Positions 1 to 64,000 of a stretch of DNA of 64,000 nucleotides are shown one piece after another. The position numbers were made by a program, and so were the translations under genes. The stretch is from Streptomyces sp. NBC_01244 (GTDB lineage: Bacteria; Actinomycetota; Actinomycetes; Streptomycetales; Streptomycetaceae). The DNA lies in NCBI RefSeq assembly GCF_035987325.1, contig NZ_CP108488.1, positions 8,556,001 to 8,620,000 on the forward strand. Direction: 5' to 3'. Within the stretch, counting starts at the first letter, position 1, and the number at the start of each line of letters is the position of its first letter. The notes below the pieces were generated by a model. The model did not search any database and was not told where the DNA came from. It saw only the letters and a list, made by a program, of their open reading frames with translations.

Positions 1-677
1 AACGAGGGGGTGAGCGCGGCGAGACCTTCCAGGGTGGTGTCGGGACGCAGGTACTCGTCGCGATCGAGTACCGCAAGGCCGCTGACATCGCGTACTGGCA
101 CGACCGAGTTCTTGAAGAACCCGTCCGCCTGTGCTGCCGCGGCTCGCTGCTGCGACCGCAGTGCATAGCGGTCCAGGTCCTCGCGGGAGAAGCCCTCGAT
201 GGTCGCGATCAGGTCGGCGCTGACGCCCTGGGGGATGAAGTAGGTGTCGTAGGAAGTCGCCGGGTCCAGTGGCCAGGCCCCGCCGTCCGAGCCAAGGGGC
301 ACCCGGGACATGGACTCGACACCGCCGGCGAGCACCAGGTCTTCGGAGCCCGAGCGCACCTTCTGCGCGGCGAGGTTCACGGCCTCAAGGCCGGAGGCAC
401 AGAACCGATTGACCTGCAGACCCGCGGTGGTGTCGGGCAGCCCCGCCGCGAGGGCGGCCGTCTTGGCGATGTCACAGCCCTGGTCGCCCACGGGGCTGAC
501 GACCCCGAGGACGACATCTTCGATCAGCTGCGGGTCCAGGGCGGGGTTGCGTCGGCGTATCTCGTCGATCAGGCCTACGACCAGGGAGACGGGTTTGATC
601 CCGTGGAGTGAGCCGGTCTGCTTGCCCCGGCCCCTGGGCGTCCGGATTGCCTCGTATATGAAGGCTTCAGTGGTCAA
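1..677 (-). CDS. Acetyl-CoA acyltransferase (thiolase), 3' end cut by window edge
   Basis: Thiolase that cleaves 3-ketoacyl-CoA or condenses two acyl-CoAs; only the first ~225 codons are inside the window. The active-site loop reads [12 protein letters not shown] with the nucleophilic Cys at about residue 93, and the N-terminal [13 protein letters not shown] and SMSRVPLGS blocks are typical. The start is TTG at 677, preceded by AGAGGAC about 8 nt upstream. It is divergent from the TetR gene, with a shared intergenic region holding a palindromic operator. It probably works with the enoyl-CoA hydratase and acyl-CoA dehydrogenase to the right in one beta-oxidation route. Chain-length specificity cannot be read. 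Confidence 0.9.
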
Positions 678-808
678 GGAAGGCGGTCCTCTCTGTACGG
701 ACCGAGGCGGCAGATGGCCTTCGGCCCGCCCTTCTGTCGGGCCGGAACGACCCGATGGCTCTAACCTGCGGGATCAAATTGACAACCGTCAAGAGGTCTG
801 GGGCGATT

Positions 809-827
809 TATTGACGCACCGCCAATA
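809..827. promoter_or_regulatory. Candidate TetR operator, copy 1
   Basis: The inverted repeat TATTGAC-N5-GCCAATA lies between the divergent thiolase and TetR genes. The same arms with the same 5-bp spacing recur at 1621-1639, before the enoyl-CoA hydratase. A second, different inverted repeat, TTGAC-aacc-GTCAA, lies at 779-792. The pairing with the adjacent TetR protein is inferred from position. Confidence 0.65.
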
Positions 828-889
828 AGCCTGTCGGTGACCCTGCCTAGAATGAGGCCGCAGCACGCACCACCCCGCCCTGTTGGCAC

Positions 890-1540
890 ATGAGCAGTGA
901 GGACAAGACATTGAGCGCTGAGCCGCGGTCGAGACAGAGACTCGAGCCGGACGCGCGCAGGGCGCAGATCTTGGCGGTGGCCCGCCGGCTCTTCGGGGAG
1001 CAGTCCTACGACGCGGTCTCCACCACGGACATCGCACGGGAGGCCGACGTCGCGCGTGGGCTGATCAATCACTACTTCGAAAGCAAGCGGGGGCTGTACC
1101 TGGCCGTCGTCCGCCAGCTGGTGACCGCACCGTCCCCCGTTGCCGACAATCTGCCCAACTCCACGGTCGAACGTCGCGTCACGGTGCTCATCGACCGCTG
1201 GCTCGACGTGGTCGAACACAATGCTCCGATGTGGCTCACGGCCATCGGCAGTGAGGCCGTCGGACGTGACTCCGAGATCGGCCAGATCCTCTTCGAGGGC
1301 GATGAGATCGCCACGGACTGGGTGCTGCAGGCAGCCCGGCTCACCGAGGTGGAAGAGGGGCGAGAGGAGCTCAGGGCGATGGTGCGGTCCTTCGGCAGCA
1401 TGGTCCGGGCGGCCTCCAGGGAGTGGCTCGTGCGAGGCGCACTGAGCCGTAGCGATCTGCACGTACTGCTGACCGACACCCTTTTGCACCTCCTTCACGT
1501 CACCTACCCGGCCTTGCGCGCCTCCCACGAAGGGCGCTGA
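890..1540 (+). CDS. TetR/AcrR family regulator
   Basis: 216-aa repressor with an N-terminal TetR helix-turn-helix at about residues 25-70 (RAQILAVARRLFGEQSYDAV, then LINHYFESKRGLYLAVV) and a helical ligand-binding C-terminal domain. Ligands of such regulators next to fadA/fadE-type genes are commonly acyl-CoAs; that is inference here. It sits between the thiolase and the hydratase/dehydrogenase operon, and both flanking units carry the same 19-bp palindrome, which points to local control plus autoregulation. The ATG at 890 has no strong ribosome binding site, so a slightly different start is possible. Confidence 0.88.
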   Translation: MSSEDKTLSAEPRSRQRLEPDARRAQILAVARRLFGEQSYDAVSTTDIAREADVARGLINHYFESKRGLYLAVVRQLVTAPSPVADNLPNSTVERRVTVLIDRWLDVVEHNAPMWLTAIGSEAVGRDSEIGQILFEGDEIATDWVLQAARLTEVEEGREELRAMVRSFGSMVRAASREWLVRGALSRSDLHVLLTDTLLHLLHVTYPALRASHEGR

Positions 1541-1620
1541 GCGCCGACGCCCCGACGAGCCGGAACCCTGCGAGGGCCCGACGCTGCCCGCGCCAGTCCT
1601 TGATCAATGTCGGCCTGCTC

Positions 1621-1639
1621 TATTGACACCCTGCCAATA
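1621..1639. promoter_or_regulatory. Candidate TetR operator, copy 2
   Basis: TATTGAC-N5-GCCAATA, with arms identical to the copy at 809-827. It sits about 40 bp before the enoyl-CoA hydratase start codon, where a repressor would block the promoter. Confidence 0.65.
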
Positions 1640-1680
1640 ACTTCCCCATGCTGGCCCCCATAAGCCTGCGGAGGAGAGCA

Positions 1681-2550
1681 ATGGAGTACACCCAGATCGG
1701 CTACGAGGTGCGCGAGCGCATCGCGACGGTGACGCTCAACCGACCCGAGGCGCGCAACGGCTACACGATCCGAATGGCCGACGAGGCCGCCCACGCGCTG
1801 GGGGTCGCGAGCGCCGACGACGACGTACGCGTCATCGTCCTCACCGGCGCCGGCGACGACTTCTGCGTCGGCGCGGACCTGAGCGGTGGTGGTCTCGGCG
1901 TCACGGCGACCGGCGACCCTTCGGCCGCATCGACGTGGACCGAGCCTGCCACCCGTGTCACCCGGCTGCTCTATCGCTGCGAGAAGCCGGTCATCGCCGC
2001 GATACGCGGTGCGGCGGTCGGAGTCGGCTCGACGATGATCTTGCCCGCCGACTACCGGATCGTCGCAGCGGACAGCAGGTTCGGCTTTGTCTTCTCACGC
2101 CGCGGCATCTATCCCGAAGGCGGATCCACCTGGTTCCTGCCCCGGCTCGTCGGTATGGGCCGCGCGTTGGACTGGATGATCAGCGGTCGCCTCATCCCTG
2201 CCGACGAAGCCCTCGCCGCAGGGCTCGTGACCGCGGTGCACCCGTCTGCGGACGTACTCGACAGGGCCTACGAACTGGCCCGCGACCTCATCGCGAAGAC
2301 CGCGCCGGTGTCAACGGCGGTCATCAGGCAGGCCCTCTACCGGATGAGCGCCCTCGACTCGCCCGAGCCCGCCTTCGCGCTGGACTCTCGGCTGATCGCC
2401 AGTTGCGCGCACAGCGCCGACGCGGTGGAGGGTGTCGTGTCCTTCCTGGAGCGCCGCCCGCCCGCGTTCAGGGGCCACGTCACGAAAGACCAGCCGGAGT
2501 TCCTGCCCTGGCACTCCGACACCCGTACCGAATCCACGGAGGAAGCATGA
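1681..2550 (+). CDS. Enoyl-CoA hydratase/isomerase (crotonase family)
   Basis: 289-aa crotonase-fold protein that hydrates 2-enoyl-CoA or acts as an isomerase. The first oxyanion-hole segment FCVGADLS is at residues 61-68, the second lies around GAAVGVGST near 111-119, and Glu146 in YPEGGSTW occupies the usual catalytic-acid position. Start chosen at the ATG at 1681, which follows GGAGGAGA closely; an in-frame ATG at 1648 lacks such a site. The stop overlaps the next gene's ATG (ATGA), so it is co-translated with the acyl-CoA dehydrogenase. A TetR-type operator lies just upstream. Confidence 0.88.
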   Translation: MEYTQIGYEVRERIATVTLNRPEARNGYTIRMADEAAHALGVASADDDVRVIVLTGAGDDFCVGADLSGGGLGVTATGDPSAASTWTEPATRVTRLLYRCEKPVIAAIRGAAVGVGSTMILPADYRIVAADSRFGFVFSRRGIYPEGGSTWFLPRLVGMGRALDWMISGRLIPADEALAAGLVTAVHPSADVLDRAYELARDLIAKTAPVSTAVIRQALYRMSALDSPEPAFALDSRLIASCAHSADAVEGVVSFLERRPPAFRGHVTKDQPEFLPWHSDTRTESTEEA

Positions 2551-3698
2551 CGGCCGTACGTCCGCGTTGGAGCGACGACGAACTCGAAGCGGCGCGGGAC
2601 CTGGCGCGCAGATACTTCGAGAAGGAGGTCGCACCCAACGAGGAGAAGCACGCGGCTCAGGGACACCCGGACAAGCTGCTGTACGGTCGGGCCGGGCAGC
2701 TCGGCCTCCTCGGTATGACCATCCCCGAGGAGTACGGAGGGGGTGGCGGCTCCTTCGCGCACCTGGCCATGCTGATCCAGGAACAGCTGCGCAGCGGCGG
2801 CGGAAGCATGGGCTTCGCCGTGAGCGAGGGCATTGTTGCGCACTATCTGCTCGCGTACGCGACTGAGGAACAGAAGCAGCGCTGGCTGCCGAAGCTGTGC
2901 AGCGGTGAGTGGGTCGGGTCCATCGCCATGACCGAACCCGGTACCGGATCCGACCTGCAGGCGATCGCCACCCGCGCGGAACGGGTGGGCGACGAGTACG
3001 TCGTCACCGGCGCCAAAACCTTCATCTCCAACGGACACCTGTGTGACCTGCTGATCGTCGCCGCCAAGACCGACCCCTCGCAAGGCGCCGCCGGCATCTC
3101 CCTGCTCGTCGCCGAAGTGGACGACAGCACCCCCGGCTTCACCCGCGGACAGCTCATCAAGAAGATCGGCCAGAAGGGCCAGGACACCACCGAGCTGTTC
3201 TTCGATGAACTGCGCATTCCCGCGACCCAGGTACTCGGCGGCCAAGAAGGCCTGGGTTTCTACCAGCTGATGGAGCAGCTGCCGCAGGAGCGTCTGATCA
3301 CCGCGGTCATCGCGCAGGCGCTCACGGAGAACGCGGTGGCCGTCACGATCGACTACACCAAGGAACGCCAGGCCTTCGGGCGCTCTCTCTTCAGCCTGCA
3401 GAACACCCGCTTCGAGCTCGCCGAATGCGCCACCATCGCCCGCGTGAACGGTGTCTTCCTCGACGACTGCATCGAGCGGCACCTGCGCGGCGAACTCGAC
3501 GCCACCACCGCCTCCATGGCCAAATACTGGATCACCGACCGCACCGGTGAGGTCGTGGACCGCTGCCAGCAGCTCTTCGGCGGCTACGGCTACTGCCTCG
3601 AGTACCCCATCGCCCGCATGTACACGGACAACCGGGTCCTGCGCATCCTGGCCGGTGCCAATGAGGTCATGAAGGAGCTCATAGCCAGGTCGCTGTGA
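2547..3698 (+). CDS. Acyl-CoA dehydrogenase, LCAD-like
   Basis: 383-aa FAD-dependent acyl-CoA dehydrogenase. The FAD/substrate signature AMTEPGTGSDLQ and the C-terminal LFGGYGYCLEYPIAR are present. The usual Glu of the C-terminal YEGT-type motif is Ala here (LAGANEVMKELIARSL), but LPQERL supplies Glu248 at the place where long-chain acyl-CoA dehydrogenases keep their base; the C-terminal third closely follows that subfamily. It overlaps the upstream hydratase by 4 nt. Predicted to make the 2,3-double bond that the hydratase then hydrates. Exact substrate unknown. Confidence 0.9.
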   Translation: MTAVRPRWSDDELEAARDLARRYFEKEVAPNEEKHAAQGHPDKLLYGRAGQLGLLGMTIPEEYGGGGGSFAHLAMLIQEQLRSGGGSMGFAVSEGIVAHYLLAYATEEQKQRWLPKLCSGEWVGSIAMTEPGTGSDLQAIATRAERVGDEYVVTGAKTFISNGHLCDLLIVAAKTDPSQGAAGISLLVAEVDDSTPGFTRGQLIKKIGQKGQDTTELFFDELRIPATQVLGGQEGLGFYQLMEQLPQERLITAVIAQALTENAVAVTIDYTKERQAFGRSLFSLQNTRFELAECATIARVNGVFLDDCIERHLRGELDATTASMAKYWITDRTGEVVDRCQQLFGGYGYCLEYPIARMYTDNRVLRILAGANEVMKELIARSL

Positions 3699-3817
3699 CG
3701 AGCGGAGCCTTAAACGGGCGAGGCTCAGGCCGCGGTCGGATCTCCGGCGATACCCACTTGAGCCCTCTCCGAACCGCGGGCGGCGGGGGTGGGCCGTCGG
3801 TCCGCGGGCGGGCCGGG

Positions 3818-4393
3818 TCAGGCTGCGGCGGTCGCGGTCGTACGCAGGGGCGCGAGTGCGGTGGTCCAGGCGATGACCTGGTCGAGCATCGTGTTCAAGG
3901 CGGGCAGGTTGTAGCCGCCGGGCTTGAAGACCTGGTAGTTCTCGAACTCGGTGATCAGCGACAGTGCGACCTGCTGGCGTACGTCGGCCATCTGGAGCTC
4001 GCCGGCGACCAGGCGCAGCTGCTCGACCGCGCGGACTCCGCCCACGCCGCCGTAGGACACGTAGCCGACGGCCTTGTTGTTCCACTCGGCGTAGAGGAAG
4101 TCGAGGGCGTTCTTCAGGACGCCGGGGATGCCGTGGTTGTACTCCGGTGTCACGATGACGAACCCGTCGAACGACGCGATCTTGGCCGCCCACTGCCGGG
4201 TGTGCTCGTTCTGGTACTGGCCGAGCGACGGCGGCATGGGCTCGTCGAGGTGGGGGAGCGGGTAGTCGCGGAGGTCGAGGAGTTCGAACTCGGCGTCAGT
4301 GCGGCGTGAGGCGATGTCGAGCACCCAGCGGGCGACCTGTTCACCGTTGCGGTTGGGACGGGTACTGCCGAGGATGATGCCGATCTTGAGCAT
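3818..4393 (-). CDS. NADPH-dependent FMN reductase / quinone reductase
   Basis: 191-aa flavodoxin-like protein. The FMN-phosphate loop GSTRPNRNGEQ lies at the N terminus and the conserved PEYNHGIPGVLKNALDF in the middle, as in the ChrR/azoreductase group. It reduces FMN, quinones or azo and nitro compounds with NAD(P)H in the cytoplasm. It is divergent from a MarR regulator whose upstream region carries paired GCAGA repeats, a common arrangement for redox- or xenobiotic-inducible reductases. Full family length; ATG at 4393. Confidence 0.88.
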   Translation of the reverse strand: MLKIGIILGSTRPNRNGEQVARWVLDIASRRTDAEFELLDLRDYPLPHLDEPMPPSLGQYQNEHTRQWAAKIASFDGFVIVTPEYNHGIPGVLKNALDFLYAEWNNKAVGYVSYGGVGGVRAVEQLRLVAGELQMADVRQQVALSLITEFENYQVFKPGGYNLPALNTMLDQVIAWTTALAPLRTTATAAA

Positions 4394-4457
4394 GACGGGC
4401 CTGGCCTTCCTCGTTCACGGCACTTGTTGCGTGGCACCTGCGGGAGTGCGCTGCCAG

Positions 4458-4486
4458 GCAGATGGTCTGCGAGGCAGACGATCTAC
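4458..4486. promoter_or_regulatory. Candidate MarR operator repeats
   Basis: GCAGA-tgg-TCTGC at 4458-4470 is a perfect inverted repeat and is followed by the near copy GCAGA-cga-TCTAC at 4474-4486. They lie between the divergent reductase and MarR genes. Function is inferred from position and symmetry. Confidence 0.5.
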
Positions 4487-4518
4487 TCAACAACGGGTCG
4501 ATTGGTATCATTCCTGTC

Positions 4519-5043
4519 ATGGGCAGCGAGACGCCGACCGCACCGGTCGCCGGGTGCGGCGACCTCACCGGGGACTTCGGGTTCTCGCTGATGGCGGTGG
4601 CGCATGCCTACCGCTCCGCTGTCTCCTCGGCGCTCGAAAGCGTCCCGCAGGGTGCGCGCGGCTACCAGACGCTCGCTGCCGTGGTCGAGGGTGACGAGCC
4701 CAATCAACTGGCCCTGGCCGGATACCTGCGGATCGACCGCACCGTGATGACCTACCTGATCGACGAGCTCGTGGCGGCCGGACTGGTCGAGCGCCGACTC
4801 GACCCCGCCGATCGGCGCCGACGCAAGATCGTCGCGACCGGTCACGGCGTCGACACCGTCCGGGAGCTGCAAGGACGGGTGCAAGAGGCGGAGGGTGGGC
4901 TCCTCTCCGCGATCGACGAGGGTGACCGCGAGCTGTTCCGGGCCCTGCTGCAACGAGTCGCTCGCGGCCTCGGCGACCCCGAGCCGTGCGACGCCGACAC
5001 CGACCGCTGCGACGATGCCGAGCCTGGTCGGCAGTCCTCGTGA
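4519..5043 (+). CDS. MarR family regulator
   Basis: 174-aa winged-helix regulator. The recognition-helix region LALAGYLRIDRTVMTYLI is followed by the wing ERRLDPADRRRRKIV, typical of MarR proteins. It is divergent from the FMN/quinone reductase and probably represses both. Start set at the ATG at 4519; an upstream in-frame ATG at 4462 would place the operator-like repeats inside the coding region. Directly downstream the DNA decays into an IS remnant and a pirin tail. Confidence 0.85.
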   Translation: MGSETPTAPVAGCGDLTGDFGFSLMAVAHAYRSAVSSALESVPQGARGYQTLAAVVEGDEPNQLALAGYLRIDRTVMTYLIDELVAAGLVERRLDPADRRRRKIVATGHGVDTVRELQGRVQEAEGGLLSAIDEGDRELFRALLQRVARGLGDPEPCDADTDRCDDAEPGRQSS

Positions 5044-5137
5044 GTCCGACCGGTGGCAGTGGGCGGCAACGGCCGTCCGCGCTCACGTGGAGCTTGCTGG
5101 TGAACCCGCCGAGCGAGCGGCCCAGGTCCTCGCCTCC
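5041..5137 (-). pseudogene. IS5-like transposase fragment
   Basis: One reading frame contains EDLGRSLGGFTSKLHVSADG followed by RCRPL, matching the DDE-core stretch of IS5-group transposases common in streptomycetes. Nothing before or after it continues the gene. About 30 codons survive, so it is a relic. The adjoining 5140-5300 holds a short open stretch (MAIVRIKDGAIIGLYTIV) that I do not recognise. Confidence 0.5.
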
Positions 5138-5452
5138 CGAAGTCCATCGCACCTGCCACGTCGGCCCCGGCCTGGATGGGATGGGACGGCTGGTGGATCT
5201 CGGTGACGATCGTGTAGAGCCCGATGATGGCACCGTCTTTGATGCGAACGATGGCCATGCCGGTTCCGCGTGCAAGGTTGGTCAGCGGTGGAACTCTGGG
5301 TAGGCGTGACGAGGTGGCGGAGCCGCTCCGATCCAGTTCCGGGAGAAAAGAATCCCCCTGATCGCGCCAGTGACCGGGTCGCTCCGATGCTGACTTTGCT
5401 GACTTTGAGGGAGTTGTAACGCTCTGACCTGCGGAAATGTTGAAAGATCCAA

Positions 5453-5617
5453 TGGTTCTGGAACTGGATCGGACGCTCCAACGAGGAGATCGTCCAGTTC
5501 CGCGAGGACTGGACGGACGGCACCCGCTACGGCGAGGTGAAGGGCTACGACGGCCCTCCGATTCCGGCTCCGGAGCTGCCCCCAACTCGGTTGAAGCCGA
5601 GGGGAAGGGTGCGCTGA
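5453..5617 (+). pseudogene. Pirin C-terminal remnant
   Basis: The + strand frame reads WNWIGRSNEEIVQFREDW, then RYGEVKGYDGPPIPAPELP and a stop, which is the C-terminal end of pirin-family (cupin, quinone-active) proteins. The upstream ~200 codons are missing and replaced by unrelated sequence. Pirin genes often neighbour MarR/quinone-reductase genes, so the intact gene may once have completed the preceding locus. The rest of 5138-5452 and 5618-5779 shows no supportable gene. Confidence 0.6.
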
Positions 5618-5779
5618 ACCGCGTACATGCCGTCCAAGGCGGCTGGGACGCGTGGCTGCCGGTCCGTTCCGCTGCCGGAGGGTTCGCCAGTCCTTCCGGC
5701 TGGGCTCGCTCGGCGCGGGGCGGTCTCGACGAGGTGTGTGAGGTGCACGTTCGCGTCAGGTGTCCATGTGTCCGGGGGA

Positions 5780-7393
5780 TCAGCCCTGGCAGACGCCGCG
5801 GGTGTAGTCGTGCGTCGCGGTGGCCTGGGAGTAGCGCCACTGGGGGTCCAGCAGGTCGCTCTTCAGCTGTCCGGCGGCGGCCGGGCTCTCGACGATGTAC
5901 CCGAAGTCCTGCAGCCAGGACGGATACAGGTTCTTCGAGCCGATGTAGAAGGCCGATCCGTCGACCGACACCAGTTTGTGGTGCTGGGCATACGGCTTGC
6001 CGTCCGCCCAGGTCGGCTGGTCCGAGGCGCGGAACGTGGCCAGCTGGAGGTTCTCGCACAGAGCCGTCCGGGCTCGGGCGCCGTCGCCGGTCAGGGCCGT
6101 CACCCGGCCGCGCAGGGCGTCGCTCACCTCGGAGAGCGACTTGATCTGCGAGTAGCCGCCGCTGCCGATCGTGCCGCGGTTCGCCGGGTCGCTCACGACG
6201 ATGCGAACCTTCACGCCGGAGGCGAGCTTCGCGGCGAGGGCGTCGTAGAGGCGCACGTCGTAGCGGGGCAGCGGCGGGCAGGTGGCGTGCACGTCCTGCT
6301 GGGAGATCTCGATGTGAGAGGTCGCGCTGGAGATCAGGGCGCGCAGCGCGCTCTCCTCCGGGTTGACGGTGTCGTAGTCCCGATCGGCGTTCGTCCTGTC
6401 GTGCACCCCGATCCCGCACTTGGTGTCGCCGGCCGTGGGCAGGACCGGGCGGAAGACGGAGGCGGGGTCGTTCTGGCGGATGCCCACGCCGAGCCCGCCG
6501 ACGGCCAGTGCGGGCACGTTCCCCTCGCCCTGCGGGGAGGCGGGCCGGGGCAGGGCGGGCATGCAGTCCGCGCCGGGCGAGGCGGCGAACCAGACCGCAC
6601 TCCAGTTGTTCTTGTTGCGACAGGTCCAGTCCCACAGGGAGTCCAGGTAGCGGCCCGCGGAACCGGCCGCCGGTCCGGACAGGGCGAGGTCGACGTCGCT
6701 CACCGGGTGGGAGGTCTCGAGATAGTCGTCCTTCCAGCTGTTGATGCCACCGGTGATCACCGAACTGCCGTCCACCACGACCAGCTTGGAGTGATTCCAG
6801 GAGAAGGCGGTCTTCGAGGTGGTCATCGAGGCCACGTTCAAGGTGATGTTGCCCGCGGCGGCCGGGCCGAGCTTCGTGAGCAGCTCGTCCCGGTAGGACG
6901 ACGGGATCACCGTGGAGTGGTAGAGGGGCGCGGCGCCGACCATGACGCGCACCTTCAGCCGGTTGCCCTTCTGTACGGATTCCCGAAGGCCCGCGACGAT
7001 CGCCTCCTGGAAACCGCCGTTGGGGAAGGGCGCCAGGGTTGATATGTCGACCGTCTGCCGGGCGTCGGCGATGTCGCGCCGCATCTTGTCCAGGAGGCGG
7101 CGCGATCCGGGCCGGTCGGCGCACACGGCGTCGCCCCAGCATCCGGGAGTCTGGAGCAGCCAGTCGGCGCCCCCGGGCTCGGACGAGCCGAGCCGGTTGC
7201 CGGAGGTGCGCTCCCAGATCGAGCCCTCCAGGCCCGGCGAGACCTGACGCAGGGTCTGCTCGACCGCGTCCAGGTGCGGGGTGGGTGCCGGCGCCTCCGA
7301 GGCGGAGGCGGGGGTGATGGCGCCGAGGAGGGAGAAGCCGAGTGCGAGCGCCGCTGTGGAGACGAGTGCGGCCGTACGGACGGTGCGTGCCAA
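5780..7393 (-). CDS. Secreted phospholipase D
   Basis: 537-aa precursor of a Streptomyces-type phospholipase D that hydrolyses phosphatidylcholine or transphosphatidylates it outside the cell. Two HKD motifs are visible: HSKLVVVDG starting at His201 and HHKLVSVDG at His471. A signal peptide ([19 protein letters not shown], ending ...PASASEA) leads the protein. The TTG start at 7393 is chosen because AAGGAACC lies ~6 nt upstream; reading further 5' only gives antisense of the P450 gene. Length fits the family (~540-560 aa precursor). Confidence 0.93.
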
Positions 7394-7559
7394 TGTGGTT
7401 CCTTGACTGAGGGGGTGGCTCCGGGCCGGAGCGTGGTCCACCACGGCTCCGACCTTGATCAACTCGGGCAAGTTACCAGCGCGTAGCCCTCTGTTCACCC
7501 GCCTCGGGCGAGTTCCGGCCACCCTCCGAAGGGCCGACTCGCGCGGCGCCCCGGCTTCG

Positions 7560-8768
7560 TCAGCCGGCCGTCCGCGCCGTCCCGTACACCACGGGCAGCT
7601 CGACGAGGCCGCGGGCTCGCAGGGACGGCCGCCAGCGGGCTTCGTCTCCCGCTTCCGCCGGGTCCGGGTCCGGGGCCAGATCGGCGAACCGTTCGAGGAG
7701 CGTCGCCAGCGCGATCTCGGTCTCGATCCGCGCCAGGGGCGCGCCCACGCAGTAGTGGATGCCGTGGCCGAGTGCCAGATGGCCGGAGGTGTCACGGTCG
7801 AGGTCAAGGCGGTCGGGCTCATCGAAACGGGCGGGGTCGCGGTTGGCGGACGCCAGGGAAAGCAGGATCGTCTCGCCCGCGGGAACCGTGATGCCCCCGA
7901 TCGTCACGTCCTCGGTCGGGAAGCGGCGGATGGCGAGAAGTGCCGGTCCTTCGTAGCGTGAGAGCTCCTCGACCGCGGTGGGAATGCGCGACGGATCCTG
8001 GCGCAGCCGCGCCAGTTGGGCCGGATGCCGCAGCAGTGCGTGGATCGCGTTGCCGATGAGCTGCACCGTGTTCTCGTAGCCCGCGACCAGGATGAGGAAC
8101 GCCAGGGACGTCAGCTCGTCCTCGCTCAGGCGGTCCCCGTCGGCGTCGCGTACGGCGATCAGGTCGCAGAGCAGGTCGTCGGCGGGGTGACGGCGCTTGT
8201 GCGCGATGAGCTGGACGAAGAAGGCGACCATCGCCCCCACCGCCTCTTTGGCGGCCGTCGGCCGGCCGGGATCCGGGGCGACGAGCGCGTTGGTCCAGGA
8301 GCGGAAGTCCGTGCGCCGGTCCTCGGGGACGCCCAGCAGGTCGCAGATGACGGCGATCGGCAGCGGCGCGGCGTACGCGGCGATCAGGTCGGCGCGGCCG
8401 TGCGAGCCCAGACGGTCGAGGAGTTGATCCGCCGTGCGGCGGATCGGAGCCCGAAGCCCCTCCATGCGCCGCGAGGTGAAGGCGCCGCTCACGAGCTTGC
8501 GGATGCGGGTGTGGTCCGGGGGATCCATGTTCAGGAGGTTGGCGTCGAGGACCGGTGGCAGGGAAAGACCTCGGTAACTGCCTTCCGCGGCCATGCTCTT
8601 GTCCAGGGAGAGCCGTGGATTCACGAGGGCCGCGCGCACGTCCTCGTACCGTGTGACGAGCCACGCCGGCTCGCCGCCGGGCCCCGGTACCCGCTGCACC
8701 GGCGCGTTGTCACGAAGGTGCTGGTACGCCTCGTGCGGGTGGTTCATCAGCTCGGCCTGGAGATCCAT
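7560..8768 (-). CDS. Cytochrome P450
   Basis: 402-aa soluble bacterial P450 monooxygenase. The heme loop [15 protein letters not shown] carries the thiolate ligand Cys340; the K-helix ExxR is in EELSRYEG; the I-helix reads AGYENTVQ, in which the position after the acid, usually Thr, is Asn. No ferredoxin or reductase gene is adjacent, so electron partners come from elsewhere. It lies in the same orientation as phospholipase D, 166 bp away. Substrate unknown. Confidence 0.92.
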
Positions 8769-8898
8769 GGCGCCACCCTAGCCAGGCTGTGGGGACGGGC
8801 CGCAGGCCCTGGCGCCGCGATGGCCGGGAACCCGACCGCGGCGGTGTGTCGCGACAGCCCCCGCCCATGGGAGCGCGGTGCGTGGCAGAGTGGTGCGC

Positions 8899-9318
8899 AT
8901 GCCACCACTCTCGCTGCGGATCATGGGCCGTGATCTCCCGGGTCGTGAATGCGGCGCCTACCGGGACGTCCATGTCGCCGTGCAGCGAGGGCGCGAGCCG
9001 GAAGCCGCTGTCCCCGGGGATGCGGCGGAGGCGGTCTGGGAGTTCACCGTGGAAGCGGTCGCAGCGCCGGACGGCGCTTGGGACTTTCGCGGCCCTTACG
9101 TCCACGGGCGACGCGGGGCCCGGTTCCTGTATCTGACGTGGGGAGAGCTGCCGCCCGGCGGAGCGTTCACGATGTTCCGCCGCGCCAAGCTGATGCTCGA
9201 CGACCTCCCGCCGCAGGCCGTCGAACGGGGCGCCGCCGAAGCGCGGCTCGGACTGACGGACGCGTGCGGGATGCCCGTGTGCGCTGCGGTGCGCCCACCC
9301 GGGCTCACCTGGAGCTGA
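8899..9318 (+). CDS. DUF5990 family protein
   Basis: 139-aa cytoplasmic protein matching the DUF5990 pattern as I know it: SLRIMGRDLPGRECG near the start, then WDFRGPYVHGRRGARFLYLTW, FTMFRRAKLMLDDLP and RLGLTDACGMPVCA. The family has no known function to my knowledge. Start chosen at the ATG at 8899; the ATG at 8878 would add seven residues. It stands alone, divergent from the P450. The ~210 bp beyond it up to the MerR stop hold no convincing gene. Confidence 0.75.
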   Translation: MPPLSLRIMGRDLPGRECGAYRDVHVAVQRGREPEAAVPGDAAEAVWEFTVEAVAAPDGAWDFRGPYVHGRRGARFLYLTWGELPPGGAFTMFRRAKLMLDDLPPQAVERGAAEARLGLTDACGMPVCAAVRPPGLTWS

Positions 9319-9532
9319 GCGGAACCTGAGGGAACACCGTGCCGCCGACGTCGGCCAGTTGCCGCGTGGGGCGTACATGATGACCGCCATCCGGGCGAGG
9401 CAGACCAGTGCGTGCCGATGACGTCGTAGGGGTCGGGGCGGTACCCGTCGGCGCCCATGCCCCAGGCGATGGAACCGACGACGAGCACAGCGGAGTCTCT
9501 CTGGAGAAGGACGGGGGGAGGAGCGAGCGAGG

Positions 9533-10315
9533 TCAGGCGGCCGGCCCGACGGCCGGCCCGAACAGGTCGGCCAGCAGCGCGGCGCCGTCGGCGGGCGCGC
9601 GGACCTCCAGATGGACCTGGGTGCCGTCGAGGTGGAGGCGGAAGTCGAAGAACGGGCAGCACTGTTGCTCGGCAGCGGCCAGCGCGGTCAGGGCCACGGC
9701 CTGCTCCACGGGCAGGGTCAGGCGCAGCCCGTCGGAGATCCGGGTCCGGACGGCGCCGCCGACGGCCTCGGCCCATTGTGCGGCGCGTTCGCTCATGGCC
9801 TTCCCGGACAGCGAGCAGGCCACTGGCGCGGTGCGCCAGTGCTCCGTCTCCCGGTCGGCGGTCCGACGGCCGGTGAGCGCCACGTCTCCCGGACCGGCGG
9901 TCGCAGTCGGCGCGGGTCCCGGTACGAGGAAGCCGCACTCGGGGTCGCACCGTCCGGCCCGGTCGGGCAGCGCGTCCAGGTGTTCCAGCGCCGAGTGCAG
10001 GGAGGCGGCCAACGCGGCCGATTGCGCCGTGCGGGTTTCGGCTTCGCTCAGGCGGGTGGCGAGCCGTGGCCGCAGGTCGGCCTTGACGTCAATGCAGGCC
10101 CCGGCCTCCCACACCGTGAGCAGTTCGCCGATCTCCTCCAGCGGAAGCCCCAGATGCTTGGCCGCGCCGATGAAGGCCAACCGCTCGAGTGCTGCCTCGC
10201 CGTACACCCGGTAGCCGGCCGGCGTCCGCTCGGCGGGCAGGAGCCCGGAGCCCTCGTGGAAGCGCAGGGTGGTCGCCGGAACACCGGAACGCTCGGCCAG
10301 CTGGGAGATCCGCAT
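9533..10315 (-). CDS. MerR family regulator with CCPFF C-terminal motif
   Basis: 260-aa regulator. The N-terminal MerR winged helix reads RISQLAERSGVPATTLRFHE with GYRVYGEAALERL. A Cys-containing segment GACIDVKADLRPRL sits at the end of the dimerisation helix, CDPECGF follows, and the C terminus has EQQCCPFFDF. The cysteines could bind a metal or sense thiol/electrophile stress; that is inference. Start ATG 10315 (GTG 10324 possible); the longer ATG 10363 reading would run across the operator. No separate target gene is obvious, so autoregulation is likely. Confidence 0.85.
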   Translation of the reverse strand: MRISQLAERSGVPATTLRFHEGSGLLPAERTPAGYRVYGEAALERLAFIGAAKHLGLPLEEIGELLTVWEAGACIDVKADLRPRLATRLSEAETRTAQSAALAASLHSALEHLDALPDRAGRCDPECGFLVPGPAPTATAGPGDVALTGRRTADRETEHWRTAPVACSLSGKAMSERAAQWAEAVGGAVRTRISDGLRLTLPVEQAVALTALAAAEQQCCPFFDFRLHLDGTQVHLEVRAPADGAALLADLFGPAVGPAA

Positions 10316-10338
10316 CGTGCTCACACCATCGACGATAA

Positions 10339-10360
10339 ACCTTCGACCCGGGTCGAAGGT
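10339..10360. promoter_or_regulatory. MerR-type operator in an over-long promoter spacer
   Basis: A perfect 22-bp palindrome with half ACCTTCGACCC. On the minus strand TTGACC overlaps its left edge and TTATCG follows after ~19 bp, giving the stretched -35/-10 spacing typical of MerR-activated promoters, 24 bp before the MerR start. Confidence 0.7.
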
Positions 10361-10374
10361 CAAGCCGTCAAGCC

Positions 10375-11175
10375 CTACGGGCGCGCCACGAAGCGGATGG
10401 GGGCCTGGAAGCGGGCCTTGCGGGCGGCGCGGCGGAAGACCGTGAGGACGGCCGGGCCGGCGAGGCAGACGCAGACGAAGTTGGTGACGGCGCGGCCGGT
10501 GTCCCAGCCGAGGGAAGTGGCGAGGTCGAAGGCGAGGTAGCGGTGGAACTGCTCGGTGAAGGGGAGGCCGGGGAGGTAGGCGATGGAGCTGTTGGGGTCG
10601 AGGGAGAAGGGCCAGAAGGAGAGGTTGAGGAGGAAGCCGAAGAGGTAGCCGGAGACCGAACCGTAGACCGCGAGCATCGCGATTTCCCGGCGGCCGGTGG
10701 CCTTGGGGAGGAAGCCGGCGAGCATGCCGACGAAGGCGCAGCCGAACATCTGGTACGGCATCCAGGGCCCGACGCCGCCGGTGATGAGGGCGGAGGCGAA
10801 GAGGGACGTGCAGCCCAGGGTGAAGCCGAAGCCGGGGCCGTAGACGCGTCCGGCCAGGACGAGGATGAAGAAGACCGTTTCGATGCCGGCGGTACCCGCG
10901 CCGAGCGGGCGGATGGCGGCGTTGACGGCCGACAGGACGCCCAGCATGGCCAGGGCCTTGGAGTTGATGCCGCCCTCCGCGATCTCGGAGATCACGACGG
11001 AGAGGACGATGACCAGCAGAACGCCGAAGATCAGGGGTGGGGCGTAGTGGGAGCCGAACGTGCCGGGAACGACGAGGAAGGGCCAGAAGAACGCGACGAG
11101 CCCGAGGAAGGCCGCCATGGTGATGACGATTCCGGCCCGGGGGCGGATGCGGATGGCCGCGGTGTACGTGTTCAC
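10375..11175 (-). CDS. ECF transporter substrate-binding (S) component, CbrT-like
   Basis: 266-aa membrane protein with about six transmembrane segments, the substrate-specific part of an energy-coupling-factor importer. The conserved LGVLSAVNAAIRPLGAGTAG and GPWMPYQMFGCAFVGMLAGF resemble S components annotated as CbrT-like (cobalamin). It is the last gene of a five-gene operon; its GTG start overlaps the ATPase stop (GTGA). The far upstream cobalamin riboswitch supports a corrinoid substrate; the sequence alone does not prove it. Confidence 0.8.
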   Translation of the reverse strand: MNTYTAAIRIRPRAGIVITMAAFLGLVAFFWPFLVVPGTFGSHYAPPLIFGVLLVIVLSVVISEIAEGGINSKALAMLGVLSAVNAAIRPLGAGTAGIETVFFILVLAGRVYGPGFGFTLGCTSLFASALITGGVGPWMPYQMFGCAFVGMLAGFLPKATGRREIAMLAVYGSVSGYLFGFLLNLSFWPFSLDPNSSIAYLPGLPFTEQFHRYLAFDLATSLGWDTGRAVTNFVCVCLAGPAVLTVFRRAARKARFQAPIRFVARP

Positions 11176-12833
11176 GCGTGCGGGTCCGTTCCGTCGGCGG
11201 CGGTGAGTACGGCGGCCAGTTGGTCGACGGTGAGGAAGGGCAGCGGGGCCAGGATCTTCGCGGTCTGAGGTGCGAAGACGGGGGAGGCGACGATGACCTC
11301 GGTGGTGGGGCCGTCGGCGACGATGTCGCCTTCGGCCATCACCACGACGCGGTCGGCGGCCCGTGCGACGAACTCGACGTCATGGGTGGAGATCACGACG
11401 GCCCGGCCCTCCGCGGCCAGGTCGTCGACGATGCGGACGAGTTCGTTCTTGGCGCGGTAGTCGAGGCCGCGGGTCGGCTCGTCCAGCAAGAGGACGCGGG
11501 GGGCGGCGGTCAGCTGGATCGCGAGGACGAGGGCGAGTTTCTGGCCCTCGGAGAGGTCGCGGGGGTGGGTGGTGTCGGGGATGCCGGGTGCGAGCCGGTC
11601 CAGGATGGCGCGGGCCCGGATCCCGTGCGCGGCGACTGCGGACTCGGTGTCGGCCTGGTCGAGTTCCTGCCGGACCGATTCGAGGTAGAGGAGGTCGGTC
11701 GGGGTTTGGGGGACGAGACCGACGAGTTGCCGGGCCTGCGCGGCGGACAGCTTCCGCGGGTCCTGAGGCTTCGTGCCGGCCTCGGCTGCGCTTACGGCCA
11801 CGGTGCCGGCCTTGCGGGGGCCGGAACCCTGGAGCGCCCAGAGGAGCGAGGACTTGCCGGAGCCGTTGCGGCCCATGAGCGCGGTGACCTCACCGCCGTG
11901 GAGGCAGAGGTCGACCTCCCGTACGGCCGGGACGCCGTGGTAGGTCACGGTGACGCCGCGCGCGGTGAGGAGTTCCGGGTGGGTGGCCGTCGGGGTGGGG
12001 CGTACCGGTGGGGGAGTGCGGTCGGCCAGCCGGCTCCGCAAAGGAGCGGCTGCACGTCGGGCGTCACGGATGGAGAGCGGCAGCGGGGTCCAGCCGGCCG
12101 CGCGGCCGAGCTCCACGATGGGTGGTGCGATGGACGACGTACGGAAGATCTCGGCGGGTGTGCCCGACACGACGAGGCCGTCGCCGGGGAGGTGGATGAC
12201 ACGGTCGGCGTACTGGACCACGCGCTCAAGGCGGTGTTCGGCGAGCAGCACGGTGACGCCGAGGTCGTGGACGAGGCGGGTGACGGCGGCGAGGACCTCC
12301 TCGGCGGCCGTCGGGTCCAGCGCGGAGGTGGGCTCGTCGAGGACGAGGACCCGGGGGTGGGCGGTCAGGACGGAGCCGATCGCGACGCGCTGCTGTTGGC
12401 CGCCGGACAGCTCGTGCAGGGCGCGGTGGCGCAGGTCGGCGAGGCCGAGGAGATCGAGGGTTTCCTCGACGCGCTTGCGCATGGTGGCCGGTGGTACAGC
12501 CAACTGCTCCATCGCGTAGGCGAGTTCCTCCTCGACCGTGTCGGTGACGAAACCGTCCAGCGGGTCCTGCCCCACCACCCCGACCACGTCGGCGAGTTCG
12601 CGTGGGGGGTGCGCCGCGGTGTCCCGTCCGTCGACCACGACGCGGCCGAAGAGGGTGCCGCCGGTGAAGTGGGGAACGAGGCCGTTGACGGCGCCGAGGA
12701 GGGTGGACTTGCCGACGCCCGTGTGGCCGACGACCAGGCAGAGTTCGCCCTCCTCCACGGTGAGGTTCACGTCGCGCAGCACCGGTTCCTCCGCGTCGTC
12801 GTACTGGACGGTGACCTCGTCGAAGGTGATCAC
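11172..12833 (-). CDS. ECF transporter double ATPase (fused A-A')
   Basis: 553-aa protein with two ABC ATPase domains in one chain that power the ECF importer from the cytoplasm. Domain 1 has Walker A GHTGVGKST at residues 36-44, signature LSGGQQQR and Walker B VLVLDEPTSALDP. Domain 2 has Walker A GRNGSGKSS, signature LSEGQ and VLLLDEPTRGLD. A ~50-residue linker with basic and Pro-rich stretches joins them. It starts at GTG 12833, overlapping the T-component stop, and overlaps the S gene at its end. Confidence 0.9.
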   Translation of the reverse strand: MITFDEVTVQYDDAEEPVLRDVNLTVEEGELCLVVGHTGVGKSTLLGAVNGLVPHFTGGTLFGRVVVDGRDTAAHPPRELADVVGVVGQDPLDGFVTDTVEEELAYAMEQLAVPPATMRKRVEETLDLLGLADLRHRALHELSGGQQQRVAIGSVLTAHPRVLVLDEPTSALDPTAAEEVLAAVTRLVHDLGVTVLLAEHRLERVVQYADRVIHLPGDGLVVSGTPAEIFRTSSIAPPIVELGRAAGWTPLPLSIRDARRAAAPLRSRLADRTPPPVRPTPTATHPELLTARGVTVTYHGVPAVREVDLCLHGGEVTALMGRNGSGKSSLLWALQGSGPRKAGTVAVSAAEAGTKPQDPRKLSAAQARQLVGLVPQTPTDLLYLESVRQELDQADTESAVAAHGIRARAILDRLAPGIPDTTHPRDLSEGQKLALVLAIQLTAAPRVLLLDEPTRGLDYRAKNELVRIVDDLAAEGRAVVISTHDVEFVARAADRVVVMAEGDIVADGPTTEVIVASPVFAPQTAKILAPLPFLTVDQLAAVLTAADGTDPHA

Positions 12834-14023
12834 TTGGGTTCCTCGGTGCGCTGTGCGGGGACGACCACGCGGGCGGGCGGGGCCGGGGGCGGGGCCAGGA
12901 AGCCGGCGGTACCCGCGAGGAGGATCGCGGCGGCGGGTACGAGCGGCAGGGTGGGCCAACTGAGCGGATAGATCGAAGGGTTGAGTTCGGCGGCGTTGAA
13001 GCCGACGTTCGCGAAGAGGAGGACCGCGGAGAGGACCCCGCAGCCGGCGACGGACCACTCGGCTGCGCGCCAGGGGTCGGGCCGATAGGTGGTCCGGGTG
13101 ATGCGGCGGCCGCCCAGGCGCAGTCCCGCGAAACACAGCAGGGCACCGGCGCCCATGGAAGGCAGGCCCAGCAGTGTCGGAGCGGTGGCGTCGAGCAGTC
13201 CGTACGCCCCGGCACACAGGCCGCACATGCCGAGCAGCATGAGGGCGCCGGTCAGCCGGCGGGAGCGGCGGGTGGCGGTGCCCGCGCGGCCGTAGCCGCG
13301 GGAGTCCATGGCGGCGGCGAGACGAAGGGACCGCTCCAGAGCGTCTTCGAGGACCGGTACGACGATGCCCCGCAGGGCGCGCAGTCCCTTGGACCGGCCG
13401 GCCCGCAGCCGCTTGGCCCGGTGCACCCGCTGCACGCTCTGGACGAGTTGGGGCGCGACACTGATGGACACGGTGACGGCGACGCCCAGTTCGTACAGGG
13501 CGCCGGGCAGGACGCGCAGGGCGCGCTTCGGGTTGGCCAGGGTGTTGGCGGCGCCGATGCAGCACAGCATGCAGGCGAGCCGCAGTCCGTCGGTGGCGGC
13601 GGACAGCAGGGCCTCCAGCGAGACGGGGCCACCGAGCTGGATCCCCGCGTACCAGTCGGGTGTGGGGATGTGCGGCAGGGAGAAGAGGAAGTGGTCGCGG
13701 GGGGTGATGCCGGTGGCGAAGACGGCGCGGAAGAGCACCCGGATCGCGACCACGGTGAGGGCCAGGTACAGGTAGTACTTGAACCCGCGCGCCCAGGGGG
13801 CCTCGGTGCGCCGCACGGTGATGACGTAGCCGAGGACGGCGAGGACCAGGAACAGCAGCAGCGGGTTGTTGGTGCGGCTGACGGCGGTGGCCAGGGCCAG
13901 TGCCCAGATCCACCAGGCGACCGGATGCAGGGTGCGGGGCAGCCGGCGACCGCCCGCGTCCGACGTGATGCCGGACGCGGGCGTCTTGGCCGCGGCCACG
14001 GTGGTGGTGGTGGTGCGGGACAC
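12830..14023 (-). CDS. ECF transporter transmembrane (T) component
   Basis: 397-aa membrane coupling protein of the ECF importer. It has several hydrophobic segments (e.g. WWIWALALATAV, LLLFLVLAVLGYVI) and the coupling-helix signature AAAMDSRGYGR, used to contact the ATPases. An extra hydrophobic region of ~120 residues follows the core. Start GTG at 14023, 4 nt after the upstream stop and preceded by CGGAG; the longer reading from 14077 runs into the upstream gene. Ends in a 4-nt overlap with the ATPase gene. Confidence 0.87.
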   Translation of the reverse strand: MSRTTTTTVAAAKTPASGITSDAGGRRLPRTLHPVAWWIWALALATAVSRTNNPLLLFLVLAVLGYVITVRRTEAPWARGFKYYLYLALTVVAIRVLFRAVFATGITPRDHFLFSLPHIPTPDWYAGIQLGGPVSLEALLSAATDGLRLACMLCCIGAANTLANPKRALRVLPGALYELGVAVTVSISVAPQLVQSVQRVHRAKRLRAGRSKGLRALRGIVVPVLEDALERSLRLAAAMDSRGYGRAGTATRRSRRLTGALMLLGMCGLCAGAYGLLDATAPTLLGLPSMGAGALLCFAGLRLGGRRITRTTYRPDPWRAAEWSVAGCGVLSAVLLFANVGFNAAELNPSIYPLSWPTLPLVPAAAILLAGTAGFLAPPPAPPARVVVPAQRTEEPK

Positions 14024-14027
14024 GCGG

Positions 14028-14957
14028 CTACTCCGTACTACGACGGCGGCGCCTGGCCGCGTACACGGCGGCGCCACCGATCAGGAGCACCAGGGCTCCG
14101 GTGGCGACGGCGGGCAGGTACGAGCCCACGTCATGGGTGGCGTCGGCGGCGGGGGCCGCTTCGACGACCTGGGGGCCCGGGGCGGGCGCGGCTGCCGCCG
14201 GCGCGCTGGACGACGCCGAAGCGGAGGGCGTAGGGGAGACGCTCCCGGAGGGGCTCGGCGAAGCCGACGGGCTCGGCGAAGCAGGGGGGCTGGACGGCGG
14301 CGTCGGGTCGGGCGCGGTCGGGTTCTCCGGCGTGGGGCCCGTGTCGACGCTCGGCGGCGGAAGCGCCGCGGTGCGGGTGTCCTTGGGTGCGGGGCCGCCC
14401 GTCGGCGCGGTGTTCTTGGCACGAAGCTGGTCGGGGGTGACGGTGGGCTTGCCCTCGGTGCCCTCGATGTTGGTGCCGCCGAAGATCCACAGGTCTACGC
14501 TGCCCGGCTTGGGCTTGTACAGCATGGCGCCGAGCTGGCTGTACTCCCAGGCGTTCTGGCCGGGGTTGGCGTGCCAGTACGACCAATAGGCGGAGGCGGG
14601 GGGCGTGAGCACGCAGTCGTCCTGCTGCGGCGTGGGGAACTGCCTGCCGCCCTGGAAGCCGCTGTAGCCGATGCGGCAGATGAAGGCGGGACCGTCGTGG
14701 CCGGTGCCGGTGGTGGCCCAGCCGCCCTGGTTGAGGAGCTCGTAGCCGGTGGTGGGCGTGCTGCCGCAGGACCGGTACACCGGGCCGCCCCAGCGGCTGA
14801 AGTCCACGGCGAGGACGGCCCCGGAGGAGGTCGTGCACTGTCCCATGGGGAGCGGGGCGGCCCCGGCCGGGGCCGCGGTGGCGGCGAGGGCCGCCACCGT
14901 CAGGCCCAGCGCGGCGGCGGTACGGGCCAGGATCCGCAGTGCGCGGCTGCGGATCAC
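14028..14957 (-). CDS. Secreted membrane-tethered transcobalamin beta-domain-like protein
   Basis: 309-aa exported protein: signal peptide (residues ~1-33, ...APAGAAP), a ~115-residue domain with paired cysteines and AYWSYWHANPGQNAWEYSQ, a Pro/Ser/Thr-rich wall-spanning linker (~175-270), one transmembrane helix and an RRRRR tail. The folded domain is clearly paralogous to the N-terminal domain of the upstream 935-aa protein (TTPTTGYELL, CVLTP, YWSYW shared) and I read it as DUF4430-like. SYLPAVATG before the helix is not a canonical sortase motif. GTGA overlap with the upstream gene. Inferred role: surface corrinoid binding for the ECF importer. Confidence 0.7.
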   Translation of the reverse strand: MIRSRALRILARTAAALGLTVAALAATAAPAGAAPLPMGQCTTSSGAVLAVDFSRWGGPVYRSCGSTPTTGYELLNQGGWATTGTGHDGPAFICRIGYSGFQGGRQFPTPQQDDCVLTPPASAYWSYWHANPGQNAWEYSQLGAMLYKPKPGSVDLWIFGGTNIEGTEGKPTVTPDQLRAKNTAPTGGPAPKDTRTAALPPPSVDTGPTPENPTAPDPTPPSSPPASPSPSASPSPSGSVSPTPSASASSSAPAAAAPAPGPQVVEAAPAADATHDVGSYLPAVATGALVLLIGGAAVYAARRRRRSTE

Positions 14958-17761
14958 GCCCCGCCCCCGGTGGTTTCGCGGCGGCGCTTGGCGGCGCGGG
15001 TGAGGCCCCAGCCGCCGAGGGTCAGGAGCAGGGCCGCTGCGGCGAGCCCCCCGACCTGGGCACCGGTGGCGGCGAGGCCGCCACCACCCCCGCCGGAGCC
15101 CGAGCCGCCCCCGCTTTCACCCGGGGTCACGATGACGGGCGAGGAGGGGGAGGGGGAGGGGGAGCCGGACGGCCGGACCGAGGTGCTGGGGACGGGCTGG
15201 GGGGTGGTGCCGCTCAGGTCGCGGGTCAGCAGGCCGAAGGAGATGCCGGTGGCGCCGCCTACGGCCTGCGCGGAGGCGCGGACGTCGGAACCGGGCTGGC
15301 CGCCCTTGGCGATGGTGAAGCCGCCGTCGCCGTTCTGCTGCGAGACGAGGAACCTGCGGGCCTTGGCGATGCGGTCCGCGTACCTCGTGGCGTCCAGGGA
15401 CATGCCCTGTACGGCGAGAGCCGCGGAGTTGACGGAATTGCCGGATGCGCCAGGGAAGCCGCCGTCGTCCTTCTGCTGGGTGGCCAGCCAGGCGACGGCC
15501 TTGTCGACGGCCGCCTGCGATGCGGCGTCGGGGAGCAGGTCGAGTGCCATGGCGGCCATCGCCGTGGAGTCCACTTCGGCCTGGCTGGCCTCGCCGATCA
15601 GGCTGGGCCAGGCGCCCGAGGGGTCCTGGAGGCTCTTGAGGTAGGCGATCGGTTCGGCCGCGGCAGCCGTCTCGCCGGCCCGGACCTGGGCGATGACGCC
15701 GAGGGACTGGGAAAAGACGGAGGTGGCGAAGACGTAGTTGCCCTTCGCCGCGCACTGCTTGGGGGTGTCGTTCTTCGCGGTGCAGATGCCCTGGGCGAGC
15801 GCGGCGATGAGGTCCTGGCCGCCGAAGTCGCGGGGGTCGCGGCCCACGGTCTCGGCGAGGAGGGCCGCCTTGCCGAGGGAGCCGCCGCCGGCGTACTTGG
15901 TGCCGATCAGGGTCCAGTCGTTGATGGTGCGGCCCTTGCCGTCCTTGCCACCCTTGTCGAGGAAGTCGACGATGCCCCGCAGCGTGGTGTTGTCCTGTCC
16001 GGTGGCGGCGAGTGCGTAGGCACCGTCGATGGTCAGGCCGTAGTCGGCGAAGCCGGTGCCCGCGCCGCTCTCGTAGTAGCGGCCCTGGATCAGACGGCTG
16101 TGGTCGGCGAGGTAGGCCGAGCCCTTCTTCAGGTCCGGCCCGTCACCGGCCGGAGGGGTGACCGGGGGAGTAACGGGTGGGGTCACCGGGGGAGTGACCG
16201 GCGGGGTGGTCGGTGGGTCGGTCTTCTTCGTGGTCAGCGCGACCAGGTCGCTCTTGGCGCCCGCGATGGCGGCCGGGGTGGTCGCGAACAGTCGCGATTC
16301 GGTGTCGTCCTCCTCGAAGCCGAAACCGGCCCCCGGGAACTGGTGCCGGGAGAGCCAGGAGACCCCCGCGTCCGCGAAGGCCTCGTCGCCGAGTGCGCGC
16401 AGGGCCTGGGCGGCCCAGGCGGTCGAGGCCGGGCTGCCGGTCGTCATGTACGAGGCGGAGGGCCAAGCGCCGGTCGCCAGCTGGGACTTCTTGAGGTGGT
16501 CGCGGGCCTTCTGCACGGCGGCGTCGTGGCCGCCGGCCCGCTTGAGGGCCAGCGTGATGAGCCCGGTGGCGTTCGCGTCGCTGTCGCACCATTCGCCGGA
16601 GCGGATGAGGATGCCGGTGAAGCCGCCGTCCTCGCACTGGAGGCCGGTCAGCCGGTTCACGGCGTCGGCCGGGGGCGTCACGCCGCCGTTGAGCAGGGCG
16701 ATGACGGCCATGGCCTGAGCGTCGGACTGGCCGGTGGTGCGGAAGTCGCCCTTGGTCAGGCAGCCTTCGATGTTCTCGCCGTCACCGATGTCGCGCGGGC
16801 AGACGTACTTCAGGAGGTCGCCGAGCAGGTCGTGACCGCCGAAGGCTCGGGGGTCCTTGCCGGTGGCCTCGGCGACGAGCGCGAGACGGGCGGCGGCGGT
16901 GGCGTCGGGGATCTTGTCCTTGCCGGCCGGGTAGGCGTACGCGTCGGTCTGCGCGGGCGTGGCGAGGAAGTCGGCGACCTTCTTGGCTGCCGGGCCCTTC
17001 GGGTCGGCGGCCGCCAGGGCGTAAGCGACCTCGGTGGTGAGGAAATGGTTCGGGGTGGTGGAGCCCTCGTCGACGACGCGCTCCCCGTCCGTCAGCCTCC
17101 CGGTGATCCAGCGGGTGGCCGCGGGGACGTCGACCGACCCCGCGGGCACGGTGGGCGGGGCCGTCGGGACGGTCGGATCGGGGGTGGAACCGCCCCCGGC
17201 GCGTACGTCGTCGGGTGAGAAGCCGGGCTTGCCCGAGGTGCCGCCGATGTCGGTGCCTCCGTAGACCCAGGCGTCCACGTCGCCGGCCTGCGGGGTGCGG
17301 GACATGGCGCCGAGCGAGCTGTAGGTCCAGTTCTTCTGACCGGGGGAGGCGGTCCAGTACGACCAGTACGCGGTGGCCTGCGGGGTGAGGACGCAGTCCT
17401 CCTTGTCCGGAGTGGGGTACTCCGTACCGGTGTTGAAGGAGCCTTTGCCTATCCGGCAGATGAACCCGTCACCGTCGTGGACGGTGCCCTCGGTGGTGAA
17501 GCCACCGGTGTGCAGCAGCTCGTAGCCGGTGGTGGGGGTCGTGTCGCAGCCGCGCTCGACCTTGCCGCCGAAGGGGCCGAAGTCCACGGCGACGATGGCG
17601 CCGGTGGTGGCCGTGCACTGGTCGATCGGGTCGGCGTTCGCGGAGGTGGGCACCGTGAGGAAGGCCACTCCCGCGCCGAGCGTCAGGAAGGACGCGGTCA
17701 CGAGGGAGAAGAACCGCCGTCTCGTCCCCGAATGCCGTTTCGCCTGCTGGTCGGTCCCCAC
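14954..17761 (-). CDS. Sortase-anchored surface protein with beta-domain and two alpha-toroid domains (transcobalamin-like)
   Basis: 935-aa exported protein. Order: basic n-region and signal peptide (ends TSANA, ~43), a DUF4430-like domain (~45-160), a first prenyltransferase/squalene-cyclase-type helical toroid (~185-500), a PPVT-repeat linker, a second toroid (~545-830; QQKDDGGFPGASG, QQNGDGGFTIAKG), a Pro/Ser linker and a class-E sortase signal LAATG at residue 896 with helix and RRR tail. Animal transcobalamin combines the same two folds. Start GTG 17761 has GAGGG 5 nt upstream; GTG 17848 and ATG 17821 are alternatives. First gene of the ECF operon, behind a cobalamin riboswitch. Confidence 0.8.
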   Translation of the reverse strand: MGTDQQAKRHSGTRRRFFSLVTASFLTLGAGVAFLTVPTSANADPIDQCTATTGAIVAVDFGPFGGKVERGCDTTPTTGYELLHTGGFTTEGTVHDGDGFICRIGKGSFNTGTEYPTPDKEDCVLTPQATAYWSYWTASPGQKNWTYSSLGAMSRTPQAGDVDAWVYGGTDIGGTSGKPGFSPDDVRAGGGSTPDPTVPTAPPTVPAGSVDVPAATRWITGRLTDGERVVDEGSTTPNHFLTTEVAYALAAADPKGPAAKKVADFLATPAQTDAYAYPAGKDKIPDATAAARLALVAEATGKDPRAFGGHDLLGDLLKYVCPRDIGDGENIEGCLTKGDFRTTGQSDAQAMAVIALLNGGVTPPADAVNRLTGLQCEDGGFTGILIRSGEWCDSDANATGLITLALKRAGGHDAAVQKARDHLKKSQLATGAWPSASYMTTGSPASTAWAAQALRALGDEAFADAGVSWLSRHQFPGAGFGFEEDDTESRLFATTPAAIAGAKSDLVALTTKKTDPPTTPPVTPPVTPPVTPPVTPPAGDGPDLKKGSAYLADHSRLIQGRYYESGAGTGFADYGLTIDGAYALAATGQDNTTLRGIVDFLDKGGKDGKGRTINDWTLIGTKYAGGGSLGKAALLAETVGRDPRDFGGQDLIAALAQGICTAKNDTPKQCAAKGNYVFATSVFSQSLGVIAQVRAGETAAAAEPIAYLKSLQDPSGAWPSLIGEASQAEVDSTAMAAMALDLLPDAASQAAVDKAVAWLATQQKDDGGFPGASGNSVNSAALAVQGMSLDATRYADRIAKARRFLVSQQNGDGGFTIAKGGQPGSDVRASAQAVGGATGISFGLLTRDLSGTTPQPVPSTSVRPSGSPSPSPSSPVIVTPGESGGGSGSGGGGGGLAATGAQVGGLAAAALLLTLGGWGLTRAAKRRRETTGGGA
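16155..16215 (-). repeat. PPVT-coding tandem repeat
   Basis: Four to five ~12-bp units encode repeated PPVT between the two toroid domains of the surface protein. Pro/Thr repeats of this kind act as stiff spacers in cell-wall proteins. Confidence 0.7.
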
Positions 17762-17884
17762 CGCGGCCCTCGTCTCTGCCGGGCGGCTGCGTACGTGGCG
17801 ATGCGCCCCCGCACGGCTCATGCGCCATGGGGAGGCTGCGACGACCACACCGCAGTCCGCGACGGCGTTCTTCGTACTGTGACC

Positions 17885-18000
17885 CAGCCCCAGGCATTCC
17901 GGCTCACCCGGGACGCCCCGGGTCTACGGTTGCGGGTCAGCGCCGGAATTCGACCGGCTTCCCCTGGTACTGAGCAGTTATCAGCCGGAGTGCAACACGG
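17885..18000 (-). promoter_or_regulatory. Cobalamin riboswitch controlling the surface-protein/ECF operon
   Basis: On the minus strand the core reads GGGGAAGCCGGTCGAATTCC then GGCGCTGACCCGCAACCGTA, matching the conserved cobalamin-aptamer junction. A GC hairpin (GACCCGGGGCGTCCCGGGT) and a B12-box-like GAGCCGGAATGCC follow. It lies in the leader of the 935-aa surface protein. Cobalamin riboswitches normally shut genes off when B12 is plentiful. Confidence 0.85.
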
Positions 18001-18084
18001 ATGTCGCTGACGCGTCAAGGTGGCTTGAGTCTCACCGGACGGCCCCGGTGGCAGCGGCTTCGGCCCGGCACGTGCACGCCGTCC

Positions 18085-18240
18085 GGGTGGCTGGCGGACC
18101 CTTGATCACTCCGGTAGCGTCCTGGGCTGCCACGTGGGGGAATCCGGTGAGAAGCCGGAGCTGACGCGCAGCGGTGTGGGACGGCGGGGGCCGTTCCGAG
18201 CCCGAATGCCCAAGCGGCGATGCAGTACAGGAAGCCGTAC
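18085..18240 (+). promoter_or_regulatory. Cobalamin riboswitch controlling the secreted toroid-DUF4430 protein
   Basis: The core GGGGGAATCCGGTGAGAAGC then CGGAGCTGACGCGCAGCGGT is very close to the E. coli btuB element, followed by a B12-box-like GAGCCCGAATGCC. It is divergent from the riboswitch at 17885-18000, so both promoters must lie in about 18000-18085. It ends ~110 bp before the gene's ATG. Confidence 0.88.
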
Positions 18241-18350
18241 CACGCGTTCCGGACGGCGGCCCTCCGACCATGCCCCGGCCGCGCTCGTGTGCGGTGACCT
18301 GCGGGCGTGCGCGGGCAGCGGCCGGCGTTCGCCGATTCCAGGAGCAGGCC

Positions 18351-19763
18351 ATGTCCCGTCCCCGTACCTCCCGCCGCCTCGCACTCGCGGTTCCCGCCGC
18401 GCTCGGCGCCTTCGCCCTCACCGCGCTGCCCGCCTTCGCGACCTCCAGCCCGGCGCAGATGGCCACGTCCAAGACGAACGGCGTCGCCTATCTCAAGTCA
18501 CTCCAGGCTGCGGACGGTTCGTACGCCGGGTCCGGGCTGTCCAACGAATGGGCGTTCAGCACCTTCGCCGCCGCCGGTACGGCCGTCGTCGATGTCGCCC
18601 CAGGCGGCGACACCACGAAGAACGCCCGCACGGTCTACCGCAACCTGCTCTCCACGGCGGGCTGGCCGCAGGCTTCCCCCGTGGTCACCGACTACGAGCG
18701 CGGCACCCTGAACGCGTACGCCGCGGGCATCGACCCGGCGCGCGTCTCCGCCTCGCGCAACCTCGTCGCGAACATCTACTCCTACTGGCAGACGGCCGAG
18801 GCGGGCTACTTCGGCCCGTCCGGGAACTTCAACGGCACCGTCTTCGCGGCCCTTTCGCTGCGCGGGGCCAAGACCCAGGGCGGCGCGCACCGCATCCCGC
18901 AGGCGCTCACCGACTCGATGGTCACCCGCATCCGCGCCAACCAGCACGTGGACGGCGGCTGGACCTTTAACAAGGCCGAGGGCAACCCCACCGTCCTCAA
19001 CTCCGCGAGCGACGTCGACATGACCGGCGCCGCGATGGCCGCCCTCTGCGTCTCCGGCGTGCCCGGCACCGACGCGGACGTCGTGCAGGCCAAGAACTTC
19101 CTCAAGGGCAAGCTGGTCGCGACCACCGGCGCCTTCAACTCCATGTACGGCGTCAACACCAGCTCCAACGGCTGGGGCGTGGCGGGCCTGAACGCCTGTG
19201 GCATCAACACGCAGACCGGTGACTTCCTCACCGCCAACGGCAAGACCCCGATCGACTTCCTGATCGCCAACCAGTACAACCCGGCGGGCGGCTTCAAGTA
19301 CAAGCCCGCCGACACCTCGCCCTCCGCCTACGCCACCATCGACGCGCTGCGCGCCGTCGTCGGCGGCGGCTTCACCACCGCCCCGCCGGTCCCCGTCACC
19401 CCGGGTGCTCCGCAGTGGGTCGCCCAGTCGACCTTCACCGCAGGCACCGCCACCAAGCTGGCCCTGACCGTCGACGACGGCGCCGGCAACCTCAAGGTCT
19501 GCTCGGTGGCCTTCACGCCGACCGGTACGACCACGACCCTCGGCGGCGTCCTGAACGCCGCGACCACCGGCGCCACCCCGTCGGGCTGCGTCACGAGCGT
19601 CACCCCGTCCTCCGGCACCGGCACGATCACCGCCGTCAACGGCAAGGCCAACAGCGGCTCCAACACCTGGAAGGTCAGCGTCGACGGCTCGGCCTTCGCC
19701 GGCGCCGCCCGCAACAAGGCGATCAATGTGGGAGACACGATCGCCCTGCGCTGGGGCGCCTGA
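18351..19763 (+). CDS. Secreted alpha-toroid + DUF4430 protein (transcobalamin/intrinsic-factor architecture)
   Basis: 470-aa exported protein without a wall anchor. Signal peptide ~1-30 (ALGAFALTALPAFA); a helical toroid of prenyltransferase/squalene-oxidase-like repeats ~35-340 (YLKSLQAADGSYAGSG, NQHVDGGWTFNKAEG); then a C-terminal DUF4430 domain ~360-470 ending VGDTIALRWGA. Toroid followed by this beta-domain is the order found in animal transcobalamin and intrinsic factor, which grip B12 between the two domains. ATG 18351 has AGGAG 7 nt upstream. Expression is under a cobalamin riboswitch. Inferred role: secreted corrinoid scavenger feeding the neighbouring ECF importer. Confidence 0.82.
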   Translation: MSRPRTSRRLALAVPAALGAFALTALPAFATSSPAQMATSKTNGVAYLKSLQAADGSYAGSGLSNEWAFSTFAAAGTAVVDVAPGGDTTKNARTVYRNLLSTAGWPQASPVVTDYERGTLNAYAAGIDPARVSASRNLVANIYSYWQTAEAGYFGPSGNFNGTVFAALSLRGAKTQGGAHRIPQALTDSMVTRIRANQHVDGGWTFNKAEGNPTVLNSASDVDMTGAAMAALCVSGVPGTDADVVQAKNFLKGKLVATTGAFNSMYGVNTSSNGWGVAGLNACGINTQTGDFLTANGKTPIDFLIANQYNPAGGFKYKPADTSPSAYATIDALRAVVGGGFTTAPPVPVTPGAPQWVAQSTFTAGTATKLALTVDDGAGNLKVCSVAFTPTGTTTTLGGVLNAATTGATPSGCVTSVTPSSGTGTITAVNGKANSGSNTWKVSVDGSAFAGAARNKAINVGDTIALRWGA

Positions 19764-19770
19764 TCCCCAC

Positions 19771-19804
19771 GGGTGCGGGCTCCGGCTTACCGGGGCCCGC
19801 ACCC
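19771..19804. terminator. Bidirectional terminator hairpin
   Basis: GGGTGCGGGC and GCCCGCACCC form a perfect 10-bp stem between the convergent toroid-DUF4430 gene and the valine operon end. Confidence 0.75.
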
Positions 19805-19824
19805 GCTTCGGACCGCCCGATGGC

Positions 19825-20610
19825 TCAACCGTGGGTGAAGTGCGGCGGCCGTTTGTCCACGAAGGCGGACATGCCCTCCTTCTGGTCGGCCGTGGCGAAC
19901 ACCGCGTGGAACAGGCGGCGTTCGAACCGGACGCCCTCGGTGAGGGTGGTCTCGAAGGAGCGGTTCACGGCCTCCTTGGCCATCATCGCGACCGGCTTCG
20001 ACATCCCGGCGACGGTTTCCGCCACGGAGAGGGCCTCGGCGAGCAGCTCGTCCGCCGGGACGATCCGTGAGACGAGCCCCGCGCGCTCGGCCTCCTCGGC
20101 GCCCATGGTGCGGCCCGTCAGGCAGAGTTCCATCGCCTTGGCCTTGCCGACGGCGCGGGTGAGCCGTTGGGATCCGCCGATCCCGGGGATGACGCCGAGT
20201 TTGATCTCGGGCTGTCCGAACTTCGCGGTGTCGGCGGCGAGGAGGATGTCGCAGAGCATCGCCAACTCGCAGCCACCGCCCAGCGCGTAGCCGGAGACCG
20301 CGGCGATGGTGGGCGTACGGACCTGGCCGAGCCGGTCCCAGGCACCGAACCAGTCGGAGAGGTACATGTCCATGTAGCTCCGCGGGCGCATCTCTTTGAT
20401 GTCGGCGCCGGCGGCGAAGGCCTTCGCGGAGCCGGTGAGGACGATGCAGCCGACTTCGGCATCCCGGTCCAAGGCCTCGGCGGCGGCCACGACCTCGTTC
20501 ATGACCTGGAGGTTGAGGGCATTGAGGGCCTGCGGCCGGTTGAGGGTGAGGACGGCCACCCGTCCCTTGCGTTCCAGCAGGATGGTCTCGTACGTGGTGC
20601 CGTCGCTCAT
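19825..20610 (-). CDS. Enoyl-CoA hydratase (probable methacrylyl-CoA hydratase)
   Basis: 261-aa crotonase-fold enzyme, last gene of the valine operon. Oxyanion-hole blocks [11 protein letters not shown] and [16 protein letters not shown] are present, as are the two catalytic-acid positions in [13 protein letters not shown], making it a bona fide hydratase. In context it should hydrate methacrylyl-CoA to 3-hydroxyisobutyryl-CoA, though a general short-chain role is equally compatible. The ATG overlaps the stop of mmsB (ATGA). Confidence 0.9.
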
Positions 20611-21509
20611 GGGGTGGCTCCGTTCTGGGGTCGCAGGGTGCGGACGATCGCCGAGAAGTCCAGGCCGGCGCCCTCGCCCTCCGCGAACGCGGCGTACAGT
20701 TCGGCGGCCTTGAGGCCCAGTGGCGCGTCCACACCGCCGGCCCGCAGGGCGTTGGCGGCCAGGCCGAGGTCCTTGGCCATGAGCGGCGCGGCGAAGCCGG
20801 GCCGGTAGTCGCGGTTGGCGGGACTCGTCGGAACCGGCCCGGGGACGGGGCAGTTGACGGTGAGCGCCCAGCACTGGCCGGAAGCGGTGGAGGCGACGTC
20901 GTAGAGGGCCTGGTGGTCCAGGCCGAGGCTCTCGGCGAGGACGAAAGCCTCGCTGACGCCGATCATCGAGACGGCGAGGATCATGTTGTTGCAGATCTTC
21001 GCAGCCTGCCCCGCCCCCGCGGACCCGCAGTGGACGGCCTTCTTCCCCATGGCGTCCAGGAGCGGCTGCGCCGCGGCGAATTCCGCGGCGCCCCCGCCCG
21101 CCATGAAGGTGAGCGTGCCGGCCTCGGCGCCCACCACACCGCCGGACACCGGGGCATCGAGCGCCCGGTGACCGGCCGCTACGACGGCCTCGTGCGCGGC
21201 GCGGGCGTCGGCGACGTCGATGGTGGAGCAGTCGACGAAGAGGGTGCCGGGCCGGGCGGCGGCGAGCAGTCCCCCTTCCCGGTACAGGGCGAGGACGTGG
21301 CGGCCGGCCGGCAGCATGGTGATGACCACGTCGGCGCGAGTGGCGGCGTCGGCAGCCGATGCCGCGGGTTCGACACCGGCGGCGGCAGCCGCCGCCAGCT
21401 GGTCCGGTACGAGGTCGAAGCCGAGGACGCGGTGCCCGGCCTTGACCAGGTTGCCGGCCATCGGGCCGCCCATGTGGCCGAGTCCGATGAATGCGACGGT
21501 GCTGGTCAC
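20607..21509 (-). CDS. mmsB: 3-hydroxyisobutyrate dehydrogenase
   Basis: 300-aa NAD-dependent beta-hydroxyacid dehydrogenase that oxidises 3-hydroxyisobutyrate to methylmalonate semialdehyde. The Rossmann start [20 protein letters not shown], substrate motif [16 protein letters not shown] and catalytic Lys in GQAAKICNN are visible. Starts at ATG 21509, overlapping the upstream hydrolase, and overlaps the hydratase downstream. Confidence 0.93.
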
Positions 21510-22591
21510 CAGGCGACCTCCTGTGACGACGGGGACGGGGCGAGGCGGAGTTCGCGGTCGCCGAGCGGGGCGAAGAACCGTTCGACCTCCGCCGGGCCGA
21601 CGGCTTGGAGGGTGGCGGGGGACCAGCGCGGGTCACGGTCCTTGTCGATGACCTGGGCGCGGATGCCTTCGACGAGGTCGGGCGAGGACAGGGCGGCGAC
21701 GGAGACGCGGTACTCCTGTTCCAGGACCCGTTCCAGGGGGCCGAGCCGGCGGGCTCGGCGGAGCGCGGCCAGGGTGACTTTGACCGCGGTGGGGGACTTC
21801 GCCGGCAGCGTGTCCGCCGAGGCCTTCGCGGCCGGGAGGTCCGCGGCGAGCAGCCGCGCGAGGATCTCCTCGGCGGTGTCCGCGGCATAGCAGTGGTCGA
21901 TCCACTCCCGGTGGCCGTGGAGCACGCCGACGGGTACGGGCTCCACGAACCGCTCCAGCACCTCGTGTACGGAGCCGTGCGCGAGGTCCGAGGCCAGCGC
22001 CGGCAGCCGGTCGGCGGGTACGAAGTGGTCGGCGAGGCCGCACAGCAGGGCGTCCGCCGCGCCGACCGGCGTCCCCGTCAGGGCCAAGTGGGTGCCCAGC
22101 TCGCCGGGGGCCAGAGCGAGCAGGTACGTTCCGCCGACGTCGGGAACGAAGCCGATGCCGGTCTCGGGCATGGCGATGCGGGAGCGTTCGGTGACGATGC
22201 GGACGGTGCCGTGCGCGGAGATCCCGACGCCGCCGCCCATGACGATGCCGTCCATCAGGGCCACGTACGGCTTGGGGTAGCGGGCGATGCGGGCGTTGAG
22301 GCGGTACTCGTCGCGCCAGAAGTCCGCCGAGGCCGTGCCGCCGCTGCGGGCGTCCTCGTAGATCGCGCGGATGTCGCCACCCGCGCACAGGCCGCGTTCG
22401 CCGGCGCCCTCGATGACCACCGTCTCGACGGCCGGGTCGTGCTCCCAGACGGTGAGGGCCTGGTCGATGCGCAGGGCCATGGGATGCGTGAGGGCGTTGA
22501 GGGCCTTGGGACGGTTGAGCGTGATGTAGGCGGCGTGGCCCTCGGTGCGCAGGAGGACGTGGTCGGGTTCTTCGGGGGATGTGTGGTTCAT
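21506..22591 (-). CDS. 3-hydroxyisobutyryl-CoA hydrolase
   Basis: 361-aa member of the crotonase superfamily with the extended C terminus of HIBYL-CoA hydrolases. [16 protein letters not shown] and [15 protein letters not shown] form the oxyanion hole, and [17 protein letters not shown] carries the catalytic residues. It releases free 3-hydroxyisobutyrate, which MmsB then oxidises. The ATG at 22591 overlaps the acyl-CoA dehydrogenase stop (ATGA); continuing the frame upstream only gives antisense-like shadow sequence. Confidence 0.92.
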
Positions 22592-23739
22592 CGCAGGGTC
22601 TCCGTCAGTCCGCGCGCGACGATGACGCGCATGACCTCGTTGGTGCCTTCCAGGATCTGGTGGACGCGCAGGTCGCGGACGATCTTCTCGATGCCGTATT
22701 CGCTGAGGTAGCCGTATCCGCCGTGGAGTTGGAGGGCGCGGTCGGCGACCGCGTAGCCGGTGTCGGTGGCGAACCGCTTGGCCATCGCGCACAGTCGCGG
22801 GGCCAGCGGATCGCCCGCGTCGAGGGCCTCCGCGGCCTGCCGGAGCAGGGCGCGGGCGGCGGCGAGTTCCGTGGCCATGTCGGCCAGCCGGAACTGGAGC
22901 GCCTGCGCGTCCAGGAGCCGGCCGCCGAAGGCCTCGCGGTCCGCGAGGTAGGACAGGCTGCGGTCCAGGGCGCTCTGCGCGCCGCCCAGCGAGCAGGCGG
23001 CGATGCCGAGGCGCCCGCCGTTGAGGCCGTTCATGGCGATGCGGAAGCCGTCCCCCTCGACGCCGAGGCGGCGATCGTCGGGGACCCGGACGGCGTCGAG
23101 GATGACCTGGCGGGTGGGCTGCGCGTTCCAGCCCATCTTGGCCTCGTTGGGGCCGAACGAGACTCCGGGGTCTTCGCGTTCGACGACGAAGGCCGAGATG
23201 CCGCCCGGGCCGGCCTCGCCCGTCCGCGCCATGACCACGTAGACGCCCGAGGCTCCGGCGCCGGAGACGAACTGCTTGACGCCCGTCAGGACGTAGTGGT
23301 CGCCCTCCCGCTCGGCGCGGGTGCGCAGGGCGGCGGCGTCGGAGCCGGCGCCCGGCTCGGTCAGGCAGTAGCTGCCCAGGGTGTCCGCCGAGCAGAGGCC
23401 GGGAAGCCAGCGCTCTCGCTGGCCCCGGTTCCCGTAGCGGTCGATCATCCAGGCGACCATGTTGTGGATGGACAGGTACCCGGCGATGGACGGGCAGCCG
23501 GTGGCGAGGGTCTCGAAGACGAGGACCCCGTCGCTCCGGCTGAGACCCGAACCGCCGTGCTCCTCGCGGACGTAGACCCCGCCGAGGCCCAGACCGGCGG
23601 CCCGGCGCAGGACCTCCACGGGGAAGTGCTTGGTCCGGTCCCACAGGACGGCGTGGGGAGCGAGATGCTCCTGGGCGAAGTCGAGGGTGACCTCGGCGAG
23701 GGCGAGCTGGTCCTCGGTCAGGGTGGCCACCGGGCTCAT
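22588..23739 (-). CDS. Acyl-CoA dehydrogenase (probable isobutyryl-CoA dehydrogenase)
   Basis: 383-aa FAD enzyme. LTEPGAGSDAAALRTRA is the FAD/substrate signature, and the C-terminal ILEGTNEVMRVIVARGL keeps the catalytic Glu. Position between mmsA and the HIBYL-CoA hydrolase fits the ACAD8-type step isobutyryl-CoA to methacrylyl-CoA. ATG 23739 overlaps the mmsA stop, and its own stop overlaps the hydrolase start, so translation is coupled along the operon. Confidence 0.92.
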   Translation of the reverse strand: MSPVATLTEDQLALAEVTLDFAQEHLAPHAVLWDRTKHFPVEVLRRAAGLGLGGVYVREEHGGSGLSRSDGVLVFETLATGCPSIAGYLSIHNMVAWMIDRYGNRGQRERWLPGLCSADTLGSYCLTEPGAGSDAAALRTRAEREGDHYVLTGVKQFVSGAGASGVYVVMARTGEAGPGGISAFVVEREDPGVSFGPNEAKMGWNAQPTRQVILDAVRVPDDRRLGVEGDGFRIAMNGLNGGRLGIAACSLGGAQSALDRSLSYLADREAFGGRLLDAQALQFRLADMATELAAARALLRQAAEALDAGDPLAPRLCAMAKRFATDTGYAVADRALQLHGGYGYLSEYGIEKIVRDLRVHQILEGTNEVMRVIVARGLTETLR

Positions 23740-25233
23740 CCCGTCGTCGGAATGCTGAAGTTCGCGCCTTCCTTGGCCCCGGAGGGCCAGCGCGAGGTCA
23801 CGGTCTTCGTGCGCGTGTAGAAGCGGATGGAGTCGGGACCGTGCTGGTTCAGGTCGCCGAAGCCGGACCGCTTCCAGCCGCCGAAGGTGTGGTAGGCGAC
23901 GGGGATGGGGACGGCACGTTGACGCCGACCATGCCGGCGCCCACCCGGCGGGTGAAGTCGCGGGCGGTGTCCCCGTCCCGGGTGAAGATCGCGACGCCGT
24001 TGCCGTACGGGTGTTCCGTGGGCAGGCGCAGCGCCTCCTCGTAGTCGGCGGCCCGTACGACGCTCAAGACCGGGCCGAAGATCTCCTCGCGGTAGATCCG
24101 CATCCCCGGGGTGACGCGGTCGAAGAGGCTGGGCCCGGTGAAGTAGCCGTTCTCGTGCCCGGGCACGGTGAACCCGCGTCCATCGACGAGGAGTTCGGCC
24201 CCTCGGTTGCTCCGATGCCGACGTAGCGGTCCACCCGGTCCAGTGCGTCGCGGCTGACCAGGGGCCCGAAGTCGGCCTCGGGGTCGTCGGAGCGGCCGAC
24301 GCGCAGCGTGGCCAGGCGCTCCTTCAACTTCGCGACCAGGGCATCCGCGGTCTCCTCGCCGACGGGCACGACGACGGAGACGGCCATGCAGCGTTCCCCG
24401 GCAGAGCCGTATCCGGCGCCGATCAGCGCGTCGACGGCCTGGTCCAGGTCGGCGTCGGGCATCACGACCATGTGGTTCTTGGCCCCGCCGAAGCACTGGG
24501 CGCGCTTGCCGTGCGCGGCGGCGGTGGCGTAGACGTACGCGGCGATCGGGGTCGATCCGACGAAGCCGAGGGCCTGGACGCGGGGGTCTTCGAGGAGGGT
24601 GTCGACGGCTTCCTTGCCGCCGTTGACGACATTGAGCACGCCGGCCGGCAGGCCTGCCTCCAGGAAGAGTTCGGCCAGCCGCAGCGGTACGGACGGGTCT
24701 CGTTCGGAGGGCTTCAGGACGAAGGAGTTTCCACAGGCCAGGGCGGGGGCGGCCTGCCAGAGGGGGATCATGGCGGGGAAGTTGAAGGGGGTGATCCCGG
24801 CGACGACGCCGAGCGGCGAGCGCAAGGAGTGCACGTCGATGCCCGTGCTCGCGTTGTCGGTGAATTCTCCCTTGAGCAGGTGCGGGATCCCGGCGGCGAA
24901 CTCGACCACCTCCAGGCCGCGTTGCAGGTCACCGTGGGCGTCGGCGACGGTCTTGCCGTGCTCGGCGGACAGCAGCCGGGCGAGCGAGTCCCGTTCCCCT
25001 TCGATCAGTTGGAGGAAGCGCAGCAGGACGCGTGAGCGGCGCTGCGGGTTCCACCGGGCCCAGTCGGCCTGAGCCTCTTCGGCGTTGGCGATGGCGGCCT
25101 CGGTGTCGGCGCGCCCGGCCAGGGGGACCCGGGCCTGGACCGTCCCGGTGTTGGGGTCGTACACGTCGGCGAAGAGGCCGGAGGTTCCGACCGTGTGCTT
25201 GCCGCCGATGAAATGGGTGAGCTCGCGGACCAT
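23736..25233 (-). pseudogene. mmsA: Methylmalonate-semialdehyde dehydrogenase with two 1-nt frameshifts
   Basis: First gene of the valine operon. The N-terminal ~340 residues are intact ([32 protein letters not shown] holds the catalytic Cys). Near 24200 the frame breaks: the + strand has a run of four C where five would keep [14 protein letters not shown]. It breaks again near 23912, where one G is missing before [12 protein letters not shown]. Restoring both bases gives 1500 nt, i.e. 499 aa, the normal MmsA length, ending in the ATGA overlap with the next gene. Both losses are in short G/C runs, so sequencing error is as likely as true inactivation. Confidence 0.85.
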
Positions 25234-25331
25234 GGGTGCCTGCTCTCGTCAGGTGAGATCCGGGGAATGGCACGGCCTGCCGGCGGACGGCACCCGATGG
25301 GATGCGCCGCTGGGGAAGGTCGTGGGACTAC

Positions 25332-25360
25332 GAGCGCGCGGAAGTGGTGTGCGCGCGCTC
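25332..25360 (-). terminator. Hairpin between riboswitch and mmsA
   Basis: GAGCGCGC and GCGCGCTC form a perfect 8-bp stem with an 11-nt loop on the minus strand, ~75 nt downstream of the riboswitch. It could be an attenuator arm of the expression platform; no T-run follows. Confidence 0.4.
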
Positions 25361-25435
25361 CGCCGGATCACCAGGGTCGTGGGTACAAACCGGTGCCATG
25401 CGTGTCTGCTCCATCCTCGTGGACAACACGGAACA

Positions 25436-25581
25436 TCCGCGGCCGGTATCCTGACTCCCGGATCCCCGCGTGCCGCCCGCCTTCCCGACAGACCTCGTCA
25501 GTGGCGTGTGGATGGCAGCACACTCCCCGGTCACAGTGGCGGGACCGTGCCGGTTTTTCACCGGCTTCCCTGCACCGCGGA
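25436..25581 (-). promoter_or_regulatory. Cobalamin riboswitch upstream of the valine operon
   Basis: On the minus strand: GCAGGGAAGCCGGTGAAAAA then CCGGCACGGTCCCGCCACTG, and at the 3' side the B12 box GAGTCAGGATACC. The outer stem TCCGCGG/CCGCGGA closes the element. This is a textbook aptamer. The next same-strand gene is mmsA, ~200 nt downstream. The leader between them has a short open frame (GAGGATGGAG then ATG) that resembles no family I know. Confidence 0.9.
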
Positions 25582-25655
25582 CCTTATGGGCACGAACATA
25601 TAGTTGGACGTCCTAGTAAGTCCAGACCCACCGCCCGCGCGCCTACAGTCGGTGC

Positions 25656-26570
25656 ATGCGCATCGTCTCCCTGCTCCCGGCGGCCACCGACATCGTGGCG
25701 GAACTCGGCCTCGCCGCCGACCTGGTCGGACGCACCCACGAATGCGACTGGCCGCCCGCGGCGGTCGCCTCCGTACCCGTGGTCACCCGGGCCGAGTTCG
25801 CCGCCGAGGACCTCAGCAGCCGGGAGATCTCCGAGGCCGTGGGCGGGGCCGCCCACTCCGGGTCCTCGCTCTACACCCTGGACACGGAGGCGCTCGCCGC
25901 CCTCGCCCCGGAACTCGTCCTCACCCAGGACCTGTGCGACGTGTGCGCCGTGTCCTACGAAGGAGTCTCGCGAGCCGTGCGCGTGCTCGACGGCGGTGCC
26001 CGCGTACTGAGCCTGGAGCCGCGCACCCTCGATGACGTACTGGACTGCCTGGTCACCGTGGGGGAACTGCTCGGAGTGCGCGAGCGGGCGGAGCGCCGGC
26101 GGACGGCGCTGCGCGCCCGGCTCGAGGAGGTACGGCGGCTGACGGCAGGCCGTGCCAGGCCCCGGGTCGTGGCCATCGAGTGGCTCGACCCGCTGTGGCC
26201 CGCCGGGCACTGGGTGCCCGAGCAGATCACGTATGCGGGAGGCGAACCGTTGCTCGCCGCACAGGGCGAGCACACGAAGCCGATGACTTGGGAGGCGGTC
26301 CGCGCTGCCCGCCCGGACGTGGTGCTGCTCTTGCCCTGCGGTTTTCCGCCCGAACGCACGCTCCGCGAGCGCGACCTGCTGACGTCCCTCCCCGGTTGGA
26401 ACGATCTCCCCGCGGTACGGGCAGGGGCCGTCTGGGTGCTGGACGGGCCCGCCTACTTCAACCGCCCCGGCCCGAGGGTCGTACGCGGAGCCGAGGTGCT
26501 CGCCCATGTCCTGCACGGCGTGCAGGCGGGTGATCCCGTCACCGCGGGCGAGGCCCGCCGCACGGACTGA
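25656..26570 (+). CDS. BtuF-like cobalamin-binding protein lacking a signal peptide
   Basis: 304-aa helical-backbone metal/cofactor receptor fold. It starts directly with [20 protein letters not shown], the usual first strand of BtuF/TroA-type receptors, has [16 protein letters not shown], and ends with [21 protein letters not shown]. No signal peptide, lipobox or membrane segment precedes the domain, so it is probably cytoplasmic. Divergent from a cobalamin riboswitch 75 bp away, which supports a B12 role. No permease or ATPase of a BtuCD type is adjacent. Confidence 0.8.
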
Positions 26571-26585
26571 GCGGCCGGGTTCCGG

Positions 26586-28001
26586 TCAGTCGCGGGCGGA
26601 GGCGGGAATGCCCGCAACCGGGTACGGGACGAAGGTGCTGCTGTTCTCGTCGACGGCCAGGGTCCGGCCGAGCGGCGGGACCGCGCGCTGGGGGCAGTCG
26701 AGCCGTTCGCACAGGCGGCAGCCCATGCCGATGGGGGTGGCGGCCGACCTGTTGTCGAGGTCCAGTCCGTCCGCGTACACGAGCCGGGACGCGTGCCGGG
26801 TCTCGCATCCGAGGCCGATGGCGAAGGTCTTGCCCGGCTCGCCCCAGCCGCCGCGGTGACGGGTGACGGCGCGCGCGGTCCACAAGTACCGCTGCCCGTC
26901 GGGCATGGCGGCGACCTGGACGTGGATGCGGCCGGGCGCGGCGAAGGACTCGTACACGTTCCACAGCGGGCAGGTGCCGCCCGCGCGGGAGAAGTGGAAC
27001 CCGGTGGCGGACTGCCGCTTGGACATGTTCCCGGCGCGGTCGACCCGGACGAAGGAGAAGGGGACGCCGCGCAGCCTGGGGCGTTGCAGGGTGCTGAGGC
27101 GGTGGCAGACCGTCTCGTAGCCGAGCCCGAAGTGGTCGGTGAGCCGCTCGATGTCGTAGCGGAACTCCTCCGCCGAGGTGTGGAAGGCCGTGTAGGGGAG
27201 GATCAGGGCGGCCGCGAAGTAGTTCGCGATGCCGATCCGTGCCAGGGCGTGCGTGGGGGAACCGGGTGTGAAGTCCTCGGTGGCCAGCCGGTCGAGTTCG
27301 TCCCCGTACTCGATCAGGGCGAGTTGGGTGGCCATGCGGAAGGCCTGCTGGCCCGGGCGGAGCCGGTTCGACAGGTGGAGTACCCGGGCGGCGGCGTCGT
27401 AGTGGTGCAGCCGGTCGGAGTCCGCGGAGATGCGGATCCCGTGGCGGTCGGCGAGTCGGAGGTTCAGCGCGCGGATGACGTCCCCGGGGCGGATGCCGAT
27501 CGCGCGGGCCAGCTCCTCGGCGGCGAAGTCGGCGTCATGGAGGTAGTTCTGCCGCCGGTAGAAGAACTCGCGGATCTCCTCGTGGGGCGAACGCGGAGAC
27601 TCCGCCACCGCGTCGCGGCCGTCGGCGGCGTCGGCGAGCCGCTCCGCCAGCAGCTGGCTCCGGCGGCCGAGGTCCAGCAGCACCGAGGCCACGGCCGGCA
27701 TCCGGGTGGCCAGGTCGGCCAGATCGGAAGGGGACACGCGGGCCTCGGCCACCTGCTGGGCGAGGGCCTCGCGCAGGTCGGCCACCATACGGCTGGTGTC
27801 ACGCTCCGAGAAGAAGCCGGGATCCACCCCGAACGCCTCGGTCAGGCGCAGCAGTACGGGGACGGTGAGCGGGCGCGAGTCGTGCTCCATCTGGTTGAGG
27901 TAGCTGGGTGAAATGCCGAGGACCCTGGCCAGGTCGGCCTGGGTCATGCGGCGCTCCTCACGCAGCCTGCGCAGCCGCGCTCCCGCGTACGTCTTGCTCA
28001 C
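26586..28001 (-). CDS. RamB/ScfR-type short-chain fatty acyl regulator
   Basis: 471-aa regulator: N-terminal XRE-type HTH (LARVLGISPSYLNQMEHDSR, residues ~10-65), a helical middle region, and a long C-terminal domain ending with a Cys cluster (GMGCRLCERLDC) as in RamB, which controls acetate/glyoxylate genes in corynebacteria and mycobacteria. GTG 28001 has GGAGGAG 5 nt upstream; the ATG at 28037 has no such site. Divergent from aceA-aceB, with two RamB-like boxes between them, so it is the likely regulator of that operon and of itself. Confidence 0.88.
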   Translation of the reverse strand: MSKTYAGARLRRLREERRMTQADLARVLGISPSYLNQMEHDSRPLTVPVLLRLTEAFGVDPGFFSERDTSRMVADLREALAQQVAEARVSPSDLADLATRMPAVASVLLDLGRRSQLLAERLADAADGRDAVAESPRSPHEEIREFFYRRQNYLHDADFAAEELARAIGIRPGDVIRALNLRLADRHGIRISADSDRLHHYDAAARVLHLSNRLRPGQQAFRMATQLALIEYGDELDRLATEDFTPGSPTHALARIGIANYFAAALILPYTAFHTSAEEFRYDIERLTDHFGLGYETVCHRLSTLQRPRLRGVPFSFVRVDRAGNMSKRQSATGFHFSRAGGTCPLWNVYESFAAPGRIHVQVAAMPDGQRYLWTARAVTRHRGGWGEPGKTFAIGLGCETRHASRLVYADGLDLDNRSAATPIGMGCRLCERLDCPQRAVPPLGRTLAVDENSSTFVPYPVAGIPASARD

Positions 28002-28062
28002 CGGACTCCTCCAGGGTCGGACGGGCTCCGTCAGCATAGGGCGACTTCGCCTTTCCCGAGGC

Positions 28063-28110
28063 TTCGCAAACTTGGCAAATTCGGCCTCGAAGATTCACAA
28101 ACCTTGGCAG
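28063..28110. promoter_or_regulatory. RamB-like binding boxes
   Basis: TTCGCAAACTTGGCAAA at 28063-28079 and TTCACAAACCTTGGCAG at 28094-28110 resemble the RamB consensus (AAACTTTGCAAA-like). They lie just before the regulator gene and upstream of aceA. Confidence 0.6.
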
Positions 28111-28381
28111 TTGTACCCCCTTGATGGCATCCAGTGCCACTGCCAGAGTCGGTCCTGCGGCCAGCCGGTACCGGTAGCCGGAACGGACCCCGGGTCGCCG
28201 ATCAATGCCCTGATTTCGGTGATCCGGCCATCCCGCTTCCGGTAGATCGGCAGCATTGCTCAGCTCCGCCCCCCGTAGGCGGTCCGGCGGCCGCATCTCG
28301 CACTCAGGCACAGAGTGCCACCACCTGGGCTTCGGTCCAGGGCATTGGCAAGACAAGCGACGGATGGAAACGGTGACGGTC

Positions 28382-29683
28382 ATGGCAGAGGCGAACACGA
28401 CGATGACGGCGGCGACGGCGGCGGCCGAGCAGCTGAAGCAGCGGTGGGCGGACGACCCGCGGTGGGCGGGCATCGAGCGGACGTACACCGCCGAGGACGT
28501 GGTCCGGCTGTCCGGGAGCGTCCGAGAGGAGCACACCCTGGCCCGGCGAGGAGCGGAGCGCCTGTGGCGGCAGCTCCACGAGCAGGACTACATCCACGCG
28601 CTGGGCGCGCTGACCGGCGGCCAGGCGGTCCAGCAGGTGCGGGCCGGCCTGCAGGCGATCTACCTGTCCGGCTGGCAGGTGGCCGCCGACGCCAACCAGG
28701 CCGGGCACACCTACCCGGACCAGAGCCTGTACCCGGTGAACTCCGTTCCCCAGGTGGTCCGCCGGATCAACAACGCGCTGCTGCGCGCCGACCAGATCGC
28801 CACGGCCGAAGGCGGCTCCGACACCACGGACTGGCTGGCCCCGATCGTCGCGGACGCCGAGGCCGGCTTCGGCGGACCGCTGAACGCCTTCGAGCTGACG
28901 AAGGCGATGATCGCGGCCGGCGCCGCGGGCATCCACTACGAGGACCAGCTCGCCTCGGAGAAGAAGTGCGGCCACCTCGGCGGCAAGGTCCTCGTCCCCA
29001 CCTCGCAGCACATCCGCACCCTCAACGCGGCGCGCCTCGCCGCCGACATCGCCGGCACGCCGACCCTGATCATCGCCCGCACCGACGCCCTGGCAGCGAA
29101 CCTGATCACCAGCGACGTCGACGAGCGCGACGCCCGGTTCGTGACGGGCGAGCGCACGGCGGAGGGCTTCTACCGCGTGCAGAACGGCACGGCCCCGGTG
29201 ATCGCCCGTGGCCTTGCCTACGCCCCGTACGCCGACCTCATCTGGGTCGAGACCGGCACCCCGGACCTGGAGCAGGCCCGCGAGTTCGCCGAGGCGATCC
29301 ACGCGCAGTACCCGGACCAGATGCTGGCCTACAACTGCTCGCCGTCCTTCAACTGGAAGGCAGCACTGGACGACGATCAGATCGCCAAGTTCCAGCGCGA
29401 GCTGGGCGCGATGGGCTACCGCTTCCAGTTCATCACCCTGGCAGGCTTCCACTCCCTCAACCACGGCATGTTCGACCTGGCCCGCGGCTACGCCGAGCAC
29501 GGCATGACCGCGTACGTCGACCTCCAGGAGCGGGAGTTCGCCGCACAGGCGCAGGGCTTCACCGCGGTCAAGCACCAGCGCGAGGTCGGCACGGGCTACT
29601 TCGACCTCGTCTCCACCGCCGTCAACCCCGCCTCCTCCACCACCGCGCTGGCCGGCTCCACCGAGGAAGAGCAGTTCCACTAG
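28382..29683 (+). CDS. aceA: Isocitrate lyase
   Basis: 433-aa glyoxylate-cycle enzyme splitting isocitrate into glyoxylate and succinate. The catalytic-loop signature [17 protein letters not shown], the metal/substrate region [17 protein letters not shown] and [10 protein letters not shown] are all present. Start chosen at the ATG at 28382 (MAEANTT), which matches usual actinomycete starts; ATG 28364 would add six residues. 37 bp before aceB, so co-transcribed. Confidence 0.95.
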
Positions 29684-29720
29684 CCCCCGCCCCCCGCCCC
29701 CCGCCGAGGAGAAGATCCGC

Positions 29721-31325
29721 ATGTCACTCAAGCCCCTGATCAGCAGTGTCCAGGTCCTCGGTGTGCCGGGTGAGCGCCACGAGGAGATCCTGACGCCCCC
29801 GGCCCTGGAGTTCATCGGCCGGCTCGACGCGGCGTTCGCCGACCGCCGCCTCGACATCCTCAAGGAGCGGCGCCGCCGCTCCGCCCACCTGGCCGACGGG
29901 AAGCAGCTCGTCTTCCCGCTCGCCACGCGAGCCGTACGCGACGACTCCCACTGGCGGGTCGCACCTCAGGGCCCCGGGCTCACCGACCGCCGGGTGGAGA
30001 TCACCGGGCCGCCCGAACGCCGCATGACGGTCAACGCCCTGAACTCCGGCGCCCGGGTGTGGATGGCGGACTTCGAGGACGCCACCGCGCCCACCTGGGA
30101 CAACGTCATAGGAGGCCAGCTGAACCTGCTCGACGCCATCGAGCGGCGCATCGACTTCACCACGGCGGAGGGCAAGGAGTACCGCCTCGGCGAGAACCTC
30201 GCCACGATCATGGTCCGTCCGCGCGGCTGGCACCTCACCGAGGAGCACCTGGCGATCGACGGCCGGCCCGTCTCGGCGTCGCTCGTCGACTTCGGCCTGT
30301 ACTTCTTCCACTGCGCACAGCGGCAGATCGACGCCGGGCACGGCCCGTACTTCTACCTCCCCAAGCTGGAGAACGCGTACGAAGCACGGCTGTGGAACGA
30401 CGTCTTCGTCCTCGCCCAGGACCTGCTCGGCATTGCGCGCGGCACCGTCCGGGCCACCGTCCTGATCGAGACGATCACCGCCGCGTTCGAGATGGAGGAG
30501 ATCCTCTACGAACTGCGCGAGCACAGCGCCGGACTGAACGCGGGCCGCTGGGACTACCTCTTCAGCCTCATCAAGACCTTCGGCCACCGCACCGACTTCC
30601 AGCTCCCCGACCGGGCCGCCGTCACCATGACGGCCCCCTTCATGCGCGCCTACACGGAGCTGCTCGTCCGCACCTGCCACCGGCGCGGGGCCCACGCCAT
30701 CGGCGGCATGGCCGCCCACGTCCCCAGCAAGGACACCGCAGCCAACTCCGCCGCGCTCGCGAAGGTCCGCCTCGACAAGGAGCGGGAGGCGGAAGACGGC
30801 TTCGACGGCTCCTGGGTCGCCCATCCCGGGCTCGTACGCGTCTGCCGCGAGGTCTTCGACAACGTCCTGGGAGAACGCCCGAACCAGCTGGACCGGACCC
30901 GTGAGGACGTCGACATCGCGGCCGCCGACCTCCTGTCCGTCCGCCGGATCGCCGCCCCGCCGACCTCGGAAGGCGTCCGCTCCAACGTGGCAGTGGCGCT
31001 GCGCTACTTCGACGCCTGGCTGCGCGGCAGCGGGGCGGTTGCCCTGAACGGGCTGATGGAGGACGCCGCCACCGCCGAGATCGCCCGCGTCCAGATCTGG
31101 CAGTGGCTCCGCCACGACCGGGTGGACCGGCGGACGGTCATCGACCTCCTCGACGCCGAATGCGCCGCCCTGGAGGCCGAGGACCCGCAGGCACTCGCCC
31201 TCGAAGCCAGGGAGGTCTTCGTGGACACCGCCCTCTCGATGCAGCTCCCCGCCTTCTTCACCCCCGAGGCCTACACCCGCCACCTCGTCCGCCGTACCTC
31301 CCTCGCCGCGCAGGTGACCGCATGA
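29721..31325 (+). CDS. aceB: Malate synthase (A type)
   Basis: 534-aa enzyme condensing glyoxylate with acetyl-CoA. Family A signatures are clear: GARVWMADFEDATAPTW, MVRPRGWHL and the GLNAGRWDYLFSLIK motif; the CoA/catalytic Asp region FDGSWVAHPGLV follows. GAGGAGAAG precedes the ATG. Follows aceA and overlaps the 3-hydroxyacyl-CoA dehydrogenase gene by 4 nt, forming an acetate/short-chain acid assimilation operon. Confidence 0.95.
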   Translation: MSLKPLISSVQVLGVPGERHEEILTPPALEFIGRLDAAFADRRLDILKERRRRSAHLADGKQLVFPLATRAVRDDSHWRVAPQGPGLTDRRVEITGPPERRMTVNALNSGARVWMADFEDATAPTWDNVIGGQLNLLDAIERRIDFTTAEGKEYRLGENLATIMVRPRGWHLTEEHLAIDGRPVSASLVDFGLYFFHCAQRQIDAGHGPYFYLPKLENAYEARLWNDVFVLAQDLLGIARGTVRATVLIETITAAFEMEEILYELREHSAGLNAGRWDYLFSLIKTFGHRTDFQLPDRAAVTMTAPFMRAYTELLVRTCHRRGAHAIGGMAAHVPSKDTAANSAALAKVRLDKEREAEDGFDGSWVAHPGLVRVCREVFDNVLGERPNQLDRTREDVDIAAADLLSVRRIAAPPTSEGVRSNVAVALRYFDAWLRGSGAVALNGLMEDAATAEIARVQIWQWLRHDRVDRRTVIDLLDAECAALEAEDPQALALEAREVFVDTALSMQLPAFFTPEAYTRHLVRRTSLAAQVTA

Positions 31326-32206
31326 ACGCCCCCGTACGGCCGGACCGGATCCTGCGCGTCGGGGTGGTCGGCGGCGGCCGGATGGGAGCCGGAATCGCCG
31401 AGGTGTGCGCCCGCGCCGGACTGGACACCGTGGTCGCCGAGGCGGACGCGGCCGCCGCCCGGGCCGCCCGCGAGCGCGTCGCCGTCTCCCTGGAGCGCGC
31501 CGTTCAGCGGGGGAAGCTGGACCGGAGCTCCGCCGAGGACGCCCTGGCCCGGCTGGTGTTCACCGGGGACCTGGAGGACCTCGCCGACCGGCAGCTCGTC
31601 ATCGAAGCGGTGACGGAGAACCCGGAGGCCAAGACGGCGGTCTTCACCGCCCTCGACAAGATCGTGGAGGACCCCGGGGGAATCCTCGCCACCAATACCT
31701 CCGCCATCCCGATCATGCGGCTGGGCATGGCCACGGGGCGCGCGGACCGGGTGGTGGGCCTGCACTTCTTCAACCCCGTGCCCGTTCTGCCGCTCGTCGA
31801 GGTCGTGTCCTCCCTCCACACCTCGCCGGACACCCTCGCTTCCGTGGAGGCATTCGCCCGAGACACGCTGGGCAAGACCACGGTCCGTTCCCAGGACCGG
31901 GCCGGCTTCGTGGTCAACGCCCTGCTGATCCCTTATCTCCTCTCGGCCGTCCGCATGGCCGAATCGGGCTTCGCCGGCGCGACGGACGTGGACGCGGCCA
32001 TGGAAATGGGCTGCGCCCACCCGATGGGTCCGCTGAAGCTGGCGGACCTGATCGGCCTGGACACGGTCGCGGCGATCGCCGAATCGCTCTACGAGGAGTT
32101 CAAGGAACCGCTGTACGCCCCGCCCCCGTTGCTTCAGCGGATGGTGCAGGCGGGGATGCTGGGCCGCAAGAGCGGTCGCGGGTTCCACACGTACGGCCGG
32201 GTCTGA
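31322..32206 (+). CDS. 3-hydroxybutyryl-CoA dehydrogenase
   Basis: 294-aa NAD(P)-dependent 3-hydroxyacyl-CoA dehydrogenase. Dinucleotide motif GVVGGGRMGAGIAEVCARAG at the N terminus, catalytic region GLHFFNPVPVLPLVEVV and the domain hinge GFVVNALLIPYLLSAVRM. ATG overlaps the aceB stop (ATGA), an unusual operon partner that links C4 acyl oxidation to the glyoxylate cycle. Standard length. Confidence 0.93.
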   Translation: MNAPVRPDRILRVGVVGGGRMGAGIAEVCARAGLDTVVAEADAAAARAARERVAVSLERAVQRGKLDRSSAEDALARLVFTGDLEDLADRQLVIEAVTENPEAKTAVFTALDKIVEDPGGILATNTSAIPIMRLGMATGRADRVVGLHFFNPVPVLPLVEVVSSLHTSPDTLASVEAFARDTLGKTTVRSQDRAGFVVNALLIPYLLSAVRMAESGFAGATDVDAAMEMGCAHPMGPLKLADLIGLDTVAAIAESLYEEFKEPLYAPPPLLQRMVQAGMLGRKSGRGFHTYGRV

Positions 32207-32256
32207 GGGGCCCGGCAGACCTCCGGCCATGAGGGTGCGCCGGAGGCGCCCAGAGG

Positions 32257-32296
32257 CGGTGGGGGTGTGGCGAGTGGTGTCGCCGCACCCCCACCG
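32257..32296. terminator. Bidirectional terminator hairpin
   Basis: A 16-bp stem, CGGTGGGGGTGTGGCG with CGCCGCACCCCCACCG (one G:T pair), lies between the convergent dehydrogenase and DUF4430 genes. Confidence 0.75.
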
Positions 32297-32353
32297 TGCG
32301 CCCGCGCGGTCCGCGCGAAGGCGGGCAGCGCGACCGCGGGGCTGTTGTACCCG

Positions 32354-32842
32354 CTAGAAGGAGGTCCAGGTGTAGGCGACCTGGTCACCGGCCTTCAGCT
32401 TGAACTGGCAGCCGCCGACCGGGGTCGGGGTGCCGTTGACGGAGATGCTCCAGTAGGCGGAGCCGCCACCGCTGACGTTCTTGATCGTGTCGACGGAGAA
32501 GTCGTCGAACGAGGCGTACCAGGTGCCGTCCCAGGTGAAGTGCCTCTTCTTCGCGGCGTCGTCCAGTGCGGCCGTCGGGGTGGGCACGGCGCTCGGGTTG
32601 GCGCCGCCGTTCGTGCCGTCGCAGGTGTGCGTCCCGCCGGTGAGGGTGGTCACGTCGTGCCCCTTGGTCTTTATCCTCCCCTTGAACAGAAGGCCGTTGG
32701 GGCCCTGCACCGTGAGGTTGACCTTGACCGGGGCGTTCGTGTTCGGTGCCGGCTTGGCGTGGGCGACGGCGGGTGCGGTGGCGAGCGCGAGTCCCAGGGC
32801 GGCCGTCGTGACGAGGGTGCGACGGGCGAGGTTCGGGCGCAT
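32354..32842 (-). CDS. Secreted stand-alone DUF4430 protein
   Basis: 162-aa exported protein: signal peptide (residues ~1-29, TTAALGLALATAPAVAHA) followed by a single DUF4430 (transcobalamin beta-domain-like) domain with YASFDDFSVDTIKN, AYWSISVNGT and the ending GDQVAYTWTSF; two Cys are spaced to form a disulfide. No toroid, anchor or membrane helix. GAAAGG precedes ATG 32842. A cobalamin riboswitch sits in its leader, so it belongs to the same B12 regulon as the proteins at 14.0-19.8 kb. Inferred extracellular corrinoid-binding partner. Confidence 0.8.
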   Translation of the reverse strand: MRPNLARRTLVTTAALGLALATAPAVAHAKPAPNTNAPVKVNLTVQGPNGLLFKGRIKTKGHDVTTLTGGTHTCDGTNGGANPSAVPTPTAALDDAAKKRHFTWDGTWYASFDDFSVDTIKNVSGGGSAYWSISVNGTPTPVGGCQFKLKAGDQVAYTWTSF

Positions 32843-32984
32843 GGGTTGCCTTTCGGGCAGAGCGGGCGCAGCCGGGCCCCTCCGCTGCGGCATCGCCCGG
32901 CAGGACCGATCCCCGATGCGGCGGGAGCGGGCTGTGGCGAGTCGGCGACTCAAGGCTCCGCGCTGCAGTCCGTGACAGTGGGAG

Positions 32985-33110
32985 GCGGTACGAGCCGTAT
33001 GGCGGGCTATCCGACTCGGGGCGCGAAGGCGCCCCACACGGTTGCAGGTCAGCGCCGGATTCACACCGGCTTCCCCCTGGCCACACGGCGATGCAGTTGT
33101 CGCCCGGTCC
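32985..33110 (-). promoter_or_regulatory. Cobalamin riboswitch controlling the lone DUF4430 protein
   Basis: Minus strand core GGGGGAAGCCGGTGTGAATC then CGGCGCTGACCTGCAACCGT, followed by a GC hairpin (GGGGCGCCTTCGCGCCCC) and a degenerate B12 box GAGTCGGATAGCC. About 150 nt separate it from the ATG. Confidence 0.87.
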
Positions 33111-33254
33111 GACCGGGCACACGAATCGTACGGTCGTAACAACGTGGTGGCTAGTGGCCACGTTCCGGTGTCACCGGCTCCTCTCGCCGTCCACGCGGAG
33201 CTCAGGCAACGGCCGGTGCCGCGCCGGCGCGAACGCCCGCAGCCGGTAAGGCAA

Positions 33255-33438
33255 CTACACCCCGTCCGTGGGCGGGCCGGGCAGGAGGCGGCTGCGGTCG
33301 GGGCCGGCCGGGGCGTGCTGGACGGGGTCGCCGGGGTGCTGGAAGTGCACGGCGGCGGGCAGCCCGGCGCGGTAGGCGTCCAGGCCGGCCCGGCAGTACG
33401 CGACCATCGGCTCCGGCAGCCCGTCCAGGGGGTACCAG
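33255..33438 (-). pseudogene. NUDIX hydrolase, C-terminal half (split by insertion)
   Basis: Reads YPLDGLPEPMVAYCRAGLDA then AVHFQHPGDPV to a stop: the normal C-terminal end of the NUDIX protein whose N-terminal half lies at 46102-46461. Joining codon TGG (46104-46102) to TAC (33434-33432) gives DGMDWYPLDG and 180 codons including the stop with no frame change. The half gene has no start or promoter of its own. Confidence 0.85.
33434..33438. repeat. Left flanking direct repeat ACCAG
   Basis: ACCAG here and at 46101-46105 flank the insertion. A 5-bp target duplication is what Tn3-family elements make. CCAG alone (4 bp) is the minimal shared sequence, since the extra A on the right could belong to the element. 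Confidence 0.6.
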
Positions 33439-33554
33439 TTTCTCTGGGTTCGATCTGCCTGTTCGCTCGGCAGCCAGCTCTGTCTCCACAGGTCAGGACG
33501 CTGCATATTGCGATCTCCTTCTGCAACCGCGGCCGGCTCCGGTTCTGTCTCAGG

Positions 33555-33768
33555 GTCGACCGGAGCGGGGACCGCGAGCAAGAGGCGGCTGCCCATGTTC
33601 AGCCGGACCTCGCCGTACGGCTGGATGTGCATCCAGAAGAGCGGGGTCAGGGCGCGTTTGTCCTCGTCGGTGAGGACATCGGCCCATTCGGGGCGGCGAG
33701 CATGTTCTGGATCATGAGGGTGTTCACGAAGACGAGCGCCGTTTGCAGGAGATGGAGCGCGAGAAGTA
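33555..33768 (-). pseudogene. Tn3-family transposase C-terminal relic
   Basis: Minus strand frames give ALHLLQTALVFVNTLMIQ, then after a frameshift near 33690 EWADVLTDEDKRALTPLFW and PYGEVRLNMGSRL. This is the characteristic C-terminal end of Tn3-family TnpA. About 90% of the transposase is gone. In Tn3 elements the tnpA 3' end lies close to a terminal repeat, as here (~120 bp from the island edge). Confidence 0.75.
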
Positions 33769-34360
33769 CCGCAAGGAGGGTTGGTGGGCCCTGCGCTCAG
33801 CGGGCCTCAGCCGCAAGGAAGTCGAGTCGATGTACTCGCACCACAAGGGGGAGATCCTCGACAGCACCGGCGAACAGCGGCGGGCCCATCAAGCGAGCTA
33901 CGACGCCAAGGCCGCCGCGTGGGAGACCCTGAGGACCAGCCCATACGCCAGCGCGCTCGGCGTGACCGGCCATGCCCCGCAGGAGACTGGTGCGCTCGGC
34001 GAGAAGTTGGGCGAAATCCGCGAGCGCGTGGCCCAGGTCGCTCAACGGCTCGACGACTCCCACCAGCAGGACGCCGCCCGCCTGACCGGGAACGCGGTCA
34101 AGGCCGGGGAGAAGGCCGTCGAATGGAGCAGCCACCTGCGCCTCGCCCAGGCCGAGCAGGGACAGCGCGTCGAGATCGCCTCGAAGTTCCCCCGCCTCCA
34201 CCAGCAGGAGACCGCCGCCCGCACCGTCGAGCAGCAGAAGGAGCAGGCGGCCGCGGCCACCGAGCGAGCCAGAAAGCGCAGTCAGGCCGCCAACTACGAC
34301 AGCTACACCGACCACTACCTCAACGGACCAGACCTGTCCGGACCCAGCATGAGCCGGTGA
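33743..34360 (+). CDS. Hypothetical coiled-coil protein, possibly 5'-truncated
   Basis: 205-aa highly charged Ala/Gln/Glu-rich protein with long predicted helices (LGEIRERVAQVAQRLDDSHQ; EQQKEQAAAATERARKRSQ). No signal peptide, membrane segment or catalytic motif that I recognise. It begins exactly where the Tn3 transposase relic on the other strand breaks off, so its true N terminus may have been lost. It could be the tail of a plasmid mobilisation protein, but that is only a guess. Confidence 0.5.
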   Translation: MQEMEREKYRKEGWWALRSAGLSRKEVESMYSHHKGEILDSTGEQRRAHQASYDAKAAAWETLRTSPYASALGVTGHAPQETGALGEKLGEIRERVAQVAQRLDDSHQQDAARLTGNAVKAGEKAVEWSSHLRLAQAEQGQRVEIASKFPRLHQQETAARTVEQQKEQAAAATERARKRSQAANYDSYTDHYLNGPDLSGPSMSR

Positions 34361-34477
34361 CCCTCCGACCCAGTTCTGCCCCGGCCGGACACCCGGTCCG
34401 GCCGGGCAGGACGATGATGTACGCGGACACGAAGACTCTGTGACATCACCCGGGACTGGAGGCTCAGCCCCGAGGCC

Positions 34478-34660
34478 GTACGGGATGTCGCCGCGGCGGT
34501 GGAGGCGTCCCAGTTCGACGTGGTGCCCTGGGACGCCGAGGTCGAGCTCAAGGTCAGCCGGAACGTGAAGATCCTGTCCGACTACGAGGACATCGCCGGA
34601 GGTCCCGCCCCCAGCCGCCGGCGCCCCACCCCGGGGAGCTCCTCCGGCATCGGCGCCGAG
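34478..34660. repeat. Direct repeat, left copy
   Basis: ~183 bp, roughly 80% identical to 38805-38986 in the same orientation. Shared stretches include GACGCCGAGGTCGAGCTCAA and TGTCCGACTACGAGGACATC. The two copies bracket the secreted-protein/ABC-transporter cassette. Confidence 0.75.
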
Positions 34661-34759
34661 GGCGGACCTGCCGGAGAGGCCCACATGGATACGGAGCAGT
34701 GCTACGAGGCGCGCGTCGACGGGGAGGCGGTCTGGGTGGACGCCTCGGTCGGGCAATAG
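34478..34759 (+). pseudogene. Remnant of a repeated small protein gene
   Basis: The frame reads VRDVAAAVEASQFDVVPWDA, EVELKVSRNVKILSDYEDIA and runs on to a stop at 34759. The same protein segment is encoded in the right repeat copy, where it stops right after DIA. Conservation at the protein level says it was once coding. No start codon with a ribosome binding site is visible and I do not recognise the family. An in-frame start at 34499 would give 86 aa. Confidence 0.35.
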
Positions 34760-34765
34760 TGGCGG

Positions 34766-34864
34766 ATGCCGGTCACCTGTCGTACGTGTGACGCCCGTAC
34801 GGGGCTGACGCTGTACGCGCTCGGGAACGACGCGTGGATCGCGTGCTCGGACGGCTGCGGGTGA
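34766..34864 (+). CDS. Possible 32-aa zinc-ribbon-like mini-protein
   Basis: ATG 34766 opens a 32-codon frame with CRTCDA near the start and CSDGCG at the end, a CxxC...CxxxC spacing that could hold one zinc. No clear ribosome binding site, and it stands between a repeat and an AT-richer stretch. 34865-35371 shows no other gene; it probably holds the promoter of the secreted protein. Confidence 0.25.
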   Translation: MPVTCRTCDARTGLTLYALGNDAWIACSDGCG

Positions 34865-35371
34865 CGCAGGTGCTGCCCGCCGTCGTAGACGTGTAGCCGG
34901 AACGTCTCCGGCCCAGGCCGGCCGGCCTGCGGTGTCGTAGGCACTCAGGACCGTCTCGATGGCAGTCCCACAGCTTGAGCGGGCCGCTCTGGCGCACCTC
35001 CCATCCGTGGCCGTGCCTCACTGGACTTGAAACTTCCGGGACCGGCCATGCCACGGCAAGCAGTGCTCAACCTGGGTCGGGTATGCACTCTCGGCCAAAG
35101 AACCAGGGATTGGTTACAGAGAGCGCTTGCCTGGGAAGCCCCGGTTGGGGGTGGGGTGGATGGTTATCGGAGGGCCGCCTGGGGTGCGTCCTTGGGTATT
35201 TCGTAGCAACTGGTTGGAGAAATTTAAGCCATGGCGAACAGAATGTGATCATCCGGTAAGGGTTTTTCGTTGACGTTGAAACCCCCTCCGTGGAACTCTC
35301 AAGCGTTCTTGCGGGGGGTAGGAACATCGGTTCCCATGAAATTCCCCTGCTCCACTAGCAGGAGGAAAACT

Positions 35372-35743
35372 GTGAAAAGCAAAACCGCTGCGCGCTTAGC
35401 GGCCGGGTTCGTCGCGGCCTTGGCTCTCACCGCTGCTTCACCCGCCTTCGCTCTCGAGGTCAAGTATGAGGGTGAGCTCGTCACGTGGACCGAAGCCTCG
35501 GACAGCATCCTGAACCTCCGGGACCTTGGCACCAGCTACCAGGTGAAGTCGGAGTACTACCGCAACGCCAACCCCGGCTCCATGCTGACCCTCTGGAACA
35601 AGAACGGGCCTAGCGGGCCGGCCGACAACGACGGAAACCCTGGCACCGTCGAGAGCGGCCAGTACTCCACGATCTTCAAGCTGCGAGGCGTTGTCGTGCG
35701 GAACAACGCGCCGGACAGGTACACCTCCTGGGTGACTGGGTGA
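35372..35743 (+). CDS. Secreted 123-aa protein (candidate bacteriocin-like effector)
   Basis: GTG start with AGGAGG 6 nt upstream. Signal peptide ~1-29 (ARLAAGFVAALALTAASPAFA), then a ~95-residue mature part without cysteines (EVKYEGELVTWTEASDS..., ending DRYTSWVTG). Followed by a strong hairpin and then LolD-like ATPase and FtsX-like permease genes. A small secreted product with a dedicated ABC pair recalls the lactococcin-972-type arrangement, but the mature sequence does not obviously match that bacteriocin. Upstream DNA is AT-richer than the genome average. Function unknown. Confidence 0.75.
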   Translation: MKSKTAARLAAGFVAALALTAASPAFALEVKYEGELVTWTEASDSILNLRDLGTSYQVKSEYYRNANPGSMLTLWNKNGPSGPADNDGNPGTVESGQYSTIFKLRGVVVRNNAPDRYTSWVTG

Positions 35744-35772
35744 CCTTCTGACCCGTCTGGTCGCTTCTAGCC

Positions 35773-35813
35773 GGGCCGCCCGGACGGCAGGATGCCTGCC
35801 GTCCGGGCGGCCC
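35773..35813 (+). terminator. Strong hairpin between effector and transporter genes
   Basis: A perfect 19-bp stem (GGGCCGCCCGGACGGCAGG and its complement) with a 3-nt loop. It probably stops most transcription after the secreted protein, letting only some continue to the ABC genes. Confidence 0.8.
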
Positions 35814-35844
35814 CGTTCCGTGCCATGCTGCCCTGGAGTCACGC

Positions 35845-36531
35845 GTGCCCCATCCTGCCGCTTCGCCCGTCCTTCACCTCGACGATGTCACCTACTCCGT
35901 CGCCGACCGGACCTTGCTGTCCGGCGCCGGCCTGACCGTGCATTCCGGCCAGTCCGTCGCCGTGATGGGGGCTTCGGGTAGCGGGAAGTCCACCCTGCTG
36001 ACCTGCATCCTGGGACTGATACGTCCCACCTCTGGCCATATCACCGTTGCCGGACAGGACATCACCACACTCTCGCCCAGAGCCTTGACCGCACACCGCC
36101 GCCAGCACATGGGCATGGTCTTCCAGTTCGGTGAGCTCTTGCCCGAGCTCACGCCTGTCGAGAACGTGACGCTGGCTGCGCTGCTGGCCGGCGAAGCAGC
36201 GGACAGCGCCAACTCCCGAGCCCAGAGCCTCCTGGCCGATCTCGGTGTCCCCACCGCCACAGCCACCCACGCCCTGTCCGGCGGGGAGCGACAGCGCGTG
36301 GCCGTGGCCCGCGCCCTGATCAACAAGCCCAGCCTGGTGTTGGCCGACGAACCCACCGGTGCACTGGACGAAGAACAACGCGAAGCGGTGGCCGACCTCC
36401 TGTATGCCACTCCACGCGCCCACGGCTGCGCCCTGATCGTCGTTACTCACGACGCTGGGGTTGCCGCCCGTGCCGATGTCCAGCTCCGCCTCACCGGCGG
36501 GCAGCTGGTGCAGAACCAGGGAACCCGATGA
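35845..36531 (+). CDS. ABC transporter ATP-binding protein (LolD/MacB type)
   Basis: 228-aa ATPase. Walker A GASGSGKST, Q-loop FQFGELLPELT, signature LSGGERQR, Walker B LVLADEPTGALD and H-loop VTHD. The LolD/MacB class pairs with FtsX-type permeases that work mechanically or export peptides. GTG 35845 has CTGGAG upstream. Its stop overlaps the permease ATG (ATGA). Together with the permease it likely handles, or protects against, the upstream secreted protein. Confidence 0.9.
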   Translation: MPHPAASPVLHLDDVTYSVADRTLLSGAGLTVHSGQSVAVMGASGSGKSTLLTCILGLIRPTSGHITVAGQDITTLSPRALTAHRRQHMGMVFQFGELLPELTPVENVTLAALLAGEAADSANSRAQSLLADLGVPTATATHALSGGERQRVAVARALINKPSLVLADEPTGALDEEQREAVADLLYATPRAHGCALIVVTHDAGVAARADVQLRLTGGQLVQNQGTR

Positions 36532-38711
36532 GCAACGTCATGCTGCGACGTCAGCTGCTCCGTATGGGGCGGGCCGCGGCCAAGGCTGCCGAAGCGGGTC
36601 GAATCCGCTTCTTCGCACTGGTGGCGGCCACGGCTGTCGCCACCCTGGCCGTGGCCGGATTCGTACTCGCTTCCGCCTCGTTCGACGGGCGCGCCGAGCG
36701 CAGCACGGCTCGCTGGGCGCACATCGTCGAGCCCGCGTCGGACAAGGAAGCGAAGCTCCTGTGGTTCCCCACGATCGCGTCAGCAGAAGACCGCCAGTAC
36801 GACGTGGTGTACCTCGAGCCACTGGTCGAAGACGCGCCGCTTCCACCGGGCCTTGCGCAGTGGCCCGAGCCGGGTGAGGTGATCGTCTCCCCAGCGCTGA
36901 AGAACGCCGGTCACGGCGAGGCGGACAAGTTCGGAGATGTCGCGGGCACGATCTCGGCCGAAGGGCTTGAAGCGCCGGGCGAATACTTCGCCTATGTGCG
37001 GCCCTCTGCCGCCCTGCTGGACGCCAAAGCCATGATTAAAGTATCCGGCTTCGGAGTCGAGCTGCAGGAGATGCCACCGGTGGGTGAGCACCTGTACAAC
37101 CTCAGTCCGGAGCAGTTCTTTTGGACTTATACGACGCTGGTGGGGCTGCCCGCCGCGCTCTTCGTGGTGATCGCCGCCAGGGTGGGAGCCGCCGCCCGGG
37201 ACAGGCGTACTGCCGTGCTGGCTGCCCTGGGCGCCTCGCCGGGCGCACGCCGCTGGTTCACAGTGGGCGAAGCGGCCCTGCCGGTGGCGTTCGGCACTCT
37301 TGTGGCTGCGGTGGCGATCGCACCGGTGCTGGTGGTCGATGTCCCGATGCCGCTCGTGGATTTTGTCCTCTTCGCCCCTGACGTACGCGCGGCCGCAGTA
37401 CAACTGGCAGCAGTCGTGACGGGTGTGCCGCTGGCGGTGCTGGCGGTCCTGCTGTTCTTGCAGCCCCCCTACAAGGCGGGCGGGTCGACCCGCCCGGTCT
37501 CCGGGAGACGGCGTCGGGAGTGGATGCTGTGGCTGTTCCCCGTGGCGCTCTTCGTCACTGTCCGCGGTAACGATCTGGCGCCGCTCGACCTGCGGCTGCC
37601 GGTCCTGGCGGCTGGATCGGTGGTCACTCTCGCGCTGCTGCCCGGCGTCGTCGGCGCCATCGTGGCTGCAGCCGGACCGGCCATGGCCAAGGTGGGAGCC
37701 GGCCGCGGAAGCGCTGGGCTGCTGGTTGCCGGACGCCGCTTGGCCGGCGGGAGCCGATCGGTGACACGGTTGGTTGCCGCTCTGGTCATCGCGATCGGTC
37801 TGGCCGCTCAAGGGCAGGTGGCCATCAGCATCTTCACCGAGATGAGCCAGAGGGCTGAAACGCTGGCGAATCAGCTGGGCACCAGTGTTCTTCAGGTTTC
37901 GCCGAGCGTACGGACGCCCCCGTCCGCCTCTCGTGTGGCAGCGTTCCAGCGACAGCTGGGCACCGACGTCAGCATGCTGACGATGTGGTCCCTGCCGGAC
38001 CAAGGAAGGATCGATGTAGTCGCCGAGTGCCCGGTGTGGCAGCGGCTCAACGTCGCATGCACCTCGGCTCCTGCAGAGATCCAGACCGTGCGGCACAGCG
38101 GCCTCGCGCGGACGATGGCTCTGCAACGCACGTCGGGCACGCGAATCTTCGCCCGCGCAGGACAGGCGGAGAAAACCATGCAAGGAGCCAGCGGGCCGAG
38201 GTATCTCGTACTGGCAAGCGACGGAGGGCAGCTCTCAACGGCGCGGATACACCGAGCAGCCAACGCCGAATTGGGGATGTCCACGCAGGTGGAGATCTTT
38301 GGCATGAATGGTATGGGCGTCGCCGGAGAAGCACTCGTGGCAGAACGGTGGCTGGCACTGTTGTCGTTGATCGGTGTGTCGGTGGTCGCGATCGTGGCCT
38401 GCCTAGGGGTAATGGCGCAATTCGTGCGGTCCGGAAGAGAACTGGGCCCCGTCTCGGTGCTCGCCGGCAACCAGCGGGTGTACTACTCGATCGCCGCATG
38501 GTCATTGCTGGGACCAGCCGTCATCGCGGTGGTGGCCGCGGTCCTCGTGTCGTGGTTCATCACATCCCCACTTCCGGCCAGCGGCGCGAACAGACTGGCA
38601 GCCCTGGCAACGGTGGGAGCCGCAGGATTGGTGTGCACGGTGGTGATGGCGTGGTGGGGAGCACGGGCGGCGGCTTCGGCGGCAGCTGCCTGGAGGCCAT
38701 CTGGCGAGTGA
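36528..38711 (+). CDS. FtsX-like ABC transporter permease
   Basis: 727-aa membrane protein: one N-terminal helix (~28-50), an extracytoplasmic stretch, a first FtsX-type helical bundle (~205-310 and 335-410), a large extracytoplasmic region (~430-600) and a C-terminal bundle (~612-720). The size and layout match integral membrane proteins associated with lactococcin-972-like bacteriocins as well as MacB-like permeases. Coupled to the ATPase by a 4-nt overlap. Probably membrane-bound immunity/export partner of the 123-aa protein; inference only. Confidence 0.82.
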   Translation: MSNVMLRRQLLRMGRAAAKAAEAGRIRFFALVAATAVATLAVAGFVLASASFDGRAERSTARWAHIVEPASDKEAKLLWFPTIASAEDRQYDVVYLEPLVEDAPLPPGLAQWPEPGEVIVSPALKNAGHGEADKFGDVAGTISAEGLEAPGEYFAYVRPSAALLDAKAMIKVSGFGVELQEMPPVGEHLYNLSPEQFFWTYTTLVGLPAALFVVIAARVGAAARDRRTAVLAALGASPGARRWFTVGEAALPVAFGTLVAAVAIAPVLVVDVPMPLVDFVLFAPDVRAAAVQLAAVVTGVPLAVLAVLLFLQPPYKAGGSTRPVSGRRRREWMLWLFPVALFVTVRGNDLAPLDLRLPVLAAGSVVTLALLPGVVGAIVAAAGPAMAKVGAGRGSAGLLVAGRRLAGGSRSVTRLVAALVIAIGLAAQGQVAISIFTEMSQRAETLANQLGTSVLQVSPSVRTPPSASRVAAFQRQLGTDVSMLTMWSLPDQGRIDVVAECPVWQRLNVACTSAPAEIQTVRHSGLARTMALQRTSGTRIFARAGQAEKTMQGASGPRYLVLASDGGQLSTARIHRAANAELGMSTQVEIFGMNGMGVAGEALVAERWLALLSLIGVSVVAIVACLGVMAQFVRSGRELGPVSVLAGNQRVYYSIAAWSLLGPAVIAVVAAVLVSWFITSPLPASGANRLAALATVGAAGLVCTVVMAWWGARAAASAAAAWRPSGE

Positions 38712-38804
38712 CCTCGGGCATTAGCCCGTCCGTGACCCGGGGTTGACCTGCAGGGCTGTCCATACACCGGCCCTGGCACCGCCCCAGAGACGTAGCCGGA
38801 GCCG

Positions 38805-38986
38805 ATACGGGACGTCGCCGCCCTCGTGACGGCATCCCTCTACGACGTGGTGCCCGAGGACGCCGAGGTCGAGCTCAAGGTCTGCCGCAACACCGAGATC
38901 CTGTCCGACTACGAGGACATCGCCTGAGGTCCCGCCCCCAGCCGCCGGCGGCCAGCCCCAGGGAGCTCCTCCGGCATCGGCGCCGA
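38805..38986. repeat. Direct repeat, right copy
   Basis: ~182 bp matching 34478-34660. The encoded segment PIRDVAALVTASLYDVV...SDYEDIA ends at a TGA at 38925. The remainder of 38712-39178 shows no other supportable gene. Confidence 0.75.
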
Positions 38987-39178
38987 GGACGGGACCTCCT
39001 CGGCGGCCCGCTCCGCAGCCGTACGGCCACGGGGACCACGCACCGCCTGGTCGTCGTCGAGGCGGGCGGCGTCGCGTGGTGCTCACCGCCGAAGTGTCGC
39101 AGCAGGGGTGACGGGTCGTCCGACGCAGGGTGTGCATCAACCGATCCGTTCCTGAACGGCGCAGCACCGACGCTGATG

Positions 39179-39300
39179 TGTCGGCAAACGACTGTCTGTC
39201 GACACTCAGGCCTGTAGTCATAAACCCGCAGGTGAGCGCTGTCGACAACTTGCGTCGGAAATCAACGTCGGTGAACGGTCAGGCCGATAGATTCCGACAC
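39179..39300. promoter_or_regulatory. Candidate resolvase (res) site
   Basis: TGTCGGCAAACG-actg-TCTGTCGACA (39179-39204) is a spaced inverted repeat. Further arms TGTCGACAACTT (39240) and TTCCGACA (39292, inverted) follow, ending at the recombinase ATG. Arms of this size repeated before a serine recombinase gene are typical of Tn3-type res. Confidence 0.5.
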
Positions 39301-39909
39301 ATGCTCATCGGCTACGCGCGGGTCTCGACCGCCGACCAGAACCCCGAGCATCAGATCGATGCCCTGCTGCGGGCTGGTGTCGACCGCGACCACATCCACG
39401 TCGACAAGGCCAGCGGCGCGAAGGCGTCCCGCCCGAAGCTCGACCTCGTCATTCAGCTGCTGCGCGAGGGCGACACGTTGAAGGTCACCCGGTTAGACCG
39501 GCTCTCGCGCTCCGTGCTGCACCTGGTGACCCTCGGCGCCGAACTGCGCGAGCGCGGGATCGGACTTCACGTCATCGAGCAGGGCATTGACACCTCCACG
39601 ATGGAGGGCCGGGCGATGTTCGGGATGCTGTCGGTGCTTGCCGAGCTTCAGCGCGAGCTGATCGTGGCGAACACCAACGATGGACTCGCCTCCGCCCGCG
39701 CCCGCGCCCGCGGCCGGGTCGGCGGGCGTCGGCCGAAGCTGACCGAGGACCAGGCTGAGCTCGCCCAGCAGCTCTATGACGCCCGGGAGAAGACCGTTCA
39801 ACAGATCGCCGACATGTTCAACGTGCCCCGTTCCACGGTGTACGGGCACCTCGACAAGGCCAAGACCGTTCCCCGCCAACCGAAGAGGACGACGCCCGGC
39901 AAGGGCTGA
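39301..39909 (+). CDS. Serine recombinase, Tn3 resolvase type
   Basis: 202-aa small serine recombinase. Starts LIGYARVSTADQNPEHQID with the catalytic Ser at residue 9; the LKVTRLDRLSRSVLHL and STMEGRAMFGMLSVLAELQRE blocks follow, and the C-terminal HTH reads TVQQIADMFNVPRSTVYGHL. ATG 39301 chosen because the conserved domain begins there; the longer 39130 reading is unconserved and runs through the res-like repeats. Likely resolvase of the Tn3-like element whose transposase relic lies at the left end. Confidence 0.9.
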   Translation: MLIGYARVSTADQNPEHQIDALLRAGVDRDHIHVDKASGAKASRPKLDLVIQLLREGDTLKVTRLDRLSRSVLHLVTLGAELRERGIGLHVIEQGIDTSTMEGRAMFGMLSVLAELQRELIVANTNDGLASARARARGRVGGRRPKLTEDQAELAQQLYDAREKTVQQIADMFNVPRSTVYGHLDKAKTVPRQPKRTTPGKG

Positions 39910-40136
39910 TCGCATCCGGCGGGCATATGTTCCCATCGGCGGAGCCGGGGCCGTCCGGCTAGGATTGGCCTCCCAGCCGCTCCGTTGCGGCGGCTGCGGC
40001 CCAGTCGAACGGCCCGTGACCGTGCGGCGATAACGGCCCGAAGGTGCCCCGCATCAACAAGGCGACCCCCACCAACGCGCTTCCCTGAACAGGCGCGCAG
40101 GGTCACGGGACCGGTGCGTCGGAAGCTGGGACAGCC

Positions 40137-40658
40137 GTGGTGAAGCATCACGCTCGGAAGAACGAAGCCCGTCGGCGACGCGAGACGACCAGTGAGGGCC
40201 ACCAGGCCGCCGTAAGAGCCCTCGCGAAGTCCGCCTCAGAACAGCAGCCGAAGATGTATGTCTTCGACATCCCCGCACCAGACCTGGGCGAGAGCGAGCC
40301 GTGCCCCGTGTGCGGCGGTCGCGGAAGCAAGCCGGGTGAGCAGGCGATGGTGCCCGCCGAACGGCTTGACCGTCCCGTCCTCCTGGACATCGTGTGCGGA
40401 CTCTGCCGGGGCTGCGGTCGCGCAGAACACGACAACTGCACCGCCGGAGTCCACGCCGGCGAACCCTTCCTCGCGGGAGACCGCTGGGCACACTCCTGCC
40501 AGTCGTGCGGAGGCCGCCGCTTTCGATACGTCGACTCCTCCGACGAGGATGTCTTCGGCAACACCGTCGCGGTCTACCTGCGACAGCCATGCCGGTGTGC
40601 GAAGGAGTTGATGCGCGAGACGACGCTGAACGTCGCGCCCACCGCTCCGTCGAACTGA
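40137..40658 (+). CDS. Hypothetical protein with zinc-ribbon-like cysteines
   Basis: 173-aa hydrophilic protein with a basic N terminus (VKHHARKNEARRRR) and three or four Cys pairs: EPCPVCGGRG, CGLCRGCG, HSCQSCGGRRF, QPCRCAKE. They probably fold as one or two zinc ribbons. No membrane segment. GTG 40137 or 40140 with GGAAG upstream. I do not recognise a family. It lies alone between the recombinase and a strong terminator. Confidence 0.6.
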   Translation: MVKHHARKNEARRRRETTSEGHQAAVRALAKSASEQQPKMYVFDIPAPDLGESEPCPVCGGRGSKPGEQAMVPAERLDRPVLLDIVCGLCRGCGRAEHDNCTAGVHAGEPFLAGDRWAHSCQSCGGRRFRYVDSSDEDVFGNTVAVYLRQPCRCAKELMRETTLNVAPTAPSN

Positions 40659-40684
40659 CCGATTGCGATGAAGATCGCGTAGGC

Positions 40685-40730
40685 CGGGAACCCGGTGGCC
40701 CCGAGAAGATCTCGGGCCACCGGGTTCCCG
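40685..40730. terminator. Terminator hairpin
   Basis: CGGGAACCCGGTGGC pairs perfectly with GCCACCGGGTTCCCG, extended inside by CCGAGA/TCTCGG. It follows the zinc-ribbon protein gene; the rest of 40731-40972 has no gene. Confidence 0.85.
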
Positions 40731-40972
40731 CCGTTTGGAGCCGAACCTACTGGCGGGTTACTTGCTCCCTGGCGTCCGCGCTAGGACTACAGGGCCAGGA
40801 AGAGCATCGTCACGAAGTCCTGAAGCTACCAACGGGTTACTTGTCACCTGGTTCGCCGCTCGTTAACGGCACCCCAGGTCGGGCGGGATACGGGCCGACC
40901 CAGAGAACTGGCTCTTGAGTCGTACTCGAAAGTGAGTCGCATGTAACTGCGTTCGGCGAATACCCTCATCCA

Positions 40973-41657
40973 GTGACAACGAGCACCGACGAACAGCAAT
41001 ACCTTCGGGCGATCTTGACGCAGCTGGAGCAGACGAAGCCGTATGAGGCTCTGACCTCCACGGCCTCGTCTGCCTGGAACGTGCAGCCGGGCAGCGCCCT
41101 GGCCGGCGACGACGCCAAGAGCCTACGCTCAGGCAACTCTGTTGCGCGGGGCGTTCGAGAACAGCGCTCGCGCGGTCTGGCTTCTGGCGCCGGGCAAGCG
41201 ATTGACGCGCATTCAGCGCCGACTGGCGGTGCAGGCAGACAACAACACGTACTCGGACCGCATGCACCAGCTGCTCGGAACACCCCCGACGCGCACCACG
41301 GTCGACCGCGCGAAGGAGATCACGGATCTGGCTGTCGCTGCCGGGATCCCGCAGAGCGACGTGAAGAGGGAATTGTCCTTCGGCTACAAAAAGATGGTCC
41401 GCACTGCTGGCGAGCATCTCCCTGGCGTGGGGGCGGACGAGGCCGAGGCCGTCTGGAGCGCATGCAGCGCGCTCGCGCATGGAGATGTCCATAGCATGGG
41501 TTTCCTTGAGCGTGAGATAGTCGCCCAGGTAGGAAACGTCGCACTCACCAAGCTCTCGACCGACTCCAAGATCATGGTCTGGGTCACGACACGCGCAGTG
41601 CAGATGGCCGCGTACGGCTTCCAGCTCTACAAGGAGCGCACGACCGCCCCCTGGTAG
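40973..41657 (+). pseudogene. Hypothetical protein gene with a +1 frameshift
   Basis: GTG 40973 opens TTSTDEQQYLRAILTQLEQT; near 41126 one extra base shifts the frame, after which YAQATLLRGAFENSARAVWL continues to a stop at 41657. Removing one base gives 684 nt, 227 aa, consistent with one original gene. Helical, soluble, no known motif. It is the last gene before the Tn554-like module. Confidence 0.6.
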
Positions 41658-41775
41658 TGCTCCCGGCAGAGCTGGCTGTCCGCGTAACCTGTGATCAAGC
41701 GTTGTCTGACCAGGAAGCGGTCGGTGGCTCTGCGTAGAAACAGGTAGACCTCGACTATGTTGCGCTAACGGCTGG

Positions 41776-42327
41776 TCATGAGGTTCTCCCGGGTTCCTGG
41801 TTGATGGCCTTGGTCAGTTCGCGGTTCGCGGCCCGCGCCGCAGTCAACTCCTCTTCCTTTTCCCCTAGTTGCAGGCGCAGGTTGAGGTTCTGCTGCTCGA
41901 GCTCGGTGATACGGACCTGCAGCCTGTCGATGTCCGTGGGCGGTCCAATGCCGGTGCTGCGCCAGACCTGCTCGCCCAAGGCTTCGGACAGGCGCTGTTC
42001 GAGTCGCCGGACCTGTTCAGACAACCGGGTGCATCGCGCGTTTGCGGTCAGGAGGTCTGCGTGCAACGACGCTCGGCTGACCGTCGGGCCCTTGCCCGTG
42101 CCCGGAGGTGGTTCGGTGGCCAACACATGGACGTGGGCGAGCAGGTCGGGGTGCCGGTAGAGGAACGTCCGGTCGACTCTGGCGCTGCGCGCGACGGCGG
42201 AGACAGAGACGGTGCCGCCATTGCGTGAGAGCTCATCTAGGACGTTGAGGACTCGCTGGCGGCGTCGCGCGGAGTCGGCTCGGCGGCCTTCAATGAGGCG
42301 CTCGCCTGCGCTCGGGCCGGGCGTCAC
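41776..42327 (-). CDS. tnpC: Tn554-like accessory protein TnpC (DUF6262 type)
   Basis: 183-aa protein: N-terminal HTH-like region (VSVSAVARSARVDRTFLYRH) and a C-terminal coiled coil (RITELEQQNLNLRLQLGEKE). This is the usual third protein of Tn554-type transposons that use two tyrosine recombinases; it aids orientation or frequency of transposition. GTG 42327 overlaps the restored end of tnpB (GTGA). Confidence 0.8.
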   Translation of the reverse strand: MTPGPSAGERLIEGRRADSARRRQRVLNVLDELSRNGGTVSVSAVARSARVDRTFLYRHPDLLAHVHVLATEPPPGTGKGPTVSRASLHADLLTANARCTRLSEQVRRLEQRLSEALGEQVWRSTGIGPPTDIDRLQVRITELEQQNLNLRLQLGEKEEELTAARAANRELTKAINQEPGRTS

Positions 42328-44794
42328 GATGGACGCTCCGGGCGGACGTCGGGCAAGGGTTGCCGGATCTTGGGCATACCGAGAAAGCCCTGCCGGGTCT
42401 TGCGGACCGCGGCGACGGCCTCATCGATCTCGCCTCGCTCCTGTTCGGTTAGTGAGCCCAGATCCTCGGTGACTCGGCGGATGAGGCGCCGACCCGGTCG
42501 ATTTCCTCGTCCGAGGGCATTGCCTCGCGCTTGGCCCACTCGTCCGCGCTGATCATGGCGCTCAGCCGTTCGCGGCTCCGTAGCAAGTCGTCCAGGTGGC
42601 CGCGGAGTTCAGGAAGGTAGGAGACATCCGTGCTGAAGTGGTCACAGCCCAGGCAGCGGAACCTAAGTGGACACTGGCCGCCGCCGGCGGAGACGTTGGT
42701 CGGTTCGGAACAGCGACCGAAGGCCACCGCAACCTCGCCCACGGAGCGTCGATTGCGCTCGGTATCGAGGAGGGTTCTGGCCTGCTGCCAGGTGCGGTTT
42801 CCATGACGATCGAACTGCAGCCGGGTGACCTTGTCGACCGCCTGGCGCAGCCGCTTCTCCTTGACACGGTAGTAGCCCCGGGTGGCTTCCAACGTGTCAT
42901 GATCAAGGAGCTTGGACAGGACGTCGACCGGAACTCCGGCGTCGGCGTGCCGCTGTGCGTAGGTGTGCCGGAAGGCGTAGGGGAAGATCTTCGCCTTGTC
43001 GAAGACGGTGTCGTTCTCCAGCGCTATATCGGGGAGCGCATCGACCCAGATCCGAGTGTTCTGGCTCAGCGTGCCCTCGTTGATCGCTTTGACACCGCGA
43101 GGATTGCGGATGGGCGACGGTAGCAGCTTCAGCTCGCGCGCGGGGGTGTTGGGGAACCGGGAGCGCACAGCCTGTTGCTGCGTACGGATGAGTTCGGCAG
43201 TGGACTCGTGCAGGGGGAGCTCACGTCGAGGACGGTTCTTCTTGCTGTTGTTGTAGATCAGTACGGGCTTGCCTTCGCCGTCCTGGTCAAGGCAGTCGAA
43301 GGGAAGCTCGCATACCTCGTCCGGTCGCCGACCGGTGTCGATAAGCAGCTCGATGCCGACTCTCACCTCCGGCTCGGATCGCTCCTCGATGCCGTGGAGT
43401 TTGGTGCAGAGCAGCCGCATGACCTCTGCGGGTAGATCCTGCCCGGCTTCGTCCGGTTCGGGTTTGGCGGGCAGGTCGCCTCGGAGCATTGAGAAGTGGT
43501 CAGGCAGCCCGTGCATCGGTTCGCCCGTCCGGGTCAGCCCCAGGCTGCGCATGCGCTTGATGATGGCGCCCGTCGCGTAGATGATGCCGCGGCGGTTGTA
43601 CGCGCTGATCCGACCGGTGGCATGCAGGTGGGACATCCGGTTCAGGAAGTTCTCTATGTCCTGGCGGCCGAGCTCTTCGGGATCGTCACCGCGATCGGTG
43701 CGGGCACGCAGGCTTTGGGAGAGCATGCCGAGATCGTTCACCTTCTTGCGCAAGTGGGCTCCGGCCTGTTCCCCTCGGACCTGCGGCGCGGTGTGCCGGG
43801 CCCAGCGTTTGGCGGTTTCCCTGAGCCATTGCTGTGAGATGCCGCTGAAGTCAATGGTGCCGGTGTGTCCGAAAACGGTCAGGTCCCAGCAGTCCTTTGG
43901 GTACTCGGTCTCGGGCGTCAGCCGAGCCCGCCTGACCGATGTGATGATCGTCGTCAGCGGGCCGCGGGTGAGTCGGTCGATTCCGCTGGCCACGGCTTGG
44001 AGAGGGTTGATGCCCTCCAGGGAAGAGACCTGCTGGCGGCGCAGCCAGGCGGTGAGATTACGCAGCCGGTGATGCGTGGTCTGGGCGCCGTCGGCGCACC
44101 GTTGCTGGATGCCGTAGACCAGCTGGGCCACGACCAGCTCGGGGAGCCCGCGGAAGCTGACCTCGGCACCCTCGGGGATGGGTGTCTGGGTGGCCTTCCA
44201 CAGGTCGATATCCAGATCCGGATTCGCACGTCGGTCGTCAACCAAGCGGCAGTTGTGCGCGTGGCACACCAAGGACTTCAAGACGCCGGATTGGCGGGTG
44301 CAGGACGCAACTGAGCACGGCCCGAGACTGGGCAGCGGCACCAGGTCCGTGCGAGCGAGGAATCCATCGAGAGAGCACTTGAGCACCATGCTCTGTTGGT
44401 AGTAATGCGACGAGCACAACGAGCGTGGCGCGTCGATCCACGGCCGCTCGCACCGGGCCACCAAGCAGTTCTGCACGAAGCGGCGACGCCGAGAGTCCGG
44501 CCGAGGCAGCATGGCGAAGTCGACGTCGCTAATGCCTGATTCGCTTTGGCGACGAGCGCAGGACGAGCAGTACATCCCACGTGACAAGACCACCACCTCG
44601 CAGCCCACAACCTTGCAGGATGACCAGCCCAGTAATGGATGCTCGGACGGAGGCCTGAGGATTCTCAGGTTCCGATCGAAGCCGATCTCCGCCGGGAAAT
44701 CGGGCCTGACCAAGCTCCAGAACCACTCCGCAAGATCCTCAGCCGGCACGGCGGCCATCGCTGGTGCGACACGGGACGCGATGCTGCTGGTCAC
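42324..44794 (-). pseudogene. tnpB: Tn554-like tyrosine recombinase TnpB, frameshifted near the C terminus
   Basis: Long tyrosine recombinase with catalytic blocks IDTGRRPDEVCELPFDCL, PYAFRHTYAQRHADAG and LLDHDTLEATRGYYRV, plus Cys-rich segments at both ends. GTG 44794 overlaps the tnpA stop. As sequenced the frame stops at 42449, but the other frame continues RRLIRRVTEDLGSLTEQERG...LPDVRPERPS to 42324 and then overlaps tnpC. One missing base near 42503 restores 824 codons. The catalytic domain is untouched, so some activity may remain; sequencing error is possible. Confidence 0.82.
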
Positions 44795-45972
44795 CGCGCG
44801 CCTCCCCAATCGCCAAGCGGCGAGGGAACTCGCTCTACAGCCTCGCGGATCCGGTGCTGAGCCGGATGCAGATACGGCTCACTGCTGGAGAGTTGGGAGT
44901 GGCCCAACAGCTTCGCGATCTCATCCACGGTGCCGCCGCTGTCGCCCACATTGCTGGCGAAGCCGTGCCGGAGCATGTGAGCGGTCACTGAGCGGTCGAC
45001 CCTGCCACGTTGGCCCAACCGCTCGATCAGCTCGGTCACAGCGTCCGGGGGCATCGGGGCACCGAGCTGACCTCGCAGCAGGTTGATCAGGACGAAATCG
45101 CTGTGCTCCCCATGCGGAAACGAAAGTCGCTCCAGCACGTACTGGTCGTACGCCTGCACTACCAGCCAGTCGGCGGGAACCCACCGCCCGCGCACCGACT
45201 TCGCCCAGGCCCCGTTGGTGTTGGCCCTGCGGACAACATGGACGTGGGAGCCTCTCACCTTGCACCCGAGTGGCGAGGAATCTGGCATGAAATGCATGTC
45301 CTCGCGGCGCAGCCCTGCCGCCTCGCCGCGGCGTAGGCCAGCACGAGCGAGCAGCAACACGATGAACCGGTCGCGCGAGAGACGGCAAGCCTTCAGCAGA
45401 GCAAGGACCTCCTCATCGGCCGCACGGTCCCGACGCGCTCGGGGCACGCTCACGCGGTGCTGGGCTCGCAGGCGATAGGCCATCCGTTCGCGCTCGCTCT
45501 TGGCTTCCAAGGGCAGATCACGTTCATCTCCCAGCTCATAGAGCTGAGCAAGCACCGAGGAAGGTGCGCTGCCAGTGTTCACAGAGTGACGAAGGAAGGT
45601 CCGCACGCCGACCAGGACGTTCTCAATCCTGGCGCCACCGCGCTGCGGTTTCATGCCAGGCCCGGTCATCACCATCGCGGAGCCGATGGTTGGCGCCACG
45701 ACGCCTGTCAGCTCCACAGGGGCATAGCGAAGCCAGGTCATGAACAGGGATAGGTCCGCAGCAGCAGTTGTCCATGCCCGTCCCGTACGCGCACACCACC
45801 GGAGATACAGAGCTACCGCGCCGGCGTACGTCTTCGTGGTCAGCTCAGCCTGTGCCCGCCCGAACCGGACGTGCCGCAGGAACGCATCCGCCTCCGGAAC
45901 AACCGCCATCTGCTCGTTCAGCACCGTCCAGTACCGCTCGCCGGACGGCAACGTCACGGGGAACGCCTTCAC
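44791..45972 (-). CDS. tnpA: Tn554-like tyrosine recombinase TnpA
   Basis: 393-aa tyrosine recombinase: N-terminal SAM-like DNA-binding domain (~40-150) and catalytic domain with ARAGLRRGEAAGL (Arg), TAHMLRHGFASN (HxxR) and LLGHSQLSSSEPYLHP (His, Tyr). Start GTG 45972 (KAFPVTLPSGERYWTVL), preceded by GGAGGA; GTG 45990 is less likely. First gene of the tnpABC operon, ~130 bp from the right edge of the island. Such elements integrate without terminal inverted repeats. Confidence 0.9.
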   Translation of the reverse strand: MKAFPVTLPSGERYWTVLNEQMAVVPEADAFLRHVRFGRAQAELTTKTYAGAVALYLRWCARTGRAWTTAAADLSLFMTWLRYAPVELTGVVAPTIGSAMVMTGPGMKPQRGGARIENVLVGVRTFLRHSVNTGSAPSSVLAQLYELGDERDLPLEAKSERERMAYRLRAQHRVSVPRARRDRAADEEVLALLKACRLSRDRFIVLLLARAGLRRGEAAGLRREDMHFMPDSSPLGCKVRGSHVHVVRRANTNGAWAKSVRGRWVPADWLVVQAYDQYVLERLSFPHGEHSDFVLINLLRGQLGAPMPPDAVTELIERLGQRGRVDRSVTAHMLRHGFASNVGDSGGTVDEIAKLLGHSQLSSSEPYLHPAQHRIREAVERVPSPLGDWGGAR

Positions 45973-46100
45973 TCGTGGTCCTCCGCTCACTTGTGTGCAA
46001 CATGCCGCGACGACCGCATCAGCCCCTGAGATGCGGGTTCGGGCAGCACATCACCCGTAGGAGATGCCACAAGGTGCTACACCTAACGAGCCCTGGAGAA

Positions 46101-46105
46101 ACCAG
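46101..46105. repeat. Right flanking direct repeat ACCAG
   Basis: Partner of 33434-33438; marks the right edge of the island. Confidence 0.6.
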
Positions 46106-46461
46106 TCCATGCCGTCGCACCGGTCCGGCTCCATCACCCGGGGCCGCCCCGACCACCGCCGGACCTCGAAGAACACGCCGATCCGGGAATTGGATCCGAC
46201 GGGAGGGCGGTGGTGCACGGTGACGGCCGCGGCGACGTCCTCCGGGTCGATGAGGACGCCGGTCTCCTCACGGGCTTCCCGGATCACCCCCTCGACCATG
46301 GTCTCGCCGGGGTCGAGGTGCCCGGACGGGAGGTGCCACAGCCCCGTCGCGTACACCGGTCCGGCGCGGCGGGACATCAGCGCCTCGGGGCCGTTCCCGG
46401 TGTCGCGGCGCAGGATGAGGTGGACGTCGACCGGCACCGTGTGCCGGGCGCCGCCGCTCAC
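46102..46461 (-). pseudogene. NUDIX hydrolase, N-terminal half (split by insertion)
   Basis: The NUDIX box is intact: GHLDPGETMVEGVIREAREE, then TGVLI, so the hydrolase core survives; the chain would end in foreign residues FLQGSLGVAPCGISYG. GTG 46461 overlaps the stop of the 33-aa ORF (GTGA). The missing C-terminal 59 residues lie at 33255-33434. It belonged to the ABC exporter operon. A NUDIX enzyme hydrolyses a nucleoside diphosphate linked to another moiety; substrate unknown. Confidence 0.87.
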
Positions 46462-46559
46462 CGCGCCGCCCCGGGCCGGCGGCCCGGCAGATCGGTGACC
46501 ACGTGGTCGCTGAACCGGTATCGGCCGCCGGCAGCGGCAAGCGGGTCGGACAGGGTCAC
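46458..46559 (-). CDS. 33-aa micro-ORF coupled to exporter and NUDIX genes
   Basis: GTG 46559 overlaps the exporter stop by GTGA, and its own TGA overlaps the NUDIX GTG in the same way. The product begins TLSDPLAAAGGRYRFSDHVV and ends PGRRPGAAR. Double stop-start overlap is a strong sign of a translated frame in actinomycetes. No homology recognised. It could be a small peptide substrate of the exporter or simply a coupling ORF. Confidence 0.5.
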   Translation of the reverse strand: MTLSDPLAAAGGRYRFSDHVVTDLPGRRPGAAR

Positions 46560-48559
46560 GCGCGCTCCTCCGCCTTGGTGTCCGCGGCGGGGGCACGCTG
46601 GGCGGGCACGGATTCCGCGAAAGCGGCCGCCTGGATCAGGTAGGAGTCCCTGAAGTCCCCTGTGCCGGTGTCCTCGTGCATGAGCTCCGGGAACGTCCCG
46701 GACTCGGCGAGCCGGCCGTCCTTCATGACGTGGATGACGTCGGCGTGCCGCACCGAATGCAGTCGGTGGGTGATGAAGATGATCGTCTGGCCGGTCGCGG
46801 CCAGCGCGCGGATCTGATCGAAGACCCGCTGCTCGGCGACCGCGTCCAGAGCGCTGGTGGGCTCGTCGACCACCAGGATCCCCGCGCGTTTGTACCAGGC
46901 GCGACTGATGCCCGTCAGCTGCCATTCTCCGCCGGACGCCTCGCGCCCGCCCCTGTATCCCCGGCCCAGGAGGGTGCCGAAGCCCCGGGGCAGTGCGGCG
47001 ATGAACTTGTCGGCGCCGGAGAAGGCCGCCGCGTCCCGCACCGCTTCGTCCTCGATGGGCACGGTGGGCCGGCCGATGCCGATGTTGACCCGCACCGTGA
47101 ACGGCCACCGGAAGAAGGACTGCGACATGAGGGCGATGCGGGCGAAGATCTGTCCTCGGTCGGCCTTGGCGGCGTCCACGTCGTCCCACCAGATCGTGCC
47201 GCCGCCCTCGTCGGGAAGGTGCAGGCCGGCCAGGAGCTTGACGAGGGTGGACTTGCCCGAGCCGTTGGCCCCGACCAAGGCGATGACCTTGCCCATCGGG
47301 AAGGACAGGGACACCTCGCGCAGAGTCGGCTCCGGGGTCTCGCCGCCGGAGCCCGGGTAGGTGAACGTGACCTTCTCGAAGCGGACTTCCCGCACCTGCT
47401 CGGGCAGATCCTCCCCGCTCTCCGGGATCGCGCGCGCCTCGGCCTCCACGCACAGCCGCTCGTAGTCGGCGACGAAGAGCGACTCCTGGTGCAGGTCGGC
47501 CATCTGCAGGACCAGACCGTCGAGGCTGGAGGCGCCGGCGCGGATGGCGAGCACCGCGGTGCCCGCGACCGCCAGGTCCATCCGACCGCTCCACAGGAGC
47601 AGTCCCAGTGCCCCGTACGTGAGGAGGGTCGCGGCCCCGGAGGCGCCGTCCGCGATCAGCCCGATCTTGGCGGCGGTGCGGGCCAGGTGGGTCTGCTCGC
47701 GCTCGCTGGTCTCGGCCATCTGCCGGAAGTGACCGAGGAGGAAGGGCCCGACCTCGTGGACCCGGACCTCGGCGGCGGCCTCCCGCTGGGTCAGCAACTG
47801 CCCCAGCAGGTGCCCGGCCCGCGCGTGCTGCACGTAGGCGTGGAAGCTGATGTAGCGCTGCTTGGAGATCGTCAGCGAACTCCACGCGCTGGGCAGGGTC
47901 ATCAGGACCAGAAGGGGCAGGAGCGCGACGTGGAGGACCGTGAGCACCCCGGCGGCCGCGATCAGGGAGATCCCGGAGTTCAGCGTGTTGGTGCAGTACC
48001 GGATCATCCGGCGGGCGGAGTCGGCCCCGTAGCGGGCCGCGTCCAGCAGCCGGTGGAACTCGTCGTCCTCGATCGCCGCGAGTTCCACCCGGTGCACCAG
48101 TCCCAGGTACCGCTCCGTGGCGACCCGCTGGACCTTGGGTTCGAGTTCCCCGGTGGCCGCTGTCGACGCGGAGCGCAGCAGCGAACCCAGCAACGCCGTG
48201 ATCGCGACCAGTACGAGCGACGGAACGGCCTGGGCCAGGCGCTGGTTGGTCGTGCCGCCGGCCAGGACGTGGCCCAGTACGCCGTTGACCGCGACCAGCC
48301 CGACCGCCTGGGCGATGCCCCGCCCGACCTCGGCGCCGAGCACCACGCGCAGGGCGCGTGCGTCGGCGAGGTGCGCGAGCTTCAATCCGGTGCCGACCAT
48401 GCGGGGCAAGGCCTTGGCCATGGTCACGAGGCCGAGCTTCAGCCAGACGCCTTCGTGCCGGTCCCAACCGACGTCGTACGCCAGCTCCCCACCGAACAGC
48501 AGCCGCTCCGACTCCGACACCGCGGAGGACTCTTCGTCGGTCTGTCCCCGGTCCGTCAT
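46556..48559 (-). CDS. ABC exporter (fused permease-ATPase)
   Basis: 667-aa half-transporter: a ~330-residue membrane domain with about six helices (LVLVAITALLGSLL; ALLPLLVLMTLPSAW; LTYGALGLLLW) followed by an ATPase with Walker A GANGSGKST, signature REASGGEWQL (divergent; LSGGQ replaced by ASGGE), Walker B GILVVDEPTSALD and H-loop ITHR. No C39 peptidase domain. ATG 48559 overlaps an upstream 36-codon ORF. Likely homodimeric exporter of a lipid, peptide or drug. Confidence 0.88.
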   Translation of the reverse strand: MTDRGQTDEESSAVSESERLLFGGELAYDVGWDRHEGVWLKLGLVTMAKALPRMVGTGLKLAHLADARALRVVLGAEVGRGIAQAVGLVAVNGVLGHVLAGGTTNQRLAQAVPSLVLVAITALLGSLLRSASTAATGELEPKVQRVATERYLGLVHRVELAAIEDDEFHRLLDAARYGADSARRMIRYCTNTLNSGISLIAAAGVLTVLHVALLPLLVLMTLPSAWSSLTISKQRYISFHAYVQHARAGHLLGQLLTQREAAAEVRVHEVGPFLLGHFRQMAETSEREQTHLARTAAKIGLIADGASGAATLLTYGALGLLLWSGRMDLAVAGTAVLAIRAGASSLDGLVLQMADLHQESLFVADYERLCVEAEARAIPESGEDLPEQVREVRFEKVTFTYPGSGGETPEPTLREVSLSFPMGKVIALVGANGSGKSTLVKLLAGLHLPDEGGGTIWWDDVDAAKADRGQIFARIALMSQSFFRWPFTVRVNIGIGRPTVPIEDEAVRDAAAFSGADKFIAALPRGFGTLLGRGYRGGREASGGEWQLTGISRAWYKRAGILVVDEPTSALDAVAEQRVFDQIRALAATGQTIIFITHRLHSVRHADVIHVMKDGRLAESGTFPELMHEDTGTGDFRDSYLIQAAAFAESVPAQRAPAADTKAEERA

Positions 48560-48666
48560 ACGGTCCGCCCCGCTTCCCGTCGTGTCGGGACGCCGTGGTG
48601 GGCCACTGGGGGCCCGGCGTAGCTCAGTTGGTCGCGGTCGAGTTGATCGGAACGAGCGGGCGTCAT
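48556..48666 (-). CDS. 36-aa micro-ORF upstream of the ABC exporter
   Basis: ATG 48666 has GAGAGG about 7 nt upstream; the 36-codon frame ends in TGA overlapping the exporter ATG (ATGA). The product begins TPARSDQLDRDQLSYAGPPV and ends RREAGRTV. It could be a small peptide handled by the exporter, or a leader ORF setting exporter translation. No family recognised. Confidence 0.5.
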   Translation of the reverse strand: MTPARSDQLDRDQLSYAGPPVAHHGVPTRREAGRTV

Positions 48667-49072
48667 GCGATTACCTCTCGACGGTGGAGCGCGAGCGCGA
48701 GCGCGATTGCCTGTGAGCCGACCGCCGTGGCCGCGGACGGCACGGTGGTGGAGCGTGGCTGCCGAAGGACGTGCCGGTGATGCCGGGGGAGGTCAACTGC
48801 ATTCGTTGCGAGGTGTGTTGCTGTCGTGTGATGGTGTCGGGCTCAACGACCAGGGGCACCGGATCGAACACGCGTGTTTGAGACGAAGCGGATCCCGTAC
48901 AGGAGCGCGGAAGACTGCTCGTGCAGGGTGCATCCACCCTTGAGGCGTGCGGGTCCCGCCGGGGAGGGCGCTGGCCGAAACGCCGGTGTTGATACGCGTG
49001 TGACGGGTGGGGTTACGCGGCCCGGTACGTCATGCGCGCGGGGCTCGCTGAGTGATCGGCTGCCGCGCCCCG
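48667..49072. other. Intergenic region without a recognised gene
   Basis: 406 bp between the exporter operon and the CouR-like MarR gene. It should hold the leftward promoter of the exporter operon. No hairpin, RNA or conserved frame stands out. Confidence 0.5.
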
Positions 49073-49486
49073 CTAGGACAGGGACCGCCAGGCCCCGACC
49101 AGGGCCTGGCGGAGCATGCCGATCTCCTCGGCGCTCAGGCCGGCCACCATGCGCTCCTCCAGGAGGCGGGCCGGCTCCGCGTACTCGGCGAGCAGTCGCC
49201 GCCCGGGGTCGGCGAGCAGGACGAGGCGTTCGCGGCGGTTGGCGGGGTTGGGCTCGCGGCGGATCAGTTCGCGGCTCTCCAGGGCCCGGATCATGTCGGC
49301 CATCGACTGCGCGGTGACGAACGAGTCGCGGGCGAGCTGTGCGGCGGAGATGCCGTCGTGCCGCTCCAGCACCGTCAGGGCGGTGTACTGCAACGCCGTG
49401 ATCCCGGCGGGTCTGACCAGTTCCTCGAGGCGGGCGCGGACCGCCAGCTCCGTCCTCTTGAGCAGGTAGAGCAAAGAGGTGCCCAC
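49073..49486 (-). CDS. MarR family regulator, CouR-like
   Basis: 137-aa winged-helix repressor (YTALTVLERHDGISAAQLAR; wing REPNPANRRERLVLL). Divergent from the hydroxycinnamate-type operon. In Rhodococcus, CouR is a MarR protein that releases DNA when it binds p-coumaroyl-CoA, and the gene order here is the same in kind. GTG 49486 is preceded by GGAGGA; the longer 49549 frame covers the operator region. Two palindromic sites lie 98-146 bp upstream. Confidence 0.85.
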   Translation of the reverse strand: MGTSLLYLLKRTELAVRARLEELVRPAGITALQYTALTVLERHDGISAAQLARDSFVTAQSMADMIRALESRELIRREPNPANRRERLVLLADPGRRLLAEYAEPARLLEERMVAGLSAEEIGMLRQALVGAWRSLS

Positions 49487-49583
49487 GTTCGTCCTCCGGT
49501 GGTGATGGTCCGCGCGGGTGCCCGTCGAGCCACCCGAGGTCGGTGCCACCAGGGTGGCGGCACCTCCCCAGATTAGGTCATTG

Positions 49584-49631
49584 ACAGGAATCCTGTTGAT
49601 TGCACAGACTGGCGTTCATCAGGTTTCCTGT
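49584..49631. promoter_or_regulatory. Paired CouR-like operators
   Basis: ACAGGAATCCTGT (49584-49596) is a perfect 13-bp palindrome; TCAGGTTTCCTGT (49619-49631) matches it at 11 of 13 positions, 35 bp apart. TTGACA at 49581 overlaps the first, so binding would cover a promoter. Confidence 0.65.
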
Positions 49632-49677
49632 CGATCCCGGCTCCGGTCGGTGCCTTCGGTGCTTCGGTGCTTCGACG

Positions 49678-49718
49678 TTCCCCTTCCCCCCTTCCCCCCC
49701 TTCCCCCCCTTCCCCCTT
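49678..49718 (+). repeat. Polypyrimidine (C5-8 TT) tract
   Basis: About 40 nt of C runs separated by TT in the leader of the SDR gene. The tract is slip-prone and may form triplex-type structure; it ends ~25 nt before the start codon. Confidence 0.7.
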
Positions 49719-49743
49719 CACGTACGTACGAGAGGCCCCGCTC

Positions 49744-50655
49744 ATGAAGCTCCACGGCAAGGTCGCCGTCGTCACCGGCAGCGGACGAGGTCTCGGTCTG
49801 GCATACGCCCGGGCCCTCGCCGCGGCCGGCGCCGCCGTCGTCGTCAACGACGTCGACCGGGCTGTCGTCGACGCCGCCGTCGCCTCCATCACCTCCGAGG
49901 GCGGTACGGCGACCGGCGTCGTCGCGGCGGTGGGCGACAGCGCGTCGGCGCAGCAGCTGGTGGACACGGCGGTCGAGGAATTCGGCCGTCTGGACGTGCT
50001 CGTCACCAACGCCGGCATCCTGCGCGACCGGGTGCTGTGGAAGATGACCGACGAAGACTTCGACGACGTCGTCCGCGTCCACCTGCGCGGCACCTTCACC
50101 TGTGCCCGTGCGGCCGCCGTCCGCATGCGCGAACAGGGCACCGGCGGCCGGCTCGTCCTCATCTCCTCGCCCGCCGGACAGCGCGGCAACTTCGGGCAGA
50201 CCAACTACGCCGCCGCGAAGGCCGGTATCGTCGCCATGGCCCGCACCTGGGCCATGGAACTGGGCCGCGCCGGCATCACCGTCAACGCCGTCGTGCCCGT
50301 CGCCGCCACCGAGATGACCAAGTCCATACCGGCCTTCGCCCCACTGATCGAGGAGTCCGAGCGCACCGGCGAGCCGCTGCCGGACCGGCTGCGCAAGGAC
50401 GAGGGCCTCGGCACCGTCGAGGACGTCGCCGCGCTGATCGCCTTCCTCGCCTCGGACGCCTCCGACGGAGTCACCGGACAGGCCATCGGCATCGGCGGCG
50501 ACCGGCTCGCCCTGTGGGCGCACCCGCAGGAGAAGGCGGTCGCCTTCGCGGACGGCGGCTGGAGCGCCGACGCCATCGCCGCCGAGTGGCCGGGCGGCGT
50601 CGGAGCCGAGCCCGAGACCTACGGCATCCCCGCGCCCCAGACCCCGGGGGCCTGA
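49744..50655 (+). CDS. SDR 3-hydroxyacyl-CoA dehydrogenase, CouN-like
   Basis: 303-aa short-chain dehydrogenase. Cofactor motif TGSGRGLGLAYARALA, NAGIL and the catalytic YAAAK in QTNYAAAKAGIVAMAR. A ~50-residue C-terminal extension (DRLALWAHPQEKAVAFADGG) resembles the HSD17B4-like group acting on beta-hydroxyacyl-CoA. In context it should oxidise the beta-hydroxyacyl-CoA formed from a hydroxycinnamoyl-CoA. ATG 49744 has GAGAGG upstream. First gene of a four-gene operon; the next ATG follows its stop by 1 nt. Confidence 0.87.
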   Translation: MKLHGKVAVVTGSGRGLGLAYARALAAAGAAVVVNDVDRAVVDAAVASITSEGGTATGVVAAVGDSASAQQLVDTAVEEFGRLDVLVTNAGILRDRVLWKMTDEDFDDVVRVHLRGTFTCARAAAVRMREQGTGGRLVLISSPAGQRGNFGQTNYAAAKAGIVAMARTWAMELGRAGITVNAVVPVAATEMTKSIPAFAPLIEESERTGEPLPDRLRKDEGLGTVEDVAALIAFLASDASDGVTGQAIGIGGDRLALWAHPQEKAVAFADGGWSADAIAAEWPGGVGAEPETYGIPAPQTPGA

Positions 50656-50656
50656 G

Positions 50657-51544
50657 ATGGGCGCCCTCGCGCTGGACCTCGAGCGGCTGACCGCCATCGA
50701 CATGCACACGCACGCGGAGGTCTCCAAGGACGGCCACGGGGCCCTGAGCCCCGAGCTGTTCGGTGCCTCCGAGACGTACTTCAAGGCGCACGGCCACCGG
50801 CAGCCGACCATCGAGGAGATGGCCGGCCACTACCGCGAGCGCCGCATGGCGGCCGTGGTGTTCACCGTCGACGCCGAGCACGCCACCGGCCACCCGCGGA
50901 TCTCCAACGAAGAGATAGCCGAGAGCTGCGCCGCCCACGCCGACGTGCTGATCCCCTTCGCCAGCATCGACCCCCACAAGGGCCGCGCGGGCGTGCGCGA
51001 GGCGCGGCGGCTGGTCGAGGAGCACGGCGTCCGCGGCTTCAAGTTCCACCCCAGCATCCAGGCGTTCTCCCCGAACGACCCGCTCGCCTACCCCTTGTAC
51101 GAGGCCATCGAGGAACTCGGCGTGCCCGCCCTCTTCCACACCGGTCAGACCGGCATCGGCGCCGGCCTGCCGGGCGGCGGCGGCATCCGCCTCAAGTACT
51201 CGAACCCGATGCTGGTCGACGACGTGGCCGTGGACTTCCCCGAACTGCGGATCATCCTCGCGCACCCCTCCTTCCCGTGGCAGGACGAGGCACTGGCGGT
51301 GGCCACCCACAAGCCGCACGTCCACATCGACCTGTCCGGCTGGTCCCCGAAATACTTCCCGCCGCAGCTCGTGCGCTACGCCAACACCCTGCTCAAGGAC
51401 AAGGTGCTCTTCGGCTCCGACTATCCCGTCATCACCCCCGATCGCTGGCTCGCCGACTTCGAGAAGCTCGACATCAAGCCCGAGGTCCGGCCGAAGATCC
51501 TCAAGGAGAACGCCGCCCGCCTGCTCGGCCTGCTCACCGACTGA
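50657..51544 (+). CDS. Amidohydrolase-family hydrolase, CouO-like
   Basis: 295-aa metal-dependent TIM-barrel amidohydrolase: DMHTHAEVSKD (HxH), FKFHPSIQAFSP, FHTGQTGIG, LAHPSFPW and the terminal GSDYPV Asp. In the cou pathway an enzyme of this type splits 4-hydroxybenzoyl-acetyl-CoA into 4-hydroxybenzoate and acetyl-CoA. Position between the SDR and CoA-ligase genes supports that. A decarboxylase role, common in this superfamily, is the alternative. Confidence 0.82.
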   Translation: MGALALDLERLTAIDMHTHAEVSKDGHGALSPELFGASETYFKAHGHRQPTIEEMAGHYRERRMAAVVFTVDAEHATGHPRISNEEIAESCAAHADVLIPFASIDPHKGRAGVREARRLVEEHGVRGFKFHPSIQAFSPNDPLAYPLYEAIEELGVPALFHTGQTGIGAGLPGGGGIRLKYSNPMLVDDVAVDFPELRIILAHPSFPWQDEALAVATHKPHVHIDLSGWSPKYFPPQLVRYANTLLKDKVLFGSDYPVITPDRWLADFEKLDIKPEVRPKILKENAARLLGLLTD

Positions 51545-51555
51545 AGGAACCGCTC

Positions 51556-53103
51556 GTGTTGAACCAAGGCATCGGCTCCTGGCCGGCCCGCAGGGCCCGC
51601 AAGACCCCCGACCGGATCGCCCTCGTCCACGAGGGCCGCACCTGGACCTACCGCGAGCTGCACGGGCGGGTCCTGCGCCTCGCCCACGCCCTGCGCGCGC
51701 TGGGAGTGGCCCCGGGGGACCGGATCGCCTACCTGGGTCCCAACCATCCGGCCTTCCTGGAGGCCCTGTTCGCCGCCGGGACGGTGGGCGCGGTCTTCGT
51801 CCCGCTCAACACCCGCCTGGCCGCGCCGGAGCTGGCGTACAACCTGGCCGACTCGGGCAGTACCGTCCTCATCCACGCGCCCGAACAGGCCGAGGTGGCC
51901 CGCGCCGCCGCGGCCGAGTCGGGCGTACGGCACCGGATCGCGGTCGCCGGCCCCGGTGAGGAGGGCGCCCCCGGCTACGAGGAACTGCTCGCCGGCGCCG
52001 CGAGCGGCCCGCTGGACGAGCCCGTGGCACCCGAGGACCCGTGCATGATCATGTACACCTCCGGGACCACGGGCCGGCCCAAGGGCGCCGTCCTCTCCCA
52101 CGCCAACATCACCTGGAACAGCGTCAACGTCCTCGTCGACACCGACCTGGCCGGCGACGAGGTGACCCTCGTCGTGGCCCCGCTGTTCCACACCGCGGGC
52201 CTCAACATGACCTGCCTGCCCACCCTGCTCAAAGGCGGCCGGGTGGTCCTCCTCGGCGCCTTCGACGCCGATCGCGTCCTGGAACTCGTCGAGGAGCTGC
52301 GGGTGACGTACATGTTCGGCGTCCCCACGATGTACGACGCCATGGCCGCCCGGCCCCGCTGGGAGAGCGCCGACCTTTCCAGCCTGCGCACCGTCAACTG
52401 CGGCGGCGCCCCCGTGCCCGCCCGGACCATCGCCGCCTACCTCGCCCGCGGTCTGGCCTTCAGCCAGGGCTACGGCATGACCGAGGCGTCCCCCGGGGTC
52501 CTCTTCCTGGACCGGGAGCAGACCTCGGCCAGGGCGGGCTCCGCCGGGGTGCCGCACTTCTTCACCGACACCCGCCTCGTGCTGCCGGACGGCAGTGCGG
52601 CCGGGCCGGGACAGCGCGGCGAGATCCTGGTCGAGGGACCCCACGTCATGACCGGCTACTGGGGTCTGCCCGGGCACACCGGGGCCGCCTTCGCCGACGG
52701 CCGCTGGCTGCGCACCGGCGACGTCGCACGGACGGACGCCGACGGCTACACGTACATCGTCGACCGGGTCAAGGACATGTTCGTCTCGGGAGGGGAGAAC
52801 GTCTACCCGGCCGAGGTGGAGGAGGTCCTCCTCACCCACCCCGCCGTCGCCGAGTGCGCCGTCATCGGCGTGCCCGACCCGGTCTGGGGGGAGGTCGGCC
52901 GCGCCGTCGTCGTCCTCACGCCGGACGCCCGTGCCGACGAGGACGCGATCCTGGGCCACCTGCGGGGCCGGCTCGCCAAGTACAAGATCCCCAGGTCCCT
53001 CGTCGTGACCGGAGCGCTGCCCCGCACGGCCTCCGGAAAGATCATCAAGCCCGCCGTGCGCGACGCCCACGCACCCGGTCCCGCCGCGCGCCCCCACCCG
53101 TAG
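51556..53103 (+). CDS. Acyl-CoA synthetase, CouL-like
   Basis: 515-aa adenylate-forming CoA ligase. P-loop MYTSGTTGRPKGAVLSH, FSQGYGMTEASP, WLRTGDVARTDADGY, hinge DRVKDMFVSGGENVYP and catalytic Lys in TASGKIIK. GTG 51556 follows AAGGAAC. Likely activates p-coumarate/ferulate or a related aryl-propenoate. Sits in the same operon as hydratase, dehydrogenase and hydrolase, which together shorten the side chain by two carbons. Confidence 0.9.
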   Translation: MLNQGIGSWPARRARKTPDRIALVHEGRTWTYRELHGRVLRLAHALRALGVAPGDRIAYLGPNHPAFLEALFAAGTVGAVFVPLNTRLAAPELAYNLADSGSTVLIHAPEQAEVARAAAAESGVRHRIAVAGPGEEGAPGYEELLAGAASGPLDEPVAPEDPCMIMYTSGTTGRPKGAVLSHANITWNSVNVLVDTDLAGDEVTLVVAPLFHTAGLNMTCLPTLLKGGRVVLLGAFDADRVLELVEELRVTYMFGVPTMYDAMAARPRWESADLSSLRTVNCGGAPVPARTIAAYLARGLAFSQGYGMTEASPGVLFLDREQTSARAGSAGVPHFFTDTRLVLPDGSAAGPGQRGEILVEGPHVMTGYWGLPGHTGAAFADGRWLRTGDVARTDADGYTYIVDRVKDMFVSGGENVYPAEVEEVLLTHPAVAECAVIGVPDPVWGEVGRAVVVLTPDARADEDAILGHLRGRLAKYKIPRSLVVTGALPRTASGKIIKPAVRDAHAPGPAARPHP

Positions 53104-53172
53104 CGGAAGCCGGCGCGCCCAGACCCTCAAGGGCCGTATCCATCAAGGCCCTTGCCATCGAAAGGAACTCCC

Positions 53173-53631
53173 GTGCCCACCCTCGCCCACGGCCTCGACG
53201 AACTCGAAGCCCTCAGCGGAGCCGACCTCGGCCGCACCGACTGGCTCGACATCACCCAGAACCGGGTGAACACCTTCGCCGACGCCACCGACGACCATCA
53301 GTGGATCCACACGGACCCGGAGAAGGCCAAGGACGGCCCCTTCGGAGGCCCGATCGCCCACGGCTACCTCACCCTCGCCCTGATCATCCCGCTCTTCGGC
53401 GAGCTCCTCACCATCACCGGCACCAAGATGAGCGTCAACTACGGTCTGGACAAGGTCCGTTTCCCCAGCCCCGTGCCGGTCGGCGCGAAGATACGCCTGC
53501 ACGGCGCCGTCGGCACCGTGGAGGAGGTCAAGGGCAACGGCGTGCAGATGCCCCTGACGTTCACCATAGAGGTCGAGGGCAACGACAAGCCGGCCTGCGT
53601 CGCCCAGGCCGTCTACCGCCACTACGCCTGA
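53173..53631 (+). CDS. MaoC-like enoyl-CoA hydratase, CouM-like
   Basis: 152-aa hot-dog-fold hydratase. The MaoC catalytic segment is FADATDDHQWIHTDPEKAKD then GPFGGPIAHGYLTLAL (Asp/His pair). Hydrates the aryl-propenoyl-CoA made by the ligase. GTG 53173 with AAGGAA upstream. Last gene of the operon, followed by a bidirectional terminator. Confidence 0.9.
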   Translation: MPTLAHGLDELEALSGADLGRTDWLDITQNRVNTFADATDDHQWIHTDPEKAKDGPFGGPIAHGYLTLALIIPLFGELLTITGTKMSVNYGLDKVRFPSPVPVGAKIRLHGAVGTVEEVKGNGVQMPLTFTIEVEGNDKPACVAQAVYRHYA

Positions 53632-53652
53632 CGGCGCCGTGCCGTAGGACGA

Positions 53653-53689
53653 GGGAGCGGCGGCGACCCCGTGGGTCGCCGCCGCTCCC
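53653..53689. terminator. Bidirectional terminator between the two aromatic operons
   Basis: A perfect 17-bp stem GGGAGCGGCGGCGACCC with a 3-nt loop, between the convergent MaoC and ligC genes. Confidence 0.85.
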
Positions 53690-53737
53690 TTTCTCCGTTT
53701 CGGCCCGCCGATTCCCGGTTTCAGCCCGCCGAGCGGG

Positions 53738-54712
53738 TCACGGGCGGCAGGAGGCGTCGAGCTGCTGCTCCAGAGCGGCCAGCGTCCGGTAGCAGGACAT
53801 CACCTGGGCGATGGAGGAGTTGGGCTCCCGGCCCTCGCGGATGGCGGCGACGAACTCGCGGTCCTGGAGCTCGATGCCGTCCATCGACACGTCGACGCCG
53901 CTGACGTCGATCGGCTCGTCCTTGCCGGTCACGAGGTCGTCGTAGCGGGCGAGGTAGGTGCCGGTGTCGCCGATGTAGCGGAAGGAAGTGCCGATCGGCC
54001 CGTCGTTGTTGAACGACAGCGACAGGGTGCAGAGGGCGCCGTTCTCCGCACGCAGCTGGATGGACATGTCCATCGCGATGCCGAGCTCGGGGTGGATCGG
54101 GCCCTGCACGGCATTGGCCTGCACGATCGGCGAACCGGTCTGGTGGGCGAAGAGGTCGACGGTGTGCGCGGCGTGGTGCCACAGCAGGTGGTCGGTCCAG
54201 GACCGCGGCTGCCCCAGGGCGTTGAGGTTGGTGCGGCGGAAGAAGTACGTCTGCACGTCCATCTGCTGGAGCGAGAACGCGCCGGCCCGGATCCGCCCCC
54301 GCACCCACTGGTGGCTGGGGTTGAAGCGCCGGGTGTGCCCGACCATCCCGACCAGCCCGCTGCTCAGCTGGGCCTTCAGACAGGCCTCGGCATCACCCAG
54401 GGAGGCTGCCAGCGGGATCTCGACCTGGACGTGCTTGCCCGCTTCCAGACAGGCCAGCGTCTGCTCGGCGTGCAGCGGAGTGGGCGTGGCGAGGACGACG
54501 GCGTCGATGTCGTCCATGGCCAGCACCTCGTCGAGGGTGGCGACGCCGCGGCCGACGCCCTGCTCCTCGGCGAACTTCCGCGCACTGCCGAGGGAGCCGC
54601 TCACCACGGCGGCCACCTCGACGCCCTCGATCCGCCGGAGCGCGGCGGCGTGCTTGGCCCCGAAGGCGCCGCCTCCGGCGAGGGCGACCCTCAGGATTCG
54701 GTCGTCAGTCAT
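53738..54712 (-). CDS. ligC: 4-carboxy-2-hydroxymuconate-6-semialdehyde dehydrogenase
   Basis: 324-aa Gfo/Idh/MocA-fold oxidoreductase. NAD(P) motif ALAGGGAFGAKHAAAL at the N terminus and EIPLAASLGDAE mid-chain. Next to the ring-cleavage dioxygenase it should oxidise the 4,5-cleavage product (as hemiacetal) to 2-pyrone-4,6-dicarboxylate. ATG 54712 lies 1 nt after the ligAB stop, with AAGGAG inside the ligAB end. Last gene of the leftward operon. Confidence 0.85.
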   Translation of the reverse strand: MTDDRILRVALAGGGAFGAKHAAALRRIEGVEVAAVVSGSLGSARKFAEEQGVGRGVATLDEVLAMDDIDAVVLATPTPLHAEQTLACLEAGKHVQVEIPLAASLGDAEACLKAQLSSGLVGMVGHTRRFNPSHQWVRGRIRAGAFSLQQMDVQTYFFRRTNLNALGQPRSWTDHLLWHHAAHTVDLFAHQTGSPIVQANAVQGPIHPELGIAMDMSIQLRAENGALCTLSLSFNNDGPIGTSFRYIGDTGTYLARYDDLVTGKDEPIDVSGVDVSMDGIELQDREFVAAIREGREPNSSIAQVMSCYRTLAALEQQLDASCRP

Positions 54713-54713
54713 G

Positions 54714-56021
54714 TCACTCCTTCACGGCGGGCGTCTCGGCCCCCGGGTGGTTTTCCAGGATCAGGTGGCCGACGGCGGTGTTGGACGCCGGCACGTGGTA
54801 GAAGCGGTGCTTGACCTCGGCACGGCCGGAGCCGTCCACGTCGCTCATGGCGCCCCGGGCTATGAGCCACATGACCAGTTCGATGCCCTCCGAACCGGCC
54901 TCCTCGACGTATTCGAGGTGCTGGACCTGCGCCAGGCCGGCCGGGTCGGTGATCAGACGGTCCAGGAAGGCGTTGTCCCACGCGCGGTTGATGAGGCCGG
55001 CGCGGGGGCCCTGGAGCTGGTGGCTCATGCCTCCGGTGCCCCACACCTGGACCTTCAGCGGCCGGTCGTACGACTCGATCGCCCGGCGCAGCGCCCGGCC
55101 CAGCTCGAAGCAGCGGGCCCCGGAGGGGACGGGGTACTGCACCACGTTGACGTGGAAGGGGATCACCTTGCACGGCCACTTCTCGACGTCGCCGAACATC
55201 AGTGACAGCGGGACGGTGAGTCCGTGGTCGACGGGCATCTCGTTGGCGAGCGTGAGGTCGAAGTCGTTTGTGATGAGCGTGTGCGCGATGTGCGCGGCCA
55301 GGTCGGGTTCGCCCTCGACGCCGGGGACGGGGCGCGGCCCGTATCCCTCGTCGGCGGTCGGGAAGGAGGCGCCCGTCCCGAGCACGAAGGTCGGGATCAG
55401 GGACAGGTCGAAGGCGGAGGCGTGGTCGTTGTAGACCAGGAAGATCACGTCGGGGAGGTTCTCCCGCTCCCACCGACGGGAGAACTCGTATCCCTCGAAG
55501 ACCGGTCGCCAGTACGGCTCGCCGGTCTTGCCGTGGTCCATCGCCGCGCCGATCGCCGGTACGTGGGAGGTGAAGACCGCGCCGGTGACCACCGCGTGCT
55601 CGTCCGGCGGCGCCGGGTCGGCGTGCGCCGCCTCCAGGACGGCGCGGTCGATGCGGTTGCCCTCCACGGAGCGGCCGCCGCCGGCCATCATGGCGCGGTA
55701 CTCCTCCTCGGTCATGCCCGTCATCGAACCGGCCATCTGCTGGAACGAGAACCCCAGGGTCGCGCCCCACTTGGCGAGGAAGTAGATGTTGCCGCCCGCG
55801 CGCACGGCGGCGTTGAGGTCCCGGTCGAGCAGGGCCTGCTTCTGGTCCTCGCGCAGCGGCCAGGAGTCCAGGTAGGCGCGTTCGCCGGCGAGGTACAGGG
55901 CGCGGTTCTCCGCCGTCATGAGCGACATGCAGAACTGGTTGAGGTGGTAGCCCTTGGCGGACTGCTCGGCATCGAAGACCGTGGTCCCCGGCACCATTTT
56001 GTACGTCTTGTCCAGCGACAT
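54714..56021 (-). CDS. ligAB: Protocatechuate 4,5-dioxygenase, fused alpha-beta
   Basis: 435-aa extradiol dioxygenase in which the small LigA-type domain (~1-122, YHLNQFCMSLMTAENRALYL) is joined to the catalytic LigB-type domain (~128-435). Iron ligands are expected in TSHVPAIGAAMD and VYNDHASAFDL, matching His12 and His61 of LigB, with a Glu further on. It opens protocatechuate between C4 and C5. In sphingomonads the two subunits are separate genes. ATG 56021. Confidence 0.9.
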   Translation of the reverse strand: MSLDKTYKMVPGTTVFDAEQSAKGYHLNQFCMSLMTAENRALYLAGERAYLDSWPLREDQKQALLDRDLNAAVRAGGNIYFLAKWGATLGFSFQQMAGSMTGMTEEEYRAMMAGGGRSVEGNRIDRAVLEAAHADPAPPDEHAVVTGAVFTSHVPAIGAAMDHGKTGEPYWRPVFEGYEFSRRWERENLPDVIFLVYNDHASAFDLSLIPTFVLGTGASFPTADEGYGPRPVPGVEGEPDLAAHIAHTLITNDFDLTLANEMPVDHGLTVPLSLMFGDVEKWPCKVIPFHVNVVQYPVPSGARCFELGRALRRAIESYDRPLKVQVWGTGGMSHQLQGPRAGLINRAWDNAFLDRLITDPAGLAQVQHLEYVEEAGSEGIELVMWLIARGAMSDVDGSGRAEVKHRFYHVPASNTAVGHLILENHPGAETPAVKE

Positions 56022-56044
56022 GGTGACCTCCGGTGGTGGGTGGA

Positions 56045-56998
56045 TCAGTCGGCGTCCGGCCAGTACAGGCGCATGGGGTTGTCGACGAGGAGTCCCCTCC
56101 GCAGGGCCGGAGTGGGCGCGATGTGCGGGATGAAGTCGACGAGCAGGCCGTCGTCCGGCATGTGGCCGGTGAGGTTCGGGTGCGGCCAGTCGGTGCCCCA
56201 CAGCACCCGGTCGGGGAACTCCTCGACCACGCGCCGGGCGAAGGGGACCACGTCCCGGTACGCGTGCCGCTCCCCGTCGAGGGCGGGCGGGCCGCCCACG
56301 GTGAGCCGCTCTGGGCAGGTCACCTTGCACCAGACGTCGGGCCGGGCCCGCAGGAAGCTGAGGAAGGCCTCGAACTCCGGGCCGTGCGGATCCTTCGTGA
56401 CATCGGGGCGGCCCATGTGGTCGACGACCAGCGGTGCCGGGATCGACAGGAGGAACTCGCGCAGGCCGGCGAGGTCGGCCGCCTCGAAGTAGACGACGAC
56501 GTGCCAGCCGTACGGGGCGATCCGCCGGGCGACGTCCATCAGGTCCTGACGGGGCGCCGCGTCGACGAGCCGCTTGACGAAGTTGAACCGCACGCCGCGG
56601 ACGCCCGCCTCGTGCAGCCTCTGCAACTCGGCGTCCGCGATCCCCGGCCGTACGGTCGCGACGCCCCGGGCCAGGCCCCCCGACGCCTCGAGGGCGTCCA
56701 GCATGGCGCTGTTGTCGGCGCCGTGGCAGGTCGCCTGCACCACCACGTTGCGGGCGAAGCCCAACCGGTCGTGCAGTGCGCGCAGTTGGTCTTTGGACGC
56801 GTCGCACGGGGTGTACTTCCGCTCGGGGGAGTACGGGAACCGCGCCCCCGGGCCGAAGACGTGGCAGTGCGCGTCGACGGCGCCGTCGGGCACTCGGAAC
56901 GCCGGCCGGCTCGGGTCGGCGTACCAGTCCAGCCAGCCGGGGGTCTTCTCGAAGGTCGTCATCTCGGTGCCATCGGTGCCATCGGTGATCTCGGTCAT
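56045..56998 (-). CDS. ligI: 2-pyrone-4,6-dicarboxylate hydrolase
   Basis: 317-aa amidohydrolase: VDAHCHVFGPGARFPYSPER with the HxH pair, ERKYTPCDAS substrate region, VVDHMGRPD and GTDWPHPN with the catalytic Asp. Opens the pyrone ring to 4-oxalomesaconate. ATG 56998 has AGGAC upstream; the first 12 codons contain a short ATCGGTGCC-type tandem repeat and ATG 56962 is an alternative start. Confidence 0.9.
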   Translation of the reverse strand: MTEITDGTDGTEMTTFEKTPGWLDWYADPSRPAFRVPDGAVDAHCHVFGPGARFPYSPERKYTPCDASKDQLRALHDRLGFARNVVVQATCHGADNSAMLDALEASGGLARGVATVRPGIADAELQRLHEAGVRGVRFNFVKRLVDAAPRQDLMDVARRIAPYGWHVVVYFEAADLAGLREFLLSIPAPLVVDHMGRPDVTKDPHGPEFEAFLSFLRARPDVWCKVTCPERLTVGGPPALDGERHAYRDVVPFARRVVEEFPDRVLWGTDWPHPNLTGHMPDDGLLVDFIPHIAPTPALRRGLLVDNPMRLYWPDAD

Positions 56999-57008
56999 CG
57001 CAGTCCTG

Positions 57009-57698
57009 TCAGTCCCGGTACCGCAGACCGAGCTCGGCCAGCGGGCCGCGCATCGCGTACATGTCCAGGCCGAGCTCGCCCGCACGGAACCGGGCGCGCT
57101 TGTCCTCCTCGTTGGCCTCGCGCCGGGCCGACGCCCCGGCGACCTCGGCCGCCCGCTCGCGCGGCACGACCACGACACCGTCACGATCCGCCACGACGAC
57201 GTCCCCGGGCCTGACCAGGGCGTTGGCGCAGACCACCGGCACGTTGACCGAGCCGAGCGTGGCCTTCACGGCGCCCTTGGCGTTGATCGCCCGGGAGAAG
57301 ACCGGGAAGTCCATCTCCTCCAGGTCGGCCACGTCGCGCACGCCGCCGTCGATGACCAGGCCCGCGCAACCCCGGGAGCGGAACGAGGTGGCGAGCAGAT
57401 CGCCGAAGAAGCCGTCCTCGCTCTCGGTCGTGCAGGCCGCGACGACGACGTCGCCTTCCCGTATCTGCTCGGCGGCGACGTGGAGCATCCAGTTGTCGCC
57501 GGGCTGCAGCAGCACGGTCACCGCGGGACCGCACAGCCGGGCGGCGGGGTAGACGGGGCGCAGGTAGGGGCGCATCAGTCCCACGCGGCCCATGGCCTCG
57601 TGGATCGTCGCGACACCGAACGCCGACAGTGCGGCGACGGCCTCGGGATCGGCGCGGGTGATCGATGTGTGGACGACACCGATCTCGGTGTGTTCCAT
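57009..57698 (-). CDS. ligK: 4-carboxy-4-hydroxy-2-oxoadipate aldolase
   Basis: 229-aa RraA-like class II aldolase. The conserved GPAVTVLLQPGDNWMLH, DGGVRDVADLEEMDFPVF and ADRDGVVVVP blocks are present. Splits the last intermediate into pyruvate and oxaloacetate. AGGAGA precedes ATG 57698. Lies between ligI and ligJ. Confidence 0.9.
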   Translation of the reverse strand: MEHTEIGVVHTSITRADPEAVAALSAFGVATIHEAMGRVGLMRPYLRPVYPAARLCGPAVTVLLQPGDNWMLHVAAEQIREGDVVVAACTTESEDGFFGDLLATSFRSRGCAGLVIDGGVRDVADLEEMDFPVFSRAINAKGAVKATLGSVNVPVVCANALVRPGDVVVADRDGVVVVPRERAAEVAGASARREANEEDKRARFRAGELGLDMYAMRGPLAELGLRYRD

Positions 57699-57717
57699 GC
57701 GTTCGTCTCCTGGGAGT

Positions 57718-58743
57718 TCAGTGGCCGGCCGCGACGAGGCGGGCGGCGAGTCGGGGGTGGACGCGAAGGGCGTTGCCGCCGTAGACGGCGGCGCGTTCCT
57801 CGTCGGAGAGGTGCGGGGTGGCCTCGACGTACCGCTTCGTGTCGTCGAAGTGGTGGCCGGTGCGCGGGTCGACGTCGCGGACCGCGCCGATCATCTCGCT
57901 GGCGAACAGGAGGGAACGGCTGGGAATCACCCGGGTGAGCAGGTCGATGCCGGGCTGGTGGTAGACGCAGGTGTCGAAGAAGACGTTGTCCAGCAGCGCC
58001 TCGGGATCCGGCCTGCCCAGCGCCATCGCCAGACCGCGGAACCGGCCCCAGTGGTAGGGCACCGCACCCCCGCCGTGCGGGATCACGAACCGCAGGGTCG
58101 GGAAGTCGGCGAACAGGTCGCCCTGGAGCAGCTGCATGAACGCCGTGGTGTCGGCGTTGAGGTAGTGGGCGCCCGTGGTGTGGAAGGCCGGGTTGCACGA
58201 CGTACTGACGTGGATCATGGCCGGGACGTCGTACTCGGTCATCGCCTCGTACAGCGGGTACCAGCTGCGGTCGGTCAGGGGCGGCGCGGTCCACTTGCCC
58301 CCCGACGGATCGGGGTTGAGGTTGACCGCCACCGCGCCGAGCTCCTCGACCGCGCGGCGCAGCTCGGGCAGGCAGGTCGCCGGATCGACCCCCGGCGACT
58401 GCGGCAGCATCGCGCCCATCGCGAAGCGGGTGGGGTAGAGCGTGCTGACGCGGTGGACCAGGTCGTTGCAGATCCGCGCCCACGTCGAGGAGACGGCGAA
58501 GTCGCCGATGTGGTGGGCCATGAAACTGGCCCGGGGGGAGAAGACCGTCAGGTCGCAGCCGCGTGCGTCCATGAGCCGCAGCTGGTTGTCCTCGATCGCG
58601 TGGCGCAGGTCGTCGTCGGTGATGACCAGGTCGTCGGGGTGGGGTGCGTCCCGGGGCGCTCCGACCGCCGCGACCTGGCGGTCCCGCCAGCGGGCGAGTT
58701 GCGGCGGTGCGGTGGTGAAGTGTCCGTGGCAGTCGATGATCAT
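57718..58743 (-). CDS. ligJ: 4-oxalomesaconate hydratase
   Basis: 341-aa amidohydrolase-superfamily hydratase. Begins IIDCHGHFTTAP with the HxH pair; AVNLNPDPSGG, MIHVSTSC, VIPHGGGAVPYHWGRFRG and LFASEMIGAVR follow the LigJ pattern. Hydrates 4-oxalomesaconate to the LigK substrate. Full length, 28 bp after pobA. Confidence 0.9.
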   Translation of the reverse strand: MIIDCHGHFTTAPPQLARWRDRQVAAVGAPRDAPHPDDLVITDDDLRHAIEDNQLRLMDARGCDLTVFSPRASFMAHHIGDFAVSSTWARICNDLVHRVSTLYPTRFAMGAMLPQSPGVDPATCLPELRRAVEELGAVAVNLNPDPSGGKWTAPPLTDRSWYPLYEAMTEYDVPAMIHVSTSCNPAFHTTGAHYLNADTTAFMQLLQGDLFADFPTLRFVIPHGGGAVPYHWGRFRGLAMALGRPDPEALLDNVFFDTCVYHQPGIDLLTRVIPSRSLLFASEMIGAVRDVDPRTGHHFDDTKRYVEATPHLSDEERAAVYGGNALRVHPRLAARLVAAGH

Positions 58744-58771
58744 GTGCGTGCTCCAGGTGGTGTGGTCGGGG

Positions 58772-59983
58772 TCAGCCCGAGGAGCCGGCCGGCCAGCCCG
58801 TGTACTGCTCGGCGAGGTACGTGCGCCCGGCGCGGGTGCCCACCACGTTGTCGAGCTCGCCGAGCTGGCGCCGCAGGTCGAAGGGGGTTGCTCCGGGCTC
58901 CGTGTGCAGCAGCCGGGTCATCCAGGAGGAGAAGTTCTGCGCCCGCCAGATCCGCTGGAGGGCCCGCGGCTGGTAGTCGTCCAGAGCGGCCTCGCCCGCG
59001 CCGCCGAGCGCCTTCAGTAGCACGTCGGCGAGTACCTTCACGTCGTGCAGCGCGAGGTTGAGCCCGCGGGCACCGGTCGGCGGCACGGTGTGCGCGGCGT
59101 CGCCCGCCAGGGCCATGGACCCCCAGCGCATCGGCTCCTGGACGAACGAACGGAACCGCAGCACCGTCTTCTCCAGGACCGGCCCCTCATGGAGGCGGAA
59201 GCCGTCCCGGCCGGCCACGCGGGCCTGGAGCGTCTCCCAGATGCGGTCGTCCGGCCAGTCGTCGGCGGACGCCCGGGGGTCGCACTGGAAGTACATCCGC
59301 TGCACGCTCTCGGTGCGCTGGCTGATGAGCGCGAAACCGTGCTCGGAGTGGGCGTAGACCAGCTCGGGCGCGCTCGTCGGCGCCTCGGCCAGGATGCCGA
59401 ACCACGCGAAGGGATACTCCTTGCCGTAGCGCACCCGCCGCTCCTCGGGCACCAGATCGCGGCACATGCCGCGCGAGCCGTCCGCGCCGACCACGTACCG
59501 GGCCCGGATCTCGTGGCGGGCGCCGTCCGGTGCGGTGAAGCGGACCCGGGGAGCGCTGGTGGTGACGTCGTGGACCTCGGTGTCCCTGATCCCGAAATGG
59601 ACCGTGCCACCGTCGCGGGCCCGGGCATCGGCCAGATCGACGAACACGTCGGTCTGCGGGTAGAGCCACGCCGAGGCGCCCACGAGCTCCTTGAAGTGGA
59701 TGCGGTGCGGCCGGCCGCCGAAGCGGAGCTCGATGCCCTCGTGTTCGTGGCCCTCGCGCAGGATCCGGTCGCCGACTCCGGTCTCGACCAGGTCGCGGGC
59801 CGCACCGGCCTCGAGGATGCCCGCCCGCTGCGTCGTCTCGATCTCGTGGCGGGAGCGGACGTCGACCACGATCGCCTCGACTCCCGCCCGCCCGAGCAGG
59901 TGCGCCAGCATCAGGCCGGCCGGACCGGCCCCGATGACGGCGACGGGTACCGAGGCAACGGTGTCGACGGGGGCTTCGGCCAT
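58772..59983 (-). CDS. pobA: 4-hydroxybenzoate 3-monooxygenase
   Basis: 403-aa FAD aromatic hydroxylase: GAGPAGLMLAHLLGRAG for the FAD, RYVVGADGSRGMCR (DG motif) and LAGDAAHTVPPTGARGLNLA (GD motif). Converts 4-hydroxybenzoate to protocatechuate with NAD(P)H and O2. AGGAGA precedes ATG 59983. First gene of the pobA-ligJ-ligK-ligI-ligAB-ligC operon; links the hydroxycinnamate operon product to ring cleavage. Confidence 0.93.
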   Translation of the reverse strand: MAEAPVDTVASVPVAVIGAGPAGLMLAHLLGRAGVEAIVVDVRSRHEIETTQRAGILEAGAARDLVETGVGDRILREGHEHEGIELRFGGRPHRIHFKELVGASAWLYPQTDVFVDLADARARDGGTVHFGIRDTEVHDVTTSAPRVRFTAPDGARHEIRARYVVGADGSRGMCRDLVPEERRVRYGKEYPFAWFGILAEAPTSAPELVYAHSEHGFALISQRTESVQRMYFQCDPRASADDWPDDRIWETLQARVAGRDGFRLHEGPVLEKTVLRFRSFVQEPMRWGSMALAGDAAHTVPPTGARGLNLALHDVKVLADVLLKALGGAGEAALDDYQPRALQRIWRAQNFSSWMTRLLHTEPGATPFDLRRQLGELDNVVGTRAGRTYLAEQYTGWPAGSSG

Positions 59984-60086
59984 GGCATCTCCTGAGCGGC
60001 TGCGAACGTTCCGGACACCCCGAACGTTGGCAGCCGGAGCCCGTGCCGGTCGCCGGTGTTTCCGCCAGGCGGAAGCCCCTCCGGCG

Positions 60087-60854
60087 TCAGTCCGCCGTGC
60101 GGGCCCGCCGGCCGAGCTCGTCGGAGATCGCGTACGCCGCCCTGAGCAGCGGTTCCCGAAGTCCCCGCGCATGGTTCGCACTACGCGCCGCCACGACGAT
60201 CCCCAGGGCGGCGCTGACGGGCCCGGTCCGGCCGATCCGCACGGGCGCGGCCACCGCGACCGTGTCCTCGGAGAGCTGCCGGTCGCTGACGAAGACCTGC
60301 TCGCGGCGGATGACGTCCAGCTGGGCGCGCAGCGTCTTCGGATCCGTGACGGTGTGCGGGGTCCAGGACCGCAACGGCGCCTCCAGGACCTCCTCCTGGA
60401 TCTCCCGCGGGGCGTGCGCCAACAGCACCCGGCCCATTCCGGTGGAACCGATGGGGAAGCGGCTCCCGACCATCGTCAGCAGCCGCACCGACCGGTGCCC
60501 GGCGATCCGTTCCACGAACACGAGCTCCAGGCCCTCGCGCACCGCGAGCTGGATGTTCTCGTGCGTCGCCTCGTAGAGGTCCTGCATGAACGGCAGGGCG
60601 GTGTCCCGGAGGATCTGGGTACGCGGGCAACCGGAGGCGATCTCCCAGAGCCTCAGCCCGACGTGCCACGACCCGTCCTCGACCCGTTCCAGAGCCCCCC
60701 ACGCCGCGAGCTCCGCCACCACGCGGTGGGTGGTGCTGAGGGCCAGACCCGTCCGCTGGGCGATCTCCGACAGGGTCTGCGACGGGTGTTCGCGGTCGAA
60801 GGCCGACAGGACGAGAAGGACCTTTCCGGCCGCGGTGTTCCGGGTTGTGCTCAC
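60087..60854 (-). CDS. IclR family regulator of the pob-lig operon
   Basis: 255-aa regulator: N-terminal winged helix (TLSEIAQRTGLALSTTHRVV) and C-terminal IclR effector domain (TGMGRVLLA; VAAPVRIGRTGPVSAALGIV). IclR proteins such as PobR and PcaR control 4-hydroxybenzoate and protocatechuate genes. 103 bp upstream of pobA in the same direction. GTG 60854 chosen; the frame open to 60905 has no ribosome binding site. Confidence 0.88.
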   Translation of the reverse strand: MSTTRNTAAGKVLLVLSAFDREHPSQTLSEIAQRTGLALSTTHRVVAELAAWGALERVEDGSWHVGLRLWEIASGCPRTQILRDTALPFMQDLYEATHENIQLAVREGLELVFVERIAGHRSVRLLTMVGSRFPIGSTGMGRVLLAHAPREIQEEVLEAPLRSWTPHTVTDPKTLRAQLDVIRREQVFVSDRQLSEDTVAVAAPVRIGRTGPVSAALGIVVAARSANHARGLREPLLRAAYAISDELGRRARTAD

Positions 60855-60928
60855 GCGGTCAGTCTCGCAGACCCGTCTCGAGCCCCCCCCGGTCCGCCGT
60901 ACCATCTGCCGGACACCAAGGAGGAGAC

Positions 60929-61627
60929 GTGGACCAAGAGATCTCCGGGCTGTCCTCGATGGCGACGCGGCCCGTACTCGCCGAGCTCACCGAACACATC
61001 CGGCGCGCCGAAGGGCTCGCGGTGCGCTTCGATTCCGCGGGTGGCGTCGAGATCGCGCGGCGGGTGCGCGCGGGCGCCGAGTCCGACGTGCTCGTGCTCG
61101 CGGAGGAGGCGCTGGCCGGGCTGGCCGACGAGGGGTACGTCCTCGGTGATTCGCTGCGCCCGCTGTGGGTCTCGCAGGTCGTCGCCGCGGTGCCGCAGGG
61201 GACACCGGTCCCGGCACTGCGCTCCGAATCCGACCTGCGGGCCGTGCTGCTGTCGGCGAAGCGGATCGCCTACTCCACGGGCCCCAGCGGTACGGCCCTC
61301 GTCGGACTGATCACCCGGCTGGACCTCGCCGGCGCACTGGGGGACCGGCTCGTCCAGGCGCCACCGGGGGTGCCCGCGGGCAGCCTGCTCTCGTCCGGCC
61401 GGGCGGATCTGGCCTTCCAGCAGCACAGCGAGCTGATGGACCTGCCGGGCGTCGTCGTGGCCGGCCCGCTGCCGGGCGAGCACGCGATCAGCTCGACGTT
61501 CTGCGGGGGAGTCCTGGCCGTCTCCTCCCGGCCGGACCGTGCCCGCGCAGTCCTCGACTTCCTCGGCTCCGGCCCGGCGTGGAAGACCGCCCGCGCCAAG
61601 GGCATGCGGGCCTTCGCGGACCAGTGA
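60929..61627 (+). CDS. ModA-like substrate-binding-domain protein, cytoplasmic
   Basis: 232-aa type-2 periplasmic-binding fold (ModA-like): EIARRVRAGAESDVLVLAEE, IAYSTGPSGTALVGLI, LAFQQHSELMDLPGVVVAG. There is no signal peptide or lipobox, so it stays in the cytoplasm. GTG 60929 has AAGGAGGA upstream. Divergent from the IclR gene by 74 bp. Similar orphan ModA-like proteins accompany some protocatechuate clusters; role unknown. Its stop abuts that of the next gene (TGATCA). Confidence 0.78.
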   Translation: MDQEISGLSSMATRPVLAELTEHIRRAEGLAVRFDSAGGVEIARRVRAGAESDVLVLAEEALAGLADEGYVLGDSLRPLWVSQVVAAVPQGTPVPALRSESDLRAVLLSAKRIAYSTGPSGTALVGLITRLDLAGALGDRLVQAPPGVPAGSLLSSGRADLAFQQHSELMDLPGVVVAGPLPGEHAISSTFCGGVLAVSSRPDRARAVLDFLGSGPAWKTARAKGMRAFADQ

Positions 61628-63736
61628 TCAGTCCGCCGGCGAGCAGGGCGGGTGGGGTCGGACGTGGGCGATGACGAGCGCGACGTCATCGGTGGCGTCG
61701 GCGTGGCGCAGGGCGGACAGGAGCCGGTCGCAGGTTGCCTCGGGGGAGAGACCGGGATCGGCGAGGAGGCGCAGGAGCAGGTCGAGGCGGTCGCCCAGAG
61801 CGGCGTCGCGGGTTTCGACGAGGCCGTCGGTGTACAGGACCAGCCGGTCTCCGGGCGACAGGTCGAGGGCGGTGGTCTCGAAGTCGGCGTCGCCGAGGCC
61901 GCCCGTGCCGAGCGGCACCCCGACGGGAAGGTCCAGCAACTCGGGGGCCCGCCCCGACCGGATCACCACGGGTGGCGGGTGGCCGGCGAGCGCGACGCGG
62001 CAACGGGAACGGTGCGGGTCCCAGGTGGCGTAGACGCAGGTCGCCATGGTCCCGTCGAGTTCGGCGGTGATGTGGTCGAGGTGGCGCAGGACCCGGGCCG
62101 GGGCGAGGCCGAGGTCGGCCAGGGTGCGGGTGGCCGTGCGCAGTTGTCCCATGGTGGCGGCGGCGTGGACACCGTGCCCCATGACGTCGCCGACCACGAG
62201 AGCGGTCTTGTCCTTGGGCTGGGGGATCGCGTCGAACCAGTCGCCGCCGATGCCGCTGGCCGCTGCCGCCGGCTCGTAGCGGTAGGCGATCTGGAGGCCC
62301 GCGGACCGGGGCGGAGGGTGGGGGAGGAGATGGCGCTGGAGGGTCAGGGCGGTGTCGGCGGCGTGCTGGTACCAGCGGGCGTTGTCGATGGCGATGGCGG
62401 CGCGGGTGGCCAGCTCGCCGGCCAGGGTGACGTCGTCGTGGTCGAAGGGGAGCGGATTGCGGGTGCGCAGGAGTCCGAGGGCTCCGAGGACCTGTCCGCG
62501 GGCCGTCAGCGGTACGGCCAGGTAGGAGTGCGCGCCCTCCTGGGCGAGGAGCTCGGCGGAGGCGTCGTCGCGCGCGATGCGCCCCAGGTCCCGGGCGGTG
62601 GTGCGCGGCACCAGGACGGGGCGCCCGGTGCTCACGCAGTGGGTGACCAGGCGCTCCGCCGGATACGTGGTGCGCTCGCCCACCGGGTCGGCGGCACGGA
62701 GCGCGTCCGTCTCGTACGCCGCCGCGACGGCCAGGGCCATGAAGAGGGGTTTCGTACCGGGGCCGGGCGCCGTGGCCGCACTGCCTTCCAGGGCGGAGTC
62801 GAGTACGTCGACCGAGGCGAGGTCGGCCAGGTCGGTCACGACGAGGCCGGCGAGCTCGCGGGCCGTGCGTTCCAGGTCGAGGGTGGTGCCGACGGCCACC
62901 GACGCCCGGGCGATGAGGTCCAGGCGCCTGCGGGCCTCGGCGGCCTCTTCGGCCGCGCGGTAGCTGTCGGTGACGTCCACCACCACGAGGGCAACACCGA
63001 TCACCCGCCCGCGGGGGTCCTCCAGCCTGTAGTACGAGCCCGACCAGGCGTGGTCCCGGCCCGGATCGGCGGGAGTACGGCCGACGCCGTACTGGTCCAG
63101 CAGCGGCGTGCCGGTGTCCAGGACCTGGCGCATGGAGGCCTCGATCACGTCGGTGTCCAGGAACGGCAATGCCTCCCGGGGCGTACGGCCCAGATGCTCC
63201 TCGGCCGGCAGGCCGTTGATCCGCACCAGCATCGGATTGATCAAGACGTAGCGCAGGTCGGTGTCCAGCACGGCCAGCCCGAGCGGTGACTGCGCCACCA
63301 GCGGCACCGAAAGCGCGAGGTCGCGCTCCACGCCCCGCAGGACGGTCTCGTCGCAGGCGATCCCCAGGGCGTAGACGCCGCCGTCCTCGTCCTGCAGCCG
63401 CATGTTGCGGAATTCCACCAGCCGCGTGGAGCCGTCCTTGTGCCGCACGGGGAAGACGCCCGCCCAGGTGCCGCCCCCGGCCATGACCTTGGCGAACAGT
63501 TCGAGGACCAGGCCGACGTACTCGTCGGCGACCAGCAGCTTCGCCGCGTGGCTGCCCAGCGCCTCCTCGGCCGACCAGCCGAACAGCTCCTGAGCCTGAG
63601 GGCTCCACAAGGTGATCCGGCCCCCGGTGTCCAGGACCACCGCGGCCACGCTCAGTATGTCCAGGAGACCTCCGGGCTCGGAGGGAACGACTCTCACCGG
63701 GCCGGGGCCGGCCCGGGACGCCTCGGTCGTGACCAT
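61628..63736 (-). CDS. PAS-PAS-GAF-PP2C (SpoIIE-like) phosphatase
   Basis: 702-aa soluble signalling protein: PAS (~22-130, VVLDTGGRITLWSPQAQELF), second PAS (~145-265), GAF (~275-465) and a SpoIIE-type PP2C phosphatase (~490-700) with GIGGDWFDAI, VVGDVMGHG and YTDGLVETRD metal-binding motifs. Such proteins dephosphorylate anti-sigma-factor antagonists in response to light, redox or small molecules. No kinase domain and no sigma gene nearby. AAGGAGG precedes ATG 63736. Confidence 0.92.
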   Translation of the reverse strand: MVTTEASRAGPGPVRVVPSEPGGLLDILSVAAVVLDTGGRITLWSPQAQELFGWSAEEALGSHAAKLLVADEYVGLVLELFAKVMAGGGTWAGVFPVRHKDGSTRLVEFRNMRLQDEDGGVYALGIACDETVLRGVERDLALSVPLVAQSPLGLAVLDTDLRYVLINPMLVRINGLPAEEHLGRTPREALPFLDTDVIEASMRQVLDTGTPLLDQYGVGRTPADPGRDHAWSGSYYRLEDPRGRVIGVALVVVDVTDSYRAAEEAAEARRRLDLIARASVAVGTTLDLERTARELAGLVVTDLADLASVDVLDSALEGSAATAPGPGTKPLFMALAVAAAYETDALRAADPVGERTTYPAERLVTHCVSTGRPVLVPRTTARDLGRIARDDASAELLAQEGAHSYLAVPLTARGQVLGALGLLRTRNPLPFDHDDVTLAGELATRAAIAIDNARWYQHAADTALTLQRHLLPHPPPRSAGLQIAYRYEPAAAASGIGGDWFDAIPQPKDKTALVVGDVMGHGVHAAATMGQLRTATRTLADLGLAPARVLRHLDHITAELDGTMATCVYATWDPHRSRCRVALAGHPPPVVIRSGRAPELLDLPVGVPLGTGGLGDADFETTALDLSPGDRLVLYTDGLVETRDAALGDRLDLLLRLLADPGLSPEATCDRLLSALRHADATDDVALVIAHVRPHPPCSPAD

Positions 63737-63930
63737 GGCCGACCTCCTTCACCGGTGCGGCGGGCCCCGGAGCCGGAGATCCAGCCCCTCACAGGCCCGG
63801 AAGCGCTCCTCTCATCCTCCCCCCGCCCGATCCGGTCGGCAGTCCTGGCAAGCGGGACAGGCGTTCTCGTGGTGCGAGCGCGACTGTGCGTGTAGCGTCA
63901 GCTGCAGCTGTCATGGTTCCGAAGTACCGG

Positions 63931-63963
63931 TCGCCCGTGAGTGCACCTTTCACGGGCGATTTT
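63931..63963 (+). terminator. Hairpin followed by T-run near window edge
   Basis: TCGCCCGTGA and TCACGGGCGA form a perfect 10-bp stem with a 9-nt loop, followed by TTTT. The only intrinsic-terminator-like element here with a T-run. It may end a small transcript or attenuate a gene beyond the window. 63737-63930 holds no gene that I can support. Confidence 0.6.
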
Positions 63964-64000
63964 GCTGTTCACAGTCTCTGAGGACCAGGGCGATCACCTC

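Follow-up and report, generated by a model that had tools for sequence, protein, structure and literature searches.

Bacterial surface proteins that combine a toroid with a beta-grasp domain and are encoded with CbiO/CbiQ genes were predicted by Burroughs et al. (2007; PMC1796856) to be scavengers of vitamin B12, and the core idea of transcobalamin-like B12 scavenging in bacteria is prior art from that study. There, the transcobalamin-like SLBB (beta-grasp) clade of Gram-positives comprises secreted or anchored proteins with toroid and beta domains in either order, as in the Streptomyces locus described below, together with paralogues in one operon, beta-propeller fusions and CbiO/CbiQ genes alongside. 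Its hosts usually lack B12 synthesis, whereas our host carries CobN and CobI/CbiL. The main text has 0 occurrences of riboswitch, S component, permut and Streptomyces, and its section 7 does not mention a toroid fused to a transporter subunit.

The S component of ECF-CbrT from Lactobacillus delbrueckii (6FNP; PMC5997447) is of the same sequence family as the S component of our locus. According to that paper, cbrS adjoins cbrT, and one ECF module is common to eight predicted S components. In our locus, by contrast, the T component and double ATPase are encoded in the S operon, and the importer is accompanied by two to four toroid/beta surface proteins.

In animal transcobalamin, intrinsic factor and haptocorrin, a toroid is followed by a beta domain, as in the secreted 470-aa protein of our locus; unlike in the animal carriers, to which our toroids have no sequence-level match, toroids and beta domains are here also split over several proteins. 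We take 'Additional lipoprotein component of putative cobalamin ECF transporter' to be the SEED label for DUF4430 lipoproteins. This label appears in a Lacticaseibacillus proteome table (PMC9963975), where, in the excerpt consulted, the component is a single small lipoprotein for which no toroids or wall anchor are mentioned. As far as our searches show, the open-access literature has little on how a cofactor as large and scarce as B12 gets through the thick wall of Gram-positive bacteria and reaches an ECF importer. A reading of our locus made from the sequence alone (the sequence-only reading) had known of no experimental description of such an arrangement in Streptomyces, and we found none in that literature either.

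Locus organization and riboswitches

We analysed a window of 64,000 nt from Streptomyces sp. NBC_01244 (assembly GCF_035987325.1, contig NZ_CP108488.1, positions 8,556,001 to 8,620,000 of the forward strand). At positions 10375-19763, the window contains a compact minus-strand operon and a divergent gene for a secreted protein. The operon encodes a wall-anchored protein with a beta domain and two toroids, a membrane beta protein, and the T component, double ATPase and S component of an ECF importer; its neighbouring genes share a four-base overlap or are separated by a four-base gap. All six adjacent genes that the sequence-only reading had placed here correspond to open reading frames, and their codon use is typical of Streptomyces.

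The same reading had put these genes behind two cobalamin riboswitches, and an RF00174 aptamer above the cut-off of 31.5 bits is indeed found in the leader of each unit. Specifically, the minus-strand aptamer (17900-18009; 34.6 bits, E-value for the window 4e-5) lies 51 or 198 bases from the start of the anchored protein, depending on the start chosen, while the plus-strand aptamer (18137-18211; 35.3 bits, 3e-5) lies 139 bases from the start of the secreted-protein gene. Cobalamin riboswitches permit expression when cobalamin is low, and low cellular cobalamin would accordingly be expected to allow expression of both transcription units. The host carries the B12 synthesis genes CobN and CobI/CbiL above cut-off and also a riboswitch-controlled FecCD-type ABC importer, so its need for a corrinoid importer is not obvious.

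The window-type operon is sparse in the genus: of 37 genomes compared, only 5 have it. Among the three intact relatives of the window type, one (G015) alone has a cut-off riboswitch on both units; relatives G019 and G005 have one only on the secreted-protein unit, and a set of seven relatives yields a riboswitch near the cluster in a single case (G052). Outside Streptomyces, a cobalamin-type riboswitch is located on the strand of the operon in 8 of 12 loci.

The ECF importer

The S component (10375-11175, minus strand, 266 aa) scores 30.6 bits against PF12822 (ECF_trnsprt), just below the cut-off of 30.7 bits, with an E-value of 4e-7. It reaches 81 bits against a CbrT-family profile built without its two Streptomyces rows, and is the sole match to that profile among the 52 called proteins of the window. 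A broad S profile (A6; 16 sequences, window S included) has as its best PDB chain 6fnp_A (95.6 bits, E = 3.2e-26), which is the vitamin B12 S component CbrT (PMC5997447), and the next chain scores 13.8 bits (E = 0.31). CbrT was reached only by this broad profile; PDB searches with the single S sequence or with profile A3 returned no match beyond weak ones that were chance-like or to terpene cyclases. Sequence comparison places the S component in the vitamin B12 (CbrT) family, and so not in a non-corrinoid family, the outcome that had been named as counting against a corrinoid importer.

The remaining subunits of a CbrT-type ECF transporter, a T component and two ATPase domains, are both present, and the importer is complete, as proposed. 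The double ATPase (11172-12833, minus strand, 553 aa) has two ABC_tran stretches, scores 296 bits against NCBIfam ECF_ATPase_1 (cut-off 315) and exceeds the cut-off of cbiO. The T component (12830-14023, minus strand, 397 aa) matches PF02361 (CbiQ) with 45 bits at a cut-off of 25. These family assignments could also point to an importer of cobalt (or nickel): CbiQ-like T components and CbiO-like ATPases under cobalamin riboswitches, which control cobalt uptake too, often take up metal. However, the S component is CbrT-like, no CbiM family is found among its Pfam and NCBIfam matches, and large toroid and beta-domain proteins would hardly be sensible for a metal ion, so that we consider a metal importer very improbable.

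Surface proteins of the locus

The membrane-tethered protein (14028-14957, minus strand, 309 aa) consists of a signal peptide, a beta domain, a Pro/Ser linker and a C-terminal transmembrane segment. By sequence and hydropathy it is membrane-tethered, as had been claimed, and the LAxTG motif, which we looked for in the sequence, is absent. It has no Pfam match at E 0.1 and a partial match to NCBIfam SCO2322_fam (24.5 bits, cut-off 85); in relatives, it shares 53-62% identity with the anchored protein's beta domain.

The anchored protein (14954-17848, minus strand, 964 aa; 915 aa from the alternative start at 17701, which the codon model favours) is composed of a beta domain, two toroids, a linker and a C-terminal LAATG motif. 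Three toroid Pfam families score above cut-off, and the structure model contains two toroids, at residues about 187-490 and 520-836. Its C-terminus has all features of a sortase substrate, namely LAxTG, a hydrophobic stretch and a basic tail, and every one of the 35 aligned rows retains the L, A, T and G. We presume that the motif is of the class E sortase substrate type; the score against the NCBIfam LAXTG model is 17 bits (cut-off 65). In relative G005, which is outside the 35-row alignment, an LASTG tail lies in a different frame from the called protein. The earlier description of a sortase-anchored protein with a beta domain and two toroids agrees with these results.

The secreted protein (18351-19763, plus strand, 470 aa) has the domain order of transcobalamin and scores 17.6 bits against DUF4430, below the cut-off of 23.8. 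We obtained 799 homologues among 7994 scored candidates, and the structure model is poor (pLDDT 40.8), probably owing to an alignment of too little diversity (rows 79-91% identical to the query). In a fold search with this low-confidence model, the first 14 rows include transcobalamin, intrinsic factor and haptocorrin, which we treat as a lead only.

A further candidate member, overlooked in the first reading, is a lone secreted DUF4430 protein (32354-32842, minus strand, 162 aa; PF14478 26.7 bits, above cut-off) with its own cobalamin riboswitch upstream (32984-33100, minus strand; 37.2 bits). In relative G015, its homologue (L040:3526-4017, 75% identical) is located directly 3' of the S gene. 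A Pfam search for DUF4430 at E 0.1 gave no match in the two beta proteins.

Affinities of the toroids

The window proteins contain an alpha/alpha toroid adjoining a beta domain, and the sequence-only reading had compared them to animal transcobalamin. This likeness is upheld in the order of toroid then beta domain in the 470-aa protein, and finds no counterpart in the sequence matches listed. PF01122, presumably the toroid family of animal transcobalamin, has no match in the window proteins at E up to 0.1, nor at 0.01. In the PDB, the toroid profile picks up prenyltransferases as well as squalene-hopene cyclases (7.5e-42 for the latter), and no transcobalamin, intrinsic factor or haptocorrin chain is among its matches listed (60 of 64); by sequence profiles, the toroids are thus nearest to terpene cyclases and not to transcobalamin. 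In fold searches with the 915-aa model, the matches listed were taken up by its toroid (model residues 184-498), and transcobalamin is not among the 50 rows listed in either of them, an absence that carries no weight against a relationship. In PDB sequence searches, the 470-aa protein, its profile A1 and the lone DUF4430 protein had no match other than weak ones, chance-like or to terpene cyclases, and the DUF4430-protein profile found no relative there.

The toroids might, on these matches, be enzymes or polysaccharide binders of terpene-cyclase or glycosidase type that act on a surface substrate unrelated to corrinoids and are merely co-regulated by B12, since the sequence and fold matches are squalene-hopene cyclases, drimenyl diphosphate synthase and cellobiose epimerases. 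We regard this as highly unlikely, in view of the secretion or surface location of the toroid proteins, the fusion of a toroid to a CbrT-type S component in relatives, and the linkage to DUF4430, a domain placed at the C-terminus of transcobalamins (PMC4350170).

Linkage and fusion of S and toroid across the phylum

Among 198 genomes of the phylum, 35 have DUF4430, 70 have a CbrT-type S component and 30 have both (Fisher p 1.6e-11, a value that ignores kinship); the co-occurrence count omits three weak second S rows (G125:C30 and, twice, G090:C134), which leaves the genome counts unaffected. In 23 of the 30 genomes with both, DUF4430 and S are 2.7-4.1 kb apart.

Furthermore, genomes of the Solirubrobacterales type encode the S component and a toroid as a single fused protein. 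The fusion is found in 14 of 119 genomes, with one internal stop in 2 of the 14, and 16 more genomes have a toroid 3' of S on the same strand at a distance of -6 to 537 bases; this gene-order sorting covered 60 of 63 matched genomes, with nine low-scoring rows (query beyond residue 412) omitted. In the best 80 of 581 loci, an S-toroid open frame whose toroid part spans about 260-310 residues is present in 22, including that of Conexibacter arvalis DSM 23288, and DUF4430 is present in 64; because the 80 loci were picked by an S-toroid query, only the DUF4430 share is independent. Two of the loci (L162 and L188) are records of genomes already in the 198-genome count (G222 and G244). The window toroid is 30.8% identical to the S-adjacent toroid of locus L142 (E = 2e-18, small database). 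The neighbourhood comparison that the sequence-only reading had proposed therefore shows toroid, DUF4430 and ECF genes linked across the phylum, with S and toroid even fused.

Proposed route of corrinoid capture and import

The system is probably a machine for the capture and import of a corrinoid (vitamin B12 or cobinamide), and the earlier proposal of a B12 acquisition machine is thereby partly supported. Gene content and order, the riboswitches, the S family, the S-toroid fusion in relatives, and the fact that S, toroid and DUF4430 are conserved together are direct observations; corrinoid binding, the ligand beyond family level, and the direction and order of handover we infer. The secreted toroid-beta protein and the lone DUF4430 protein would collect corrinoid outside the cell, and the wall-anchored beta-toroid-toroid protein and the membrane-tethered beta protein would keep it near the membrane. 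By analogy with transcobalamin, the ligand may sit between toroid and beta domain. It would then pass to the CbrT-type S component, with the T component and double ATPase powering import.

The same corrinoid proteins could serve another purpose, either storing B12 on the wall out of reach of competitors or recapturing the cell's own leaked corrinoids. The host has CobN and CobI/CbiL and one carrier is freely secreted, as such a role would suggest, but the operon also encodes a complete importer, which together with the S-toroid fusions favours import, and we judge hoarding or recapture to be unlikely.

Natural fusions of pump and catcher in related bacteria make the 2007 scavenger prediction directly testable: together with the compact operons of Streptomyces, these S-toroid fusions offer single proteins and gene sets for such a test. 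If true, capture and import of corrinoid by this system would bear on B12 competition in soil, on how a membrane-toppling S component works with an attached outer domain of roughly 300 residues, and on the bacterial origin that Burroughs et al. (2007; PMC1796856) proposed for human B12 carriers.

A sister operon across the genus

A genus-wide sister operon, to whose toroid and beta proteins the NCBIfam families SCO2321 and SCO2322 give names, differs from the window system in having one toroid, separate proteins and a beta domain that is circularly permuted. DUF4430 aligns with the window beta domain over 66 of 69 columns, better than in 150 of 150 column shuffles, while hhalign gives only 1.6% probability; the comparison used 30 DUF4430 segments minus L086 and L101, whose contig-edge offsets were faulty, and the split column of the permutation control (55 of 158) was chosen by hand.

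We tentatively suggest, at somewhat less than even confidence, that these systems are a bacterial transcobalamin in pieces, in which toroid and beta domain, separate, fused in either order or permuted, would clamp the corrinoid only on meeting at the membrane. A toroid fused to S would then be a lid of the transporter that allows direct handover, and the Streptomyces sets would be elaborate versions with secreted, wall-anchored and membrane members, in hosts that are probably B12 makers.

Of the sister loci found, 26 were fetched and queried for the toroid, beta, T and S genes. Toroid, T and S are in this order in 26 of 26, and a beta gene is called in 25 of 26. No riboswitch at the Rfam cut-off is found in 15 of the 26 loci; one or both of two short aptamer strings occur within 500 bases upstream in 9 of these 15 and neither string in 6, a tally that lacks a chance control and that we do not count as evidence. 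In the other 11 of the 26 loci, a riboswitch at the Rfam cut-off precedes the toroid gene by 84-276 bases.

A riboswitch-associated locus for probable corrinoid capture and import

The host genome comprises 10.0 Mb in three contigs, with the window at G000:C1:8556001-8620000; Streptomyces provides the closest named homologues. Gene calls, Pfam and Rfam bear out the coordinates and gene content that the sequence-only reading gave for a transcobalamin-like capture system coupled to an ECF importer (10375–19763). The minus-strand unit (17848–10375) encodes, in order, a protein with a beta domain, two toroids and an LAATG motif, a membrane-anchored beta protein, the ECF T component, a double ATPase and the S component, with neighbouring genes 4 bases overlapping or 4 bases apart. 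A 470-aa secreted protein with a toroid followed by DUF4430 (18351–19763, plus strand) is divergent from this unit, and an RF00174 cobalamin riboswitch heads both. A lone 162-aa DUF4430 protein with its own riboswitch (32354–32842, minus strand) was absent from that reading.

Searches of the PDB with a single S sequence and a narrow profile gave no useful match. A broader profile (A6), built from 16 S sequences of Actinomycetota and Firmicutes, matches 6fnp_A at 3.2e-26; the next S component follows at 0.31. Entry 6FNP is ECF-CbrT of L. delbrueckii, for which cobalamin and cobinamide uptake has been demonstrated (PMC5997447). The window S scores 81 bits against a family profile built without Streptomyces rows, and is the sole match among the 52 called window proteins.

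The system is real, shows good conservation, is very probably related to corrinoids and represents one variant of a kind already predicted. Today's DUF4430 is presumably the domain of the proposal made in 2007. In that proposal, Gram-positive surface proteins with toroid and beta-grasp domains, in operons with CbiO/CbiQ, scavenge B12, and animals acquired such proteins from these bacteria (Burroughs et al. 2007, PMC1796856). The label 'Additional lipoprotein component of putative cobalamin ECF transporter' also exists (PMC9963975), and in the open-access passages on DUF4430 we met no test of bacterial function. Searches of the open-access literature yielded no paper describing the Streptomyces operons and, in agreement with the sequence-only reading, no experimental description in Streptomyces. 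The chief new points are a fusion of S to a toroid, domains that are split or permuted, and redundancy in a host that probably makes B12; the fusion and the permuted domain were not met in print in the open-access literature, searched under other names.

Two operon forms within the genus

Among 61 genomes searched, 37 belong to the genus (host included), and 35 of these contain an S homologue. The common, sister form comprises an SCO2321-like toroid protein, an SCO2322-like beta protein, T, ATPase and S. All 26 fetched loci have toroid, T and S in order, and 25 have a called beta gene; the five loci read also show the ATPase, which the gene caller split or fused in two of them.

The window form, with an S of 88% identity or more, is found in 5 of the 37 genomes, exactly those with the secreted toroid–DUF4430 protein. 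In one, G015, the operon extends beyond S to genes for the lone DUF4430 protein, a toroid protein with LAATG at its end, and a small beta protein. The G012 locus is broken within the beta proteins into two pieces 2.6 Mb apart, one with the N-terminal beta domain and the secreted protein (L072 10825–13480), the other with the tethered-beta end, T, ATPase and S (L041 11022–14863). For G005, the called protein and the sorting signal are in different frames. At the Rfam cut-off, riboswitches precede both units in the window and in G015; G019 and G005 have one before the secreted-protein unit only, and in G012 this unit also has one. Beyond the genus, locus L045 of G037 contains beta, T, ATPase and S, with no toroid recognised.

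Linkage of S and DUF4430 across the phylum

In an evenly drawn sample of 198 genomes from the phylum, DUF4430 occurs in 35, the S family in 70 and both in 30, leaving five with DUF4430 and no S. The neighbourhood comparison suggested by the sequence-only reading revealed linkage, with 2.7–4.1 kb between S and DUF4430 in 23 of the 30 co-occurring genomes; in the remaining seven, the two share a contig in two (22 kb in the host, 203 kb in G164) and lie on separate contigs in five.

In the five loci read outside Streptomyces (L142, L143, L144, L150 and L151), the order is riboswitch, large secreted protein, DUF4430 protein, T, double ATPase, S, and toroid with a C-terminal anchor, where S of L144 and L151 was placed from the phylum-wide S search and L151 gave no recognisable T. 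At the Rfam cut-off, 8 of 12 non-Streptomyces loci have a cobalamin-type riboswitch (L140, L141, L145 and L152 lack one), as do 6 of 9 additional loci, among which L162 is the same record as L153. Three Streptomyces stretches yielded one riboswitch in L147, on the opposite strand to the operon, and none in L148 or L149.

The large secreted protein is a beta-propeller with DUF5719 in L142 and L150, the two tested with Pfam. As first gene of several riboswitch-led operons (L142 5259–7862, L150 5448–7994), it is a candidate further corrinoid-binder, reminiscent of the Bacteroides BtuG propeller. S–DUF4430 clusters also hold giant proteins of 1537–1846 aa (L139 4336–8949, L140 1134–6674, L141 10907–16411); that of L139, the only one tested, combines two DUF4430 stretches and a beta-propeller match with a hydrophobic segment at the C-terminus.

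A probably permuted beta domain and S–toroid fusions

By eye, and with support from profile alignment (11 versus 25 sequences), the sister operon's SCO2322-type domain is probably a circular permutant of the window beta domain. With single copies, the top alignment spans 52 columns (score 62.6), and a second one pairs the remaining half in swapped order (score 26.2, probability 17%). Doubling one copy gives a single run of 126 columns (score 78.9, probability 97%), a score reached by none of 150 doubled-copy controls with a shuffled C-terminal half (mean 57.3, maximum 64.4). A link between the window beta domain and DUF4430 is more tentative, being colinear over 66 of 69 columns with a score of 16.5 versus a shuffle maximum of 15.8 (n=150) and an hhalign probability of 1.6%.

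In L153 (5919–7871, 650 aa) and L146 (6417–8453, 678 aa), one protein contains S, then a toroid, then a C-terminal hydrophobic segment. In a survey of 119 genomes of their class, 63 match an S–toroid query. A single match runs through S and toroid in 14 (12 stop-free, two with one internal stop), and the toroid lies downstream of S on the same strand, at −6 to 537 bases, in 16; the rest have both parts apart (7), S only (14) or toroid only (9), and three matched solely in rows omitted from sorting. Fused frames, with an S stretch of ~200 residues and a toroid of ~260–310, occur in 22 of 80 fetched loci, among them those of the isolates Conexibacter arvalis DSM 23288 and Conexibacter sp. CPCC 205762 (Thermoleophilia, Solirubrobacterales). 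Hydropathy suggests that the toroid protein's former signal peptide has become a membrane segment separating S from the toroid (L153 residues 205–229), and we infer that the toroid is located outside the cell. Other fusions join S and ATPase: Paenibacillus sp. CF384 has S (residues 604–826) and a double ECF ATPase in one 828-aa frame (L224 5120–7606), and an 897-aa frame of G053 (L048 4034–6727) matches both.

Riboswitches and B12 genes of the host

The host genome has 12 RF00174 matches, 11 above the cut-off of 31.5 bits. Four lie on systems of this type, namely the two window units, the lone DUF4430 gene and the sister operon (C1:3.12-3.13 Mb), the last at 30.5 bits, slightly below the cut-off. 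Another precedes an ABC importer (periplasmic-binding-protein domain, FecCD permease, ATPase), and one lies ~190 bases upstream of a CobN match. Since CobI/CbiL and MetH also match above cut-off, the host probably both makes and uses B12, and the system would therefore be a scavenger in a producer.

At 99 bits, the genome's top-scoring cobalamin riboswitch (25424–25594, minus strand) lies upstream of an apparent valine-degradation operon (19825–25233, minus strand), which reads as an unusual target. Its members are an MMSDH-like gene, acyl-CoA dehydrogenase, ORF 21506–22591, a 3-hydroxyisobutyrate dehydrogenase-like gene and enoyl-CoA hydratase. G015 shows the same pairing of riboswitch and MMSDH-like gene (L074 4777–4956 and 5187–6686). 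The window copy (24064–25233, minus strand) encodes 389 aa versus 499 aa in G015, with residues 1–359 88% identical and divergence thereafter, and is either a broken gene or a sequence error. Between the B12-controlled genes lie isocitrate lyase, malate synthase and 3-hydroxybutyryl-CoA dehydrogenase (28364–32206, plus strand), perhaps a B12-independent route alongside B12-dependent acetate or propionate metabolism, accompanied by a RamB-like regulator (26586–28001).

Near the system, with no evident link to it, is a phospholipase-D-like protein with two PLD-like stretches and an apparent signal peptide (5780–7393, minus strand). The region ~35000–46000 has lower G+C (63–69%) and weaker codon bias, and ORF 39301–39909 starts, by eye, like a serine recombinase; this region is possibly an inserted element.
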